From the IMG/VR virus record IMGVR_UViG_3300042988_001300, positions 1 through 46,649 of that record: a stretch of DNA of 46,649 bases. One strand, given 5' to 3'. Source of the DNA: a virus. Below are positions 1 to 46,649 of the stretch, in pieces. The notes beneath the pieces are model-generated. The model was not told the origin of the DNA and made no database searches. It saw only the letters and a list, made by a program, of their open reading frames with translations. Both the position numbers and the translations under genes were made by a program. Position 1 is the stretch's first letter; each line of letters begins with the position of its first letter.

Positions 1-94
1 TTCGCATGTGACCTATGCGACAGGAAGAACCTATCACAAACGGGAATATACATGCACCTACTACGAACACACAAAGGACAGCCAGAACGTATTA
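1..94. repeat. Terminal direct repeat, left copy
   Basis: These 94 bases match the last 94 bases of the window (46556-46649) except for three transitions near the right side of the repeat. The reading frame of a C2H2 zinc-finger gene passes through both copies. Either the contig closes on itself, with sequence variation between two sampled molecules, or the linear genome has short non-identical terminal repeats. An exact assembler overlap would not contain mismatches. Confidence 0.9.
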
Positions 95-198
95 AGCGTA
101 TGTACTGTTATATGTTTAGTATGCGAAGGTCAATCGGCGGAGCGTATGATAGTAGAGCGGGCAGTAAGACTGCAAAAATCGGAGGACAAACAAAATGA
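1..198 (+). CDS. C2H2 zinc-finger protein, 3' part (5' end lies at the window's right edge)
   Basis: The frame is open from base 1 to the TGA at 196-198 and continues the gene that starts at 46523. Read across the join, the protein has about 14 residues, then a classical finger: Cys-x2-Cys in FACDLC, about 12 residues, then His-x5-His in HLLRTH, followed by HKGQPE, like the usual finger linker. A basic tail of about 35 residues follows. Single C2H2 fingers are common in archaeal viruses, where they are generally taken to bind DNA or RNA; that role is inferred here. The stop overlaps the next gene's ATG (ATGA at 195-198), so it belongs to the early plus-strand operon. The shorter ATG-initiated frames in this stretch are shadows. 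Confidence 0.8.
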   Translation, partial: FACDLCDRKNLSQTGIYMHLLRTHKGQPERIKRMYCYMFSMRRSIGGAYDSRAGSKTAKIGGQTK

Positions 199-563
199 AC
201 CAAATCGAACAGATAGCAATGAAAGAGATTTACAACGCGGCGAAGAACAAACAGCTCGACCAGGTACGTGCATGGGTTCAGTTCCTCGACAAGGCGCCGA
301 AGATGCGAACACGCCAGCATCACGGTAAGCGTCGAGCACCTGTTAAGACTGCTATTGTAAACTCGTCCCGAACTGCAATCAGAAAGAAACAAGTACGTAC
401 TTTGGTCCGCGAGCTGCTTACAAAGAAACCAATGACTATAAAGCAGCTTTCTGCAGATTTGGCTATCCCAAGTCAGCGCATTTGGAGAGCCCTCCAACAC
501 ATGCACCACATCGAAGCGGATACAAAAGCGCACGGAGAGCATGTCTATCGGGTGACCAAATGA
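195..563 (+). CDS. Winged-helix DNA-binding protein
   Basis: The protein has 122 residues. The N-terminal third is helical and charged, followed by a very basic central stretch rich in Arg and Lys (residues 35-70). The last 50 residues look like a small helix-turn-helix/wing unit: a helix, the turn MTIKQLSADLAIPSQ, a recognition helix RIWRALQHMH, then a short hairpin. This is the usual pattern of winged-helix regulators. It overlaps the zinc-finger gene by four bases and the next gene by four, so all three should be translated from one early message. A role as transcription regulator, perhaps reading the AT-rich palindromes in the control regions, is inference. Confidence 0.55.
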   Translation: MNQIEQIAMKEIYNAAKNKQLDQVRAWVQFLDKAPKMRTRQHHGKRRAPVKTAIVNSSRTAIRKKQVRTLVRELLTKKPMTIKQLSADLAIPSQRIWRALQHMHHIEADTKAHGEHVYRVTK

Positions 564-652
564 ACGTCAAGCCAGCACTTAAAGGCGCGACAAGCAAGCA
601 ACGACGCAAGAACAAGAAGCGTATAGCACGCGGTAAGAGGAGTCAGAAATAA
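560..652 (+). CDS. Very small basic protein, 30 aa
   Basis: The ATG overlaps the previous stop (ATGA at 560-563) and the frame runs to TAA at 650-652. The next gene's ATG follows after one base. Thirteen of 30 residues are Lys or Arg, with runs such as RRKNKKR, so it would bind nucleic acid or be unstructured. Tight packing on both sides supports it as real. I recognise no family. Confidence 0.5.
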   Translation: MNVKPALKGATSKQRRKNKKRIARGKRSQK

Positions 653-653
653 C

Positions 654-1025
654 ATGGCGGCTGAAATACTACTCGTAGATGGAAACAAAGAGCTACAAAG
701 AATCCGCATCCCGTACAACGGACGAGGGGTATTTGATGTGCTTAACGAAACCCTTGAGCTTGAAGACCTTGACGTGCTATCATGGGCCGACTACTCGGGA
801 AAGGCAATGAGAAAGCTTGACCCGTTTGAAGTGCGTGACCTGCACACAAGATTGATGGGCGCACTCTCGGACGTGATGCTTGTTGATGTATGGAGATACC
901 CGTCAGGCTCGCCACTTACCACGCTTGAGAAGATGGACATACAGGGACGGCTCGTCGAACTCTTGGGCCTGCTGCGAGAAGCGCAACGCAACTCATCGCA
1001 CAGAGAAGTATTGGTGATAGCATGA
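654..1025 (+). CDS. Hypothetical protein, 123 aa
   Basis: A soluble, acidic protein with no motif I recognise. It begins with a short beta-like stretch (EILLVDGNKELQRIRI) and continues as mostly predicted helix rich in Leu, Asp and Glu. The ATG at 654 lies one base after the previous stop and its own stop overlaps the following ATG, so it is an internal member of the early operon. Function unknown. Confidence 0.65.
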   Translation: MAAEILLVDGNKELQRIRIPYNGRGVFDVLNETLELEDLDVLSWADYSGKAMRKLDPFEVRDLHTRLMGALSDVMLVDVWRYPSGSPLTTLEKMDIQGRLVELLGLLREAQRNSSHREVLVIA

Positions 1026-1192
1026 TGTGCTACAGAGATACGACGTTCTGTGTCAGCTCCGGCTGCAAGAACAAGTGTGGACGACAACTGACCAACGAGA
1101 TACAGCAGGCGGCATATGAGTGGTGGGGAGGACGAAATGCACCCATCGCAATAGCCGAATTCTGCGACGACAACGGAGAAGTGAAAAGATGA
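1022..1192 (+). CDS. Small cysteine-rich (zinc-binding) phage-type protein, 56 aa
   Basis: It starts with tandem ATG codons at 1022 and 1025 and ends at 1190-1192, overlapping neighbours by four bases on both sides. The N-terminal half carries CYRDTTFC followed by C-x3-C in SGCKNKCGRQLT, a spacing that suits one zinc site. The C-terminal half has an Ile-Gln/Trp-Trp helix and a PIAIAEFC strand. Very similar short CYRD-x-TFC proteins recur in many tailed-phage genomes as uncharacterised genes. Function unknown. Confidence 0.65.
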   Translation: MMCYRDTTFCVSSGCKNKCGRQLTNEIQQAAYEWWGGRNAPIAIAEFCDDNGEVKR

Positions 1193-2034
1193 CAACCCAA
1201 CAAATACCGCCGCGCTTCCGTAACTGGGTGCGAGCAAAATACAATGACGAGGTTAAAGAGGCGCAAATAGTAGACTTCTATCGTCACGACTGGAACATAG
1301 ACGAGAACGTAGCCTACTTCAAGACGCACTTCGGCAGTACGCTACCGATAGCGGAGCCTACGAAGCTCACACACTATATGCAGAGTGCGGTCGAAACTGC
1401 GCCAGAAGTGCGCGCAGAAGTGCGACAAGAACCACGAGGTATGCGACGCAAGGACCTGTCATGGATAGGAGACAAGCAGCGATGCGTCTACATCTTAGGC
1501 GGTAGAGGCAGCGGGAAGAGCAGCCTCTCCCACTTCATCGCAGACAAGTTCAAAGGTCAAGACGTTTGGGTCTTCCGTCATCCACGCGAGGACCTCCTCC
1601 CACAAGGATACCGTGTAGCATACGACCTCGGGCAACTCGAACGAGTCGAGAACTGCGTCTTCTGGATTGACGAGCCGCAGCTCCACATACCAAACGGGGA
1701 CAAGAAGAACAACGACGCGCTGCAAAGGATAATGAGTATCGCTCGTCACAGGGACATCACGCTCATCGTCAGTACGTGCGACCCAAGGGCAGTGAACCGA
1801 GGCGTTGAAGCGCTGTTTGATGTTATCATAGTACTTGACATAGACCCGTTTGCGCTTAAGCAGGGCAGTACACCGAAGAACCTTATCCGCAAATACGCGC
1901 TATCAATTGACGGCTGGCGCATGCAGCGAGGCGAAGGCTTACTTGCTTGCAGGGAGAGACCGGAGCAGGAAGGACGCTTCACCTTCGCAAAGCCCGACTA
2001 CTACACTGACGAACTGTCGAAGGCGTACAAATGA
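1189..2034 (+). CDS. P-loop ATPase, Zot-like
   Basis: The protein has 281 residues from the ATG at 1189, which overlaps the preceding stop; a longer frame from 1120 is possible but would overlap that gene. The first 90 residues are charged with a helix-turn-helix feel. A compact ATPase follows: Walker A GGRGSGKSS near residues 104-112, Walker B CVFWIDEPQ near 160-168, then SIARHRDITLIVSTCDPRAVNR, which resembles the sensor strand of Zot/FtsK-HerA-like ATPases. The genome already has a terminase, so this is unlikely to be the packaging motor. A role in DNA transactions or host takeover is inference. It ends the early operon, just before a T-rich terminator. Confidence 0.7.
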   Translation: MTTQQIPPRFRNWVRAKYNDEVKEAQIVDFYRHDWNIDENVAYFKTHFGSTLPIAEPTKLTHYMQSAVETAPEVRAEVRQEPRGMRRKDLSWIGDKQRCVYILGGRGSGKSSLSHFIADKFKGQDVWVFRHPREDLLPQGYRVAYDLGQLERVENCVFWIDEPQLHIPNGDKKNNDALQRIMSIARHRDITLIVSTCDPRAVNRGVEALFDVIIVLDIDPFALKQGSTPKNLIRKYALSIDGWRMQRGEGLLACRERPEQEGRFTFAKPDYYTDELSKAYK

Positions 2035-2062
2035 TTTTTTATTTTAATTGCCGTTATTCGGC
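2034..2062 (+). terminator. U-rich terminator after the early operon
   Basis: Directly after the ATPase stop there is a T-rich stretch (seven T, then ATTTT), followed by a small GCCG/CGGC hairpin at 2050-2062. U-rich tracts end transcription in archaea. The next gene converges from the other strand. Confidence 0.5.
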
Positions 2063-2100
2063 CCACGGACTGCGGGGCTGTATGTTTAGCGATGCTAAAA

Positions 2101-2505
2101 TTATGAGGGTGCCGTACGTGCAATCGCATCGACGACTGCCTGGTTCTCTACGACGTTGGACGAACCGAAGCACATCGTCATGTTATCCACAAACATGCAC
2201 TGGGTCTCGTTGAACGAATACGTTCGCATCGGGGGCGAGTACACAGTCCACACGCCACGAGCAAGCGTTGTCCTGTTCAGGCAGTCACGGTATCCCGCAG
2301 TTGAGTTCATCGAAGGATATGCTCGGTATCCTGTTGAACTTATGCGACAAAACGTTCCTGTCTCGACGGTAACGGAGCAGGCGTATACTGTGCAGTCTCC
2401 TGCAGCGTCGGTAGTTTGGAAGTCTGTCTGCTTCTCGGCCGTCAGTACAAGAACAGTTCCAAACAGCAGGCCAGCGACGATGCAGAGTATTGCGAATGTT
2501 TTCAT
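2101..2505 (-). CDS. Secreted or membrane-anchored, cysteine-rich protein with N-glycosylation sequons
   Basis: The protein has 134 residues with a typical signal or anchor segment: Lys2, then hydrophobic residues 4-22 (FAILCIVAGLLFGTVLVLT). The remaining 110 residues are predicted extracytoplasmic and hold six cysteines (38, 43, 53, 75, 103, 112) and four N-x-S/T sequons at Asn67, 77, 99 and 108. Archaeal surface proteins are N-glycosylated at this sequon. It is the only minus-strand gene among early and replication genes. It sits behind a copy of the promoter that drives the minus-strand late operon (2550-2571), so late expression is likely. It may be a host-surface protein (for example superinfection exclusion) or a virion surface protein; neither is shown. 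Confidence 0.75.
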   Translation of the reverse strand: MKTFAILCIVAGLLFGTVLVLTAEKQTDFQTTDAAGDCTVYACSVTVETGTFCRISSTGYRAYPSMNSTAGYRDCLNRTTLARGVWTVYSPPMRTYSFNETQCMFVDNMTMCFGSSNVVENQAVVDAIARTAPS

Positions 2506-2549
2506 GTTGCTATATCACGTTCAGCTTTCGGATTGAGGGGGTAGTGTAT

Positions 2550-2571
2550 TATACGCATTCATCATATATAA
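2550..2571 (-). promoter_or_regulatory. Late-type promoter, copy 1
   Basis: Read on the minus strand this begins TTATATATGATGAATGCGTA. The 22 bases are identical to 43690-43711 upstream of the late operon. The TATA box TTATATAT is centred near 2567, predicting a start near 2541 and a leader of about 36 bases before the ATG at 2505. Confidence 0.7.
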
Positions 2572-2595
2572 CCTTTCCGCATCAAGAGTACTTGC

Positions 2596-2611
2596 ATATA
2601 TGTACATATGT
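2596..2611. promoter_or_regulatory. 16-base operator-like motif, copy 1
   Basis: ATATATGTACATATGT, containing the perfect palindrome ATATGTACATAT. The same 16 bases occur at 43908-43923 and 44013-44028 in the other divergent control region. Confidence 0.55.
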
Positions 2612-2625
2612 AACTAAGTTACATA
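2607..2625. promoter_or_regulatory. Operator-like palindrome
   Basis: TATGTAACTAAGTTACATA: nine-base perfect arms around one central A. It overlaps the preceding 16-base motif and shares the CATATGTAAC core with the palindrome at 41188-41205. Confidence 0.5.
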
Positions 2626-2686
2626 GTTACCCCCTAATCCTCTGCTACCGTGATATATAACAAGCACAGGATACATAAACTGATAC

Positions 2687-2704
2687 AAGATAACATGTTA
2701 TCTT
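2687..2704. promoter_or_regulatory. 18-base perfect palindrome
   Basis: AAGATAACATGTTATCTT is a perfect palindrome of 18 bases. It may be an operator or origin element. A related 12-base palindrome, TAACATATGTTA, lies near 44037-44048. Confidence 0.45.
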
Positions 2705-2820
2705 ATTTACATATATGTGGGGATGATTCTCTAATTTATATTTGTTTCGGATTTGATAGGTACTGCAGTATATATTTTGTAGAAAGCAAGCAGCAACCCA
2801 CCAGAGTCTAAATCACAACA

Positions 2821-2828
2821 TTTAAATA
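2821..2828 (+). promoter_or_regulatory. TATA box of the replication block
   Basis: TTTAAATA, with its centre 26-27 bases before the ATG at 2851, the normal archaeal TATA-to-start distance. This predicts a leaderless message. A tiny ATG frame at 2840 (four codons) falls inside this interval and is ignored. Confidence 0.75.
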
Positions 2829-2850
2829 TACGAAAGACCATGAATATAGC

Positions 2851-3057
2851 ATGACACAAGAACAACTCACAGCTCTTGAGCTCACAGAGCTTCGTAAGAT
2901 TTGTTTTAACGACGCAGCACTCGGTGCCTTCTCGGGCATGATATTCAACGACATGTCAGAGCTTGCGGACCCGAAGATGTGGACCGACGCCGACATCAGT
3001 ACACGAGTTCGTGCAGCAATTCGTATCCGACTCATGGTACGGGAGATGAGCAAATGA
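2851..3057 (+). CDS. Hypothetical protein, 68 aa, first gene of the replication block
   Basis: A short soluble, helical protein: an acidic N-terminal helix (EQLTALELTELRKICF), a central Met- and Asp-rich segment, and an Arg-rich C-terminal helix (RVRAAIRIRLMVREM). Its ATG lies at the expected leaderless start of the TATA box at 2821. The stop overlaps a 16-codon frame. Being first behind a strong promoter suggests abundant early expression. No family recognised. Confidence 0.6.
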   Translation: MTQEQLTALELTELRKICFNDAALGAFSGMIFNDMSELADPKMWTDADISTRVRAAIRIRLMVREMSK

Positions 3058-3104
3058 CCAAGAAAAGCATCTTTGAAGAAATCATAGAAGCAATCGTAGA
3101 CTAA
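3054..3104 (+). CDS. Possible micro-protein, 16 aa
   Basis: The ATG overlaps the previous stop (ATGA) and the frame runs to TAA at 3102-3104, just before a hairpin terminator. The peptide is helical (SIFEEIIEAIVD). The overlap and the terminator position favour it, but it is too short to be certain. Confidence 0.35.
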   Translation: MTKKSIFEEIIEAIVD

Positions 3105-3107
3105 GGC

Positions 3108-3136
3108 TTTCGGAACAACCGAAAATATCTTTTTCT
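3108..3136 (+). terminator. Hairpin plus T-run terminator
   Basis: TTTCGG-AACAA-CCGAAA forms a six-base-pair stem, followed by ATATCTTTTTCT. It closes the short 2851-3104 unit, and a new leader follows before 3187. Confidence 0.55.
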
Positions 3137-3186
3137 ATCATCATACTTTCATCATACTTTTACAGCAACAAGGTATCGCAGTAACA

Positions 3187-3393
3187 ATGAAAAAAACAAT
3201 CTCTATAGAGTTTGACGAACAGTCAAAAGCAATCACAGCGAGAACTAAAATCGAGTACCAACTTGAGTCCATGGTTGAGGCTCTCACGTTTGAAAACAAC
3301 GACATGCTGGACGAATCAAAAAAACTATTCAACGCAGCATGGGAATACGCTAATGCAAAGAGCATCGCCAAGAGCGGAGTGCACTACAAATGA
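3187..3393 (+). CDS. Hypothetical protein, 68 aa
   Basis: An acidic, helical protein (TISIEFDEQSKAITARTKIE, then a Leu- and Glu-rich helix ending in KSGVHYK). Two CATCATACTTT repeats and a weak TATA-like ATACTTTTA lie 30-45 bases upstream. Its stop overlaps the ATG of the next gene, a membrane protein, so the two are probably co-translated. Function unknown. Confidence 0.6.
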   Translation: MKKTISIEFDEQSKAITARTKIEYQLESMVEALTFENNDMLDESKKLFNAAWEYANAKSIAKSGVHYK

Positions 3394-3611
3394 CAGAGAC
3401 TAAATTTAGTATGAGCGACAGCAACACAATTCTTTCAACGTTGATTGGATACCTGCCCGTACAGGCCACACTTTTTGTACTCTACTATGGGAACATCCTG
3501 TTCATGCCGAAGTGGGTAGCATGGTTCCCTACAATTCTCTACGGCTCACTAATCACTGTGGTTATTACCTTTGCCGTAGTAGCAGTTTTCATCGGCGCAC
3601 TGACTAGATAA
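3390..3611 (+). CDS. Small membrane protein with two transmembrane segments
   Basis: The protein has 73 residues. After a short polar N-terminus, residues 14-36 (ILSTLIGYLPVQATLFVLYY) and 46-70 (FPTILYGSLITVVITFAVVA) are hydrophobic enough to span the membrane, separated by a short loop with MPKW. It is encoded early and far from the exit module, so an early membrane role such as exclusion or anchoring replication is as likely as a holin role. No family recognised. Confidence 0.6.
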   Translation: MTETKFSMSDSNTILSTLIGYLPVQATLFVLYYGNILFMPKWVAWFPTILYGSLITVVITFAVVAVFIGALTR

Positions 3612-3620
3612 TCATAAACA

Positions 3621-3628
3621 TTTTAAAG
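3621..3628 (+). promoter_or_regulatory. Probable TATA box
   Basis: TTTTAAAG, about 50 bases before the ATG at 3674. The start would lie near 3650, giving a short leader that carries the Shine-Dalgarno-like GAGGAAAG at 3661-3668. Confidence 0.5.
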
Positions 3629-3673
3629 GGACTTTACCAAAAATGAACATGAAAAAATTTTGAGGAAAGACAA

Positions 3674-4036
3674 ATGACACACCAACAACTAGACATAGAA
3701 ACCACCGTTAAGGCAGGCAAGACGTACAACAACATCAAGCCGAAGATTGCACTCGACCAAGACAAGTTCTGCCTCGTGCGCAAGAAGTTTGCCGTAGGAA
3801 AAGAGCGCGAAGGCGTCGGCAAGTCTGACGGTAAGGCATACAAGTATTTCTCGCACAACGTAATGCTCATCCAGCCAGACGGTAGCGAACACGAAGTAAG
3901 CTTCCTTCTCTATGAAAAAGAAAACGAAGAGTTCGATGCTGCAGGCGGACTTGATGACACCGTTCGTATCTGGCTTCGCAAGGACAAGACCGGCAAGCGC
4001 AAGAACCCGCTTTACATCACCTTCGAGCGTGTATGA
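3674..4036 (+). CDS. Hypothetical protein, 120 aa (possible nucleic-acid-binding beta protein)
   Basis: The start is supported by GAGGAAAG six bases upstream. The sequence alternates short strands and basic loops (FCLVRKKFAVGKEREGVGKS, KYFSHNVMLIQPDGSEHEVS, VRIWLRKDKTGKRKNPLYIT) and ends FERV, as a small beta-barrel might. Its position directly ahead of the ATPase, nucleases and primase would suit a single-strand-binding protein. That is a guess from context; I see no diagnostic motif. Confidence 0.6.
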   Translation: MTHQQLDIETTVKAGKTYNNIKPKIALDQDKFCLVRKKFAVGKEREGVGKSDGKAYKYFSHNVMLIQPDGSEHEVSFLLYEKENEEFDAAGGLDDTVRIWLRKDKTGKRKNPLYITFERV

Positions 4037-4037
4037 G

Positions 4038-4187
4038 ATGAGCAAGACACCATCTGATGATGTAGAGCGCCTTCGCTCTCGTCTTGCTAAGCTCGAACAG
4101 GAGGTCTTCGACCTTCGCACGTTCGTGAACAGTCACAAGCACCGACGCTTCTCGCAAGAAGTATACGCGGAGAAGAGGTCTGCTTAA
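4038..4187 (+). CDS. Small coiled-coil protein, 49 aa
   Basis: ATG at 4038, one base after the previous stop. Residues 7-32 form a heptad-patterned helix (DVERLRSRLAKLEQEVFDLR), followed by a basic His-rich tail. Probably a dimer. The GTG of the next gene follows the stop without a gap. Function unknown. Confidence 0.55.
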   Translation: MSKTPSDDVERLRSRLAKLEQEVFDLRTFVNSHKHRRFSQEVYAEKRSA

Positions 4188-4394
4188 GTGGCCACTCCGT
4201 TCAAGTCACTAGTCTATCAAACCTTTATCGAGGTGCAGGTTGACTTTGATGAGAACGGAAAGGTACTTGACACCAAGACCTTGAAGCGATGGACTACCGA
4301 GAAGGGAGCCCCTCGTCCTGTTAAGCAGAAAGAGAAACCTAAGCCCGCAACAAAGAAACTACAAACGCAGCTACAAGAAGCCGCGGAGCTTTAA
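4188..4394 (+). CDS. Hypothetical protein, 68 aa, GTG start
   Basis: Starts with GTG immediately after the TAA of the coiled-coil gene. An N-terminal beta hairpin (SLVYQTFIEVQVDFDENGKV) precedes a disordered Lys/Pro/Gln-rich tail. It sits in the replication operon directly upstream of the P-loop ATPase gene and may be an accessory factor. No family recognised. Confidence 0.55.
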   Translation: MATPFKSLVYQTFIEVQVDFDENGKVLDTKTLKRWTTEKGAPRPVKQKEKPKPATKKLQTQLQEAAEL

Positions 4395-4395
4395 T

Positions 4396-5745
4396 TTGAG
4401 CAAAGAAACACTACGCCTAAACTACGCATGCGTCAGTACCTTTAAAAGGGAACTCTATGGTAAAGTGCTGACACGCGAACACGTCGCTGGAGGCATGGTT
4501 CGCTTTGCAGAGAACGAGATAGTCTTTCCCGACAAAGAGAAAAGCGAGCGCCCGTTCTGGGGACACATCCTTGAGAAGAACGGAAGGAAGTACTTTCTTG
4601 AAACAGTAGACACCGAGAGTGGAGAGCGCATCGACATTCGTAAGGTTCTGCCGATGTTTGCAGAAGGCCTTGTGCCTTTCGCACACCGTGGAACAGTGTA
4701 CGACCTCATCACGAAACCAAAGCCAGCAACCTTAAAGCCTAACAAGCGCATGAGCTTTAAGCAACTCGTCGACCAACTGTCGTGCCTGCCTCACACGAAC
4801 CCCAAGCACGCTCGCATGCTGTGGTTTATTGTTCTCACGCAGATGATGGACAGAGCGAACTTCAGAGTAAGCTCCGTCCCGGGTTTCGGCAAGGACAGCG
4901 TGATTGATATTGTAGGAAACCTCGTCGGAGGAGCAGCAACCATAGTCCGTCCAACACCAGCAAAGCTTGAGTACCGCACCACATACAAGTTGTTGGTCGT
5001 GAACGAAATTGTCGGTCTTCCGAAAGCGGACTGGGAACTCATTGAGCAGTTCATCCTTGACGTCGCAGCATTCAAGCCGGAAGTTGAGAAACGCTCACGT
5101 GCCTTTGACAAGAGCATGGAGACGCTCAACGTAAGTGACTTTAGCTTTGGGCTGTTCTACAACGACGTAGACACGTACAGTGGAGACGAAGTAGAGTACG
5201 TCGACGACATCGCTAAAGGCGCAATCGTAGACCGCCTACCTGCTCTTCGCTTCTATGGTACGTACCAGCACGACTTCAACGAAGTGCAGACAGTGAACGT
5301 AGAGGACTTCGTGAAGGAGAACTTCGACACGTACCGCAGCCTCATCGCAACGTTTGCATACTACAAGGAAAAGCTTTTCGACCTTGAGCGCAAGTGGGAC
5401 ATGAAGATACCCTCGCGCGTTCCTGGAACGAACGTTCCATTCCCGGAACGATGGCGCATCAACTGTGAGAAGTTACTCCGAGTAGTACAGCTCTACAGTG
5501 AGAGCGAAGCAGAGTACCGAACATGGGAGAAGGTACTGTGGGACGCAATGGAAGACTACCAAGACATGCTCAAGTACCACCAAGACGTACCGCTTGTTCG
5601 CGAACGACTCTCAAAGAAGGAGTGGTTTGACGTTAAAGCGGCAGTCAAGAAAGCAACGACATTCAAACAAAAGCTTGCGGCTCTGCGCTCTCAAGGCGGA
5701 CAGCAGCCAGACTATGCGGGGTTGACACAATGGCAGAGCTCATGA
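4396..5745 (+). CDS. P-loop-like ATPase, candidate replicative helicase or loader
   Basis: The protein has 449 residues from a TTG at 4396, right after the previous stop; GGAG lies nearby upstream. The core region (residues 120-290) resembles a RecA/AAA ATPase with altered motifs. RVSSVPGFGKDSV (157-169) has the Gly-x-Gly-Lys of a Walker A but Asp instead of Ser/Thr after Lys. LLVVNEIVG (199-207) stands where Walker B would be, with Asn-Glu instead of Asp-Glu. The C-terminal 150 residues are helical. It lies upstream of two nucleases and the primase, and no other helicase is recognisable, so a DNA-unwinding or loading role is inferred. Motif deviations make activity uncertain. Confidence 0.6.
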   Translation: MSKETLRLNYACVSTFKRELYGKVLTREHVAGGMVRFAENEIVFPDKEKSERPFWGHILEKNGRKYFLETVDTESGERIDIRKVLPMFAEGLVPFAHRGTVYDLITKPKPATLKPNKRMSFKQLVDQLSCLPHTNPKHARMLWFIVLTQMMDRANFRVSSVPGFGKDSVIDIVGNLVGGAATIVRPTPAKLEYRTTYKLLVVNEIVGLPKADWELIEQFILDVAAFKPEVEKRSRAFDKSMETLNVSDFSFGLFYNDVDTYSGDEVEYVDDIAKGAIVDRLPALRFYGTYQHDFNEVQTVNVEDFVKENFDTYRSLIATFAYYKEKLFDLERKWDMKIPSRVPGTNVPFPERWRINCEKLLRVVQLYSESEAEYRTWEKVLWDAMEDYQDMLKYHQDVPLVRERLSKKEWFDVKAAVKKATTFKQKLAALRSQGGQQPDYAGLTQWQSS

Positions 5746-6494
5746 ACACACTTAACGATAAAAAGTTAAAGTTCTACCCCAAGAAACACACCTACCGATA
5801 CGGTAAGTGGGCGCTGCGCTCAGTAAGCGAGTGGCTGGGCAGCTTCAAGCCACCGTTCAAGGACTTCGACGCGAAGGCGGTAAGCAAAGGAATGTCGTAC
5901 TGGCACTTCAGAAAAACTGGAGAGAAGAAGACCGCCACCGCAATCCGCAACGAGTGGAAGGCAGTAACGGAAGAAGGCACGGCAGTACACGCACAGATTG
6001 AAGACTACATCAAGTTCGACAGCGGACCACTCAACCTGTACAAGCCAACGCTTCCTCGTGCGAAGCTTGGCGTGGCAGAGTACAACAAGTTCAAAAGTAG
6101 GTACAGCCCGAGCAGCGTACTGTGCGAGGCGCGCATCTTCTCGCTACAGCTAAAGCTTGCAGGAACGATTGACCTACTCATGCTCACCGACAAAGGAGCA
6201 GTCATTATTGACTGGAAGACTAACCGCAAGCTCCGAGGCACTGTGCCAGCACGGGAAACGGTTGACGAGGATGGTTATATAGAGATTACGTCTGTGTTCG
6301 ACCTTGACGGAGAGAATGTAAGCAAGTACACGATGCAGCTCAACACCTACGCATACATACTAGACAAGTACTACGGAATACCTATTTACGAAATCAAGCT
6401 CGTACACCTCACAGACGTTGAAGCAGTAGTGATGGACATTCCATACATGCCTTCGATGGTCGAGGAGCTGATTGAGAAGGAGAACAAACAATGA
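5730..6494 (+). CDS. PD-(D/E)XK exonuclease, RecB/Cas4-like
   Basis: The protein has 254 residues. Its motifs follow the order of the RecB-type nuclease fold: GTAVH (83-87), LAGTIDLL with Asp148, VIIDWKTN with Asp161 and Lys163, and QLNTYAYIL near 205-213 (the QxxxY motif). The four iron-sulfur cysteines of Cas4/AddB are not evident. Such phage nucleases act in recombination or end processing, often with a recombinase or helicase. It overlaps the upstream ATPase gene by 16 bases, so the two may act together. An internal ATG at 5742 is an alternative start. Confidence 0.8.
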   Translation: MAELMNTLNDKKLKFYPKKHTYRYGKWALRSVSEWLGSFKPPFKDFDAKAVSKGMSYWHFRKTGEKKTATAIRNEWKAVTEEGTAVHAQIEDYIKFDSGPLNLYKPTLPRAKLGVAEYNKFKSRYSPSSVLCEARIFSLQLKLAGTIDLLMLTDKGAVIIDWKTNRKLRGTVPARETVDEDGYIEITSVFDLDGENVSKYTMQLNTYAYILDKYYGIPIYEIKLVHLTDVEAVVMDIPYMPSMVEELIEKENKQ

Positions 6495-6622
6495 CAAAGG
6501 TTAAATATCGCGTTTACGTCGAAGGGTATGCTTCACTGGAAGAAGTAGACAACATGAGTAAAGTGGCGCGTACCACATTTCCACTCGTGGCGGAAGTCGA
6601 GGTTAGATATGCTCACGAGTAG
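6491..6622 (+). CDS. Small hypothetical protein, 43 aa
   Basis: The ATG overlaps the nuclease stop (ATGA) and the frame ends inside the start of the next gene. The peptide has a strand-helix-strand pattern (VKYRVYVEGYASLEEVDNMS, then VAEVEVRYAHE), which looks like a small folded domain. Function unknown. Confidence 0.55.
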   Translation: MTKVKYRVYVEGYASLEEVDNMSKVARTTFPLVAEVEVRYAHE

Positions 6623-6971
6623 CGCAAAAAGCAAGGGCAGGCGTCTACAGCAAGCGGTGAGAGAAAAACTACTGGCACAACCCTATGCTATGGACACAGC
6701 CAATGAAAGAGCGCTACAGCCCGGAGATGTGCGCGTTGCCATCATGGGCGAAAGTGGTCTTGACATTAAACTATCTCCTTGGGCAGAAGAGGTTGTGCCG
6801 CTCGACATCGAGTGCAAGAACGTCGAGATAGCGTCACCGTGGGCATGGATGAAACAAGCAAAAGCAAACACACGCGAGGGAAGAATGCCTGCAGTGTGCT
6901 TCACACGCAACCGAGAAAATGATATTTACGTAATGATGAGGCTCGATGATGTACTTAAATTGCTCAGATGA
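6609..6971 (+). CDS. PD-(D/E)XK endonuclease, Holliday-junction-resolvase-like
   Basis: The protein has 120 residues. SSAKSKGRRLQQAV begins the first helix, ESGLDIKLSP carries the first catalytic Asp, and VPLDIECKNVE (about residues 64-74) carries the Glu-x-Lys. A W-A-W-x-QA helix and a CFTRNR strand follow. This matches a common small tailed-phage family annotated as resolvase or RecB-like endonuclease, thought to cut branched DNA before packaging. It overlaps both neighbours by a few bases within the replication operon. Confidence 0.78.
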   Translation: MLTSSAKSKGRRLQQAVREKLLAQPYAMDTANERALQPGDVRVAIMGESGLDIKLSPWAEEVVPLDIECKNVEIASPWAWMKQAKANTREGRMPAVCFTRNRENDIYVMMRLDDVLKLLR

Positions 6972-7855
6972 AATCCCACACGTTCCTCTACTACCTAAGA
7001 GAATATGCCCGACTCTATCCAGAGGAAGACGTGATGGTGATGTACCGACCAACACCAGACTCATACTGGAACGACAGATGCCTATTCGGAAGTGAAAAAT
7101 ACAATGCCTTCAAACCATACAACCACCGCAGCATGCTCAAAAATGAAGTCGTCATCGAATTCGACCACGAAGACCCAGTCATCAACGCGAAAGAAACCGA
7201 CAAGGTCTGCAAGCGACTCAAAGACGATAACATCACCTTCGCTCGATGGCAAAGCGGAAACAAATCCCACCACGTTCACGTCCTTCTTGCAATCCCTGAA
7301 GAAATACGTGACAGAAAAACTCTCAAGAAAGCCTTCCTCGACGTCTACACCGAAGGACTCGAAGTCAAGCCAGACTACCAACTCTGCATCGACAACCACC
7401 TCATCCGAGCAGAAAATGGCCTGCACGAAAAAACGGGGAGGCACAAAACGCTTATCCGCGCCACAGAAGACTATCCAAAGAATTCGGGAGTACCTGAAGC
7501 TGTATGGAGGAGATATGGACTCCGAGTCCGAGAGTCGATTGCTCGAGCTGCTGCACGTACTACCCAAGTCATCAAAGATTCGCGTGCAGTTAAGTTCCTC
7601 CTATCCACTCAAGATTTTGGAAGTGTCGGTGATGGACGCGAGCGAGCCCTCTTCATACTCTCACAAGTACTACGTAGTGAGTACAGCCAAGACGACCTCG
7701 TGCAATTTCTCCAAGATTGGTACCGCTACAGCGGAGGGAAAAAGCTTTCAAAGCAGCAAGTCGCGCAGAAAGTCCGCTACAGCTACGGCAAGCAGTACAA
7801 CATCACGGAAAGGTACGTCGAAGAGTTCCTCCAAGAGATAGGGCATAAAATTTAA
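6968..7855 (+). CDS. Archaeo-eukaryotic-type primase (AEP superfamily)
   Basis: The protein has 295 residues. VVIEFDHED (61-69) is the metal-binding hhDhD/E motif with Asp66 and Glu68. WQSGNKSHHVHVL (94-106) is the SGxxxxxH nucleotide-binding motif. LIRAENGLHEKTGRHKTLI supplies the third conserved motif with Arg and His. The C-terminal third is helical and could be an accessory or helicase-contact domain. AEP enzymes make primers and some also polymerise DNA. Here it would start synthesis for the family A polymerase encoded at 11923. Its stop lies inside the TATA box of the RNA ligase gene, so the operon boundary is here. Confidence 0.85.
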   Translation: MKSHTFLYYLREYARLYPEEDVMVMYRPTPDSYWNDRCLFGSEKYNAFKPYNHRSMLKNEVVIEFDHEDPVINAKETDKVCKRLKDDNITFARWQSGNKSHHVHVLLAIPEEIRDRKTLKKAFLDVYTEGLEVKPDYQLCIDNHLIRAENGLHEKTGRHKTLIRATEDYPKNSGVPEAVWRRYGLRVRESIARAAARTTQVIKDSRAVKFLLSTQDFGSVGDGRERALFILSQVLRSEYSQDDLVQFLQDWYRYSGGKKLSKQQVAQKVRYSYGKQYNITERYVEEFLQEIGHKI

Positions 7856-7859
7856 ATAC
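7851..7859 (+). promoter_or_regulatory. TATA box for the RNA ligase gene
   Basis: TTTAAATAC, centred 27 bases before the ATG at 7882, giving a leaderless message. The downstream ACCAGGAAATACA closely resembles the segment after the TATA box at 9901, so the start-site region is conserved too. Confidence 0.8.
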
Positions 7860-7881
7860 TCGAAACACCAGGAAATACACA

Positions 7882-8805
7882 ATGAGTTTTAAAACTTATC
7901 CCAAGATTCACGCCATCGGAAAGGAAGAGGTAAAGGACATTTTATCTGACCCCAACCACCTTATTGTGGTTCAGGAGAAGATGGACGGAGCAAACTTCCG
8001 CTTCATGATTGACGAAGACGGCAGAGTACGTTTTGGCAGCCGTACCCAGGAACTTGAACCAACAAAGGAGCATGTTTACGCTAAGAACTTTAATCGCGCC
8101 TGTGCGTATATCAGAGAAAAAATAAACACAGTAGAAGACCTGAACACACTACGACATAAGATATTTTATGGCGAGTGCATGGTCAAGCATACCATGGATT
8201 ATGACTGGTCGACAGTTCCTCCGTTCCTCCTTTTTGATGTATACGATATTGCACATGAGTTTTTCTATGACTTTAATTTTGTTCAGCACTTTGCCGAAAC
8301 ACTCAGCATAAAAACAGTACCTCATATCATGACGGTACCTGCGTCTCAAATAGCTAAAATCGACGACGAAGAAGTTCCAACTAGCAAGTACGCCCCACGA
8401 CAGGCCGAAGGGATTGTTTTCAAGAACTACTCAGCCGGGCTGTTCGCAAAGTTCGTGCGACAGGAGTTTAAGGAAAAGAATGCAGAAGCCTTCGGCATGT
8501 CCCCGAAAGCTGCCCGTGAGCTAGGAGAAGAGCACCGCCTAGTAGCGACATACTGTACCAACGCTCGCATCGACAAGGCAGTGTTCAAGCTGCTCGATGA
8601 GGGGAACCAGTTGGAGATGTCGTTGATGAAGCACCTCCCGATGTCCGTTTACCTTGACATGTGGGAGGAGTGTTGGCGGGAGATAGTTACCGACCGGCAG
8701 CTCGGCGAGTTCTCCCCTCAAGAAGTTAAGAAAATAATTACGAATCGCTGTAAGTCAGTACTTAATCAAACGATAACAAACCAAACTATACTTTCTAAAG
8801 AATAG
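7882..8805 (+). CDS. RNA ligase, Rnl2-like
   Basis: The protein has 307 residues. Nucleotidyltransferase motifs are in order: EKMDGANF with the adenylated Lys33 (motif I), FGSRTQE (Ia-like), IFYGECMVK near 93-101 (III), EGIVFKNY near 174-181 (IV) and AKFVRQEF (V). The C-terminal 110 residues are helical, as in Rnl2 and related ligases. The enzyme joins 3'-OH and 5'-phosphate RNA ends and in phages typically repairs tRNAs cut by host defences. It has its own leaderless promoter. The virus also encodes a tRNA-Asn and a metallophosphoesterase, which may form a repair set. Confidence 0.85.
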   Translation: MSFKTYPKIHAIGKEEVKDILSDPNHLIVVQEKMDGANFRFMIDEDGRVRFGSRTQELEPTKEHVYAKNFNRACAYIREKINTVEDLNTLRHKIFYGECMVKHTMDYDWSTVPPFLLFDVYDIAHEFFYDFNFVQHFAETLSIKTVPHIMTVPASQIAKIDDEEVPTSKYAPRQAEGIVFKNYSAGLFAKFVRQEFKEKNAEAFGMSPKAARELGEEHRLVATYCTNARIDKAVFKLLDEGNQLEMSLMKHLPMSVYLDMWEECWREIVTDRQLGEFSPQEVKKIITNRCKSVLNQTITNQTILSKE

Positions 8806-8824
8806 TTTCTAGTATTCAAATTCC

Positions 8825-8852
8825 ACTTAAAAGGACCCAGTCACCCATCTAA
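8825..8852 (+). promoter_or_regulatory. Promoter with TATA box and conserved start-site block
   Basis: CTTAAAAG at 8825-8832 followed by GTCACCCATCTAA at 8840-8852. The same TTAAAAGG plus GTCACCCATCTAA, at the same spacing, occurs on the minus strand at 17917-17943. The block can pair with the Shine-Dalgarno region AGAGGTGGTGA at 8866-8876. Confidence 0.65.
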
Positions 8853-8880
8853 GGCCATCAAGCCAGAGGTGGTGAGCGCA

Positions 8881-9732
8881 ATGGGTCTTGATAAAATAGT
8901 AACCGAGGAAGCAAAGAGATTGGCCAAGACAAGAAACAGTTACGAAACCACAGTTGCGTTATACGACATCCACGCCCCGTACATTAGCGAGGCAGCAACT
9001 AAAATAGCTACCGACTACATCAGCACGACCAAGCCCAGACGTCTTGTTCTTGGCGGAGACCTAATCGATAACCCATCCATGAGTTTGTATCCGCAAGATG
9101 CCGACCACAAGATGGATACACGAGAGGAAATTGACAGTGCCGTAGCCTGGCTTGGCCGCGTAGTTGCCGGCAGCCCCGACACGGAGATTGTCGTTCTCGA
9201 CGGTAACCATGATACTGGTCGTTTCGAGCGTCTCAAGAGCGAGGAGAGCAAGGCCCTCAAGAATCTCCGCGGCATGGACTTCTTCAGTCAGCTCAAAGCC
9301 AGTTACCAGGAAGCAGGCATGCCCAACCCGCTCAGGTACGCAGGCAAGAAGTATGAGCTCGGCCCGGGCATGGTATTCGTGCATGGCGATGGTCGCATGA
9401 CCCCCGAGATTCTCGGTGGCGTCAACGGCGCTAAGCGCACGGCAGACAGTTCCGCCTTCCCTGGTAAGCACATCGTCTACGGCCACGAGCACACTATCGG
9501 TCAGGCATCCAGCAAGTGGGGAGACCGACAAGTCTACAAGGTTGCTGCGATGATGGACCTTGACGTCAAGTTCTACACGCACATGAGCCAGTACCAGAAC
9601 GGATTCCTCATTGTCAAGTACTCACCAAATGTTCGCCCGAAACCAACATACCACGTCCAGAACGTACTCATCCAAGGCAGCGTCGCGCTGATTGATGGGC
9701 AGGAGTTTCACGGAGGGAGGAAGCATCGATGA
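8881..9732 (+). CDS. Metallophosphoesterase (calcineurin-like)
   Basis: The protein has 283 residues from the ATG at 8881, chosen because GAGGTGGTG ends five bases upstream; a GTG at 8869 is weaker. Metal ligands are visible: Asp29 and His31 in LYDIHAPY, Asp60 and Asn64 in GGDLIDN, GNHD (108-111), VHGDG, and GHEH near 200-203. Relatives include SbcD/Mre11 nucleases, 2',3'-cyclic phosphodiesterases and protein phosphatases; the sequence alone does not separate them. It follows the RNA ligase but has its own promoter and a leader hairpin that can mask its ribosome site. Confidence 0.8.
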   Translation: MGLDKIVTEEAKRLAKTRNSYETTVALYDIHAPYISEAATKIATDYISTTKPRRLVLGGDLIDNPSMSLYPQDADHKMDTREEIDSAVAWLGRVVAGSPDTEIVVLDGNHDTGRFERLKSEESKALKNLRGMDFFSQLKASYQEAGMPNPLRYAGKKYELGPGMVFVHGDGRMTPEILGGVNGAKRTADSSAFPGKHIVYGHEHTIGQASSKWGDRQVYKVAAMMDLDVKFYTHMSQYQNGFLIVKYSPNVRPKPTYHVQNVLIQGSVALIDGQEFHGGRKHR

Positions 9733-9905
9733 TTTCGATTGAGCGTGCTATAGAGCGCGTCGAAGTAATTGAAAACGTCAACGCAATATTTCAAGCTGTT
9801 AAGTACTCCGGCGACTGCACCCGACAAAATACTAAAAGTTTCGCATGGGCGCTTGTTGCTATGGAGCCTCGCTTTAACGACCTTGATGATATTCGTAAAG
9901 TTTAA
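9729..9905 (+). CDS. Small hypothetical protein, 58 aa
   Basis: The ATG overlaps the phosphoesterase stop (ATGA). The helical peptide starts MISIERAIERVEVIENVNAI and ends DDIRKV. Its stop codon lies within the TATA box of the next transcription unit. No family recognised. Confidence 0.55.
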   Translation: MISIERAIERVEVIENVNAIFQAVKYSGDCTRQNTKSFAWALVAMEPRFNDLDDIRKV

Positions 9906-9927
9906 ATAACCACAATACCAGAAATAC
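9901..9927 (+). promoter_or_regulatory. TATA box and start region for the nucleotide-metabolism genes
   Basis: TTTAAATAA overlaps the preceding stop codon, and ACCAGAAATACA follows at the same distance as in the RNA ligase promoter. The predicted start is near 9928-9933, leaving a leader of about 50 bases. Confidence 0.65.
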
Positions 9928-9930
9928 AAC

Positions 9931-9961
9931 GTCCTCGGGAGTTAGCAATTCGCCCGGGGAC
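9931..9961 (+). other. Strong 5'-leader hairpin
   Basis: GTCCTCGGG at 9931-9939 pairs with CCCGGGGAC at 9953-9961: nine pairs, one of them G-U, around a 13-base loop. It would sit at or next to the 5' end of the message for the diphosphohydrolase gene and could stabilise it or regulate translation. Confidence 0.5.
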
Positions 9962-9979
9962 ACTCCTACTCACAGTAAC

Positions 9980-10333
9980 ATGGCAGCTAAAGATACAGAC
10001 GGAAAAACAGTGTACATCACGAAAGACAGCGGCAAGAGAGTTGATTTTAACTCGGGAATGCGCCGCGACACACAGGATGGAAAACCACGGTATGACCTAT
10101 GCTATGAACCACTTCTAACCGAGTGGGCTCACCTTATGGCTAGAGGAGCTGAAAAGTACGGCGAGAATAACTGGCAACTTGCGAACAGCCAAGAAGAGCT
10201 TGCGCGGTTCAAGGCCTCAGCATGGAGACACTTCATTCAATTTATGCGAGGAGACAAGGACGAGGCGCATCACGCGGCAGTTTTGTTTAACATTGCCGCC
10301 ATTATGATGCTGGAGGAAAAACTTGGCAAATAG
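9980..10333 (+). CDS. dATP/dGTP diphosphohydrolase-like protein (MazG-type fold, DUF5664 family)
   Basis: The protein has 117 residues. GKPRYDLCYEPLLTEWAHLM, the central GAEKYGENNW, ASAWRHFIQFMRGDKDEAHH, and a closing AAVLFNIAAIMML helix match the pattern of the phage dATP/dGTP pyrophosphohydrolase family. Glu/Asp and His residues on these helices bind magnesium. In phages with 2-aminoadenine DNA a member (MazZ) makes dGMP for PurZ. No PurZ-like gene is visible here, so nucleotide-pool adjustment is the safer reading. Confidence 0.7.
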   Translation: MAAKDTDGKTVYITKDSGKRVDFNSGMRRDTQDGKPRYDLCYEPLLTEWAHLMARGAEKYGENNWQLANSQEELARFKASAWRHFIQFMRGDKDEAHHAAVLFNIAAIMMLEEKLGK

Positions 10334-10811
10334 TCAAACAGACTCTAAAGAGCAGTGGCGAAAACGCTACGAGACCTATGGAAGAGATTATTACCAAAGA
10401 AACAAGGAAAAAATACTGGCTAGAGGAAGAAAAAACTATACCGCTAACGGAGAAAAGTATAGAAAATCCGGGAGAGATAGATATAACAGTCTTACTTTCT
10501 ACCCACAGGTAATCATTGAAAGATGCAAGCTCAGAGCAAGGAAACAAGGAAGACCCTTCAATATTACGAGAGACGATATAGTTATACCTGATGTTTGCCC
10601 CGTACTAAAAATTCCTTTGCAACGAAGTTATGAAGGAAAAGCCAAGGCTAACAGTCCATCAGTAGACTGCATAATCCCAGAACTAGGTTATGTACGAAAC
10701 AATATTCAAGTAATCAGCTACAAGGCAAATGTAATGAAAAACAACGCTTCTGAAGATGAGCTAATAAAGTTTGCTAACTGGATTTACGCCTTTTACGGAG
10801 AGAAAAAATGA
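10323..10811 (+). CDS. HNH / endonuclease VII-like nuclease
   Basis: The protein has 162 residues from a TTG at 10323 supported by GGAGGA at 10311; it overlaps the upstream gene by 11 bases. The N-terminal 60 residues are Arg/Lys/Tyr-rich, like DNA-binding arms. The C-terminal half has CPVLKIPL, then SPSVDCIIPELGYVRNNIQV and ISYKANVMKNNAS, the signature of small phage HNH/EndoVII-like proteins. Such enzymes may be free-standing homing endonucleases or resolvases. The AT-rich, Lys/Asn-rich stretch contrasts with flanking genes and suggests acquisition by transfer. Confidence 0.7.
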   Translation: MANSQTDSKEQWRKRYETYGRDYYQRNKEKILARGRKNYTANGEKYRKSGRDRYNSLTFYPQVIIERCKLRARKQGRPFNITRDDIVIPDVCPVLKIPLQRSYEGKAKANSPSVDCIIPELGYVRNNIQVISYKANVMKNNASEDELIKFANWIYAFYGEKK

Positions 10812-11041
10812 CATGCCCAACGTGTGACGAAGATTGCTCCATATCAGACCCATGTGAGTGCGACTGCCACGAGACCGAGGAGAGGTCTGCTGTGGTGTTT
10901 GAGAACCAGAGCATAGAGTACGAAGCAGACGTACACATGCTCGACAGTAACCTAATTCACAAAACACGAATCGTGGTCACAGGACGCACAATAGCAGAGG
11001 CGCACGAACAGTTCGAGAAAGTATACACGAGGGTTAAATGA
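10808..11041 (+). CDS. Cysteine-rich N-terminus protein, 77 aa
   Basis: The ATG overlaps the nuclease stop. The first 21 residues contain six cysteines and one histidine (CPTCDEDC, then CECDCH), enough for one or two metal sites. The remaining residues form a strand-rich segment (SAVVFENQSIEYEADVHML, TRIVVTGRTIAEAHEQF). Possibly a zinc-ribbon adaptor. The stop overlaps the deoxyribonucleotidase start. Confidence 0.6.
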   Translation: MTCPTCDEDCSISDPCECDCHETEERSAVVFENQSIEYEADVHMLDSNLIHKTRIVVTGRTIAEAHEQFEKVYTRVK

Positions 11042-11625
11042 AATTTCGCATAGGTATAGACATTGATGACGTTATCGCGGATTATGTGCTCGCTCTCGTG
11101 CACCACTACAACAAGGTGTACGGTACAGGCTACGTCTACAGCGACATAAAGTACTGGAACCTGTACGAGACGCTCGTCGAGCTTGAAAACGCGGAGGGCA
11201 TGAAGGCGTTCATAGATGCCTACGTATATCACCCGGACTTCAGTAACATACCTGCGGTACCAGGAGCCATAGACTCCATTAAACTTCTTATCGAGGACGG
11301 TCACGACGTTTATTTCATAACAAGCCGAACCAGTAAAAGCATCGATAGGACGTACAAGTGGCTGTCAAAGCATGGACTTCCGATTGAACGAGTATTCTTC
11401 AACAAGGACAAGGGGTGGCTTGCAAAGCAGCTCATGCTGGACTTCCACATTGATGACGGCGCGCACAACATCCAAAGCGTCTATGACGGCTCTCCGGATA
11501 CTGCCCTGATATTGTTTAGCCGACCATGGAATGCAGGAGTAAGCCTACCTATGCTCCATGATAGAGTAAGCGACTGGGAAGATATACTGGAGATAATCGA
11601 TGGCTGCAATCAAACGGACGCATGA
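11038..11625 (+). CDS. 5'(3')-deoxyribonucleotidase-like HAD hydrolase
   Basis: The protein has 195 residues. IGIDIDDVIADY (5-16) is HAD motif I with the nucleophile and acid Asp pair. FITSRT near residue 97 is motif II, a Lys follows in NKDKGWLAKQ, and DFHIDDGAHN is motif III-IV. The cap between motifs I and II matches the NT5C family. It removes phosphate from deoxynucleoside monophosphates. Together with the diphosphohydrolase two genes upstream it would shape nucleotide pools during replication. Confidence 0.75.
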   Translation: MKFRIGIDIDDVIADYVLALVHHYNKVYGTGYVYSDIKYWNLYETLVELENAEGMKAFIDAYVYHPDFSNIPAVPGAIDSIKLLIEDGHDVYFITSRTSKSIDRTYKWLSKHGLPIERVFFNKDKGWLAKQLMLDFHIDDGAHNIQSVYDGSPDTALILFSRPWNAGVSLPMLHDRVSDWEDILEIIDGCNQTDA

Positions 11626-11926
11626 CCAAATAGTAGACTCGCTTGTAGCTCGCCTCCAAGATAAACACGACTTCGTACGTAAGGAGAACCGATACTTCAC
11701 TGGCGAGCGTTGCGTCGGCGAGATGGATGTAACCACTATTGACTGGTATGGAGGAAAAGCGCATATCCACTACTATGAAGTCAAGACTGGAGATTATCGC
11801 CACGCCAGGCACAGAGCTCGACAGCAGTACCATACTTTTATGGACGCGTATCGATGGAGGAAAGACGTAGTTCCCACCTTCATCTTCTACCATCCCGAGC
11901 GGGGCTTTGAGAGGTGGAAGCGTTGA
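11600..11926 (+). CDS. Small PD-(D/E)XK nuclease
   Basis: The protein has 108 residues. VGEMDVTTIDW holds the first acidic residue, HYYEVKTGDY holds Glu-x-Lys, and a helix RHARQQYHTFMDAY-like region and a final TFIFYHPERG strand follow. This is a minimal VRR-NUC/resolvase-style layout. It overlaps the nucleotidase gene by 26 bases and lies immediately upstream of DNA polymerase with a four-base overlap, suggesting a role in replication or branch processing. It is the third PD-(D/E)XK protein of the block. Confidence 0.7.
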   Translation: MAAIKRTHDQIVDSLVARLQDKHDFVRKENRYFTGERCVGEMDVTTIDWYGGKAHIHYYEVKTGDYRHARHRARQQYHTFMDAYRWRKDVVPTFIFYHPERGFERWKR

Positions 11927-13800
11927 GGCGGGTATTCGTCACCAACGAAACCGACATAGAGCTACTCGATGGGTTTTTCTGGCAAGTGTTTGCCTTTGAC
12001 ACAGAGACCGAGAACGAGCGATTCCTTCGTACCGGTCAGATGAGCCAAGGCGAAGAGGGCATGCGCTGGTCGCAACAGATAGTTATTGGTGCGTCTATCT
12101 CCGACGGTAACACTACAGCGTACTTCGACTTTCTGCTGTGCCCACAGCTCGTTGACTGGCTCAGGCCAAGAATCGAGTCAGCCACACTGCTGTTCGGCCA
12201 CAACATCGTTTACGACACTAAGGCTCTCAAGAGAGTGTCGATTGATGTCGTGAAGCAAACTGCTTGGTATGACACCATGGTCGCACTGCACCTGCTCGAC
12301 GAGAATAGTGAGAAAGGACTTAAGTGGGCGGCAAAGGAATATCTTGGAGAGACAGAGACGATAACATACCTCCAGGCCCGGAAGCAGGGGTATTCCTCCG
12401 AAAAGTTTTACAACTACGCCTGCAACGACGCGGAGTGGACATGGAGATTGGCGCAGGTCCTCTCAAAAAGAATTGCCGACAACAATCTTACGTTCTTGAT
12501 GAACCAGATTGAGATGCCGTTCCTCAAGTGTGTTGCGGAGATTGAAATGAACGGTATGCTGGTCGACAAAGCACGGGCCGACCGCATCCGTGCAGAGCTT
12601 GGAGAAACAGCGACCAAGCTCGAACTTAAGCTTTACGAAATCATCGGAGCGAAGTACTCGCTTCAAACCACGTTCCCCGACATGAAAGTAATTGTCACGT
12701 CGGACGTCAACCTCGGCTCACCAGAGCAGATTCGCAAAATCCTATTCCAAGACCTTGGCTTCAAACCAACCATTAAAACAGAGACGGGCAAAGACAGCAC
12801 TGGGGTCAAGGTCTTGGAAGCCCTTAAAGGGCAACACCCATTCGTAGATACGCTACTTGAGTATCGCGTAGTACAGAAGCTTCGTAGCGCGTTCTTCGAG
12901 CCCCTAACACAGTTTGTAGATGGAGATGGTCGAGTACGCTCACACTACAACGACGTAGGCACCAAGACTGGACGGCTTTCCAGTTCCGGCCCGAACATGC
13001 AACAACTGCCGCGACCTAGAGAAGGTTTCCCCAACACTCGCTCATGCTTCGTCGCACAGACAGGGTACAAGTTTATCGGCTGCGACTACAGCGGACAGGA
13101 AATTCGCGTCATGGCACACCTCAGTGGTGACGAGATTCTTCTTGACGCCCTGCGCAAAGAGAAAGACATCCACCTGGCAACGGCTAACCAGTTCTTTAAC
13201 CTGGGCATACCTGAAGAGGAGTTATATGAAAGCCATCCAAATTTCAAGAAGCAAAAGAAAAAGCACGACGTCGCCAGAAGCCGAGCAAAGGCTATTACGT
13301 TCGGTATTGCTTATGGGAAGTCGGCGTTCGGGTTCGCGCAGGACTTTAAGATTAGTGAGGAAGAAGCGCAAGGAATCCTCGACCGTTACTTTGCTGGTTT
13401 CCCGAAAGTTAAAGAGGCTATTGATGCGTGCCATAAAACACTTAGACTCCACGGAGCTGTCCGAACAATGGTTGGACGAGCTCGACACTTCAGAGCAAAC
13501 GAGCAAGGGTTCTACCCAGGTTCAGCCTATCGAGAGTCGTTCAACTTCCTAATCCAATCATACTCCGCTGATATGATACGCATGGCAGCAATCGCGACGC
13601 GAAAGCTGTCCATCCAGCACCCGGAGTGGGGAATGAGAATCGTGGCTACAATCCACGACGAGAACGTGTATGAAGTAAGAGAAGAGCACGCAGAGGCTGC
13701 GGCACAAGCAATAAAGGAGGCGTTCGAGACTGTTGTACAGCTAAAGGTTCCGATGGTGAGTTCGGTTAGCGTTGGCAACAATCTTGGAGAATTAAAATGA
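11923..13800 (+). CDS. DNA polymerase, family A, with 3'-5' exonuclease domain
   Basis: The protein has 625 residues from the TTG at 11923, chosen because GAGAGGTG lies six bases upstream and TTGA overlaps the previous stop; a GTG at 11914 is possible. Exonuclease motifs: FDTETE (25-30), GHNIVYDTKAL (about 84-94) and YACNDAEW (about 162-169). Polymerase motif A is CDYSGQEIRV (387-396, T7-like), motif B RSRAKAITFGIAYG (about 451-464) and motif C TIHDEN (576-581). There is no 5'-3' exonuclease domain. It is the replicative polymerase, paired with an archaeal-type primase. Archaeal cells use family B and D enzymes, so this gene has a viral or bacterial ancestry. Confidence 0.93.
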   Translation: MRRVFVTNETDIELLDGFFWQVFAFDTETENERFLRTGQMSQGEEGMRWSQQIVIGASISDGNTTAYFDFLLCPQLVDWLRPRIESATLLFGHNIVYDTKALKRVSIDVVKQTAWYDTMVALHLLDENSEKGLKWAAKEYLGETETITYLQARKQGYSSEKFYNYACNDAEWTWRLAQVLSKRIADNNLTFLMNQIEMPFLKCVAEIEMNGMLVDKARADRIRAELGETATKLELKLYEIIGAKYSLQTTFPDMKVIVTSDVNLGSPEQIRKILFQDLGFKPTIKTETGKDSTGVKVLEALKGQHPFVDTLLEYRVVQKLRSAFFEPLTQFVDGDGRVRSHYNDVGTKTGRLSSSGPNMQQLPRPREGFPNTRSCFVAQTGYKFIGCDYSGQEIRVMAHLSGDEILLDALRKEKDIHLATANQFFNLGIPEEELYESHPNFKKQKKKHDVARSRAKAITFGIAYGKSAFGFAQDFKISEEEAQGILDRYFAGFPKVKEAIDACHKTLRLHGAVRTMVGRARHFRANEQGFYPGSAYRESFNFLIQSYSADMIRMAAIATRKLSIQHPEWGMRIVATIHDENVYEVREEHAEAAAQAIKEAFETVVQLKVPMVSSVSVGNNLGELK

Positions 13801-14165
13801 GCACAGACGAAGGACCAGAAGACGAGGTAGAAATGAATGATGAGCAGCTAGGTATGCTTGAGCAGATGCTACGAGCCCATGCCGCGGACCACTTCGAGAA
13901 AGCCAGATTGGTGCGAGGGGGCGTGCCCGCTTATTTCCAGGCGCTGATACAGGACGTTACCTCCGACTTCAAGAACCAGAAGATGCTGTCTCGCAGTATA
14001 TATGACTTCAGCGTGGACAGGTATATTTTCTATAGAAGGCACAGGGAGATGGACGCACAGCAGGCCGTTACCGAAGCATACATAGATACCTTCGAGTACC
14101 TCATCCAGCTTAAGAACGAGTTCCCAATGATTCGGCCGCCGATGAAGGATGACTGGAGACACTAA
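13797..14165 (+). CDS. Hypothetical protein downstream of DNA polymerase, 122 aa
   Basis: The ATG overlaps the polymerase stop. An acidic N-terminus (DEGPEDEVEMNDEQ) leads into a helical protein with conserved-looking segments such as IYDFSVDRYIFYRRHREM and AYIDTFEYLIQLKNEF. It is the last gene before the next promoter. It may be a polymerase accessory by position only. No family recognised. Confidence 0.6.
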   Translation: MSTDEGPEDEVEMNDEQLGMLEQMLRAHAADHFEKARLVRGGVPAYFQALIQDVTSDFKNQKMLSRSIYDFSVDRYIFYRRHREMDAQQAVTEAYIDTFEYLIQLKNEFPMIRPPMKDDWRH

Positions 14166-14174
14166 TTCAAAAGA

Positions 14175-14183
14175 TTTAAATAC
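14175..14183 (+). promoter_or_regulatory. TATA box of the small-gene run
   Basis: TTTAAATAC, centred about 27 bases before the ATG at 14206. A second TATA-like TATATAAG at 14196-14203 is too close to serve the same start. Confidence 0.7.
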
Positions 14184-14205
14184 ATGAGATGCCTGTATAT
14201 AAGGT

Positions 14206-14568
14206 ATGAACTCGCACTCCTTTAGTCATATTGGAGAGGTAGCCATCGCCCCTAGAACAGAAGAAAACGATGGAAGACAAGGGTGTTACTTCCCGACTGC
14301 AACAACCGGTGAAAGGCCGTCATACTCACAACAACCCGACCCCGAAGACCGAATGACAGCAGGCGGTGGCGGTGCTGTCCGAAGTGGCTCCGACTTCGGT
14401 GAGAAAATCGGGCAATCACACTCGTTTGTTGAAAAACAAGGTAACTTGCAGTCTACAACCACGAGCGTTGGCTACTACGACAGTGTAGCACCTATTCACC
14501 AATATCAAGAACCCTGTGCTATCGAGGGGAGTATAAATCGGGCGCACGAAAGTGCAGAGGTGCTGTAA
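14206..14568 (+). CDS. Low-complexity hypothetical protein, 120 aa (structured RNA is an alternative)
   Basis: The frame starts at the predicted leaderless position and is open for 120 codons. The protein is almost without hydrophobic stretches, rich in Gly, Ser, Gln, Glu and His, with a GGGG run, and would be disordered. The DNA of the same stretch can form several hairpins: CCGAAGT/ACTTCGG around seven bases at 14379-14399, TTGTT/AACAA, and a GCAC-GAAA-GTGC tetraloop hairpin near the end. The locus could therefore act as RNA, or both. Its last bases overlap the next ATG. Confidence 0.5.
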   Translation: MNSHSFSHIGEVAIAPRTEENDGRQGCYFPTATTGERPSYSQQPDPEDRMTAGGGGAVRSGSDFGEKIGQSHSFVEKQGNLQSTTTSVGYYDSVAPIHQYQEPCAIEGSINRAHESAEVL

Positions 14569-14705
14569 TGCCTATTGTAAATATATTAGTTCCTGATTGT
14601 CCTTATGACCGTCATTTGTGGGACTGGATAAGCCAAACCAACCACTCTGAAGGCAGGAAGTGTCATCGTTGCGGCATGACTGTAAAAGTAGAGGTACGCT
14701 CGTGA
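14568..14705 (+). CDS. Small zinc-binding protein, 45 aa
   Basis: The ATG overlaps the previous stop by one base (TAATG), behind AGAGGTGC. CPYDRHLW and CHRCG provide possible metal ligands. It ends KVEVRS, and its last codons are part of a 16-base junction (14690-14705) that recurs at the next two gene boundaries. The next gene begins at the overlapping GTG. No family recognised. Confidence 0.6.
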   Translation: MPIVNILVPDCPYDRHLWDWISQTNHSEGRKCHRCGMTVKVEVRS

Positions 14706-14824
14706 AACCTATTAGATGTTATTTAGGACTACACACCGAAATATGGCTTGATGAAAATACGCCAACAGGACACCCGGCATTCAGAGCTTGCTGTGGAACA
14801 TGGGAGAAAGAGGTGCGCTCGTGA
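14702..14824 (+). CDS. Small cysteine-containing protein, 40 aa, GTG start
   Basis: The GTG start overlaps the previous stop (GTGA) and is preceded by AGAGGTAC as ribosome site. Contains CYLGLHTE and ACCGTWEKE, with three Cys and two His. It ends KEVRS like the gene before it, through the second copy of the junction sequence. No family recognised. Confidence 0.55.
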   Translation: MKPIRCYLGLHTEIWLDENTPTGHPAFRACCGTWEKEVRS

Positions 14825-14955
14825 CTACATTTTATGTTAATAGAAAAGCTTTGCAACTTGCTCTTGATATGAAGGAAGAAGGTAGAACACAGCCAATTGT
14901 TATAACGACTTATCCTTTATACAGCGACGACACAGAAATAGAGGTGTGCTCGTGA
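14821..14955 (+). CDS. Small hypothetical protein, 44 aa, GTG start
   Basis: The GTG overlaps the previous stop behind AGAGGTGC. The peptide looks like a strand-helix-strand unit (TTFYVNRKALQLALDMKEEG, then PIVITTYPLY). It ends IEVCS through the third copy of the junction. No family recognised. Confidence 0.55.
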   Translation: MTTFYVNRKALQLALDMKEEGRTQPIVITTYPLYSDDTEIEVCS

Positions 14956-15290
14956 AGCCTTTGAGTGATACACACCCGACACTATGGGAAGATAGTATTA
15001 ATAATGAAGAGCGTAAACAGTTTAAAGATGCTCTTGATGGTAAGGGTTATTTCTTTTGTGCTACTGAACGTCAAGTTCGAAATTTTACTGTTGATGTTAA
15101 GGAGCACGAGCGCATCGTTGCCGATATTAAGTCAAAAGCTTATCACGAAGGTTATGTACATTCTTTGCGTCGTGTAAAAGAAGCAATAGAAAAGCTTCAG
15201 TACGACGCTGGAGAGTGTGAGACTTCGATGGCCGTGACCGTTAGCGCTTTGTTTAAGGAGCTTGGTCTTGATGAGGTGAAGGAAGAATGA
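14952..15290 (+). CDS. Hypothetical helical protein, 112 aa, GTG start
   Basis: The GTG at 14952 is chosen by analogy with its neighbours: GTGA overlap and AGAGGTGT upstream. An upstream in-frame GTG at 14946 is less likely. The protein is charged and helical, with a segment VKEHERIVADIKSKAYHEGY and a C-terminal helix ending ELGLDEVKEE. Codon choice is more T-rich at third positions than in the polymerase block, as in the other genes of this run. Function unknown. Confidence 0.6.
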   Translation: MKPLSDTHPTLWEDSINNEERKQFKDALDGKGYFFCATERQVRNFTVDVKEHERIVADIKSKAYHEGYVHSLRRVKEAIEKLQYDAGECETSMAVTVSALFKELGLDEVKEE

Positions 15291-15400
15291 TTAAACCCCA
15301 AACCAAAGCACTTTGGGCTAACAATCAACACATCGCTGTTACTCGTGGTTGGTTTGGCTTTAACGCGAAAGTATATGTTAATGGAGAGAGAGTAGTATGA
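15287..15400 (+). CDS. Small hypothetical protein, 37 aa
   Basis: ATGA overlaps on both sides (15287-15290 and 15397-15400). Trp/Phe/Gly-rich peptide with GWFGFNAKVYVNGE, which looks like a short beta meander. GGAGAGAGTAGT upstream of the next ATG serves as its ribosome site. Confidence 0.5.
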   Translation: MIKPQTKALWANNQHIAVTRGWFGFNAKVYVNGERVV

Positions 15401-15633
15401 ACCGACCACCTCTAGTAGACGAAGTTATAATCGACACAGAGTGGTGTAATCTCAATGGTTACGCTGATGGTTGGAGACTTGAACTCGATAACATGCAAGA
15501 GGCTCTCACTTGCGAGTGGCTTATAGAAAAGGGCTTTATGCCAGACCCGACAGAATACGGAGGCTATGAGTATTGGGATACTGGAATGCACTGGTATGAA
15601 TTGTTATGGCTTAAAGAGGATAAGACGAAATGA
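15397..15633 (+). CDS. Hypothetical acidic protein, 78 aa
   Basis: Acidic and aromatic protein with many Trp and Tyr (ADGWRLELDN, EYWDTGMHWYELLWL). It ends KEDKTK; the last 19 bases are nearly copied at the end of the next gene. Aromatic, acidic small proteins are seen among phage inhibitors that mimic DNA, but that is only a compositional remark. Confidence 0.55.
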   Translation: MNRPPLVDEVIIDTEWCNLNGYADGWRLELDNMQEALTCEWLIEKGFMPDPTEYGGYEYWDTGMHWYELLWLKEDKTK

Positions 15634-15743
15634 GTAAGCACAAGCCGCTGTGCGCTAACCAGGGCGGAATACTCGGCTTCGTAATTCTTCATAACGGTAG
15701 GTGCGAGTCTTGTGGAGAGCAAATAGAGGATAAGACAAAGTGA
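15615..15743 (+). repeat. Twofold gene-junction repeat
   Basis: AGAGGATAAGACGAAATGA (15615-15633) and AGAGGATAAGACAAAGTGA (15725-15743) are at the ends of consecutive genes. They encode the same C-terminal EDKTK and overlap the next start codon. Confidence 0.7.
15630..15743 (+). CDS. Small zinc-ribbon-like protein, 37 aa
   Basis: The ATG overlaps the previous stop. CANQGG and CESCGE give three cysteines of a possible half zinc ribbon. It ends IEDKTK through the second copy of the junction repeat (15725-15743) and overlaps the next gene's GTG. No family recognised. Confidence 0.5.
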   Translation: MSKHKPLCANQGGILGFVILHNGRCESCGEQIEDKTK

Positions 15744-15937
15744 CAGACGACGCCCAAGGGGCGTTATTCATACTTCTCGCAGAGCAAATACGGGAACGAG
15801 TGGAGGCGCCGATAGACCAAAAGGCGCTTCTCGATATTTTACAGCAACTGGCGGAGCACAGCAACAATGATAAAATTCTTAATAAAATGGTACCAAAGCG
15901 CTTTCAAGAATGGAAAGGATATCCAGGAAGGACTTAA
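15740..15937 (+). CDS. Hypothetical protein, 65 aa, GTG start
   Basis: The GTG overlaps the previous stop (GTGA). A helical segment (ALFILLAEQIRERVEAPIDQ) and a second helix are followed by a basic tail. It overlaps the next gene by 71 bases in another frame, which is long for this genome, so either this stop or the next start may be misjudged. Confidence 0.45.
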   Translation: MTDDAQGALFILLAEQIRERVEAPIDQKALLDILQQLAEHSNNDKILNKMVPKRFQEWKGYPGRT

Positions 15938-16736
15938 GGCCGCAGAGAAACAGCCGGGTCTAGTAGATAAGAAGGCCGGGATGACTGCCTACTCCCAGGC
16001 CCCTGACGAAACAAACAAGGAAATAATGCGACGCATGAAGTCGGTACACATAAATCTAAAGTACCGACTGATATATCCGGCATCGTGGATACTCAAGAAA
16101 TTCACTAAAAAGCATTACAAGGGAATACCTAACACGGCTCACAACAGGAACTTGATGGTTTTTGACCGAGCGTTTGAGAAAGCCATTGTCGAGTGGAACA
16201 CTAAGTCACTTGCTCACGCATACAACTACCCGATTACACAGAGCAAGAAGACATGGCTTAAGAACGCAGAGATTGGCTCAAGCGACCTGTTACGGACCGC
16301 CAAAGAGGCAGGACTCATGTTCGCCTTAACGGACACGGCGTACAGGAACTTCCTTGACATACTCATGTATGAGATTACCCTTGAGATGCAAAAAGAGCAC
16401 GCAAATGACCCGGCAGGACACCCCCAGCACCTGATTTACAACAGCAAAAACATTTCCCAGCCGGAATACTTCTTCCTGCATCAATGCTCGGTAACCAAGG
16501 ACCTTTCAATGTACCGCGAAGACGACAGAACATGCTGTGAGCGCCAGGCCATAATCGAGGCGGCAAAGGTACTCGCGGAAGGCAGAACAAAAGAAGTCAT
16601 CGAGAAGGCCGAGGAACTTAGAGCCGGCGGCATGAGGTTCGCAAACGCGGACGCTCTCATACAGACGTTAGAGCAGATGAAGGATGACCCAGACCTCGCC
16701 AAGGAGGTTGTCAGTGAAATCAAAAAGCAGGGATAG
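15867..16736 (+). CDS. Hypothetical protein, 289 aa
   Basis: Mostly helical and basic in its first half (IKWYQSAFKNGKD, SWILKKFTKKHYKG), with a middle region that reads like a folded domain (NRNLMVFDRAFEKAIVEW). Near residue 210 is HQCSVTKDLSMYREDDRTCC, a Cys/His cluster that could hold a metal. The last 40 residues are an acidic coiled coil. It is followed by a membrane protein read from an overlapping frame. No family recognised; a later start is possible because of the overlap with the previous gene. Confidence 0.6.
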   Translation: MIKFLIKWYQSAFKNGKDIQEGLKAAEKQPGLVDKKAGMTAYSQAPDETNKEIMRRMKSVHINLKYRLIYPASWILKKFTKKHYKGIPNTAHNRNLMVFDRAFEKAIVEWNTKSLAHAYNYPITQSKKTWLKNAEIGSSDLLRTAKEAGLMFALTDTAYRNFLDILMYEITLEMQKEHANDPAGHPQHLIYNSKNISQPEYFFLHQCSVTKDLSMYREDDRTCCERQAIIEAAKVLAEGRTKEVIEKAEELRAGGMRFANADALIQTLEQMKDDPDLAKEVVSEIKKQG

Positions 16737-17034
16737 GCACTGGTTTGATTTTATAGTACAGCTAGAGCTCTACTCAAGCTGGACTTTAGGGAGGGCCAAC
16801 CTGGCCATACAGGCCCTCCAATTCTTTTTACTGCTGTCCATAAAAACGGAGCCCTTGCTCGCGCTTGGCATAGTCGTCGCAGGAAGTGTTCTCGCTGTAG
16901 CGGTTGGCTGGTGGGGTGTTGAGAGACAGAAGCTTCTAGCCAGACAGAACAGTATAGTCAACAGGCACAACAGCGAGTTGATGACGCTACTTGAGCGCAG
17001 CAATAAGCGTAAGAAGAAGGAAAAAGATAAGTAA
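16714..17034 (+). CDS. Membrane protein with two transmembrane segments, 106 aa
   Basis: The GTG at 16714 is preferred because GGAGGTT lies about five bases upstream; the frame is also open further upstream. Two hydrophobic stretches (about residues 30-44, LQFFLLLS, and 48-68, LLALGIVVAGSVLAVAVGWW) are followed by a highly charged tail (RSNKRKKKEKDK). This is the shape of a holin or membrane-anchor protein. It is the last plus-strand gene and faces the minus-strand exit module. Confidence 0.6.
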   Translation: MKSKSRDRHWFDFIVQLELYSSWTLGRANLAIQALQFFLLLSIKTEPLLALGIVVAGSVLAVAVGWWGVERQKLLARQNSIVNRHNSELMTLLERSNKRKKKEKDK

Positions 17035-17042
17035 AAATTTTT
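17033..17042. terminator. Bidirectional A/T-tract terminator between convergent blocks
   Basis: AAAAATTTTT directly after the plus-strand stop and 22 bases from the end of the converging minus-strand gene. It gives a U-tract on both strands. Confidence 0.4.
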
Positions 17043-17064
17043 CTACTCTATTCATTCCGACGCC

Positions 17065-17688
17065 TTAGCGAAGGTAGATAGAGTCGACTTCGATGTCGTC
17101 GAACTTGCCTTCCTTGATAAGGACAAGGAAGTCCGCGGCATACTTGATGTCATCTTGTTCAAAGAACGCAGTGACTTTGACTTCGGCGTCGCCATCCTCA
17201 AAGTCGCGGTCGAGAACTTCAATCTCGCCACGGTCATTTTGGACACGGATGCGCACAATGTCATCTTCGTCAAACTTGACAGAGCCAAGCTCTTCCTTGT
17301 GAAGAGTGTCAACTGCCTTAGCACGAACTGCTTCGGCTGCGATGGTCTTAGCGTCCATCTCAAAGACGAGGCGGTCCGCAATCTCTGCGATTTCGCTTTC
17401 CTTCAAGTCGTCGGTGACGAACTCAAGGTCGCCGTCTGCTGCGTAAATAGCCTCAAGGACATCGTCAAGCTTGCCGCTATCAACAGCAACCTCTCGAACC
17501 TCATAGACAGTCTGTACCGGGCCGGGAACTTCTTTCACGACCTCCTTCTCAACTGTCTTGATAACCTCGACGGGTACCTCGACAGTCTTCTCGACTGGGA
17601 AGAGGGCTGCGCCTGCTGCCATGCCGATACCAACCGCGACGAGGCCTGCAACCGTCGCCGTAAGTGCTTTCTTTGTTTTCTTTTCCAT
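17065..17688 (-). CDS. Membrane-anchored protein with Val/Glu/Pro repeat stalk
   Basis: The protein has 207 residues. A basic start (MEKKTKKA) precedes a hydrophobic anchor (residues 10-30, TATVAGLVAVGIGMAAGAALF), then a repetitive segment (TVEVPVEVIKTVEKEVVKEV) typical of stalks in surface or virion proteins. An acidic, alternating helix/strand domain follows. GAGGTAATT lies before the ATG. It is the last gene of the late block, downstream of the small membrane proteins. Host envelope interaction at exit, or a virion role, is possible. No specific family recognised. Confidence 0.65.
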   Translation of the reverse strand: MEKKTKKALTATVAGLVAVGIGMAAGAALFPVEKTVEVPVEVIKTVEKEVVKEVPGPVQTVYEVREVAVDSGKLDDVLEAIYAADGDLEFVTDDLKESEIAEIADRLVFEMDAKTIAAEAVRAKAVDTLHKEELGSVKFDEDDIVRIRVQNDRGEIEVLDRDFEDGDAEVKVTAFFEQDDIKYAADFLVLIKEGKFDDIEVDSIYLR

Positions 17689-17705
17689 ATTGAAATTACC
17701 TCATA

Positions 17706-17725
17706 GACAGCCACGAAGTGCTGTC
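17706..17725 (-). other. Hairpin between late genes
   Basis: GACAG-CAC-TTC-GTG-G-CTGTC on the minus strand: eight pairs with one bulge, following a U-rich stretch (17740-17750) after the upstream stop. It may end or process the message before the last late gene. Confidence 0.4.
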
Positions 17726-17748
17726 AGAATGTAAGAGTGAAGAAAAAT

Positions 17749-17907
17749 TTATCTGTGTTTTATATAGTTCTGAACCATCATGAGAAGGGGGATAGCTACG
17801 ACAAAGCGAGCATCATCCTGCCACATGACGAGCAGACCAGTAACGATTGCGTAGCCGAGGCCCCACAATCCTTTTTCAAACATCTTTTTGTAGTCGAATT
17901 TCGCCAT
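17749..17907 (-). CDS. Holin-like small membrane protein, 52 aa
   Basis: The basic N-terminus MAKFDYKKMFEKG is followed by one or two short hydrophobic segments (LWGLGYAIVTGLLVMW and FVVAIPLLMMVQNYI) with a DDAR turn between, then a basic end. Charge pattern and size resemble small phage holins. It has its own promoter (17917-17943) and a U-rich tract after its stop, and sits next to an XhlA-like protein and a peptidase. Holin activity is inferred from context. Confidence 0.55.
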   Translation of the reverse strand: MAKFDYKKMFEKGLWGLGYAIVTGLLVMWQDDARFVVAIPLLMMVQNYIKHR

Positions 17908-17916
17908 ACAGTATAA

Positions 17917-17943
17917 TTAGATGGGTGACCGTACCCTTTTAAA
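17917..17943 (-). promoter_or_regulatory. Promoter with TATA box and conserved start-site block, minus strand
   Basis: TTTAAAAG (17943 down to 17936) followed by GTCACCCATCTAA (17929 down to 17917), ten bases before the ATG at 17907. The same pair of elements with equal spacing is found at 8825-8852. Confidence 0.6.
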
Positions 17944-17944
17944 C

Positions 17945-18238
17945 TTAAAGGAAGAGTTTAAAAAGAACCTGAACGAGAATGGTAGCAAGAGAAGAACCGA
18001 GAACCGCAGCGCCCATAATCTTGGTCTTGAAGGTCTCAAGAACCACAAGTCGGTCAAGCAGCCCGCGCTCCTTTTCGTATAGACTCTCTTGGTGACGAGC
18101 CACCTTACCGTTGAGAGTCGCAAGATGCTGGCTTATGCCGTTAAGCGTCGCTGTCTGATGTTCTAAGATTTCTCTTTGAGCCTTCTGCTCAGACATCATA
18201 ATCTGTTGCATGTCTTTGATACTGTAGCCTTCTGCCAT
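17945..18238 (-). CDS. XhlA-like coiled-coil membrane protein
   Basis: The protein has 97 residues. An N-terminal coiled coil (about residues 5-70, with LNGISQHLATLNGKVARHQE) is followed by one C-terminal transmembrane helix (about 74-95, IMGAAVLGSSLATILVQVLF). This is the layout of the XhlA/haemolysin-like lysis proteins of phages, which sit beside a holin and a cell-wall enzyme. Here too the neighbours are a holin-like protein and a transglutaminase-like peptidase. Role in host exit is inferred. Confidence 0.65.
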   Translation of the reverse strand: MAEGYSIKDMQQIMMSEQKAQREILEHQTATLNGISQHLATLNGKVARHQESLYEKERGLLDRLVVLETFKTKIMGAAVLGSSLATILVQVLFKLFL

Positions 18239-18244
18239 AGTTAA

Positions 18245-18868
18245 TCAACGGCGAACATACGCCGAAGTAGAGTTAAAGCGGAACCATTCCTTTGTTCCGA
18301 AGAAGTAGTTTGGGTTCTCCCCGTACTTTACAACAAGAGAGTCGCTTGGCCAGTAGCACCAGTCGAGCACATAATGAACAGCATCCTCGCTTGATACATA
18401 AACAAGATAGCAATGACCGCCACCCTCTACGCTTCCACACGTGATGAATAGTTGGTCGTCGTGGAAGCCGTTCTTTTTCATGAGGGCGTACAAAAGAAGA
18501 CACCCGTCTTCACAGTCGCCCGTCCCGCGCTCCAGCGTTTCGTGAGGAAGTTGCCAGTACTCCGACATCTTCCAGGAGACTGAGTCAGTAGTATACTTGA
18601 CGTTCCTCTTCACCCAATTGAGGCACTTCTTTGCTTTCAGGTCGTCCGCCGGTCCTTCAAACACTGGAAGGTCAAGCTCCGCAGCTATTTCGCTACCGAG
18701 CCAGTCCTTAAGCCACCCCTGAACAGAAACACTCTTTCTGAAGTCACTGTTTACTATGTAGTAGTAAACTGTTTCAATACTTGTGAGCTGTCTCATGCCC
18801 GCCGCAACCTCAAGGAAGTTAACTCCCTTGAGCCGGCGAAGAGGAATGGATAGGGTGTTTGGGCGCAT
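18245..18868 (-). CDS. Transglutaminase-like cysteine peptidase, probable exit enzyme
   Basis: The protein has 207 residues from the ATG at 18868; a TTG four codons earlier is weaker. The catalytic triad of the transglutaminase fold is visible: Cys119 in RGTGDCEDGC, His152 in GGGHCYLVY and Asp169 in HYVLDWCYW. The N-terminal 80 residues could bind a wall polymer or the capsid. Among archaeal viruses the pseudomurein endoisopeptidases PeiW and PeiP use a Cys-His-Asp triad, so a wall or S-layer cleaving endolysin is plausible. A tail-associated peptidase is the alternative, as tail tip genes lie just upstream. Confidence 0.75.
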   Translation of the reverse strand: MRPNTLSIPLRRLKGVNFLEVAAGMRQLTSIETVYYYIVNSDFRKSVSVQGWLKDWLGSEIAAELDLPVFEGPADDLKAKKCLNWVKRNVKYTTDSVSWKMSEYWQLPHETLERGTGDCEDGCLLLYALMKKNGFHDDQLFITCGSVEGGGHCYLVYVSSEDAVHYVLDWCYWPSDSLVVKYGENPNYFFGTKEWFRFNSTSAYVRR

Positions 18869-18869
18869 A

Positions 18870-19088
18870 CTATACACCAAAAGACTTTATCAGTTCTATC
18901 TCTCGACGAAGGTTCTCGACTTCCCGCTTCAGTGTATCCATCTGACTGTCGTTTAGCGGTTCTTGAGGCGCAATCTCATCGCCGTTTGCGTGCGTCTTTA
19001 ACTCGTTACCACAAGTAAATCCGCGTTGAGGCTCCGAGCTACTCCCAAGAACTCTTTTACAGACTTCACAGGTTATATCAAATCTCAT
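18870..19088 (-). CDS. Zinc-ribbon and coiled-coil protein, 72 aa
   Basis: MRFDITCEVCKRVLG gives Cys-x2-Cys; a third Cys lies in FTCGNE with a nearby His. The second half is a clear heptad helix (DTLKREVENLRREIELIKSF). It lies between the glycine-rich tip protein and the peptidase. Possibly a small structural or chaperone protein for the tail tip. Confidence 0.55.
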   Translation of the reverse strand: MRFDITCEVCKRVLGSSSEPQRGFTCGNELKTHANGDEIAPQEPLNDSQMDTLKREVENLRREIELIKSFGV

Positions 19089-19090
19089 GT

Positions 19091-20245
19091 TTACCTCTCG
19101 TAGAATAGTGACAGTCCTATCAAACCAGCAGTTCCGTTAGCGGCTGCTGTTGCTGTTCCTGTACTGGTACCACCAGTACCGAAGGCCGTACCTGCTGCAA
19201 CGGACGTAGTATATTGAGTAGGTCCGACCTGGATGACTATGCCGCCACCCCCAGTTCCACCTCCTCCGCCACCAGCTCCGTTGGAGCCAGTACCGTTACC
19301 CCCGTTGCCACCGTTACCGCCACGAGCGTATAGGCTTATGGTAGCTCCGGAGTTTTCATAGTAGATAAGTACTATAGTGCCACCGGCACCTCCGCCACCG
19401 CCGCCAGAGCCACCAAAGCGAGTAGAACCGCCGACCGAGCTGGGCGTACCAGAAGCTCCGCCGTTTCCGCCGTTCCCTCCCCAGGCGCCGCCGCCTCCCC
19501 CGCCGCCTCCGCCAGCAGTCTGTCCTGCGCTACTTCCTACGTTACAGCCTTCTCCACCGCCGCCCCCACTCGCGCCGCGAGTCAGGCCATAGGCAGTAAA
19601 TAGCTGCATGATGGTAGAGAAAACAGTTGTAGCAGAATAAGACGTTCCACCAGTTCCTGCGGTACCGGGAGTTTCCGAGTTGAATCGTCCCCCGCCTCCG
19701 CTAACACCGTTTGTACTGGAAACCGTGGAGCCGTACCACTGGGCTACTGTGCCCGAGGTTCCGTCGTTTGCGTTAGCAACCTGCGCTGAACCTGTTCCGT
19801 TCGCACCGTTAGAGCCAGTAGTACCGTCTACGTTTATTGTACCGCTACCCGTAATTGTCTTGGCAACAATAAACACGAAACCTCCACTCGCGCCACCAGC
19901 CCCGCCGTCGACTCCGTTTGTGCCCGTTCCACCACTGCCACCGGTTGCTTTGGCGTCGCTCGTTATGTTCGCGGTACCGGTAAGCGTCAGTGTCCCAGCA
20001 ACCTTCACCACGGCCCCGCTTTGAAGGGTCAGGGTCACTCCAGTGTCTACGGTAAGGTTGTTGTACTCCTTAATCGAGCTCACGTTGGTCGGAGCGGAGA
20101 TAGTTACATCCCCGTCCCTACCAGAGCCGAACGTAAGAAAGCCGAAGTGCGCTTTTGATACTGTGTCATTAAGGTCAGGTCCGTATAGTATTTGTCCATC
20201 GGAAAAATCAGAAGCTCCGCCAAGTCCCGTAATGCGCAGTGTCAT
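19091..20245 (-). CDS. Glycine-rich tail tip / fibre protein
   Basis: The protein has 384 residues. Residues 1-90 form a beta-rich head (VTISAPTNVSSIKEYNNLTV, then VTLTLQSGAVVKVAGTLTLT). The next 270 residues are extremely Gly-rich with many GGSGG, GGGG and NGGNGG runs, the polyglycine-helix pattern of phage adhesins and of bacterial glycine-rich proteins. A short beta tail ends in SLFYER. It lies next to the LamG protein, so both probably form the host-contact apparatus. GAGGTTA lies before the ATG and a TATA-like TATTTAAAC near 20279-20287 may add a local promoter. Confidence 0.7.
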   Translation of the reverse strand: MTLRITGLGGASDFSDGQILYGPDLNDTVSKAHFGFLTFGSGRDGDVTISAPTNVSSIKEYNNLTVDTGVTLTLQSGAVVKVAGTLTLTGTANITSDAKATGGSGGTGTNGVDGGAGGASGGFVFIVAKTITGSGTINVDGTTGSNGANGTGSAQVANANDGTSGTVAQWYGSTVSSTNGVSGGGGRFNSETPGTAGTGGTSYSATTVFSTIMQLFTAYGLTRGASGGGGGEGCNVGSSAGQTAGGGGGGGGGAWGGNGGNGGASGTPSSVGGSTRFGGSGGGGGGAGGTIVLIYYENSGATISLYARGGNGGNGGNGTGSNGAGGGGGGTGGGGIVIQVGPTQYTTSVAAGTAFGTGGTSTGTATAAANGTAGLIGLSLFYER

Positions 20246-20289
20246 AATATTAACCTCTTATATATCGGTGTCTGTATGTTTAAATATCG

Positions 20290-22671
20290 CTATCTCAGTT
20301 GAAGTATTATTGGGCGGTCGTGGCCACGGGCATCGGATGTTTTCCAATAGACCGCAGTCCCGCTAGCCTGTACTTTAAGAAGTACATTCTCGCTCGCAGA
20401 CCCAAGAACGGTCTCTGACTTATTTGGCGTCGTTACCCACTCCGAGCCACCGTCAGTACTTATGCTAAGTACGGTGTTGGCGCTGCCTCCGGAAAACACC
20501 ATGTTGGTGCGGTCAGAGTCCTCATCAAAGAACGGAAGAGCTCGGCTGTACGTGTCCTTTGAGTTGTACGCTGTACGCCAGATTATTTGCTCTCCGTCGT
20601 TCAAACCTATTCGATAGTTAGCCGTATCAACCGTTCCTGACGGCGTACCGTCAAACCCGCCGGAGGAGTAGTCAAGAGCTACTTCTTCGTCACTCCAGGC
20701 GCGAGAACTGAGAACGACACCAGCCATCTGTCCAGGGGCGGTACCAGACGCAGAGAACCGAGAGCCTATGTACGCAGTTCCTGGCACGTTTGTACCCCAG
20801 GTTCCTGATGTGGTTGCTATGGTGGTTTGCTTAACCCCGTCGATATACAGGTCTTGTCTGTCAATGTCTTTGTCGTAGACAACTACGAATCTGTGCCAGT
20901 CAGCGCTCACGGATACAGTGTACCTGTGTAGTCGTGTGTCGTTGTACACCTCGAATCGGTCGTTTGCTTGGCTGTGGAATGCGTGACGTGCCGTTGCCGT
21001 GTCGAAGAGGTAGAAGTCTCCCCACGTCGCGCTTGATACGTTCGGCTTGAACCAGCACGCGAATGTTCCTGTGTATTGTCCAATTCCTGTGCTTGGTGCT
21101 GATATGTACTCGCCGGTTCCGTCTAAGTTCCAAGCGTCTGTGAATATAGTGTTCGGTCCCTCGACTATGTTGTATGTGTCGTTGAGGTTGTTACCGGTGC
21201 CTTCCTCGAAACTGTACTTTAGGATTAATCCTTGCGCTACCTCTTCTTTAGCATATAGAGTAGCAACTTCGGTCGTTGTCAACAAACGATTGTAGACGCG
21301 AAGTTCGTCTACATACGCGTTCGTTCCTGTTTGGTTTCCTGATACTACCTGGTCCCCAATTACAAGCGGAGACGTTAAGTTGAACGCAGTTATGGTGGAT
21401 GTGCTTGTGCCTGCATCTGAACTTCCATCAACATGAAGATAAAGCATCTGACCCGAAGCGTCATACCGCAACACAACGTGATGCCACGCATCCAAAGACA
21501 CATCTGCAACCTGTCGCGATACTGTTGTGCCTGTTCCGCCTATTCGTGCGTACGCCGTAATGGTTACGGAAGACGCCGTATATTGAAAGTTGAAACCAAG
21601 GCCTTGAAGTCCACGAGCGAACATAGCACAAGAAACTATTGGAACCAACCCGTGTATTGAGCGAGGGTATATCCAGAACGAGTATGTCTGCGAGGTCGCT
21701 TCAGTCATCTGAAGCTTGGCCGGGTTCGACACCGTACCGAGCGAGTATTTATCTCCCGAACTCCATCCTCCGCGGATGTTACGAGCCCAAGTATTCACAG
21801 TACCAGGAACCCACGTTGGTTGGAGTACCTGACTTGTCGTTCCACTTCCTGCATTGTAGATGTCGGCTATGTCTTGGGCGCTGACTATGTACGCGTATAT
21901 ACGCAGGTCGTCCATGTATCCTTGGAAGTAGTTTGATGCTGCGTTGTAGCAGCCGACGTTAAGCACTGCCGAATCTGCGGTACTCGCTGTAATGGTAGAC
22001 GTTGTTGTGCTTTCTTGAACACCATTTATCCAGATACCAATCTCTGCTTGTGTGCGAGCTTGGTTTGTTGCGCTGTAGCCAGTTTCAACAACGACTATGT
22101 GTGTCCACGTGTTGACCGACACGGTGTTGGTAGAGAAAACACGTCGGCTGTTTGTGGTTGCTGAGTTCATCTCAACACCCACGCGACCATCGGTTTGAAT
22201 ATATACAGCGTAACCGAGTCCAAAGCTTACTATGGTTCGCTGCGATGACAAGTCAGTAACGTAGACCCATACGGCAAGGGTGTGTGTTTGTCTACCAGTG
22301 ATGGAGAACGCCGCATCTTGAAGGCGGGATGTAGTCCCGTTGAAGCTTGCCGCGTTGCCCAACTTTCCGGCCACATATGTTATGTCAGTGGCCGTCAAGT
22401 CGTTGGCCATACCAGATGCGTCAGTTGCTACGCTGTCAAAAGAGTACCAACCCTTCATAGGGAAACCACTCGTAACGGCCGCCGTGTAGTTGTCAAATCC
22501 GGTTGCTGTCCCGTCATTTGTACCGACATGGTCGGCTATACCGCCAGCGGATGTCGTGTCAGAAGAATCGAGGTTATATAAAGAAACGGCTCCATCCTCA
22601 AAGTCTACTATCGTGTTCAAAGAAGTAGAGTTGGTAGGAGTTCCCCGCAAGAAGTTAATCCATTTGCTCAT
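20290..22671 (-). CDS. LamG/concanavalin A-like multidomain adhesin (receptor binding)
   Basis: The protein has 793 residues. Three LamG-like units follow one another: roughly 75-275 (GWYSFDS, TLAVWVYVTDLSSQRTIVSF, WTHIVVVE, DDLRIYAYIVSAQDI), 310-490 (YSFWIYPRS, WHHVVLRYDASGQMLYLHVD, DELRVYNRLLTTTEV) and 500-690 (FACWFKPNVS, WHRFVVVYDKDIDRQDLYID, SRAWSDEEVALDY). Each has the W-x-H, FYVDG-like and D-D-[LV]-R-[IV]-Y signatures. LamG jelly rolls bind glycans, so this is the best candidate for the receptor-binding protein. The last 100 residues are a separate beta domain. Confidence 0.82.
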   Translation of the reverse strand: MSKWINFLRGTPTNSTSLNTIVDFEDGAVSLYNLDSSDTTSAGGIADHVGTNDGTATGFDNYTAAVTSGFPMKGWYSFDSVATDASGMANDLTATDITYVAGKLGNAASFNGTTSRLQDAAFSITGRQTHTLAVWVYVTDLSSQRTIVSFGLGYAVYIQTDGRVGVEMNSATTNSRRVFSTNTVSVNTWTHIVVVETGYSATNQARTQAEIGIWINGVQESTTTSTITASTADSAVLNVGCYNAASNYFQGYMDDLRIYAYIVSAQDIADIYNAGSGTTSQVLQPTWVPGTVNTWARNIRGGWSSGDKYSLGTVSNPAKLQMTEATSQTYSFWIYPRSIHGLVPIVSCAMFARGLQGLGFNFQYTASSVTITAYARIGGTGTTVSRQVADVSLDAWHHVVLRYDASGQMLYLHVDGSSDAGTSTSTITAFNLTSPLVIGDQVVSGNQTGTNAYVDELRVYNRLLTTTEVATLYAKEEVAQGLILKYSFEEGTGNNLNDTYNIVEGPNTIFTDAWNLDGTGEYISAPSTGIGQYTGTFACWFKPNVSSATWGDFYLFDTATARHAFHSQANDRFEVYNDTRLHRYTVSVSADWHRFVVVYDKDIDRQDLYIDGVKQTTIATTSGTWGTNVPGTAYIGSRFSASGTAPGQMAGVVLSSRAWSDEEVALDYSSGGFDGTPSGTVDTANYRIGLNDGEQIIWRTAYNSKDTYSRALPFFDEDSDRTNMVFSGGSANTVLSISTDGGSEWVTTPNKSETVLGSASENVLLKVQASGTAVYWKTSDARGHDRPIILQLR

Positions 22672-22925
22672 TGTGGCTGCACGCGTAGAAGCGTTTGATA
22701 GTTGTCAGTGTCTCCCAGTACTACCTGTCCACCGCCGAGTGCCGTGGCGGTTCCGAGCACTCCGTTTACCGAGTGGCCGAGTATGAAAGAGTTGTTTATA
22801 TCCTGGTCGTATATTATGTGGGGCTCTTCCCAGGCCATGAGGTTCTCTCCGAATATGTTCGGGATAGCAATCGTGCTGCTATCTGTTGAGATGCTGTCTC
22901 TTGCCTGCTGTAGTCCCCTGCTCAT
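22668..22925 (-). CDS. Small virion-like protein, 85 aa
   Basis: Soluble, Ser/Asn/Gly-rich protein with no motif I recognise. The segment NNSFILGHSVNGVLGTATAL may be a beta hairpin. Four-base overlaps with the gene before and the LamG gene after place it in the tail tip cluster. Probably a small tail-tip or baseplate component. Confidence 0.6.
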   Translation of the reverse strand: MSRGLQQARDSISTDSSTIAIPNIFGENLMAWEEPHIIYDQDINNSFILGHSVNGVLGTATALGGGQVVLGDTDNYQTLLRVQPQ

Positions 22926-23269
22926 ATGTTACCGTTACTCAAGACTATAGTGGTGATGTTGTGAATTGATTTCTGGCTCGACTTAGTTATGGGAGAGAAC
23001 GATACGCGGTTAAGCTCCTGACCGTCGGTGAATCGGGTCACGTGCTCAGCGTACGCTGCAGTTCCACCATTCGTCGACGGCATTACTGCGGTGATAGTCA
23101 CTGTCTTGTCATAGACACTGTTCGTAGTAGATACGCTAACACCGGAACCAGCAGTCTGAAGTCCAGCATCTGTGGGGTAGGCAGCAGCGGTACCGGTTCC
23201 CCAGTCACCTTCGTCAACTCCCGCGTTAAGTAAATCTCTTGTCTTGTTGAGTCCTTCGTTAAGTATCAT
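22922..23269 (-). CDS. Tail-tip associated protein, 115 aa
   Basis: Begins with a helix (MILNEGLNKTRDLLNAGVDE) and then turns into a beta-rich Ser/Thr domain (GSGVSVSTTNSVYDKTVTIT). The start 'LNEGLNKTRDLL' with a following GTG/WGTGT segment resembles small virion proteins of marine tailed viruses. It lies directly after the hub protein and before the adhesin genes. Function inferred from position only. Confidence 0.6.
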   Translation of the reverse strand: MILNEGLNKTRDLLNAGVDEGDWGTGTAAAYPTDAGLQTAGSGVSVSTTNSVYDKTVTITAVMPSTNGGTAAYAEHVTRFTDGQELNRVSFSPITKSSQKSIHNITTIVLSNGNI

Positions 23270-24814
23270 TTATGCCAAAGTCCGTGGGACTTCCTCCTTT
23301 ACTTCGATGGTAGTAAACCATCCGCCGTTGTTGATGTTGTGCTTCACGCCAGTCACGCGCATGAAAACGCTCTGTATTCCGTTACGCGCAGACGTGAACG
23401 TGAGAGTGTCGTTAACATCAAACGAGTGTTCTCCCTTCAGCTCTACGCTTCCCTGCCAGCGGGGGTTGCCTGTCTTATCAAACTCCGCCTGAGCTCGTGC
23501 AGTAGCAAGACGCCTTGCCTCAAGTATGAACTTGTCGTTATAGTCGTCAGCCGACACGTACGCCACACCCCACGACGTAGTGCTTGACGTGTCCGCAATA
23601 GTATACTCGTCGTTTTTATCGAACGTAAGGTTTCCTATTGCAGCCTCTCGTCGCTTCAGCTCTCGCGATATATCTTCCCACGAGCGGAAACTATCCTTGT
23701 TTACCGGAACACCATGGCCGTCCTGATACGCGAAAAATGTTATCTGCTCGTTAGTGAGGTCCTGCCCGGCCTTGTAGATGATGAAGTTGACGACATCATA
23801 TACTGCGTAAGTGAGGTTGGTCTTAACAACCTTGTGTCCACGAGTATCGGTGTAGGTTTGAGCAGCTCCCGTTACCGGGTGCACATACGAGGTACTCTGT
23901 GCATCAGTACTACCCTCAACGATTACGTGACGGACGGTGTCGTCAGGATAGAACCATCGCAGGCTATTGTACTTGTCGACATGAAACCTGTTTGGAACTC
24001 CGCTCGTCTCTCCGGTAAACTCCGGCTGCGAAAGCTCTTGGTAAATTTCGTACGCAGGCTTTGCAACCTTACTTATCTCAACCGAGTCGTATGCCGCGCC
24101 CGTACTATCCACTGCCTGAATTCCTCCAAGCGTGGCTGTTCCGGTTCCTGTGAACGAGGTGTACGTATTATTTATGGGGTCCTTAAGACGGAACGTGTTG
24201 GTAGTTACAGCGCCGGCTATCCATCGGTCGTCTGCGCTGGGAGTAGTTGTGCTATCATATAGTACGAGAGGCGAGCCCTCCGAGAGACCGTGAGCAGTCG
24301 CAGTGCACGTGCCGTCGGTAGCTATTGACGTGACACTCTTCTCCTGAATGGCTATAATCTGCTTGCGCGGATTTGCAATATTTTGATTTATGAACCTAGC
24401 TATTTTAACCAGCAGGTTTGGAGGGGTATCGTTCTCAACACCAATCCATATGCGGTTGAGCGCAATGTACGACGAGTCGGCACACTTAAGAGTTAGCGGA
24501 GTTCGCTTCTCTTCAACATCGACCTTAAGTTCTACGATACGGCCGGAGAACAGTAGGTAGTCTATGTTGTAGTTATCCAGTCCAGCTCCATCGTCGTCAT
24601 ACCTTGCGAACAGGTCTATCTGCTGTTCTGTGTTGAATGACAGTACTCCGCCCGAAACATAGGGTCGGGTAAGGTTGGAGTCGTTTCGCAGCACGACTTC
24701 CATGGAGTTGTTGCGCAGCTCGTCGGCCTTGGATATGTTAACGGAAACCACATCCGAGAGTACGTTTGATATACCCAGGTTGTCGTACCACCTAAGCGCT
24801 ATTGTGAGAGCCAT
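23270..24814 (-). CDS. Tail hub / baseplate protein
   Basis: The protein has 514 residues. An N-terminal beta domain (VVSVNISKADELRNNSMEVV, LFARYDDD, LLFSGRIVELKVDVEE-type strands) is typical of hub proteins of the gp27/gpD class. An inserted domain with GTCTATAHGLSEGSPLVLYD (about residues 165-215) resembles the small beta barrel found in many marine phage tail proteins. The C-terminal part (RWQGSVELKGEHSFDVNDTL) returns to hub-like strands. Its place after the tape measure and distal-tail-like genes supports the call. Confidence 0.68.
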   Translation of the reverse strand: MALTIALRWYDNLGISNVLSDVVSVNISKADELRNNSMEVVLRNDSNLTRPYVSGGVLSFNTEQQIDLFARYDDDGAGLDNYNIDYLLFSGRIVELKVDVEEKRTPLTLKCADSSYIALNRIWIGVENDTPPNLLVKIARFINQNIANPRKQIIAIQEKSVTSIATDGTCTATAHGLSEGSPLVLYDSTTTPSADDRWIAGAVTTNTFRLKDPINNTYTSFTGTGTATLGGIQAVDSTGAAYDSVEISKVAKPAYEIYQELSQPEFTGETSGVPNRFHVDKYNSLRWFYPDDTVRHVIVEGSTDAQSTSYVHPVTGAAQTYTDTRGHKVVKTNLTYAVYDVVNFIIYKAGQDLTNEQITFFAYQDGHGVPVNKDSFRSWEDISRELKRREAAIGNLTFDKNDEYTIADTSSTTSWGVAYVSADDYNDKFILEARRLATARAQAEFDKTGNPRWQGSVELKGEHSFDVNDTLTFTSARNGIQSVFMRVTGVKHNINNGGWFTTIEVKEEVPRTLA

Positions 24815-25339
24815 TTATGTGGTTTGGAAGTCGAAGCCGACCTGGATAAAGTTGCTATTGGGAAGGTCGTTCACGTTGATGTTCTGGACGAATCCAAGAA
24901 TCGCAGGAAGCCCTGTGGTTATTTCGTTACCGTGGAAATTGGTCGAGGTCCCACCGTACAACTCAACGAGGGTTTTTCTGTTATCGGAAGTTCCTGATAC
25001 ATATAGAGCCTTTACCCCGGGAGTTCTATCGGCTCCAATGTTGGAACTGCTGTCATAGGTACCGAGTAGGTGGCTCATGAGAGTCCTATCTGTAGTCGAG
25101 TCCTTGCGAAGCATTATGCTCACCGCAAGTATTTCGTTCTCGCCCGCAATCGGTTGCGCGGATGTTCGTCCGGAAGTACCTGGAAGCGGGGTGCTCTCTA
25201 CGCTAAACCCTCGTCGCAGTTGCACACTCGCCGTGTTAGTTAGGTCTATCGCGGAGCCGCTATTTACTTTCACAGTGGCCTGTGTTCCGGTACGTTCTTT
25301 GCTGTACCATCCGGTGTCTATGAATTGTATTGAAGCCAT
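24815..25339 (-). CDS. Probable distal tail protein
   Basis: A beta-rich protein of 174 residues (SIQFIDTGWYSKERTGTQAT, ILAVSIMLRKDS), without a recognised signature. It sits between the tape measure protein and the hub, the usual position of the distal tail (Dit) protein. Translationally adjacent on both sides (stop and start abut). Function by synteny. Confidence 0.55.
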   Translation of the reverse strand: MASIQFIDTGWYSKERTGTQATVKVNSGSAIDLTNTASVQLRRGFSVESTPLPGTSGRTSAQPIAGENEILAVSIMLRKDSTTDRTLMSHLLGTYDSSSNIGADRTPGVKALYVSGTSDNRKTLVELYGGTSTNFHGNEITTGLPAILGFVQNINVNDLPNSNFIQVGFDFQTT

Positions 25340-26716
25340 CTATCCTCCGAAGGGTGTTCCGGCCAGAGCCTGGTTAAATGATTCCGTTGCCCGTGACATG
25401 CTTGCTGACGTCTGGTCAACATAAGCATTTTGTATGTTGATTACGTTTGATGTGCTCGAGCCTGCTGCAGCTCCGGTTGTCGTGGACGGTGTTGCAACAG
25501 CTTGGGCGGCACCACCGGCTCCCAAGATACCGCCAAGACCTATGTTATTCAGAGGACTCCCGCGGTTGATTGCGTCCTGCTGAAGCTGTCGTCGCCTGTC
25601 GGCGTTCCAGTCTCCAAGCGCAACCGTGGCCTCGTCAACCATCTTAAACGGAGTCCACTTGATTGTTGGCCCACCCAGAGCTCTGGAGATTAAGTTGAAT
25701 AGTTCAATTGCCTTCTGCAACGGTGTGAGAAGCATTTTTACCAACAAGTTACCAAGGACAAGAAGTCCGTCAATCAGATAGCTGAAGGCTATTCCCAGCT
25801 CCTCTTTAAACGCAATTCCAAGGAGTATGGCCGAGCCTATAAGAAGAAGCGGAAGTCCCCAAGCAAGCCCAAATATTAGTGCGCCGACACCCAGAGCGGC
25901 GAGAGCGATACCCATAGAAGTTATTAGCTTCCCGGTCTTCGTTCCCTCAGTAGTCCAAACATCAAACAACATTCTAGTTGCTACATACGCTACAGCTATA
26001 GCCCCTCCCCACTGCAGCATTGCGGGTAATTTGCTGCCGAGCCACTTGAGGTTAGTTCCCATCATGGCCCAATCAGCACTCATTGCCGTAACAAGCTGCC
26101 CAATTGGCGACATTACTGTGCCAAGAAGGAACATCCCAAGAAGCAAGACACCTATTGAAGACTTAGCAATCGGGCCAAGCTGGTTGAACCAGTTAACCAA
26201 GGACTGTGCCGCCCAAATAACCGCGTCCATAACTCCTGTTTGTTCAAGAGCGCTCATGATTGACCACTTAAGAAACTCCCACGAAGCCGCGAGCCGGTTG
26301 GTCATTATGCCAAAGGTACTGGTTTTTCCCATGACTTCGGAGTAGGTGTTTATGAGAGAACGAAGTGCCCCCTCGGAGAATCGACGTAGGGCCTGACCTG
26401 CGAACATTATAGAAAGTCCTACACCAAGATATGACATCTTCGCCCTACGAGAGTTGGAACGCTCCTCGGCCGCCATCTGTCGCTGCTGAGCTTGCTCTCG
26501 GCGAAGGTCGGCAAGTCGGTGCGCTGCGAGGGCTTTCTTCTCACGTAGGTGGGCCTTGTGCTCAAGAAAGCCAGCACGCTCTTCAGCCGACAGCTTTCCT
26601 TGTGTAATCTGTTGAAACTTTACATCATCCGTGAGTTCTTGGATGTCGTTACTGAGCTGGCGTATCTTAGCGTTCTCCGCCTTAATCAGAAATTCAATTT
26701 CAACTTTGTTTGCCAT
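25340..26716 (-). CDS. Tail tape measure protein
   Basis: The protein has 458 residues. A charged N-terminal coiled coil (about 1-95, with EFLIKAENAKIRQLSNDIQE) is followed by several long hydrophobic segments (about 100-330), including IGVLLLGMFLLGTVMSPIGQ and ALGVGALIFGLAWGLPLLLI, and then a Gly/Ala/Ser/Thr-rich tail. This composition plus the position right after the frameshifted chaperone is diagnostic. At about 1.5 angstrom per residue it predicts a short tail of roughly 70 nm. The ATG overlaps the stop of the chaperone extension (TAATG). Confidence 0.85.
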   Translation of the reverse strand: MANKVEIEFLIKAENAKIRQLSNDIQELTDDVKFQQITQGKLSAEERAGFLEHKAHLREKKALAAHRLADLRREQAQQRQMAAEERSNSRRAKMSYLGVGLSIMFAGQALRRFSEGALRSLINTYSEVMGKTSTFGIMTNRLAASWEFLKWSIMSALEQTGVMDAVIWAAQSLVNWFNQLGPIAKSSIGVLLLGMFLLGTVMSPIGQLVTAMSADWAMMGTNLKWLGSKLPAMLQWGGAIAVAYVATRMLFDVWTTEGTKTGKLITSMGIALAALGVGALIFGLAWGLPLLLIGSAILLGIAFKEELGIAFSYLIDGLLVLGNLLVKMLLTPLQKAIELFNLISRALGGPTIKWTPFKMVDEATVALGDWNADRRRQLQQDAINRGSPLNNIGLGGILGAGGAAQAVATPSTTTGAAAGSSTSNVINIQNAYVDQTSASMSRATESFNQALAGTPFGG

Positions 26717-27317
26717 TATCGCCTATTGTACTGAGCCCGGTCAGCCTCTTTTTGTTCTTCTTCCCTGTACCACCTTAGGGCGTCTATCTGACTGAGGAAC
26801 TTGGTCAGTGGGTAGTCTGCAGTAATGCACACACCCAATTCTCTCTCCACCTGGAATATGGCCCTCGCCATAACCAGCTCCCAATCTTCTTCAAGAGCCG
26901 CCTTTTCCAGACTCGCCGCGAACGCCGCTCTCCTGTCTCCAGGAGGAAGGTCCTTTATGCTGCGAGCTGTTTCTGAAAACCCTCAAGAGCCTTCCGCTCG
27001 GCTTCGGCGAGTTCTTCTCGCGTTGCCCAGCCAAACCCTACAAGGATTTCTTCCATGAGTTCGTTTACATTGAACTCGACGAACGTAAGAAGCTCGCTGT
27101 ACTCCTCTGAGCCTTCAGCGAACTTCTCTTCACGAGCAATAAGTTTGGCGCAGAACGGGATAAAATCCTGGATGAATTTATCCATATCCTTGCCGGCACT
27201 CTTGCGTATCCTGGCATACTCCAAGTTATCTCCCTGTTTAGGAGTGAGTTGGAACTCTATGCCGCGTACTTTGAATTCTAAAAGCCCGAGAGCTTGTGCA
27301 TACTTACTTTGTGCCAT
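26716..27317 (-). CDS. Tail assembly chaperone, short form plus -1 frameshift extension
   Basis: The zero frame runs from ATG 27317 (GGAG seven bases upstream) to TAA at 26957-26955, giving 120 residues, the gpG-like short form. A -1 shift at GGGTTTT (26982 down to 26976) gives GF then SETARSIKDLPPGDRRA and continues 86 codons to the TAA at 26718-26716, a fusion of about 200 residues (gpGT-like). Both halves are acidic and helical. The stop of the extension overlaps the tape measure ATG. Two-form chaperones made by frameshift before the tape measure gene are nearly universal in long-tailed phages, which supports this reading. Confidence 0.82.
26976..26982 (-). promoter_or_regulatory. Slippery heptamer for -1 ribosomal frameshift
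   Basis: On the minus strand the codons read gaG-GGT-TTT-cag, a canonical X-XXY-YYZ site GGGTTTT. It lies 19 bases before the zero-frame stop and opens into a long -1 frame that ends exactly at the tape measure gene. Confidence 0.8.
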
Positions 27318-27319
27318 AG

Positions 27320-27565
27320 TCAATCTCCGAGCGTGAGCGGTTTCTCTGGCTCAGGCTCATCTTCAGTCTCTTCCTGAGAAAAAGTTTGGCCCTCATAGGC
27401 TTCCAGGCGCTTACTACGCTCCATGAGGAGCATAATAGCCACCCAGTAGGTGCCTCCGGCTTTGTTGTGTGCGAAGTCCTTAAATTCCTTAAACTGAGAG
27501 AGCGGCCAGTTGCCTATGGTCGGAAAGACCGTTACTGTTTCCGGCTGCTCGCTCAGGTAAGTCAT
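27320..27565 (-). CDS. Small tail protein between tube and chaperone, 81 aa
   Basis: The ATG at 27565 overlaps the tail tube stop (TAATG). A helical middle (WPLSQFKEFKDFAHNKAGGT) precedes an acidic Glu/Pro-rich tail (EETEDEPEPEKP). It lies between the tail tube and the chaperone gene, where small chaperone-like proteins are found. No family recognised. An upstream TTG-type start would overlap the tube gene and is unlikely. Confidence 0.6.
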   Translation of the reverse strand: MTYLSEQPETVTVFPTIGNWPLSQFKEFKDFAHNKAGGTYWVAIMLLMERSKRLEAYEGQTFSQEETEDEPEPEKPLTLGD

Positions 27566-28116
27566 TAGTTGAGGAACTCCTCGTAGTAGTCTGCGGGAAG
27601 GCACATACCCTCGAAGCTTCGTTCCCAGTGGCCGTCAGTACCAGTAGGCTTGACATCGCCAAGCTTGGTAATCATGACGTTGTTGAGGAGGAAGTTCATG
27701 ACGTTAGTGCCGTTGCTGAGGCCTACGAAGACTGCGCCAATCTTGTTACGAGTCTTACCGGTAGTGCTGTCGCCATACTGGTAGCGCGTGTACGTGTTGG
27801 TTGCAATCTGCGTACCCGTACCGCCGAAGAGAAGCTCTACACTTTCCGCTTCGCTGAGTACCATAGTACCCGAGATACTTGCTGCAGCGTAGCTCTTTTC
27901 CTCAAAGAGAGCGTTCTGGAAACCAGACGTCTCGCCAAGGAAGTCGACTTTCTCAACAGCGCCTTCCGGAGGAACGATAGTCACGTCCTTAAGAACCGAC
28001 GTAAAGAGAGTCGATGCGCTTGCTGCGGTAGCAAGGGTGCTCGTTGTGTTGACGGTGAGAGCAGTTAGACTGTACCTCGCCGCCGCGTTTCGTGCATGAT
28101 ATTTGATTGATGCCAT
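27565..28116 (-). CDS. Major tail tube protein
   Basis: The protein has 183 residues. The order of strands (VLKDVTIVPPEGAVEKVDFL, SYAAASISGTMVLSEAESVE, NKIGAVFVGLSNGTNVMNFL, ITKLGDVKPTGTDGHWERSF) is that of phage tail tube proteins, and the gene precedes the chaperone and tape measure. Its 73-base upstream gap carries two hairpins, unusual in this tightly packed block and consistent with high or separate expression. Confidence 0.7.
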   Translation of the reverse strand: MASIKYHARNAAARYSLTALTVNTTSTLATAASASTLFTSVLKDVTIVPPEGAVEKVDFLGETSGFQNALFEEKSYAAASISGTMVLSEAESVELLFGGTGTQIATNTYTRYQYGDSTTGKTRNKIGAVFVGLSNGTNVMNFLLNNVMITKLGDVKPTGTDGHWERSFEGMCLPADYYEEFLN

Positions 28117-28189
28117 GTTGTTTGTTTTTATCTCGGCTGCTCAATGCTCCTAACCGAGAAATGTTTTTGTACGGCGTTCTTTCCAGCCG
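28117..28189 (-). other. Leader with two hairpins before the tail tube gene
   Basis: On the minus strand ACGGC/GCCGT flank a ten-base loop, and TCTCGG/CCGAGA flank a 17-base loop closer to the ATG. No TATA box is obvious. The hairpins may process or stabilise the tube message. Confidence 0.35.
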
Positions 28190-28657
28190 TCAACTGTTCA
28201 TAGCCTTGACGTAAGCGTTTCTGCCACGTCGAGTAGCGTTCTTGAAACCTTGCGTAGCCTGCTCCTCAAAGTATCCCCACCAACCGATAGTAGCGCTCCA
28301 GTTGATTGGGTTACCCGCCGGAGATACTGCCGGACTGCCATAGTATATGGTTTGCCCCACAGCAAAGTACGGGTTCTCCTTCTCTATCTTGATTGGGAGC
28401 TTTCCGGTTACGAACTCCGCATAGTTAAAGCCGGAGTGCCCGAGCACAGGAGGAATTCCTATGACGGCTTTCAGCGGCTCCTTGTATGTTCTTCCGTATA
28501 TTGCCCGAGCGAGCTTGAGCTTGTTCTTCGGAGCAAGCTGCTGCGCAAGCAACTTCTTGTTCCGTGTCTCCTTCACCCACTCCCGATAGATATAATCCTC
28601 TAGCTTCTTGCTGCGAAGCTTCGGACTTATCGTATCGGTTATCTTTACCCTAATCAC
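28190..28657 (-). CDS. Head-tail joining / minor tail protein (gp10-like)
   Basis: The protein has 155 residues. A basic N-terminal half (TISPKLRSKKLEDYIYREWV, KLLAQQLAPKNKLKLARAIY) is followed by FAVGQTIYYGSPAVSPAG-type loops and an Arg-rich end. The pattern and position between connector-like genes and the tail tube match HK97 gp10-like tail completion proteins. The call rests mainly on synteny. Confidence 0.55.
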   Translation of the reverse strand: MIRVKITDTISPKLRSKKLEDYIYREWVKETRNKKLLAQQLAPKNKLKLARAIYGRTYKEPLKAVIGIPPVLGHSGFNYAEFVTGKLPIKIEKENPYFAVGQTIYYGSPAVSPAGNPINWSATIGWWGYFEEQATQGFKNATRRGRNAYVKAMNS

Positions 28658-29079
28658 AGCGCAAAGGTAGTGAAGGTCGCAATCGCGCCAGCGGTGTAGA
28701 GCTTCTGCTCGTTCACCTCTACCTTGTCGATTCGTGAAGCGTTGAAGGACTCGAATTTAATCTTGGCAGCGTCAAGAGTGCTTGTTGCACCCTCAAGAGT
28801 CGCTTGAAGGTTGTCAAGCAGCTCGGCTACCTTTGTTTGGCCCTGACCGTTTGCGGCAGTGGCCCACACGGTAAACTCTATCTCTATGGTGTACTCCCGC
28901 AAGGAACCAAGCGAAGTGATGTCCGTGTTGGCCTGCGGCATAGGCATAACCACACAAGGGAAAGAAGGAGAGGCTTCGGGATAGCTGTTCGTTATAGTGC
29001 TACCGCTAACTTTGTTCGAGTTAATGAGGCTGTACAGGACCGAGTAAGTCCCTGCACGTATCGTGCTCGCGGTAACCAT
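28654..29079 (-). CDS. Tail terminator-like protein
   Basis: The protein has 141 residues. It begins with a helix (MVTASTIRAGTYSVLYSLIN), then the strand pair ITNSYPEASPSFPCVVMPMP and REYTIEIEFTVWATAANGQG, a helix VAELLDNLQATLEG and a final sheet. This is the fold order of tail terminator proteins (gpU-like). The gene stands between the head closure and the tube genes. Its stop overlaps the next ATG. Confidence 0.6.
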   Translation of the reverse strand: MVTASTIRAGTYSVLYSLINSNKVSGSTITNSYPEASPSFPCVVMPMPQANTDITSLGSLREYTIEIEFTVWATAANGQGQTKVAELLDNLQATLEGATSTLDAAKIKFESFNASRIDKVEVNEQKLYTAGAIATFTTFAL

Positions 29080-29121
29080 GTGGTATAGACGCTTCCCCTA
29101 AGCTATGCTTAGTTGTGAAAA

Positions 29122-29499
29122 CTATGTACGCTCATTACAGCGAACAAGGTATGCTGCGACGCCCCCTCCTATGGGGAACGCCTCGACTTCCTCGACCCGA
29201 TAGGTCTTGGATAGCCAAGCAATCTTGTCGCCGATAGCGACTGTGGTAGTGTACGGCACTATGACCGTACCCTCACCAACTGTACTGTTCCCGAACATTT
29301 CCTTGAAGAATTGTAGGGTCGAGTTACTGAAAGGTATTCCCTTGACCGTTACCGGCGTACCGTATGACTCTGACGGAGGAGTGAACCCGCCGTCAGTCGA
29401 AGTACCCAGTGTTGCTGGAGTGATGGTAACATCAGTTCCAAGGTCGCTGTTGAACACCCTGTTTGTCAGGGTAATTCGGATTGCTTCCAGTCTGGTCAT
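29122..29499 (-). CDS. Head closure (stopper) protein candidate
   Basis: The protein has 125 residues and is mostly beta. GTPVTVKGIPFSNSTLQFFK, EGTVIVPYTTTVAIGDKIAW and a closing YRVEEVEAFPIGGGVAAYLV form the kind of small barrel seen in head-completion proteins, where a short helix and 'IGDKI' turn are common. It directly follows the connector protein gene. Assignment by synteny and fold impression. Confidence 0.6.
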   Translation of the reverse strand: MTRLEAIRITLTNRVFNSDLGTDVTITPATLGTSTDGGFTPPSESYGTPVTVKGIPFSNSTLQFFKEMFGNSTVGEGTVIVPYTTTVAIGDKIAWLSKTYRVEEVEAFPIGGGVAAYLVRCNERT

Positions 29500-29525
29500 A
29501 TCATCTCCAATTGGTGTCGGTTAGT

Positions 29526-30185
29526 TTAAATAGTGAAGTTTTTACCAACCGTCGTGCTGATGCGAGATGAGCGCAGGCTTCCGAGACGGTCAGATATAGA
29601 GTCGGTCATACCCTTGATTGCGTTGAGGGAGTACATGCCGGGGTCTTCTACGCGAATCGGACCAACCTGAACGCTACCACCCTGTGAGTTTGCAGAGTTG
29701 TTGATAATGCCCTTGATGGTATCAACTACAACAATATCCGCAGCAAGGCGCTTGATTCTGGATGGAACCTCCTCGGCGCCATACGTGTACGACACTCGAA
29801 GCTTCTTCTGTCCCCGAGGGATGGACGCTACTTGTCCGGTGGTGGTATCCGGCTTGAGCTCAATTGAGTCATAGTCCGTGTACACCTCATAGCCCGTGGA
29901 CGCTATAGTGTTCCAAGTAGAGCCATTATCGCCGGTATACTCAAGAGAGGTAACCGTAAGAAGACCGGGCTTTTTGACGACAACCATACCCTCTCCGTTA
30001 TAATCGTGGTATTCTTGGCTAACCGCAACCGACGGCATCCAGGTTCTGCCGGCAGTCTCGTCAATGAGACCTTGCGCGTCCTCGATAAGCTCCTGTATGT
30101 GGGCATCCGTTGGAGTGGTTGAGTAGTCAAACGTGGTTCGTAGGCGAGCCTCGATTTCTGGAACTGTAACGTAAACTGCTGTCAT
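29526..30185 (-). CDS. Head-tail connector (adaptor) protein
   Basis: The protein has 219 residues. The N-terminal helices (VTVPEIEARLRTTFDYSTTP, DAHIQELIEDAQGLIDETAG) are typical of gp6/gp15-like adaptors, which bind under the portal. The middle is a beta insertion (VVVKKPGLLTVTSLEYTGDN) and the C-terminal helix contains IKRLAADIVVVDTIKGIINN. A minus-strand TATA box (30211-30224) lies about 30 bases before the ATG. Confidence 0.65.
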   Translation of the reverse strand: MTAVYVTVPEIEARLRTTFDYSTTPTDAHIQELIEDAQGLIDETAGRTWMPSVAVSQEYHDYNGEGMVVVKKPGLLTVTSLEYTGDNGSTWNTIASTGYEVYTDYDSIELKPDTTTGQVASIPRGQKKLRVSYTYGAEEVPSRIKRLAADIVVVDTIKGIINNSANSQGGSVQVGPIRVEDPGMYSLNAIKGMTDSISDRLGSLRSSRISTTVGKNFTI

Positions 30186-30210
30186 TCGTATTCCTCAGAT
30201 TGGTGACTAT

Positions 30211-30224
30211 TGATTTATATACGG
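30211..30224 (-). promoter_or_regulatory. Possible internal TATA box for the connector and tail genes
   Basis: GTATATAAATCA on the minus strand, about 32 bases before the ATG at 30185. It may give extra transcription of the connector and tail genes. Confidence 0.45.
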
Positions 30225-30226
30225 GG

Positions 30227-30391
30227 TTACATGACCATCATTACTTGCGGCGTGTAGCCACTAGGTCCTGGAGGGGCTGGTGCTTCGCTGATTGGTCGTT
30301 GTCTTGAACCTATCAGTGGCTCGTCAAAACGCCAGTTAGTAAACACTGGTCCAGCACCACCAATGCGGCCTGGTCCGTTGACTCTGCTCAT
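30227..30391 (-). CDS. Small Pro/Gly-rich protein, 54 aa
   Basis: The ATG overlaps the stop of the preceding gene (ATGA). The peptide is rich in Gly and Pro (GPGRIGGAGP, APAPPGPSGYTP) with one folded-looking piece (FTNWRFDEPLIG). Probably a flexible virion peptide. It separates the paralogous virion genes from the connector genes. Confidence 0.55.
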   Translation of the reverse strand: MSRVNGPGRIGGAGPVFTNWRFDEPLIGSRQRPISEAPAPPGPSGYTPQVMMVM

Positions 30392-31233
30392 GAGTTAAGA
30401 ACCCCGACGATAGTAGGTATTGTCGCCGTAGCGTTAGTCGCTCCGAGAGTGACTATGCCGAGTACAGCAGTGGCTGTTCCGCTTGTTGCTACAGCGGGTT
30501 TAAGGTCTGCGTAACCAAGACCACCAGCTACCATGTCGGCGAGTCCTGCGCCAGCGAACACGGTAATGTCTGCTAGAAGCTCCAAGCCAAAGATTACTCC
30601 TGTGACTGATGTTCCTGCTGTGTCTACGTCTATCTGCACTACGTCTTGTACTCCGCTGTCGCCTGGGTTGAGGCGGAATATGTATCCACTCTGAACAGCA
30701 GCAGTCGCGGAAGGAAGCGTCATCGTAAGTGTCGATACGCTGTTGTTACCGTCTTGGTCAACGTAACCAGTACCACCAGCGTTAGTCTTCATACTAAATA
30801 CTGGTGCTGTTGTTGTACCCGCGTCGTTGATGTAGACGACTGGTATGAGGGTGATTGCTTTGCTCGACTCACCAAACTCTGTTCGCAAGAGAGGGAAGGT
30901 TGCTGCGTCGTGAGTGAACTGGTCACCCGTAGCTGACAGGTTGACTGTTCCTATGGTGTATATGTACGCCAGGAACACTTGAGCAACGTTGTTCCTCTGA
31001 AGAAGAGCTTCAGCAAGCATCATGGGACTACCGAGGCTTGGTGGGAGTGGAAACCCTACGCGAGTGTTCGGCAGGGTAGTCCCTATGCTGTTCATAGTTA
31101 TCTGCACGCTGTACTGACCACTAGTCGCTGTAGCCGCAGTGGTAGAACCTTGTCCTGGAGTAGTTGCAGGAATGAACACTCCCTTACCTTGAGCGAGTCT
31201 TTGTTGTATCTCTGCGATGGTTGCTACTGTCAT
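30388..31233 (-). CDS. Virion-like protein, paralogue family member 3
   Basis: The protein has 281 residues, is Thr/Ala/Gly-rich and beta-patterned. It carries YVDQDGNNSVSTLTMTLPSA, matching TYTDQDGN in the two paralogues at 31235 and 32241. All three share the order: N-terminal helix, Ala/Thr strands, a strand with a D-x-T start, the DQDGN turn, then GDSGVQDV or similar. It lies between the long fibre and the connectors. A decoration or fibre-base role is inferred; no known family recognised. Confidence 0.65.
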   Translation of the reverse strand: MTVATIAEIQQRLAQGKGVFIPATTPGQGSTTAATATSGQYSVQITMNSIGTTLPNTRVGFPLPPSLGSPMMLAEALLQRNNVAQVFLAYIYTIGTVNLSATGDQFTHDAATFPLLRTEFGESSKAITLIPVVYINDAGTTTAPVFSMKTNAGGTGYVDQDGNNSVSTLTMTLPSATAAVQSGYIFRLNPGDSGVQDVVQIDVDTAGTSVTGVIFGLELLADITVFAGAGLADMVAGGLGYADLKPAVATSGTATAVLGIVTLGATNATATIPTIVGVLNS

Positions 31234-31234
31234 T

Positions 31235-32005
31235 TTAGAATCCTGTCTCCGGAATCATGTATATACTGGCGTAAGCGAGCGTTGTGCTTGCAGGGCCGAA
31301 GCTATAGATTCCGAGTATGTCGCTCGCAACGAAAGGGAATAACGGGAGCTTGTTCACTAGCGGTTGAGCAACTAGGTTCGCTACACCGATGTTCGAGCCG
31401 TAAGCCACTGGGATGAAGCCGTATACTTTCAGTACTCCCGCTGTTCCTGCGCTCGTGCTGATGTTAGTTACTGCTCTCACTCCTGTGTCTCCGTTCGCTA
31501 GGTGCGGGTATATTAGGAACGTGCTTCCGAGGGCTGCGTTCGTTGGTAGAGTGACTGATGCTGTCTGTCCGGTGTTTCCGTCCTGGTCGGTGTAGGTTAT
31601 TGTGATTACTGGAGTAGTCGCTGTGAGTGCAGTAGTTATCTCTATTACTGTCATTAGGGACGCTGTTTGCACGCTCGTTCCAGCGATGGTTCTCGTCGGC
31701 ATTGTAGAGCCAGCAGCGAATACGTTACCCGATATGGTAAGCTGACCAAGTTCTAGCTTGTACCCGGCAACAGACGTTGAGAGCGTGTCGTCGCGCATAA
31801 GGTCGAACTTCGTGAGTATAGCGCTAGTCACGGGCGAAGTGAGTGCTGGTATTGTGAAGTTCATCAAGTTCATTCCAGTCTGTGCTCCACTGTTAGCTGT
31901 TGCCGCCGTAGGAGCTGTTCCGCCGTAAAGAACGAACGACCGGATGAGGGGACCGTACGTTGCTACTGCTTCTATCATTCCGTCGACGCTGTCGCTGTTA
32001 GCCAT
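31235..32005 (-). CDS. Virion-like protein, paralogue family member 2
   Basis: The protein has 256 residues. The central VITITYTDQDGNTGQTASVT is closely matched by SITITYTDQDGNASQTSTSQ in the 32241 gene. GDTGVRAVTNIS corresponds to GDYAVRDISAA there and GDSGVQDVVQID in the 30388 gene. Nearly no charged clusters, no transmembrane segment, and a beta-rich content fit a capsid-surface or fibre-associated protein. Gene spacing is one base or overlap, so the cluster is one translational unit. Confidence 0.65.
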   Translation of the reverse strand: MANSDSVDGMIEAVATYGPLIRSFVLYGGTAPTAATANSGAQTGMNLMNFTIPALTSPVTSAILTKFDLMRDDTLSTSVAGYKLELGQLTISGNVFAAGSTMPTRTIAGTSVQTASLMTVIEITTALTATTPVITITYTDQDGNTGQTASVTLPTNAALGSTFLIYPHLANGDTGVRAVTNISTSAGTAGVLKVYGFIPVAYGSNIGVANLVAQPLVNKLPLFPFVASDILGIYSFGPASTTLAYASIYMIPETGF

Positions 32006-32244
32006 TACTGTCTCACCTCGCTCTTCATTACTTCGTTCACTATGGTGACGAACTCCTTGCTGCCGTCAGTTCCTACAGGGTATGCCTCGAAGTTGTTGTT
32101 CTTACGGTCGAAGACTATAACGTATGGTGGTGTGGCGTTGATTACTTGGTTGAGTTCTTCCTTGCCCACTAGAGTGGTTATTCTTACTTCGTCTCCTTCT
32201 TGCGTTATAGTGAATTCTTGGTCGAACGATGTTCTTGTTATCAT
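32005..32244 (-). CDS. Small hypothetical protein in the paralogue cluster, 79 aa
   Basis: Not related to its neighbours. Strand-rich and charged (QEFTITQEGDEVRITTLVGK, PPYVIVFDRKNNNFEAYPVG), ending in a helix (FVTIVNEVMKSEVRQ). The stop shares one base with the next start, and the ATG overlaps the previous stop. Perhaps a chaperone or adaptor for the paralogues. Function unknown. Confidence 0.6.
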   Translation of the reverse strand: MITRTSFDQEFTITQEGDEVRITTLVGKEELNQVINATPPYVIVFDRKNNNFEAYPVGTDGSKEFVTIVNEVMKSEVRQ

Positions 32245-33017
32245 GAGTCACCTACCACGTTCAACACTCCTTGGATGACGTTGTTCGCGACTACTGTTGA
32301 TGCGTGTATAACGTACAACTGGTCGCTCGTACCTAGAGGGACTAGAGCGAAGCTGTTAGTTACTAGGTCAACGGTTTCCCCAGCACCAGCACCAGCAGAG
32401 TAAACCATTCCCACAGGGATTATACCCCAGAACTTGATGGTACCCGTTGGCGTGGTTCCTCCTGTTCTTGCGGCTGCGCTGATGTCTCTCACCGCGTAGT
32501 CGCCCGTAGCGAGCTGAAGGTTACCGATGCTTCCTATAGCTGCGCTTGCCGCGAGCGCTTGTGATGTACTCGTTTGTGAAGCGTTACCGTCCTGGTCTGT
32601 GTACGTTATCGTTATGCTTCCTGGTGTTGCGTTGAGTGCTACAGTTACTTCCATTATTACCGCGCCAGCCATTACGCGGTTCGTTCCTAGCTCGTCTACT
32701 GTTGGCATTGCGCTTCCGTCAGTGAATGTGTTAGTGCTTATGTTGAGGCTTCCAAGGTCTACTAGCTTCACGAGCCACATCGACGAGAGAGCGAGTGAAG
32801 TGCTTATCGTGAATCGCGTAGGTATGAAACAGCTCACTCCGGTTGGTAGGGAGCTAGGCATTGCTTTCGTTACCGCGAACTTCTGAAGGTTGAGTTGAGT
32901 AACAGTACCTAGGGCGGACGTGGTGGTTGCTGTTGACTCTCCCCAGATGGGTTGGTTCCTGCCGTATCCTGCCGCGTATCTTGCTAGTAGTCCTTCGTAT
33001 GTTGTTGAGCGAACCAT
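32241..33017 (-). CDS. Virion-like protein, paralogue family member 1
   Basis: The protein has 258 residues. The N-terminus YEGLLARYAAGYGRNQPIWG is distinct, then the shared plan begins: LNLQKFAVTKAMPSSLPTGV, the SITITYTDQDGNASQTS turn and GDYAVRDIS. It is closest to the 31235 gene. Triplication of one virion-like gene next to the long fibre suggests hetero-oligomers or variants for different positions on the particle. The ATG follows the fibre stop directly. Confidence 0.65.
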   Translation of the reverse strand: MVRSTTYEGLLARYAAGYGRNQPIWGESTATTTSALGTVTQLNLQKFAVTKAMPSSLPTGVSCFIPTRFTISTSLALSSMWLVKLVDLGSLNISTNTFTDGSAMPTVDELGTNRVMAGAVIMEVTVALNATPGSITITYTDQDGNASQTSTSQALAASAAIGSIGNLQLATGDYAVRDISAAARTGGTTPTGTIKFWGIIPVGMVYSAGAGAGETVDLVTNSFALVPLGTSDQLYVIHASTVVANNVIQGVLNVVGDS

Positions 33018-35774
33018 TTATGGTAACCTGAATGTGAGCGTTGTGCTCAAGCCTTGTGCTGGTGTTGTGTGTACTGCGTCTACGTCGATATAAATCTTGT
33101 CCCCAGTGGCTATGTCGTCGTTAGCGCTGTCGATAGTGATTCCTGTCGCTGCCGTTGTGCTGTCAGCTTCTCCAGAGTCAATGGTGAGTGCTACGGATAG
33201 CATGTCAGCGTTCGTTGTCTGTCGTCGACGGCGAATCATGAGAGTCGTAGTGCCTGTAGTGCCTGTGGTGTCTACTGCGGATACTGCGGCTACGAGATTC
33301 ATACCGTTCATGCTCGCAGGAACAACGAATGCAGTGGTACCGTTGCCGGTTGCTGTGTTCGTACCAGCAGGGAAGCTGCTTATGCACACGCTCTTCTCAC
33401 CGAAGACAGAGCCAGCGAGACCGTCAGGAGTGACAGCGCGAGTGGCGTCTGTCCCCGTGTTGGTTTCTGCAATCGTGGCGAGTTCAACGAGACCAACGTT
33501 CGTGTCTGAAGTGTTGCCTATGATGGTGCGTACTTCTGCTTGCGTGAGGTTCTCGTACGCTCCTGCCGCGTCATCCCATCCGAAGATGGCGTTAGCTCCT
33601 GCATCTGCGAGAGTGACTGTTCGTCCTTGGATGGACGTAAGGTTTGCTAGCGTATCGATGGCTGCTTCGATGGTCGCTTCGTTAAGGTCGGCGAGGTCGG
33701 TTGCAACGTACGCTGCTGTTCCGAGGCCGAGGATTGTGCGAGCGTCTGCTTGGCTTATGTTTTGGTAAGCGCTTGCGCTGTCATCCCATGCAAGGAACGC
33801 ATCCGCACCAGCGTCCGCCAACGTAATTGTACGACCTTGGATGCTCGTGAGGTTCGCCAGCGTGTCAATTGCGGCTTCGATGGTTGCTTCAGTAGTTGCA
33901 TCGAGCGCGTCGATGCCGGAGAGTGTGAGTGTTCCTGCCGAATCAGCGAGAACGGTGCCACCAGCAATTTGGAAGTTCTTTCCAGTGATGAGGTTGAGGT
34001 TTGTTCCGTCGTACGTGAAGTCAGAAGTTCCTTCGAGTGTTCCGTCTCCCGTCCACACAGCCATCTGGTTGTTTACTGGCGTGCCGACTTTGCTTACGTC
34101 TCCGCCACCTGCGATTGATGCCCAGGTGTTGTCTCCACGAAGATACGTTGATGCTGAAGGAGTGCCAGTTGCAGAGAGTTCAGTGAGACCGACAGTAGCC
34201 GCGTCAAGACTCCACACAGTACCAGAACCAGAAACAGTGATGTCTCCCTTGTCACCGTCAGTGAGAGCAGGGATTGCTTCAATCTTGTCATAGATGGCGT
34301 TCTTCGTAGGAACTTCAAGCGAGCCGTTCCAGCCGACGCCATACGCTTCGTCGGTGACTATGAGGTCTCCGTTGAGTGTGAGGATGTTTGCTGCGCTACG
34401 GTGAAGAGTTGTGTCGGTACCGAAAAGGAAGCCACCGCCGACTACGCCAGTAGTATCGGAGAGTTGGATTGCTGCGTTCGTCGATGCTCCGCTGGATAGA
34501 CCAACCACGATACCTATGTTCGCGTTAGAGCCGCGCGTTTGACCATCGATAAGGATACCATACTCATTTGTTATTGTGTTTCCAGCCGCCGATTGAGCAA
34601 CAAACATACCCACTGAGTTGGTAGCGGTTACTCCCGCGGCCGTTATCGGGCGCGAGTAAATTCCCCGAATGTTTGTCGCGGTAAAGGTGCTGGTTCCTGA
34701 CGGCCTGGAATATCCCTCGGCAGCAACGGCGTTGACCGTCTGTGCTTGAGTAGCTGCCGCAGATGTTGAACGATTAAGTGCACCGACCGCCTGTACGCCC
34801 TGAATTGTCGTAATGAGGCCGTCTTGTGTTGCGCCGTACGATGCACCCTCAATGCGGGCACCTTCCATTTGAGCAATAGTTATTCCGCTTGCGCCGTTTG
34901 GTGTGTTGCTCATGTTGAGCGAACGGAAGTCGTTTGAGGAGTTGCTTGCAGGAGTGATTGTTTGTGTGAAGTTCGTGAACGTCGTCGAACCAGATGCGGT
35001 CGCCGTGTGAGTTCCACGAATGTCAAGATATGTGGTACCTGTGGAAGAGCTTGGCGTGATAATCAAAGCCCCAGTCATTGTGTCGCCGGCCTTCTCAACC
35101 CAGATGTCACCAGCGCCACCAGCTACAACACCGATTGCCGTTCGTGCGTCAGCAGCAGTGAGATTAACGTAAGCGTTCGCGCTGTCATCCCAACCAAACA
35201 CAGCGTCAGCACCAGCGTCAGCAAGAGTTACTGTGCGGCCTTGGATGCTGGTTAAGTTGGCAAGAGTGTCTATGGCAGCTTCGATAGTTGCCTCGTTCAA
35301 GTCAGCTAGGTCAGTGTTAACTGTGGCTGCGCTGCCGAGGCCCAAGTTTGTGCGGGCTGTAGCGGCGTCACTTGCTCCCGTTCCTCCGTGAGTAACCGCG
35401 AGGTCTGTGGTCAGCGAAAGAGCGCCCGCAGTGAGAGTGTCGGTCGCGCTATTGTATGTAAGTCCAGCGTCTCCGCCGAACGCTCCTGCGTTGTTGAACT
35501 GTACTTGAGTGTCAGAACCACCAGGAGTACCTCCACCGCCGCTACCCGTAGTAGGAACCCACGCAGCGGAACCCGCGTTATACGAAAGAAACTGACCGTT
35601 TAAAACCCCAGTCGTGTCGACGTCTGTCAGGTCATTAAGTGCGGCAGTGAAAGCACCACCGTTGGTTATAGAAATACTATAGTCGTTAGAAGATGTGGTG
35701 ACGTTGACAGTAGTCGTGTCCTCAGTCACCGCTACCGTCGTACTCGTTTCCGTTACAGAAACAGTATGACTCAT
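33018..35774 (-). CDS. Long fibre protein with internal repeats (head or tail fibre)
   Basis: The protein has 918 residues. Thr/Val-rich strands fill residues 1-40. FTAALNDLTDVDTTGVLNGQ (42-61) is a motif common at the start of marine phage fibres. A GGGGTPGG hinge and a VTHGGTGASDAATARTNLGL fibre motif (128-147) follow. A 60-residue unit (DLADLNEATIEAAIDTLANL through ADARTAIG) occurs at about 155-215 and twice at about 620-750. AGDTMTGALIIT near 230 is the classic fibre repeat. The C-terminal domain is beta-rich. No catalytic site and no tail-tip neighbours are visible; it lies between capsid and connector genes, so a head fibre is possible. Confidence 0.75.
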   Translation of the reverse strand: MSHTVSVTETSTTVAVTEDTTTVNVTTSSNDYSISITNGGAFTAALNDLTDVDTTGVLNGQFLSYNAGSAAWVPTTGSGGGGTPGGSDTQVQFNNAGAFGGDAGLTYNSATDTLTAGALSLTTDLAVTHGGTGASDAATARTNLGLGSAATVNTDLADLNEATIEAAIDTLANLTSIQGRTVTLADAGADAVFGWDDSANAYVNLTAADARTAIGVVAGGAGDIWVEKAGDTMTGALIITPSSSTGTTYLDIRGTHTATASGSTTFTNFTQTITPASNSSNDFRSLNMSNTPNGASGITIAQMEGARIEGASYGATQDGLITTIQGVQAVGALNRSTSAAATQAQTVNAVAAEGYSRPSGTSTFTATNIRGIYSRPITAAGVTATNSVGMFVAQSAAGNTITNEYGILIDGQTRGSNANIGIVVGLSSGASTNAAIQLSDTTGVVGGGFLFGTDTTLHRSAANILTLNGDLIVTDEAYGVGWNGSLEVPTKNAIYDKIEAIPALTDGDKGDITVSGSGTVWSLDAATVGLTELSATGTPSASTYLRGDNTWASIAGGGDVSKVGTPVNNQMAVWTGDGTLEGTSDFTYDGTNLNLITGKNFQIAGGTVLADSAGTLTLSGIDALDATTEATIEAAIDTLANLTSIQGRTITLADAGADAFLAWDDSASAYQNISQADARTILGLGTAAYVATDLADLNEATIEAAIDTLANLTSIQGRTVTLADAGANAIFGWDDAAGAYENLTQAEVRTIIGNTSDTNVGLVELATIAETNTGTDATRAVTPDGLAGSVFGEKSVCISSFPAGTNTATGNGTTAFVVPASMNGMNLVAAVSAVDTTGTTGTTTLMIRRRRQTTNADMLSVALTIDSGEADSTTAATGITIDSANDDIATGDKIYIDVDAVHTTPAQGLSTTLTFRLP
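33515..33905 (-). repeat. Fibre-gene repeat units 2 and 3
   Basis: Two adjacent copies (about 33721-33905 and 33515-33703) of the unit encoding ATIEAAIDTLANLTSIQGRT and the following AGADA-WDD segment. The unit also occurs at 35130-35312. DNA similarity stays high in the centre of the unit, so intragenic recombination could change fibre length. Confidence 0.7.
35130..35312 (-). repeat. Fibre-gene repeat unit 1
   Basis: Encodes residues about 155-215 of the fibre. Its central 20 residues ATIEAAIDTLANLTSIQGRT are the same as in the two copies at 33515-33905, apart from T/I changes just after it. Confidence 0.7.
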
Positions 35775-36109
35775 CGAGACACCGTAGGGATAACCCTGAA
35801 CTTACCTCTGAGATAATAATTGACCGTGCCGCCAGGACTGGTAACCTTAAGGTCGTAGTCTCCAGACTCAAAGCCAATGGCTGCTGTCTCTGCTGCAGTA
35901 AGAGCGAGGTTGATGGCGGTGCCAGAAACCGTAATTCGGCTGTTGGCTGTAGTAAGCGTATAGAGCGTAGTTGAAGAGAGCGGAGTCTCCCTAACGTCCA
36001 TCTCTACGGTATAACCTGAGTGGTTAACCTCGGAGCCGTTGACAGTCGCACCGACAGTGGCGTTCCACGTCGCGCCTCGTTCTATAGTGAAGTTGTGTGA
36101 GCCAGCCAT
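35771..36109 (-). CDS. Small phage virion-associated protein, 112 aa
   Basis: The ATG at 36109 is preferred over an upstream in-frame start because a TATA box lies 24-32 bases before it. The pattern HNFTIERGATWNATVGATVN, GYTVEMDVRETP, INLALTAAETAAIGFESGDY, DYDLKVTSPGGTVNYYLRGKFRVIP is that of a widespread uncharacterised tailed-phage family (a 'GYT-x-R-x-QVR ... Y-DL ... G-F-V-P-VTR' beta sandwich). The companion 81-residue gene next to it often accompanies it. Probably fibre- or capsid-associated. Confidence 0.65.
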   Translation of the reverse strand: MAGSHNFTIERGATWNATVGATVNGSEVNHSGYTVEMDVRETPLSSTTLYTLTTANSRITVSGTAINLALTAAETAAIGFESGDYDLKVTSPGGTVNYYLRGKFRVIPTVSR

Positions 36110-36130
36110 GTGAAGTAGGAAAAAATTGAA

Positions 36131-36141
36131 AAAATATTTAG
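36131..36141 (-). promoter_or_regulatory. Possible internal late promoter
   Basis: CTAAATATTTT on the minus strand, about 25-30 bases before the ATG at 36109. It overlaps the end of the upstream gene. It would allow extra, leaderless transcription of the fibre module. Confidence 0.45.
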
Positions 36142-36383
36142 CCGTAGTTGATTGCGGTTCGGAACGACCAGTTAGCGATAAAGTCCGCGCTGGTTCCTGC
36201 CCACTCAAGAGTAGTAGCCGAGCCCGATACAGTCGAGCGGCTTATACGCCAAGCAGTTGCAGAAGTTGATGTGCCGATAGGAGCATAACCACGGTACGTG
36301 ACCGTAGCGCTAGCCACGTCCGTAATCGTTTTCATCGGAACTGTGTCCGTGAAGACAATATCTTGACCGAATATTGATGCCAT
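36138..36383 (-). CDS. Small phage virion-associated protein, 81 aa
   Basis: The sequence VASATVTYRGYAPIGTSTSA, AWRISRSTVSG, TTLEWAGTSADFIANWSFRT matches the pattern of a common short phage protein (YxGxAxPGTxTSxxxWxI-R ... ITWADG-xxF-xxWxxR). Its function is not established; it is usually encoded near capsid or fibre genes, as here. Confidence 0.62.
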   Translation of the reverse strand: MASIFGQDIVFTDTVPMKTITDVASATVTYRGYAPIGTSTSATAWRISRSTVSGSATTLEWAGTSADFIANWSFRTAINYG

Positions 36384-36429
36384 AGTTTGTTACCTTAAAT
36401 CGAAATGAAAAAGATAAAAAAGTTTAAGC

Positions 36430-36828
36430 TTACAGGTACTTGACCTTAACGCTAAAGCAAGCGTTAGCAAGAGTCGTGGGCGTTCCTGACGGGACGAGAG
36501 CGAGAGCATCACCTGCTACCAGGCTTGCGCTCGCTGCGTTCACAGAACCTGCGATAACGGTTGCCGTTGCACCGTTAAGCGCAACGCCGGAGAAGAGCAT
36601 GTTGTTGCCCGCACCAGCCGCCGTTACCGTAGTACCGCTTGCCACCTTACGCAACTGGATAGTTACGCCTGCCGTAGATGCCGTTTCGTAGCGGGTCTCA
36701 AAGCCCTCAACAATACACGGACGGTCTGCGATGAAAACGCAGCCGTAGTTCGTGCTCGTTGCGGGAAGAGTACCCGGAAGGAACGATTCAACTACAAACT
36801 TGGGGAAATCGAGTTTTCCGAGTGCCAT
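36430..36828 (-). CDS. Probable capsid decoration protein
   Basis: The protein has 132 residues and is nearly all beta: NYGCVFIADRPCIVEGFETR, GVTIQLRKVASGTTVTAAG, ATVIAGSVNAASASLVAGDA, and a final CFSVKVKYL. It follows the major capsid gene, the usual place for decoration proteins. Similar jelly-roll-like small proteins coat phage capsids. GAGGTAAC lies before its ATG, behind a strong hairpin in the 60-base gap. Confidence 0.58.
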   Translation of the reverse strand: MALGKLDFPKFVVESFLPGTLPATSTNYGCVFIADRPCIVEGFETRYETASTAGVTIQLRKVASGTTVTAAGAGNNMLFSGVALNGATATVIAGSVNAASASLVAGDALALVPSGTPTTLANACFSVKVKYL

Positions 36829-36849
36829 GTTGTTACCTCATGTGGGTGA

Positions 36850-36880
36850 TAGGAGGGGGGCATTACGCCTCCCCCCCTAA
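36850..36880 (-). terminator. GC-rich stem-loop after the major capsid gene
   Basis: On the minus strand TTAGGGGGGGAGGC and GCCCCCCTCCTA can pair around GTAAT, ten or more G-C pairs with one or two mismatches. No U-tract follows. It lies 9 bases after the capsid stop, so it may protect the capsid message 3' end or act as a partial terminator that sets capsid to fibre ratios. Confidence 0.5.
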
Positions 36881-36888
36881 TCACTCAC

Positions 36889-37824
36889 TTAAGCCGTCAC
36901 GTTCGCGACAATGCGAACGATGTGCTTTGCGCGATATGCAACTGCCTTGTACTCGCTTGCCGCGACCACGTCAGTGTGGCGCGAGAGCGCTTGGTACTGG
37001 CTTCGGACATACGGGCGGCGCTTCCATACAACGCGGAAGCTGTCGGGTCCGAGAACCCAGCAGTCCTGGTCGCTGGTACCGTCGCTGTCGAAGTCCGCTG
37101 CGCCCTGGCGACCGATGTCGCTGGTGAGGATGCGGATGCCGAGGTAGCGGCCGATTTCGCCGTTGAGGATGGTCTCGCGGCCACCGTAGATGCTTGCGTC
37201 GACGAACTTGCTGGACTTCTCAAGCGCGATAAGGTGGTCCGGGTGAAGGACCGCGATAAGGCCAGAGAGCTCTGCGTCGGGTGCGTTCTTACGGAAGACA
37301 CGGCGCGCGTCTGCGAAGAAGTCTTCGCTGAACTGGGAGCCGGTCTTGTCAACGAGCTGACCCGAGTTGGTACCCGCGTTAACGGCAGCTTCAAGAGCGA
37401 CACGGATGTCCTTCTCAAGCTTGAGCGCGAGGCCGTAACCGAGGCGCTGCGTTGCCTCTTCCATAACGTTAACCATCGCACGCGCCATCATCTCCTCAGT
37501 AACCTGAACGGCTGCCGAGATGGTCGAGGGCGTTGCGGTGACTTCGCTCGTGGTCATTGCAGTGATGCTGACCGAGCTACCTTCGTTGACTGCAGCCGCT
37601 TCGAGGCTGATTTGGTCCCAGACCGGAAGGTGGAGGATGTCGCCACCTCGGCCGAGGAGCTCAGTGTTCTGAGCGAAAGGAAGCGCACCAAGTACGAGGC
37701 GGCTCTCCATGAACTGGAGAACGCGCGCTGCCCAGACTTCCGGAATGATGTCATCAACCGTAGTGGTCGACGTCATGTTTGCGTCGGCCGCTTGGTCCAC
37801 ATAATAAAACTGTTCGTTTGCCAT
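36889..37824 (-). CDS. Major capsid protein, HK97 fold
   Basis: The protein has 311 residues from the ATG at 37824, preceded by GGAG nine bases upstream; an earlier in-frame ATG five codons up is less likely. The order IIPEVWAARVLQFMESRLVL (N-arm helix), DILHLPVWDQISLEAAAVNE (E-loop), AVQVTEEMMARAMVNVMEEA and RLGYGLALKLEKDIRVALEA (spine helix), then VLHPDHLIALEKSSKFVDAS and GRYLGIRILTSDI in the P/A domains, is that of HK97-like capsid proteins of marine viruses. It follows protease and scaffold genes. Confidence 0.88.
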   Translation of the reverse strand: MANEQFYYVDQAADANMTSTTTVDDIIPEVWAARVLQFMESRLVLGALPFAQNTELLGRGGDILHLPVWDQISLEAAAVNEGSSVSITAMTTSEVTATPSTISAAVQVTEEMMARAMVNVMEEATQRLGYGLALKLEKDIRVALEAAVNAGTNSGQLVDKTGSQFSEDFFADARRVFRKNAPDAELSGLIAVLHPDHLIALEKSSKFVDASIYGGRETILNGEIGRYLGIRILTSDIGRQGAADFDSDGTSDQDCWVLGPDSFRVVWKRRPYVRSQYQALSRHTDVVAASEYKAVAYRAKHIVRIVANVTA

Positions 37825-37843
37825 TGTTGTTTTCTCCACGCCT

Positions 37844-38266
37844 TTAGCGTGCGTTGGGATTCAAGAAACGCTTAGTTGCCTGTTCAAACTCGTCAGTGCG
37901 GATACCTAGCTTGCCATCCTCTGACTTCGTGAACGGGTTTGTCGTGTTACTGATACCCTTACGAGTGTGATTTCCTTGGACAGGAGCAGCCTTAAGTGCT
38001 GCAATCTCTGCCTCAAGCTTTGTAATGCGCTCGGACTCCGCCTTCTTGGCGAGGGTCTCAAGACGCTGATTTTGGGCTCGTTCAAACTCTGCGCGTGCTT
38101 CGTTTAGGGCTCGTTCGTAGATTTCCTTGTTGTCTACGGGAGCCTTTGCCTTGACTGCGCCAACGAGTTTTTCGAGCTCTTCGGTAGTGATGACGATGTC
38201 GTTATCCTTCTTAGGGGTCTCGGCAACGTTTTCCATCACGGGCGTTTCCTTTTGGTCGTCCGTCAT
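37844..38266 (-). CDS. Scaffold-like protein
   Basis: The protein has 140 residues, acidic at the start and then a long coiled coil (about residues 45-95: IYERALNEARAEFERAQNQR, LETLAKKAESERITKLEAEI), followed by a Pro/Asn-rich stretch and a short C-terminal segment. Length, composition and position directly before the major capsid gene match scaffolding proteins, which the prohead protease would remove. Confidence 0.68.
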   Translation of the reverse strand: MTDDQKETPVMENVAETPKKDNDIVITTEELEKLVGAVKAKAPVDNKEIYERALNEARAEFERAQNQRLETLAKKAESERITKLEAEIAALKAAPVQGNHTRKGISNTTNPFTKSEDGKLGIRTDEFEQATKRFLNPNAR

Positions 38267-38268
38267 GT

Positions 38269-38592
38269 TTAGGACCTCTCCGCAAGGATGCCGGTGTAGA
38301 CCTGGATACGGTCTTCGAGCTGGGCGAGGATGCCCTCAAGCTCGATAATCTTGAGCTTGTCTTCCACCTCATCAACTACCTGAGAGTTCTTCCAGAACTC
38401 GGGTTGCTGTTGAAACGAGAGACCAGCCTTGAAATCAGGACCGGGGCCGTAGTGCGCCGCCTTGATGTCAGCGAGGTTTCGACGGGCCTCAAGGGCCTTG
38501 GTGAGTAGCGCTCGCTGTCGCATAGCAGCATCGCGGTTACGCTCTGCCTGCTTTCGTTGCTCTGCTGTTGGTTTATTTTCTTGTTCAGTCAT
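38269..38592 (-). CDS. Hypothetical helical protein in the head module, 107 aa
   Basis: The ATG at 38592 is chosen because GGAGATT lies six bases upstream; an earlier TTG exists. The protein is basic then acidic, fully helical (KQAERNRDAAMRQRALLTKA, EDKLKIIELEGILAQLEDRI), with a short non-helical middle (HYGPGPDFKAGLSF). It lies between protease and scaffold and may assist prohead assembly. Confidence 0.55.
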   Translation of the reverse strand: MTEQENKPTAEQRKQAERNRDAAMRQRALLTKALEARRNLADIKAAHYGPGPDFKAGLSFQQQPEFWKNSQVVDEVEDKLKIIELEGILAQLEDRIQVYTGILAERS

Positions 38593-38615
38593 GTTCAATC
38601 TCCTAAATTGCTGCC

Positions 38616-39263
38616 TTACGCAGCTCGAACGTTAGTTATGCGGTTCATGGGCTGCTTTGGTTTGTTCGTGAATACGAACCCCTTAAGCACGCCGCCTCCC
38701 ATGAACGTGGTCTTCTTTCCCTGGATAAGCGCCTGGTCTACTGGAAAGAGCGCCTCAAGCGATAGTGCGCGGAACTTATCCACTACCCACTCGTACCCGG
38801 TCTTCATCTTGGCGGTTATCCAAAGGCGACCGTTCTCGACACGGGCAGTTACCCATTCGGTAACCGACTCGGTCATATTGCGCTCTTTTGTTTCTCGGAA
38901 CTTCTTGTGCTCGTCAGTGTATCCGCCGATGCCTTGAGTGTTGATTTGGTGAGCAAATCCTTCAAGGGCCTTGGTAGAGAACGCCTGGTTGTGCATGTCC
39001 GGCTCCGGACTTGCGAGTATAGCGTCTACGATAACGCCTTTCTCTCCTGCCTGGTCTACGCGTATTGTCTTTATGTCAAACGAGTAAAGCTTTGTCGTGC
39101 AGTTAGTGAAATCTGATTCTTGTGCAACCGCGATACCTTCTCCAACGTACTTCATGCGTGAGAGAGTGGCGAGAGCCGCGACCTTAGCCGCGGTGCTCTC
39201 ATCGTGACCCGAGATGCGGGCCTGGTTGTATACTCCACGGTGGAATGTGCGAATGGTATTCAT
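38616..39263 (-). CDS. Prohead maturation protease
   Basis: The protein has 215 residues. The core follows the herpes/HK97 protease order: the strand YSFDIKTIRVDQ, GVIVDAILASPEPDMHNQAF with the typical D/N-x-HN-x-x-F turn, GYTDEHKKF with catalytic His119, and FRALSLEALFPV with Ser168 as nucleophile candidate. It lies between portal and capsid genes and its start overlaps the portal stop (ATGA). It cleaves scaffold and capsid arms during maturation. Confidence 0.8.
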   Translation of the reverse strand: MNTIRTFHRGVYNQARISGHDESTAAKVAALATLSRMKYVGEGIAVAQESDFTNCTTKLYSFDIKTIRVDQAGEKGVIVDAILASPEPDMHNQAFSTKALEGFAHQINTQGIGGYTDEHKKFRETKERNMTESVTEWVTARVENGRLWITAKMKTGYEWVVDKFRALSLEALFPVDQALIQGKKTTFMGGGVLKGFVFTNKPKQPMNRITNVRAA

Positions 39264-40699
39264 GGTGAAACTCCGCGAGCGAGTAGCTCTCGTGCGCGTT
39301 TGTTTAGCTCAGGGTCGATTACTTGACCCGACGTGAGGCGCTCAAAGGCCTCCTCAACTTCATCAACAGACTGAGTTACGAGTTGGTTACTTCTTGTAGT
39401 GCCGGAGCTGCCGGTACCTACGCGCTTGTTTGATGCCCCTTCGCTCTTTCCCTTTCGTGATGGGGCCGAACCGCTATTCGTTAGCTGGTTCTTGTCCATC
39501 TTTGTCGGGGACTCGAAGAAGTCAGGATTGAAGAAGTCGTCAGGAAGCGGTACTCCCTGCTCCTCCATCCATTCGATAAGCTTCTCCGGCTTGGCCCCCA
39601 TAGCCTTAAGCTGAACCGCCATGTCTATGACGTCCTTTGCGCTCTTGTCATCGATGGGGTTGAAGTAGAATTCAACACTCTTGAAACCAAGTTTCGGGAG
39701 GAGCTCGTGGTTGATAGTGTCTTCGACGTATTTCTGAAGTGAGCGGATGTGCGTGTTGAACGCCTTGTAGGTCTGCTGCTCTCCGCTTGCTCGTCCCGAG
39801 TTGTCGGGGATTCCTGCCATGATGGGAGGAACCTGCATCAACGTCAGTATGCGAAGGTCGATTGCCGTCATGAGTTCAAGGAAGCGCGGGCCGTCCTCGA
39901 AATTCATCAAAGCGTCATGCTCTACCCCGTCGCCAAACCATACGTAAGGCTTATCGGGGTCCTTTATGGTGAGTCGGTACTCGGCCAGGCTACGCTTGAC
40001 GTCCTCGTCGATAGTACCCTTGGGGAAGTGGACCTTGTCTCGGAACAGGTTCTTCTTGAACATGCGCCAGATGTGGTCCTTGAGCTTGATTTTGATACCA
40101 ACTAGCGAGTCGATTGGCTTGATTGGAATCTCGCCCCAGAGGCTTGTAGTGAAGCGGTCGAAGCGGAAGTGTACTACCTCATCAGGAGTGAAGGATACGT
40201 CAACGCCGCCCGCGCTTTTCTGTACAAACGCTGTCGGTATACCGTGACCGTCCGGGTCCACGATTTCCATTTCGGTAGTCTCAAGAACGTACAACTCAGT
40301 TGAGCCGTCGTCTTGCTTGGCTATTTCTATGAACGCGTTACCGAGCGGAACTCCATTGAAGAACAAGTGCCGCAGGAGCGAGTCGAAGTTAACGTCCTTG
40401 AAAAGGTTTTTCGCTCGTTGAAGCTCCTGCTTGTTCTTTCCGTCGAGGTAAAAACCCCGTCCGGTAGCTGCGTCGGTCTTGATTACTGTTGAAGCATAGA
40501 CCGTCTCATCATTACGGACGACATATACCACGCTCGAAAGACGGTATTGTGATGGTGTGATGCCTACCGTTGTCGCGTTACGTCGCCCAATTGCGGACTG
40601 AGCCGCGTCGATAGTCCGACCTCTGCCGGCCTGGTCAACTGCGAGTGTGTCATTCCACTGGTCGTAGAAAGTTGACACGCTTTGTTTCTGTTTAGCCAT
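39260..40699 (-). CDS. Portal protein
   Basis: The protein has 479 residues. LSSVVYVVRNDETVYASTVI near residue 55, FNGVPLGNAFIEIAK, FTPDEVVHFRFDRFTTSLWG (the 'evvHfr' strand of portals), a wing region, then LRILTLMQVPPIMAGIPDNS and YVEDTINHELLPKLGF match phage portal proteins of the HK97/SPP1 class. The C-terminal 100 residues are disordered, Ser/Lys-rich, with a final helix. It lies between terminase and protease, the normal order. Confidence 0.85.
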   Translation of the reverse strand: MAKQKQSVSTFYDQWNDTLAVDQAGRGRTIDAAQSAIGRRNATTVGITPSQYRLSSVVYVVRNDETVYASTVIKTDAATGRGFYLDGKNKQELQRAKNLFKDVNFDSLLRHLFFNGVPLGNAFIEIAKQDDGSTELYVLETTEMEIVDPDGHGIPTAFVQKSAGGVDVSFTPDEVVHFRFDRFTTSLWGEIPIKPIDSLVGIKIKLKDHIWRMFKKNLFRDKVHFPKGTIDEDVKRSLAEYRLTIKDPDKPYVWFGDGVEHDALMNFEDGPRFLELMTAIDLRILTLMQVPPIMAGIPDNSGRASGEQQTYKAFNTHIRSLQKYVEDTINHELLPKLGFKSVEFYFNPIDDKSAKDVIDMAVQLKAMGAKPEKLIEWMEEQGVPLPDDFFNPDFFESPTKMDKNQLTNSGSAPSRKGKSEGASNKRVGTGSSGTTRSNQLVTQSVDEVEEAFERLTSGQVIDPELNKRARELLARGVSP

Positions 40700-40748
40700 G
40701 AAATGTGACGAGAAGCGCTACGAACTCTTCGGATAGGTGACTAGTAGC

Positions 40749-41021
40749 TTATAAAGACTTGATATTTTCGTTGCGCGGAGCAGAGATGCCGTATCTCTTT
40801 CCGTGCTTTTTGCATCCTTCGCGGCTCCCGTAGTAGAGCCACGATACCTTGAACTCTTGTATCTTGTCCAGATTGTCAAGAACCCAACGTGGTTGGGATA
40901 GAACGAGGTCAAGACACGCGGCATATCCATCCTCTTCGTCCTCGATGTTATCGAAGACGATTTTCCCGTACTGGTTGACCTGGTACGTATACTGCTTTCC
41001 CATTCCAGGTCTAACTGTCAT
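40749..41021 (-). CDS. Hypothetical protein, 90 aa
   Basis: Starts at the ATG 41021, which overlaps the end of the upstream small gene by 11 bases. Contains VNQYGKIVFDNIEDEEDGYA, CLDLVLSQPRWVLDNLDKIQ and a basic tail. SWLYYGSREGCKKHGKRYG holds Cys and His but no clear zinc motif. Position between terminase and portal; function unknown. A GTG at 41072 gives a longer frame but would overlap the upstream gene almost entirely. Confidence 0.6.
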   Translation of the reverse strand: MTVRPGMGKQYTYQVNQYGKIVFDNIEDEEDGYAACLDLVLSQPRWVLDNLDKIQEFKVSWLYYGSREGCKKHGKRYGISAPRNENIKSL

Positions 41022-41178
41022 AGTTACTCGCGCGGGTTCGCACGCTACCCGAAATTTCAAAACCCCCCTCACTTGGGTGGGGAAGCGTACCGGTCATAGG
41101 AGCATAGGTTACTGAATACTTTTCACCGTACTCTGAGAGAAGTCTCTCCCAATCTTTTTTGTTGTTGCGGTTTTTCAT
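41011..41178 (-). CDS. Small hypothetical protein, 55 aa
   Basis: The ATG at 41178 is ten bases downstream of a perfect palindrome (41188-41205), and the frame ends with TAG at 41013-41011, inside the next gene. The N-terminal half is basic (MKNRNNKKDWERLLSEYGEK); the rest is polar (MTGTLPHPSEGGFEISGS). It explains an otherwise empty 130-base stretch. No family recognised. Confidence 0.5.
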   Translation of the reverse strand: MKNRNNKKDWERLLSEYGEKYSVTYAPMTGTLPHPSEGGFEISGSVRTRASNYDS

Positions 41179-41187
41179 GTTACTTTT

Positions 41188-41205
41188 ATGTTACATATGT
41201 AACAT
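41188..41205. promoter_or_regulatory. 18-base perfect palindrome
   Basis: ATGTTACATATGTAACAT is perfectly palindromic. It lies in the short gap after the terminase stop. The core ACATATGTAAC also occurs at 2605-2615 in the first control region. It may be an operator or an RNA hairpin that shapes expression after the terminase gene. Confidence 0.5.
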
Positions 41206-41209
41206 TTAC

Positions 41210-42811
41210 CTACCACTCAAACGTCACGAAACGGACGCGGTTGGTTTCCTCTTGAAGGAAGAAGTACAAGCTCATTACGAAACCGTCAATCAGGTCGTCG
41301 GTTCCTCCTGGAGCGTGTTCGATTATCGTGTGCACCTTTCCTTGACTGAACTGCATGCCGAGCATTTCCTTCTTCAGCTCGTCATCGACATAGGAGCGAA
41401 TCTCTCCGCGGTTCAAGGCAGCGCGGAACGCTCCGTACTTCTTTACCTTGTCAGTGGCGAACTTCATAGGCTCGACATTCCACCCTCGGTCGCGCATAGC
41501 GTTGATGCGGTACCATCCCGCAGGACAGTCGTCCGGTACGATGCGCTGCACATTGAATTTCTTAAGAAGGTCTGCTATGTCTTCGAGGAGAGAACCGTCC
41601 CCGTTGATGGGGTAGCGGTGGTGATACAAGCGGGTCATCATACCGGTCTTCTCATCCATCTCTGAAATGGTGACGGTTGTGTGAGAGAGCTTCTCCCCGC
41701 CGAAGTCGATGCCCATGTCGCACTTCTTTGCGTACGCGTCGAACTTTCCGTAGCCGTCAGAGAATATCCTCTTGACTGCTTCAGGTTCAAAATACGCTGT
41801 TTCTCCCTTCACGAACTGACAGTAGTAGTTGAGTAGAGCCTCGTTGTACCGACCCGCCTTGCGCAGTTCCTCGATATCTTCTTGTATAGACTGATACTGT
41901 GAGGGATTCTCAATCTTGATTGACTCGCACGTAAACATTACACGGTCGATGTGAGGATTGTCCAAGGTACCGTCCACGTTACAGAGTTCGTAGAAGAACC
42001 CGCGAGCAAACCATGGAGTGGACGAGTAGAAGCGGATTGCCGCGTTTGCCTTCGCGGTCGGAGCAAGGTGCTTGTAGTGGGTGTCGTCGGAGAAGTTGTC
42101 TGCCATACCACACTCGTCTTCGAGAATCAGACAACCAGTCTGGCCAAGTACCTTCCCTGTTGGAGGGTACGACTTGAGTACAGGACCGAGTACTGCTCCT
42201 GCGAGGATGTACTGCCCGTGCACTTCCGCTTTCTGTCTCTTGAAGGTGATGGAGGATGCGCTGTTTCCTGTGCCTTCATCAAGCAAGCTACTGAAGAATC
42301 CCTTGAACTTCTCGCTACGCTTACCAAATACAGGGTTTCCTGCAGTGTCAAGGTAGGTTCGCTCCATGAAGTCGTCTCCTAAAAGCATCAAGTCTTTGAC
42401 CTTAAGTAGGAGCTCTGTTGCCTGTTTATCGGTAGCCGATACCACCAGTACGGATGTTCTGTGGTCTGACTTACCGGGAAGCTTGTTGAACACGCACGCC
42501 CACAAGGATATTGCTGCAACGAAGGTCGATTTACCTTGCTGTCGTCCAGTGAAGAGTAGGTATTGACGGATTAGCCGGTTGCGCTTCTCAGGGTCTTTTT
42601 CAAGAAGTGCCGCTCGCGCCCGCGTCCAGGCATACACTTGCCACGCGTACAGCCGCAGTCCCAGCATCTTCTCACAGAAGTAAGGAAAGTTCTCGCTCGC
42701 CTCGGCAATCATTCCCTTGCCTGGAGTCCCTGCACGCTCCTTGTCCATTGCCGCGATGAACGCCTCATCAACCACCATCTCTTTCAGAGGACCCATTAGC
42801 ACATTACTCAT
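41210..42811 (-). CDS. Terminase large subunit
   Basis: The protein has 533 residues. ATPase domain: LLFTGRQQGKSTFVA (86-100) with Lys94 as Walker A, and CLILEDECGM (227-236) as Walker B with the catalytic Glu. A coupling-type SST motif appears in IRFYSSTPW (260-268). Nuclease domain: DMGIDFGG (365-372), IVPDDCPAG, and GTDDLIDGF near the C-terminus supply the three acidic sites of the RNase H-like nuclease. It packages DNA through the portal. A small subunit is not recognisable; the gene two places upstream is a candidate by position. Confidence 0.92.
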   Translation of the reverse strand: MSNVLMGPLKEMVVDEAFIAAMDKERAGTPGKGMIAEASENFPYFCEKMLGLRLYAWQVYAWTRARAALLEKDPEKRNRLIRQYLLFTGRQQGKSTFVAAISLWACVFNKLPGKSDHRTSVLVVSATDKQATELLLKVKDLMLLGDDFMERTYLDTAGNPVFGKRSEKFKGFFSSLLDEGTGNSASSITFKRQKAEVHGQYILAGAVLGPVLKSYPPTGKVLGQTGCLILEDECGMADNFSDDTHYKHLAPTAKANAAIRFYSSTPWFARGFFYELCNVDGTLDNPHIDRVMFTCESIKIENPSQYQSIQEDIEELRKAGRYNEALLNYYCQFVKGETAYFEPEAVKRIFSDGYGKFDAYAKKCDMGIDFGGEKLSHTTVTISEMDEKTGMMTRLYHHRYPINGDGSLLEDIADLLKKFNVQRIVPDDCPAGWYRINAMRDRGWNVEPMKFATDKVKKYGAFRAALNRGEIRSYVDDELKKEMLGMQFSQGKVHTIIEHAPGGTDDLIDGFVMSLYFFLQEETNRVRFVTFEW

Positions 42812-42989
42812 TGATAATTACCTCTCCGCTTTCATTGCAGGGAACTGAGACTCCCCATCCGCACCCTTGGGTACAGTGGAACGTCATATCCCATGCAGTC
42901 ACGAGACGAACCTGTCCAACTCTCTTTGCCCAATCAAACTGCTGCGCATAAAGAGGACCCCCGCAGCCAGGACACTTAGCATACGTCAT
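42804..42989 (-). CDS. Zinc-ribbon protein, 61 aa
   Basis: Two cysteine pairs, CPGCGG near the start and CTQGCG about 30 residues later, with HC just before, form a zinc ribbon. The segment between is a WAKRVGQVRLVTAWDM strand region. Four-base overlap with the gene before and eight-base overlap with the terminase gene after it. Zinc ribbons at this place may help DNA recognition in packaging, but that is conjecture. Confidence 0.65.
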   Translation of the reverse strand: MTYAKCPGCGGPLYAQQFDWAKRVGQVRLVTAWDMTFHCTQGCGWGVSVPCNESGEVIINE

Positions 42990-43276
42990 TCAATCACCAC
43001 ATCACGGTACGCGGCAGCCGCCAAGTTCTCCTTGATTGACTTGTCACTGTACCCATTATCAGACGCTACAATAGTCCCTGTAGAAGGACTAAACACTGGA
43101 GACTGCTTAAACTTCCCTTTATCAACAGGGTTAGGCATACGGTAGAGTAGCACCGGGCGGTTCCAAGCACCGGTTATCACATTCTCAAATCCTTTCACAG
43201 GAGTGAAGAACAGGTTACCTTCATCATCAATGAAGTGAATGCTCTTTTTACTACTACTCAGTTTAACAACAGCCAT
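42986..43276 (-). CDS. Hypothetical protein, 96 aa
   Basis: Strand-rich N-terminal half (AVVKLSSSKKSIHFIDDEGN, LFFTPVKGFENVITGAW), a middle loop and a C-terminal helix (SDKSIKENLAAAAYRDVVIE). It is preceded by the tRNA gene and followed by the zinc-ribbon and terminase genes. By position a terminase small subunit would fit, but no helix-turn-helix is apparent. Family not recognised. Confidence 0.6.
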   Translation of the reverse strand: MAVVKLSSSKKSIHFIDDEGNLFFTPVKGFENVITGAWNRPVLLYRMPNPVDKGKFKQSPVFSPSTGTIVASDNGYSDKSIKENLAAAAYRDVVIE

Positions 43277-43299
43277 ATTATCAGAACTTTAACCTAAAA

Positions 43300-43371
43300 C
43301 GGACCGAGAAGGTATCGAACCTCCGACTTCCACCTTAACAGGGTGGCGCTCTACCCCTGAGCTATCGGCCC
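43300..43371 (-). tRNA. tRNA-Asn (anticodon GTT)
   Basis: Reads GGGCCGA for the 5' acceptor strand, pairing with TCGGTCC, and a discriminator G. D-stem GCTC/GAGC with loop AGGGGTA; anticodon stem CCACC/GGTGG with loop CTGTTAA; five-base variable loop; T-stem GGAGG/CCTTC with loop TTCGATA. All stems pair, with one or two G-U pairs. CCA is not encoded, and a run of four T follows, a usual archaeal stop signal. It lies one base after the stop codon of the upstream gene and is therefore cut out of the late message. It may supply Asn decoding or replace a cleaved host tRNA. Confidence 0.95.
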
Positions 43372-43372
43372 A

Positions 43373-43681
43373 CTATACGCGAGACTTAATCGGGTTAGCA
43401 ACACACCAAGAAAACTTGGCCTCAGCAAGCCCAAGCGACTGGTAAAACCAACCATACCTACCAAATTCTTCATTACCAGCCAAGATTTCACGGGTAGGGG
43501 TCTCAGCCAGGACCTCATTAGACCAGGAGTGTGGGTCAGATTTTCGACGAACTCGGTGAACCTCATGTCCAACTACCTCCCCACCAGAAATAACGGCGTA
43601 TAGCGCGTTTTTCTCATCACGCTTAGAAAGCCGGTAAGATAACTTGTTCTTATTGAAAGACAAAGGGACAGTAATTAGCAT
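43373..43681 (-). CDS. First late-operon gene, leaderless, 102 aa, unknown
   Basis: Start set to the ATG at 43681 because the TATA box centre (43707) is 26 bases upstream. A longer frame from 43705 would lie inside the promoter. It begins MLITVPLSFNKNKLSYRLSK and continues DEKNALYAVISGGEVVGHEV, with basic VHRVRRKSD and a Trp/Phe-rich middle (YGWFYQSLGLAEAKFSWCV). No motif recognised. As the first product of the late promoter it could be a late regulator or abundant virion protein. Its stop is followed after one base by tRNA-Asn. Confidence 0.65.
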   Translation of the reverse strand: MLITVPLSFNKNKLSYRLSKRDEKNALYAVISGGEVVGHEVHRVRRKSDPHSWSNEVLAETPTREILAGNEEFGRYGWFYQSLGLAEAKFSWCVANPIKSRV

Positions 43682-43689
43682 AATACCTA

Positions 43690-43711
43690 TATACGCATTC
43701 ATCATATATAA
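43690..43711 (-). promoter_or_regulatory. Late promoter, copy 2 (late operon)
   Basis: Minus-strand sequence starting TTATATATGATGAATGCGTA, identical over 22 bases to 2550-2571. TTATATAT is centred 26 bases before the ATG at 43681, so the message would be leaderless. It stands at the head of the whole minus-strand late block. Confidence 0.75.
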
Positions 43712-43907
43712 GCTTTGTGAATGATATAGCAGATTGTAGCTAAATAACGAAGAATAGAAGACTTTTTAGCCATATTTCTAAGACTTAAGATAAATTTCTA
43801 GAACTTAAGTCCTCCTCTATCCTCCCTGCTTATCCCACCTATGTAAATTCTTGAAGTTGTATCACTTGTTAGTGACGAATGGGGATATCATAATTACCAT
43901 ATATGAC

Positions 43908-43923
43908 ATATATGTACATATGT
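43908..43923. promoter_or_regulatory. 16-base operator-like motif, copy 2
   Basis: ATATATGTACATATGT, identical to 2596-2611 and 44013-44028. Confidence 0.55.
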
Positions 43924-44012
43924 TGTATGTTAGTATGTGAGTGTATGTACTTATTGTACTTGTTTCTATGTTAGTGTGTACTGTACATATACCACACATA
44001 CACACATATGAT

Positions 44013-44028
44013 ATATATGTACATATGT
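44013..44028. promoter_or_regulatory. 16-base operator-like motif, copy 3
   Basis: ATATATGTACATATGT, 105 bases after copy 2. Further CATATGT and ACATATGT half-sites follow immediately. Confidence 0.55.
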
Positions 44029-44156
44029 CCCATATGTAACATATGTTATTATTTACTGATGAGTAACTTATCCCGCAAGAATTAGTAATTACCATATGGA
44101 ATATATTGTCTGGTATATATGTTATAGAATTATATTCCATAGAGACAATAAAAACA

Positions 44157-44212
44157 CTTATAACCCCTCTTCCCCATTCCATAGGTATATCTCGCAAGAA
44201 AGCGAGGAGGAA
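44157..44212 (+). promoter_or_regulatory. Probable early promoter, leader hairpin and ribosome site
   Basis: TATA-like CTTATAA near 44157-44163 would start RNA near 44188-44191. There CTCGC-AAGAAA-GCGAG (44191-44206) forms a hairpin that ends at the strong Shine-Dalgarno GAGGAGG, seven to nine bases before the ATG at 44219. Other TATA-like words upstream make the exact box uncertain. Confidence 0.4.
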
Positions 44213-44218
44213 ACAAAC

Positions 44219-44410
44219 ATGACACAAACCATAGGACAAGCAGCCGACAAACTAGCACAAGAGTACTTTACACTCTACCAAACCTTACGCAAGGATTTCG
44301 ACAAAGAGCAAGCCCAGAACCTCGCACTCCACGACCTAGTAGTAAAGCAACTAGTCGCGGAGTTTGCACAAGAGAAGCTTAAGCAACTCATAGCAAAGGT
44401 GAACGCATGA
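44219..44410 (+). CDS. First early gene, 63 aa helical protein
   Basis: The ATG at 44219 has GAGGAGG upstream; the in-frame extension to 44096 crosses the promoter and is rejected. Fully helical and amphipathic (TIGQAADKLAQEYFTLYQTL, then ALHDLVVKQLVAEFAQEKLK). Its stop overlaps the next ATG. As the first early product it may be an abundant host-takeover factor; function unknown. Confidence 0.6.
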   Translation: MTQTIGQAADKLAQEYFTLYQTLRKDFDKEQAQNLALHDLVVKQLVAEFAQEKLKQLIAKVNA

Positions 44411-44562
44411 TAACCCCAACCCAGAGCATAAGCGACACGTACCGCATGGTGCAAGCCTTGCGCCCAGTGTGCGCACACCTGTATATTAACACTGTAAGCG
44501 TCACCGACAGCACCGGCAAGAGAACCCGCACGTTCTGCGCCCGTTGCAACGAGAGGGTGTAA
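44407..44562 (+). CDS. Small zinc-binding early protein, 51 aa
   Basis: ATGA overlap with the first early gene. One Cys-His pair (PVCAHLY) and a C-terminal CARC make a plausible single zinc site; a strand region (NTVSVTDSTGKRTRTF) lies between. Its stop is followed by the next ATG two bases later, within reach of GAGAGGGTG. Confidence 0.55.
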   Translation: MITPTQSISDTYRMVQALRPVCAHLYINTVSVTDSTGKRTRTFCARCNERV

Positions 44563-44564
44563 AC

Positions 44565-44906
44565 ATGACCCGCACCGTATGGATAGAGTATCACGAGTTT
44601 AAGGGCGACGGTTCGCTTATGCCCGTACTCGGTAGCGACGGAACGCAACGAATCGACGGACGCTTAAGTAACCTCTCACGCATCCACGAACTGGCGGAGA
44701 CGCGCAACTTTAAGGGCGCGACACACTACCGCGTACTCGTGGGGCAGAGCCTTAAGAGTAGCGAGGCGCGTATAGCGTCCCCACTGGTAGCCCTCTTAAG
44801 CGCGAACCAGTGCGCGAGGCGTAACCGTGTCGTGCCCGTTATGGGTTCGGTGTGGTGTGGCTGTCGCCAGTGTGACCCCGAAGCATACGCCGAGGTGACA
44901 GAATGA
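44565..44906 (+). CDS. Hypothetical early protein, 113 aa
   Basis: ATG preceded by GAGAGGGTG. Contains a strand pair (TRTVWIEYHEFKGDGSLMPV), basic middle, and a C-terminal cysteine cluster (QCARRNR, then WCGCRQCDPE) that may bind zinc. It ends AEVTE through a junction repeated at the next boundary. Function unknown. Confidence 0.55.
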   Translation: MTRTVWIEYHEFKGDGSLMPVLGSDGTQRIDGRLSNLSRIHELAETRNFKGATHYRVLVGQSLKSSEARIASPLVALLSANQCARRNRVVPVMGSVWCGCRQCDPEAYAEVTE

Positions 44907-45013
44907 ACGCCAGCGCATCGCTATATCACGCACGACTGGGTACGCTGATAATGCTAGCCAAAGACACCGAACGCTTTAAGGCGCGAAGCCTTAACGAGTG
45001 GGTGACAGAATGA
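44892..45013 (+). repeat. Twofold gene-junction repeat in the early block
   Basis: GGTGACAGAATGA occurs at 44894-44906 and 45001-45013, at both ends of one 36-codon gene, again joining the C-terminal VTE codons, the stop and the next ATG. Confidence 0.65.
44903..45013 (+). CDS. Small early protein, 36 aa
   Basis: ATGA overlaps at both ends. Helical (ASLYHARLGTLIMLAKDTER), basic tail and final WVTE. GGTGACAGAATGA at its start recurs identically at its end (45001-45013). Confidence 0.5.
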   Translation: MNASASLYHARLGTLIMLAKDTERFKARSLNEWVTE

Positions 45014-45246
45014 GCAAAGAAACAACGTACGCGGAAGCACTGGAATACATAAACAACTTGCCGACAACAATCGAGGGGCGACCTTTGCGCCGTGCATGGG
45101 GAGACCTTGTTTATGAGTTTACAGAACTACCGGACGGAGTACGACAGGCACTTATTAACCGCCTTATCGGACTACAGAAGGAACAACGACACAAAGCCGA
45201 CGAGAAACGCGCAGAATGGCGCGAGAAATACGGAGAGGATGAATAA
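45010..45246 (+). CDS. Early helical protein, 78 aa
   Basis: The ATG at 45010 overlaps the previous stop; an in-frame GTG at 44998 lies inside the upstream gene and is less likely. Helices TYAEALEYINNLP and DGVRQALINRLIGLQKEQRH end in a charged tail (EKRAEWREKYGEDE). Function unknown. Confidence 0.55.
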   Translation: MSKETTYAEALEYINNLPTTIEGRPLRRAWGDLVYEFTELPDGVRQALINRLIGLQKEQRHKADEKRAEWREKYGEDE

Positions 45247-45248
45247 AC

Positions 45249-45731
45249 ATGACAACCGAACAAACAGACATTAACTTATACCCAAAGACACGCACGGAAC
45301 GCATCGCGGTATTAAAGGCGATTAGCGACAGCTCAAAGACGATTAATATACAGAACAGTGACGAGACGCGAATAGTATTTGACGACGAACGCGTTAAGCT
45401 ACTTATGGACGTACTCGACCCGTTCGACGACTGGTCGTATGCGTGGACAGCTTCCGCACTCCCTCAAATGGTTGAAGCACTAGAACAGGGAGAACGGGAC
45501 GCATTAAGCGAGGAAGCCGGAGAACTAGCCGACAGTCTGACGGACGTTTATACTGTTGAGCTTATGGCGTGGGCTTCCCGCAACATTGACGCGGTAGACG
45601 AAGCACTCAAAGACGGAGCAACGACGATTATATCAGCGGTTACACAAGCCCAATATATGGCTATTAACGACCACTTGCTTAAACTGGCTGATATCGTGAG
45701 TGAGTACGTAGACGGGGGTGACGAAGAATGA
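45249..45731 (+). CDS. Acidic early protein, 160 aa
   Basis: The largest gene of the post-44219 early run. Very acidic in its C-terminal two thirds, mostly helical (MVEALEQGERDALSEEAGEL, AWASRNIDAVDEALKDGATT). The N-terminal part has a strand pair (KTINIQNSDETRIVFDDERV). GGAGAGGATG lies before the ATG. High acidity could suggest a DNA mimic or protein inhibitor, but nothing specific supports it. Confidence 0.6.
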   Translation: MTTEQTDINLYPKTRTERIAVLKAISDSSKTINIQNSDETRIVFDDERVKLLMDVLDPFDDWSYAWTASALPQMVEALEQGERDALSEEAGELADSLTDVYTVELMAWASRNIDAVDEALKDGATTIISAVTQAQYMAINDHLLKLADIVSEYVDGGDEE

Positions 45732-45907
45732 CAACACTATACGTTAAGAAGATATGGAGCACAAACCCCAACGAGTACGAATACATAACACTAGAGAGAG
45801 CCTTAAAGCGTTATCAGCGATACAACTTAGGCATAGCACAAGCAAGAGAACGCGGTATCGACCCGTACCCAAAGGAGTTCGACGATTGGTTGAGGACTGA
45901 AATATGA
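45728..45907 (+). CDS. Small early protein, 59 aa
   Basis: ATGA overlaps with both neighbours. N-terminal strand (TLYVKKIWSTNPNEYEYITL), then a helix with many Arg and Tyr and a C-terminal DDWLRTE. No family recognised. Confidence 0.55.
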   Translation: MTTLYVKKIWSTNPNEYEYITLERALKRYQRYNLGIAQARERGIDPYPKEFDDWLRTEI

Positions 45908-45996
45908 ACGAACCAGACCTTAAGGAATTCCTACGACTAGCACATGACAACGAAACGTTCGAGCAATACGCACAACGTATTAAAGGGGCTGAATAA
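45904..45996 (+). CDS. Very small early protein, 30 aa
   Basis: The ATG overlaps the preceding stop. One amphipathic helix (PDLKEFLRLAHDNETFEQYA) and short tail. The next ATG follows after two bases. Confidence 0.45.
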   Translation: MNEPDLKEFLRLAHDNETFEQYAQRIKGAE

Positions 45997-45998
45997 AA

Positions 45999-46112
45999 AT
46001 GATATGTCAAGACTGCAAGAAAGAAACAAAACAAACACCTAGCGGTAAATGTCACGAGTGTAAGCTTAACGCTTTCCTTATGCGAAAGCTAAGAGAAGAA
46101 AAACAGGTGTAA
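45999..46112 (+). CDS. Small zinc-ribbon early protein, 37 aa
   Basis: CQDC and, 13 residues later, CHEC form a complete four-cysteine knuckle; the C-terminal half is a basic helix (AFLMRKLREEKQ). AGGTG at its end is the ribosome site for the next gene. Confidence 0.55.
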   Translation: MICQDCKKETKQTPSGKCHECKLNAFLMRKLREEKQV

Positions 46113-46114
46113 AG

Positions 46115-46321
46115 ATGGACATCAAAGAATACGCAATCGAGCACGAACAACAGATAATCGAGGACTTTATCCTCGCGCATGACATAGAATTAGAGACATG
46201 GTGCTCCGAGCAAGGAAAACATGGACACAGCGAAGACTTAAGAGAGTTCGCAACCTCTCACAGTGAATACTGGCGTTTCGTTGAGCTACACTATGCAGAC
46301 TACAAAAGCGGAGGACAATAA
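46115..46321 (+). CDS. Acidic early protein, 68 aa
   Basis: Start follows AGGTGTAAAG. Acidic, His- and Glu-rich helical protein (YAIEHEQQIIEDFILAHDIE, then SHSEYWRFVELHYADYKSGG). No family recognised. Confidence 0.55.
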   Translation: MDIKEYAIEHEQQIIEDFILAHDIELETWCSEQGKHGHSEDLREFATSHSEYWRFVELHYADYKSGGQ

Positions 46322-46323
46322 AC

Positions 46324-46530
46324 ATGGAACTAACAAAAAGGCAATCGCTATTATTGCGTATGGCTTGCAAAGCTCTTGCAGATTGTAACATGGAACACGA
46401 AGGTTTCCACTATGACGAAGCAGACTGCGACCTAAGTTGCTTAGCAGAAGACATAATTATCGAATTCAACCTTCCGTCATTTGGTGACGAAGAATTTGAC
46501 AAAGATATTGAAGGGTGGAAAGATGGATAA
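46324..46530 (+). CDS. Acidic early protein, 68 aa
   Basis: GGAGGA before the ATG. Helix LTKRQSLLLRMACKALADC followed by an acidic half (DEADCDLSCLAEDIIIEF) with four cysteines in all. It overlaps the start of the zinc-finger gene by eight bases. Function unknown. Confidence 0.55.
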   Translation: MELTKRQSLLLRMACKALADCNMEHEGFHYDEADCDLSCLAEDIIIEFNLPSFGDEEFDKDIEGWKDG

Positions 46531-46649
46531 GGTAGGTAAGGAGGTGGATTATACTTTCGCATGTGACCTATGCGACAGGAAGAACCTATCACAAACGGGA
46601 ATATACATGCACCTACTACGAACACACAAAGGACAACCAGAGCATATTA
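46523..46649 (+). CDS. C2H2 zinc-finger protein, 5' part (continues at base 1)
   Basis: ATG at 46523 within the end of the upstream gene, preceded by GGGTGG. The 14 residues before the repeat (MDKVGKEVDYT plus FAC) lead into the finger CDLC...HLLRTH and the linker HKGQPE. The last complete codons read His-Ile where the left copy reads Arg-Ile. Joined at the terminal repeat, the full protein has about 77 residues. Confidence 0.8.
   Translation, partial: MDKVGKEVDYTFACDLCDRKNLSQTGIYMHLLRTHKGQPEHI
46556..46649. repeat. Terminal direct repeat, right copy
   Basis: Matches bases 1-94 with three transitions, all in the last 19 bases. In the zinc-finger frame two changes are silent (CAG/CAA, GAA/GAG) and one swaps Arg for His (CGT/CAT). 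Confidence 0.9.

Follow-up and report, generated by a model that had tools for sequence, protein, structure and literature searches.

The question raised by this locus is why one 22-nt sequence, TTATATATGATGAATGCGTATA, stands at two distant places of a viral genome. It occurs exactly, on the minus strand, at 2550-2571 and 43690-43711. This identity had been noted in a preliminary description, which read it as a late-type promoter used twice, for the structural operon and for a lone surface protein. The window analysed is the whole IMG/VR virus record IMGVR_UViG_3300042988_001300, with a length of 46,649 nt.

Genome organisation

The virus codes for a terminase, a portal protein, an HK97-type capsid protein and a family A DNA polymerase. 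Its strand map comprises two plus-strand arcs (44219 across the joined ends to 2034, and 2851-17034) and two minus-strand stretches, namely the lone ORF 2101-2505 and an arc from 43681 down to 17065. The 22-mer is found in both divergent regions and heads each of the two minus-strand stretches. The genes identified in the minus-strand arc are:

41210..42811, minus strand: terminase large subunit (PHROG matches to 1.8e-18)
39260..40699, minus strand: portal protein (Pfam PF04860, 4.6e-17)
36889..37839, minus strand: HK97-type major capsid protein (PHROG 267, 1.4e-22)

The same arc contains a 918-aa ORF (33018-35774) with three 126-nt repeats at 33555-33680, 33765-33890 and 35169-35294, which have 72-77% identity to the reference copy; its product is perhaps a fibre-like protein. 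The plus strand carries the family A DNA polymerase (11914-13800), an RNA ligase (7882-8805) and an endonuclease VII-like protein (10323-10811), all in a virus whose promoters appear to be of archaeal type. The ends of the record, 1-94 and 46556-46649, overlap by 94 nt with 3 differences. Such an overlap points to a complete genome, either circular or terminally redundant, with variation between strains; IMG/VR nevertheless lists the record as linear.

The repeated block

The shared block extends beyond the 22-mer to 27 nt with one mismatch, and reads AAAG[G/C] followed by TTATATATGATGAATGCGTATA. The sequence flanking it is unrelated between the copies on both sides.

2550..2576, minus strand: copy 1, with BRE-like AAAGG, TATA box TTATATAT and shared downstream segment GATGAATGCGTATA
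43690..43716, minus strand: copy 2, in which AAAGC replaces AAAGG

No third copy of the 22-mer is present in the window with up to 3 mismatches allowed, and the next-best site differs at 7 of the 22 positions. At the same tolerance, none of 100 dinucleotide shuffles of the window gave a match. Besides the contig-end overlap, the 22-mer is the only exact repeat of at least 18 nt in the window, far above chance. Between the two AT-rich divergent regions, the longest shared string measures 22 nt, compared with 14 nt or less in 150 Markov simulations.

A separate palindrome, ACATATGT, occurs six times in the window against 0.5 expected. Five sites are intergenic (2604, 41193, 43916, 44021 and 44039), of which four fall within one or other of the divergent regions and the fifth shortly precedes the ORF that starts at 41178. 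The palindrome might serve a viral regulator as operator, or belong to an origin.

Core-promoter anatomy

TATA-like hexamers cluster 29-32 nt before predicted starts across the window. At these offsets 11 were counted against about 0.4 expected from hexamer density, an expectation that is our own arithmetic, with overlapping hexamers counted twice. An archaeal TATA box combined with leaderless or nearly leaderless mRNAs explains this spacing. Copy 2 matches the virus's other promoters, as the first base of TTATATAT lies 30 nt before ATG 43681. Judged by eye, a purine-rich BRE precedes TTATATAT in both copies, as GGAAAGG in copy 1 and ACAAAGC in copy 2. The identical stretch takes in the BRE and the TATA box and ends at about -9, counted from ATG 43681; upstream of the BRE the copies have nothing in common. 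In its sequence, the 27-nt block thus looks like an archaeal core promoter.

A bacterial sigma-70 reading, for which copy 1 offers TATAAT, was rejected, since TATATA takes its place in copy 2, a -35 element is lacking and the spacing is archaeal genome-wide. A search of the virus for TFB gave no match at E<=1, so host factors are presumably used.

Genes behind the two copies

Copy 2 heads the structural arc, where the order is a 102-aa ORF, a tRNA-Asn, two small ORFs and the terminase. The ORF call had placed the first start at ATG 43705, for a product of 110 aa. As TTATATAT lies 30 nt before ATG 43681, the called start falls inside the promoter, and 43681 is the compatible start.

43373..43681, minus strand: first ORF behind copy 2, 102 aa, predicted leaderless from the TATA spacing
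43299..43372, minus strand: tRNA-Asn (GTT), adjoining the stop of ORF 43373-43681 in the same predicted transcript

The 102-aa ORF has a modest coding score (0.11) and no Pfam match. Since the tRNA abuts its stop within the predicted terminase transcript, tRNA processing would cut the mRNA.

The unit behind copy 1 is a single gene, beside which lies a divergent promoter:

2101..2505, minus strand: lone 134-aa ORF, supported by its in-frame coding score
2821..2839, plus strand: divergent promoter TTTAAATATACGAAAGACC, 30 nt before ATG 2851

The distance from the start of the TATA box to the ORF is 66 nt in copy 1 versus 30 nt in copy 2, and the mRNA predicted for copy 1 would have about 36-40 nt of leader ahead of ATG 2505. 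The product has an N-terminal hydrophobic helix, six further cysteines after the helix, and four N-glycosylation sequons (at least four occur in 2% of shuffles). No family match was found in Pfam or PHROG, and the predicted structure is of low confidence (pLDDT 41) except for the N-terminal helix. From these sequence features the protein is probably secreted or anchored, and its description as a surface protein is plausible.

The statement that only these two units lie behind the element holds to the extent that the minus-strand genes comprise only 2101-2505 and 17065-43681. It does not follow that copy 2 drives the whole arc.

A probable second promoter class

Comparison of all upstream regions reveals another type of site, which consists of a TTTAAA-like box, a near-fixed gap and ACC, often within GTCACC or GACACC. 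Seven matches occur in the window, all 31-56 nt before predicted starts, against a null mean of 1.7 and maximum of 6 (n=30). Five lie on the minus strand in the structural arc, before the ORFs starting at 40699 (portal), 30185, 29499, 20245 and 17907, and two precede the plus-strand genes at 7882 and 8869.

40736..40755, minus strand: second-class site TTTATAAGCTACTAGTCACC, 56 nt before the portal ORF
17924..17943, minus strand: second-class site TTTAAAAGGGTACGGTCACC, before ORF 17907
30221, 29530 and 20284 (first positions), minus strand: further second-class sites
7851 and 8827 (first positions), plus strand: second-class sites

ACC follows at an offset of 15-17 in 5 of the 6 TTTAAA sites that lie 20-50 nt before a start, compared with 1 of 22 other sites (one-sided Fisher about 3.5e-4 by our own arithmetic); the motif was discovered and tested on the same sequence, which makes these second-class statistics optimistic. 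In the latter group the one site with ACC, at 9901, likewise falls mostly in intergenic sequence. ACC is not enriched after TATA-like hexamers in the small archaeal loci compared, a result of little weight as these loci are mostly coding. The stretches 8827-8852 (plus) and 17917-17942 (minus) are alike over 26 nt at 85%.

The 22-mer has no ACC at the second-class position. It is promoter-like, confined to two places on the minus strand and distinct from the virus's other promoters, which upholds the preliminary description in this respect. The virus seems to have at least two promoter classes, of which the 22-mer pair is the smaller. The element stands at the head of the structural arc, but the arc also contains at least five promoter-like sites of the other class, and transcription of the portal gene and those after it probably also begins separately, in addition to any read-through that comes from 43681. 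The classes might be sorted just downstream of the TATA box, by ACC at a fixed offset for most units on both strands and by GATGAATGCGTATA for two, with a different factor for each and switching set in the TATA-to-start interval rather than upstream; this idea is tentative and somewhat improbable.

Comparison with known archaeal viruses

HF2 (Haloferacalesvirus): The class II intergenic repeats of HF2 are 29 bp long and occur in two near-identical copies in the late morphogenesis arm only. They act as promoters in Haloferax volcanii without other HF2 genes, and one copy drives a 35-kb late transcript (PMC8707807). In the HF2 late arm, taken as a control, no exact direct repeat is longer than the class II pair, whose copies agree over 25 nt beginning with the TATA box. 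That arm, too, opens with small genes and a tRNA gene, with the terminase behind them.

The block described here is likewise a near-identical pair, of 27 nt, and its identity runs for 22 nt from the TATA box toward the start, as against 25 nt in HF2. In both viruses one copy lies at a strand switch and heads the morphogenesis arm, followed by small genes, a tRNA gene and the terminase, and in both there is a second, commoner promoter class. The sequences themselves are unrelated: the HF2 block TATATAAACCCTTTACCATTAATAG and the 22-mer have just an AT-rich box in common. The second copy lies within the late arm in HF2; in the present virus it stands before a lone gene that is not part of the structural arc. 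The HF2 repeats are also experimentally proven and conserved in relatives, whereas the present block is a predicted promoter. By this analogy, the design is the same as that of HF2 class II, in different letters.

SIRV1 and SIRV2: In these viruses a GTC motif follows the TATA box of promoters, and there is also an early regulatory sequence that promoters share (PMC5569661, PMC11065993). The likeness lies in a BRE-TATA core joined to a virus-specific motif that is common to promoters of one virus. However, most promoters of the SIRV viruses, or nearly all of the early ones, bear these motifs, whereas the 22-mer is limited to two, and the TTTAAA-then-ACC class resembles the SIRV case more closely.

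Interpretation of the repeated block

The block is most likely a duplicated archaeal core promoter that heads both minus-strand units and is read by host TBP, TFB and RNA polymerase. These would use the BRE, the TATA box and the initiation region to about -9 directly. On this reading the repeat is genuine but fairly ordinary, as it seems to reuse a promoter of a type for which proof exists in a salt-loving archaeal virus. Copy 2 would give a leaderless mRNA from about 43681 that opens the virion-gene arc and carries the 102-aa ORF, the tRNA-Asn and the terminase region. Copy 1 would give an mRNA with the leader of about 36-40 nt for the lone, probably secreted protein. Both copies may fire together late in infection, the late timing being an assumption. 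The 14 nt shared downstream of the TATA box could tune the class through promoter melting, start-site choice or a bound factor. This verdict draws on the anatomy of the block and the HF2 precedent; the unequal distances to the two ORFs and the modest coding score behind copy 2 are counted against it.

The preliminary description argued that identity beyond about 8 bases implies a virus-coded late activator, whose binding site the block would hold, the TATA box alone being too weak. The identity does exceed the needs of TATA and BRE and is limited to two units, and a candidate winged-helix protein is encoded at 195-563 (PF0610-like, with an E of 4e-4 that does not pass the cut-off). In archaea, activators as a rule contact DNA upstream of the BRE, and repressors sit on the core promoter or below it (PMC5512572). 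Nothing common is present upstream of the BRE here, and the HF2 class II pair is active with no other viral gene (PMC8707807), so the argument from length fails and such an activator is unlikely. The excess identity lies where archaeal repressors bind, which would fit the shared downstream segment as an operator through which a virus-coded repressor silences both units early in infection; among viruses, SvtR is one example, with a structural gene as its target (PMC5569661). Yet the candidate segment GATGAATGCG contains no clear palindrome or tandem repeat and the best palindromic sites of the window, ACATATGT, are located elsewhere, which leaves a repressor quite unlikely.

It is very unlikely that the repeat simply arose by duplication in the recent past, or marks where recombination occurs at the borders of a 5.5-kb module (43690 across the contig join to 2571), and was not kept for promoter function. 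The copies are direct repeats around a block of small plus-strand genes, and a 17-mer, CATATATGTACATATGT, is also common to both divergent regions. This 17-mer, however, lies 18 nt from the block at copy 1 and about 190 nt from it at copy 2, and no tyrosine integrase match was found at E<=1. The identity also begins at the BRE and stops at about -9, limits of a promoter to which a block duplicated recently would not be confined.

Search for relatives and host

No relatives carrying the element were found in IMG/VR, the phage collection or the sampled archaeal genomes. Peptide-pattern scans of IMG/VR with the terminase, capsid, PolA, portal, RNA ligase and secreted protein, which detect close relatives only, likewise gave none. 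The exact 22-mer has no match in IMG/VR. An 18-mer of it has one, inside an ORF of an unrelated contig, which is taken as chance. This match aside, no near copy is present in the fetched loci, where the best sites have 4 mismatches; one such site was checked and lies inside an ORF.

Comparison of the terminase with archaeal phyla gave matches of 20-26% only, the best in the phylum of a MAG labelled Thaumarchaeota. A search for the host through the tRNA gave no match to an exact 28-nt stretch of it and weak matches to the whole tRNA.

Implications

If the reading as a duplicated core promoter is right, the likely start of the first gene of the structural arc is corrected, and the lone secreted protein becomes a candidate for co-expression with the virion genes. 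Its possible roles would include virion decoration, exit, and the exclusion of other viruses. An archaeal tailed virus would then have the HF2 design with no detectable sequence relationship to HF2 in the element. The common design would be a two-copy promoter that is identical from the TATA box toward the start, with one copy heading the virion genes.
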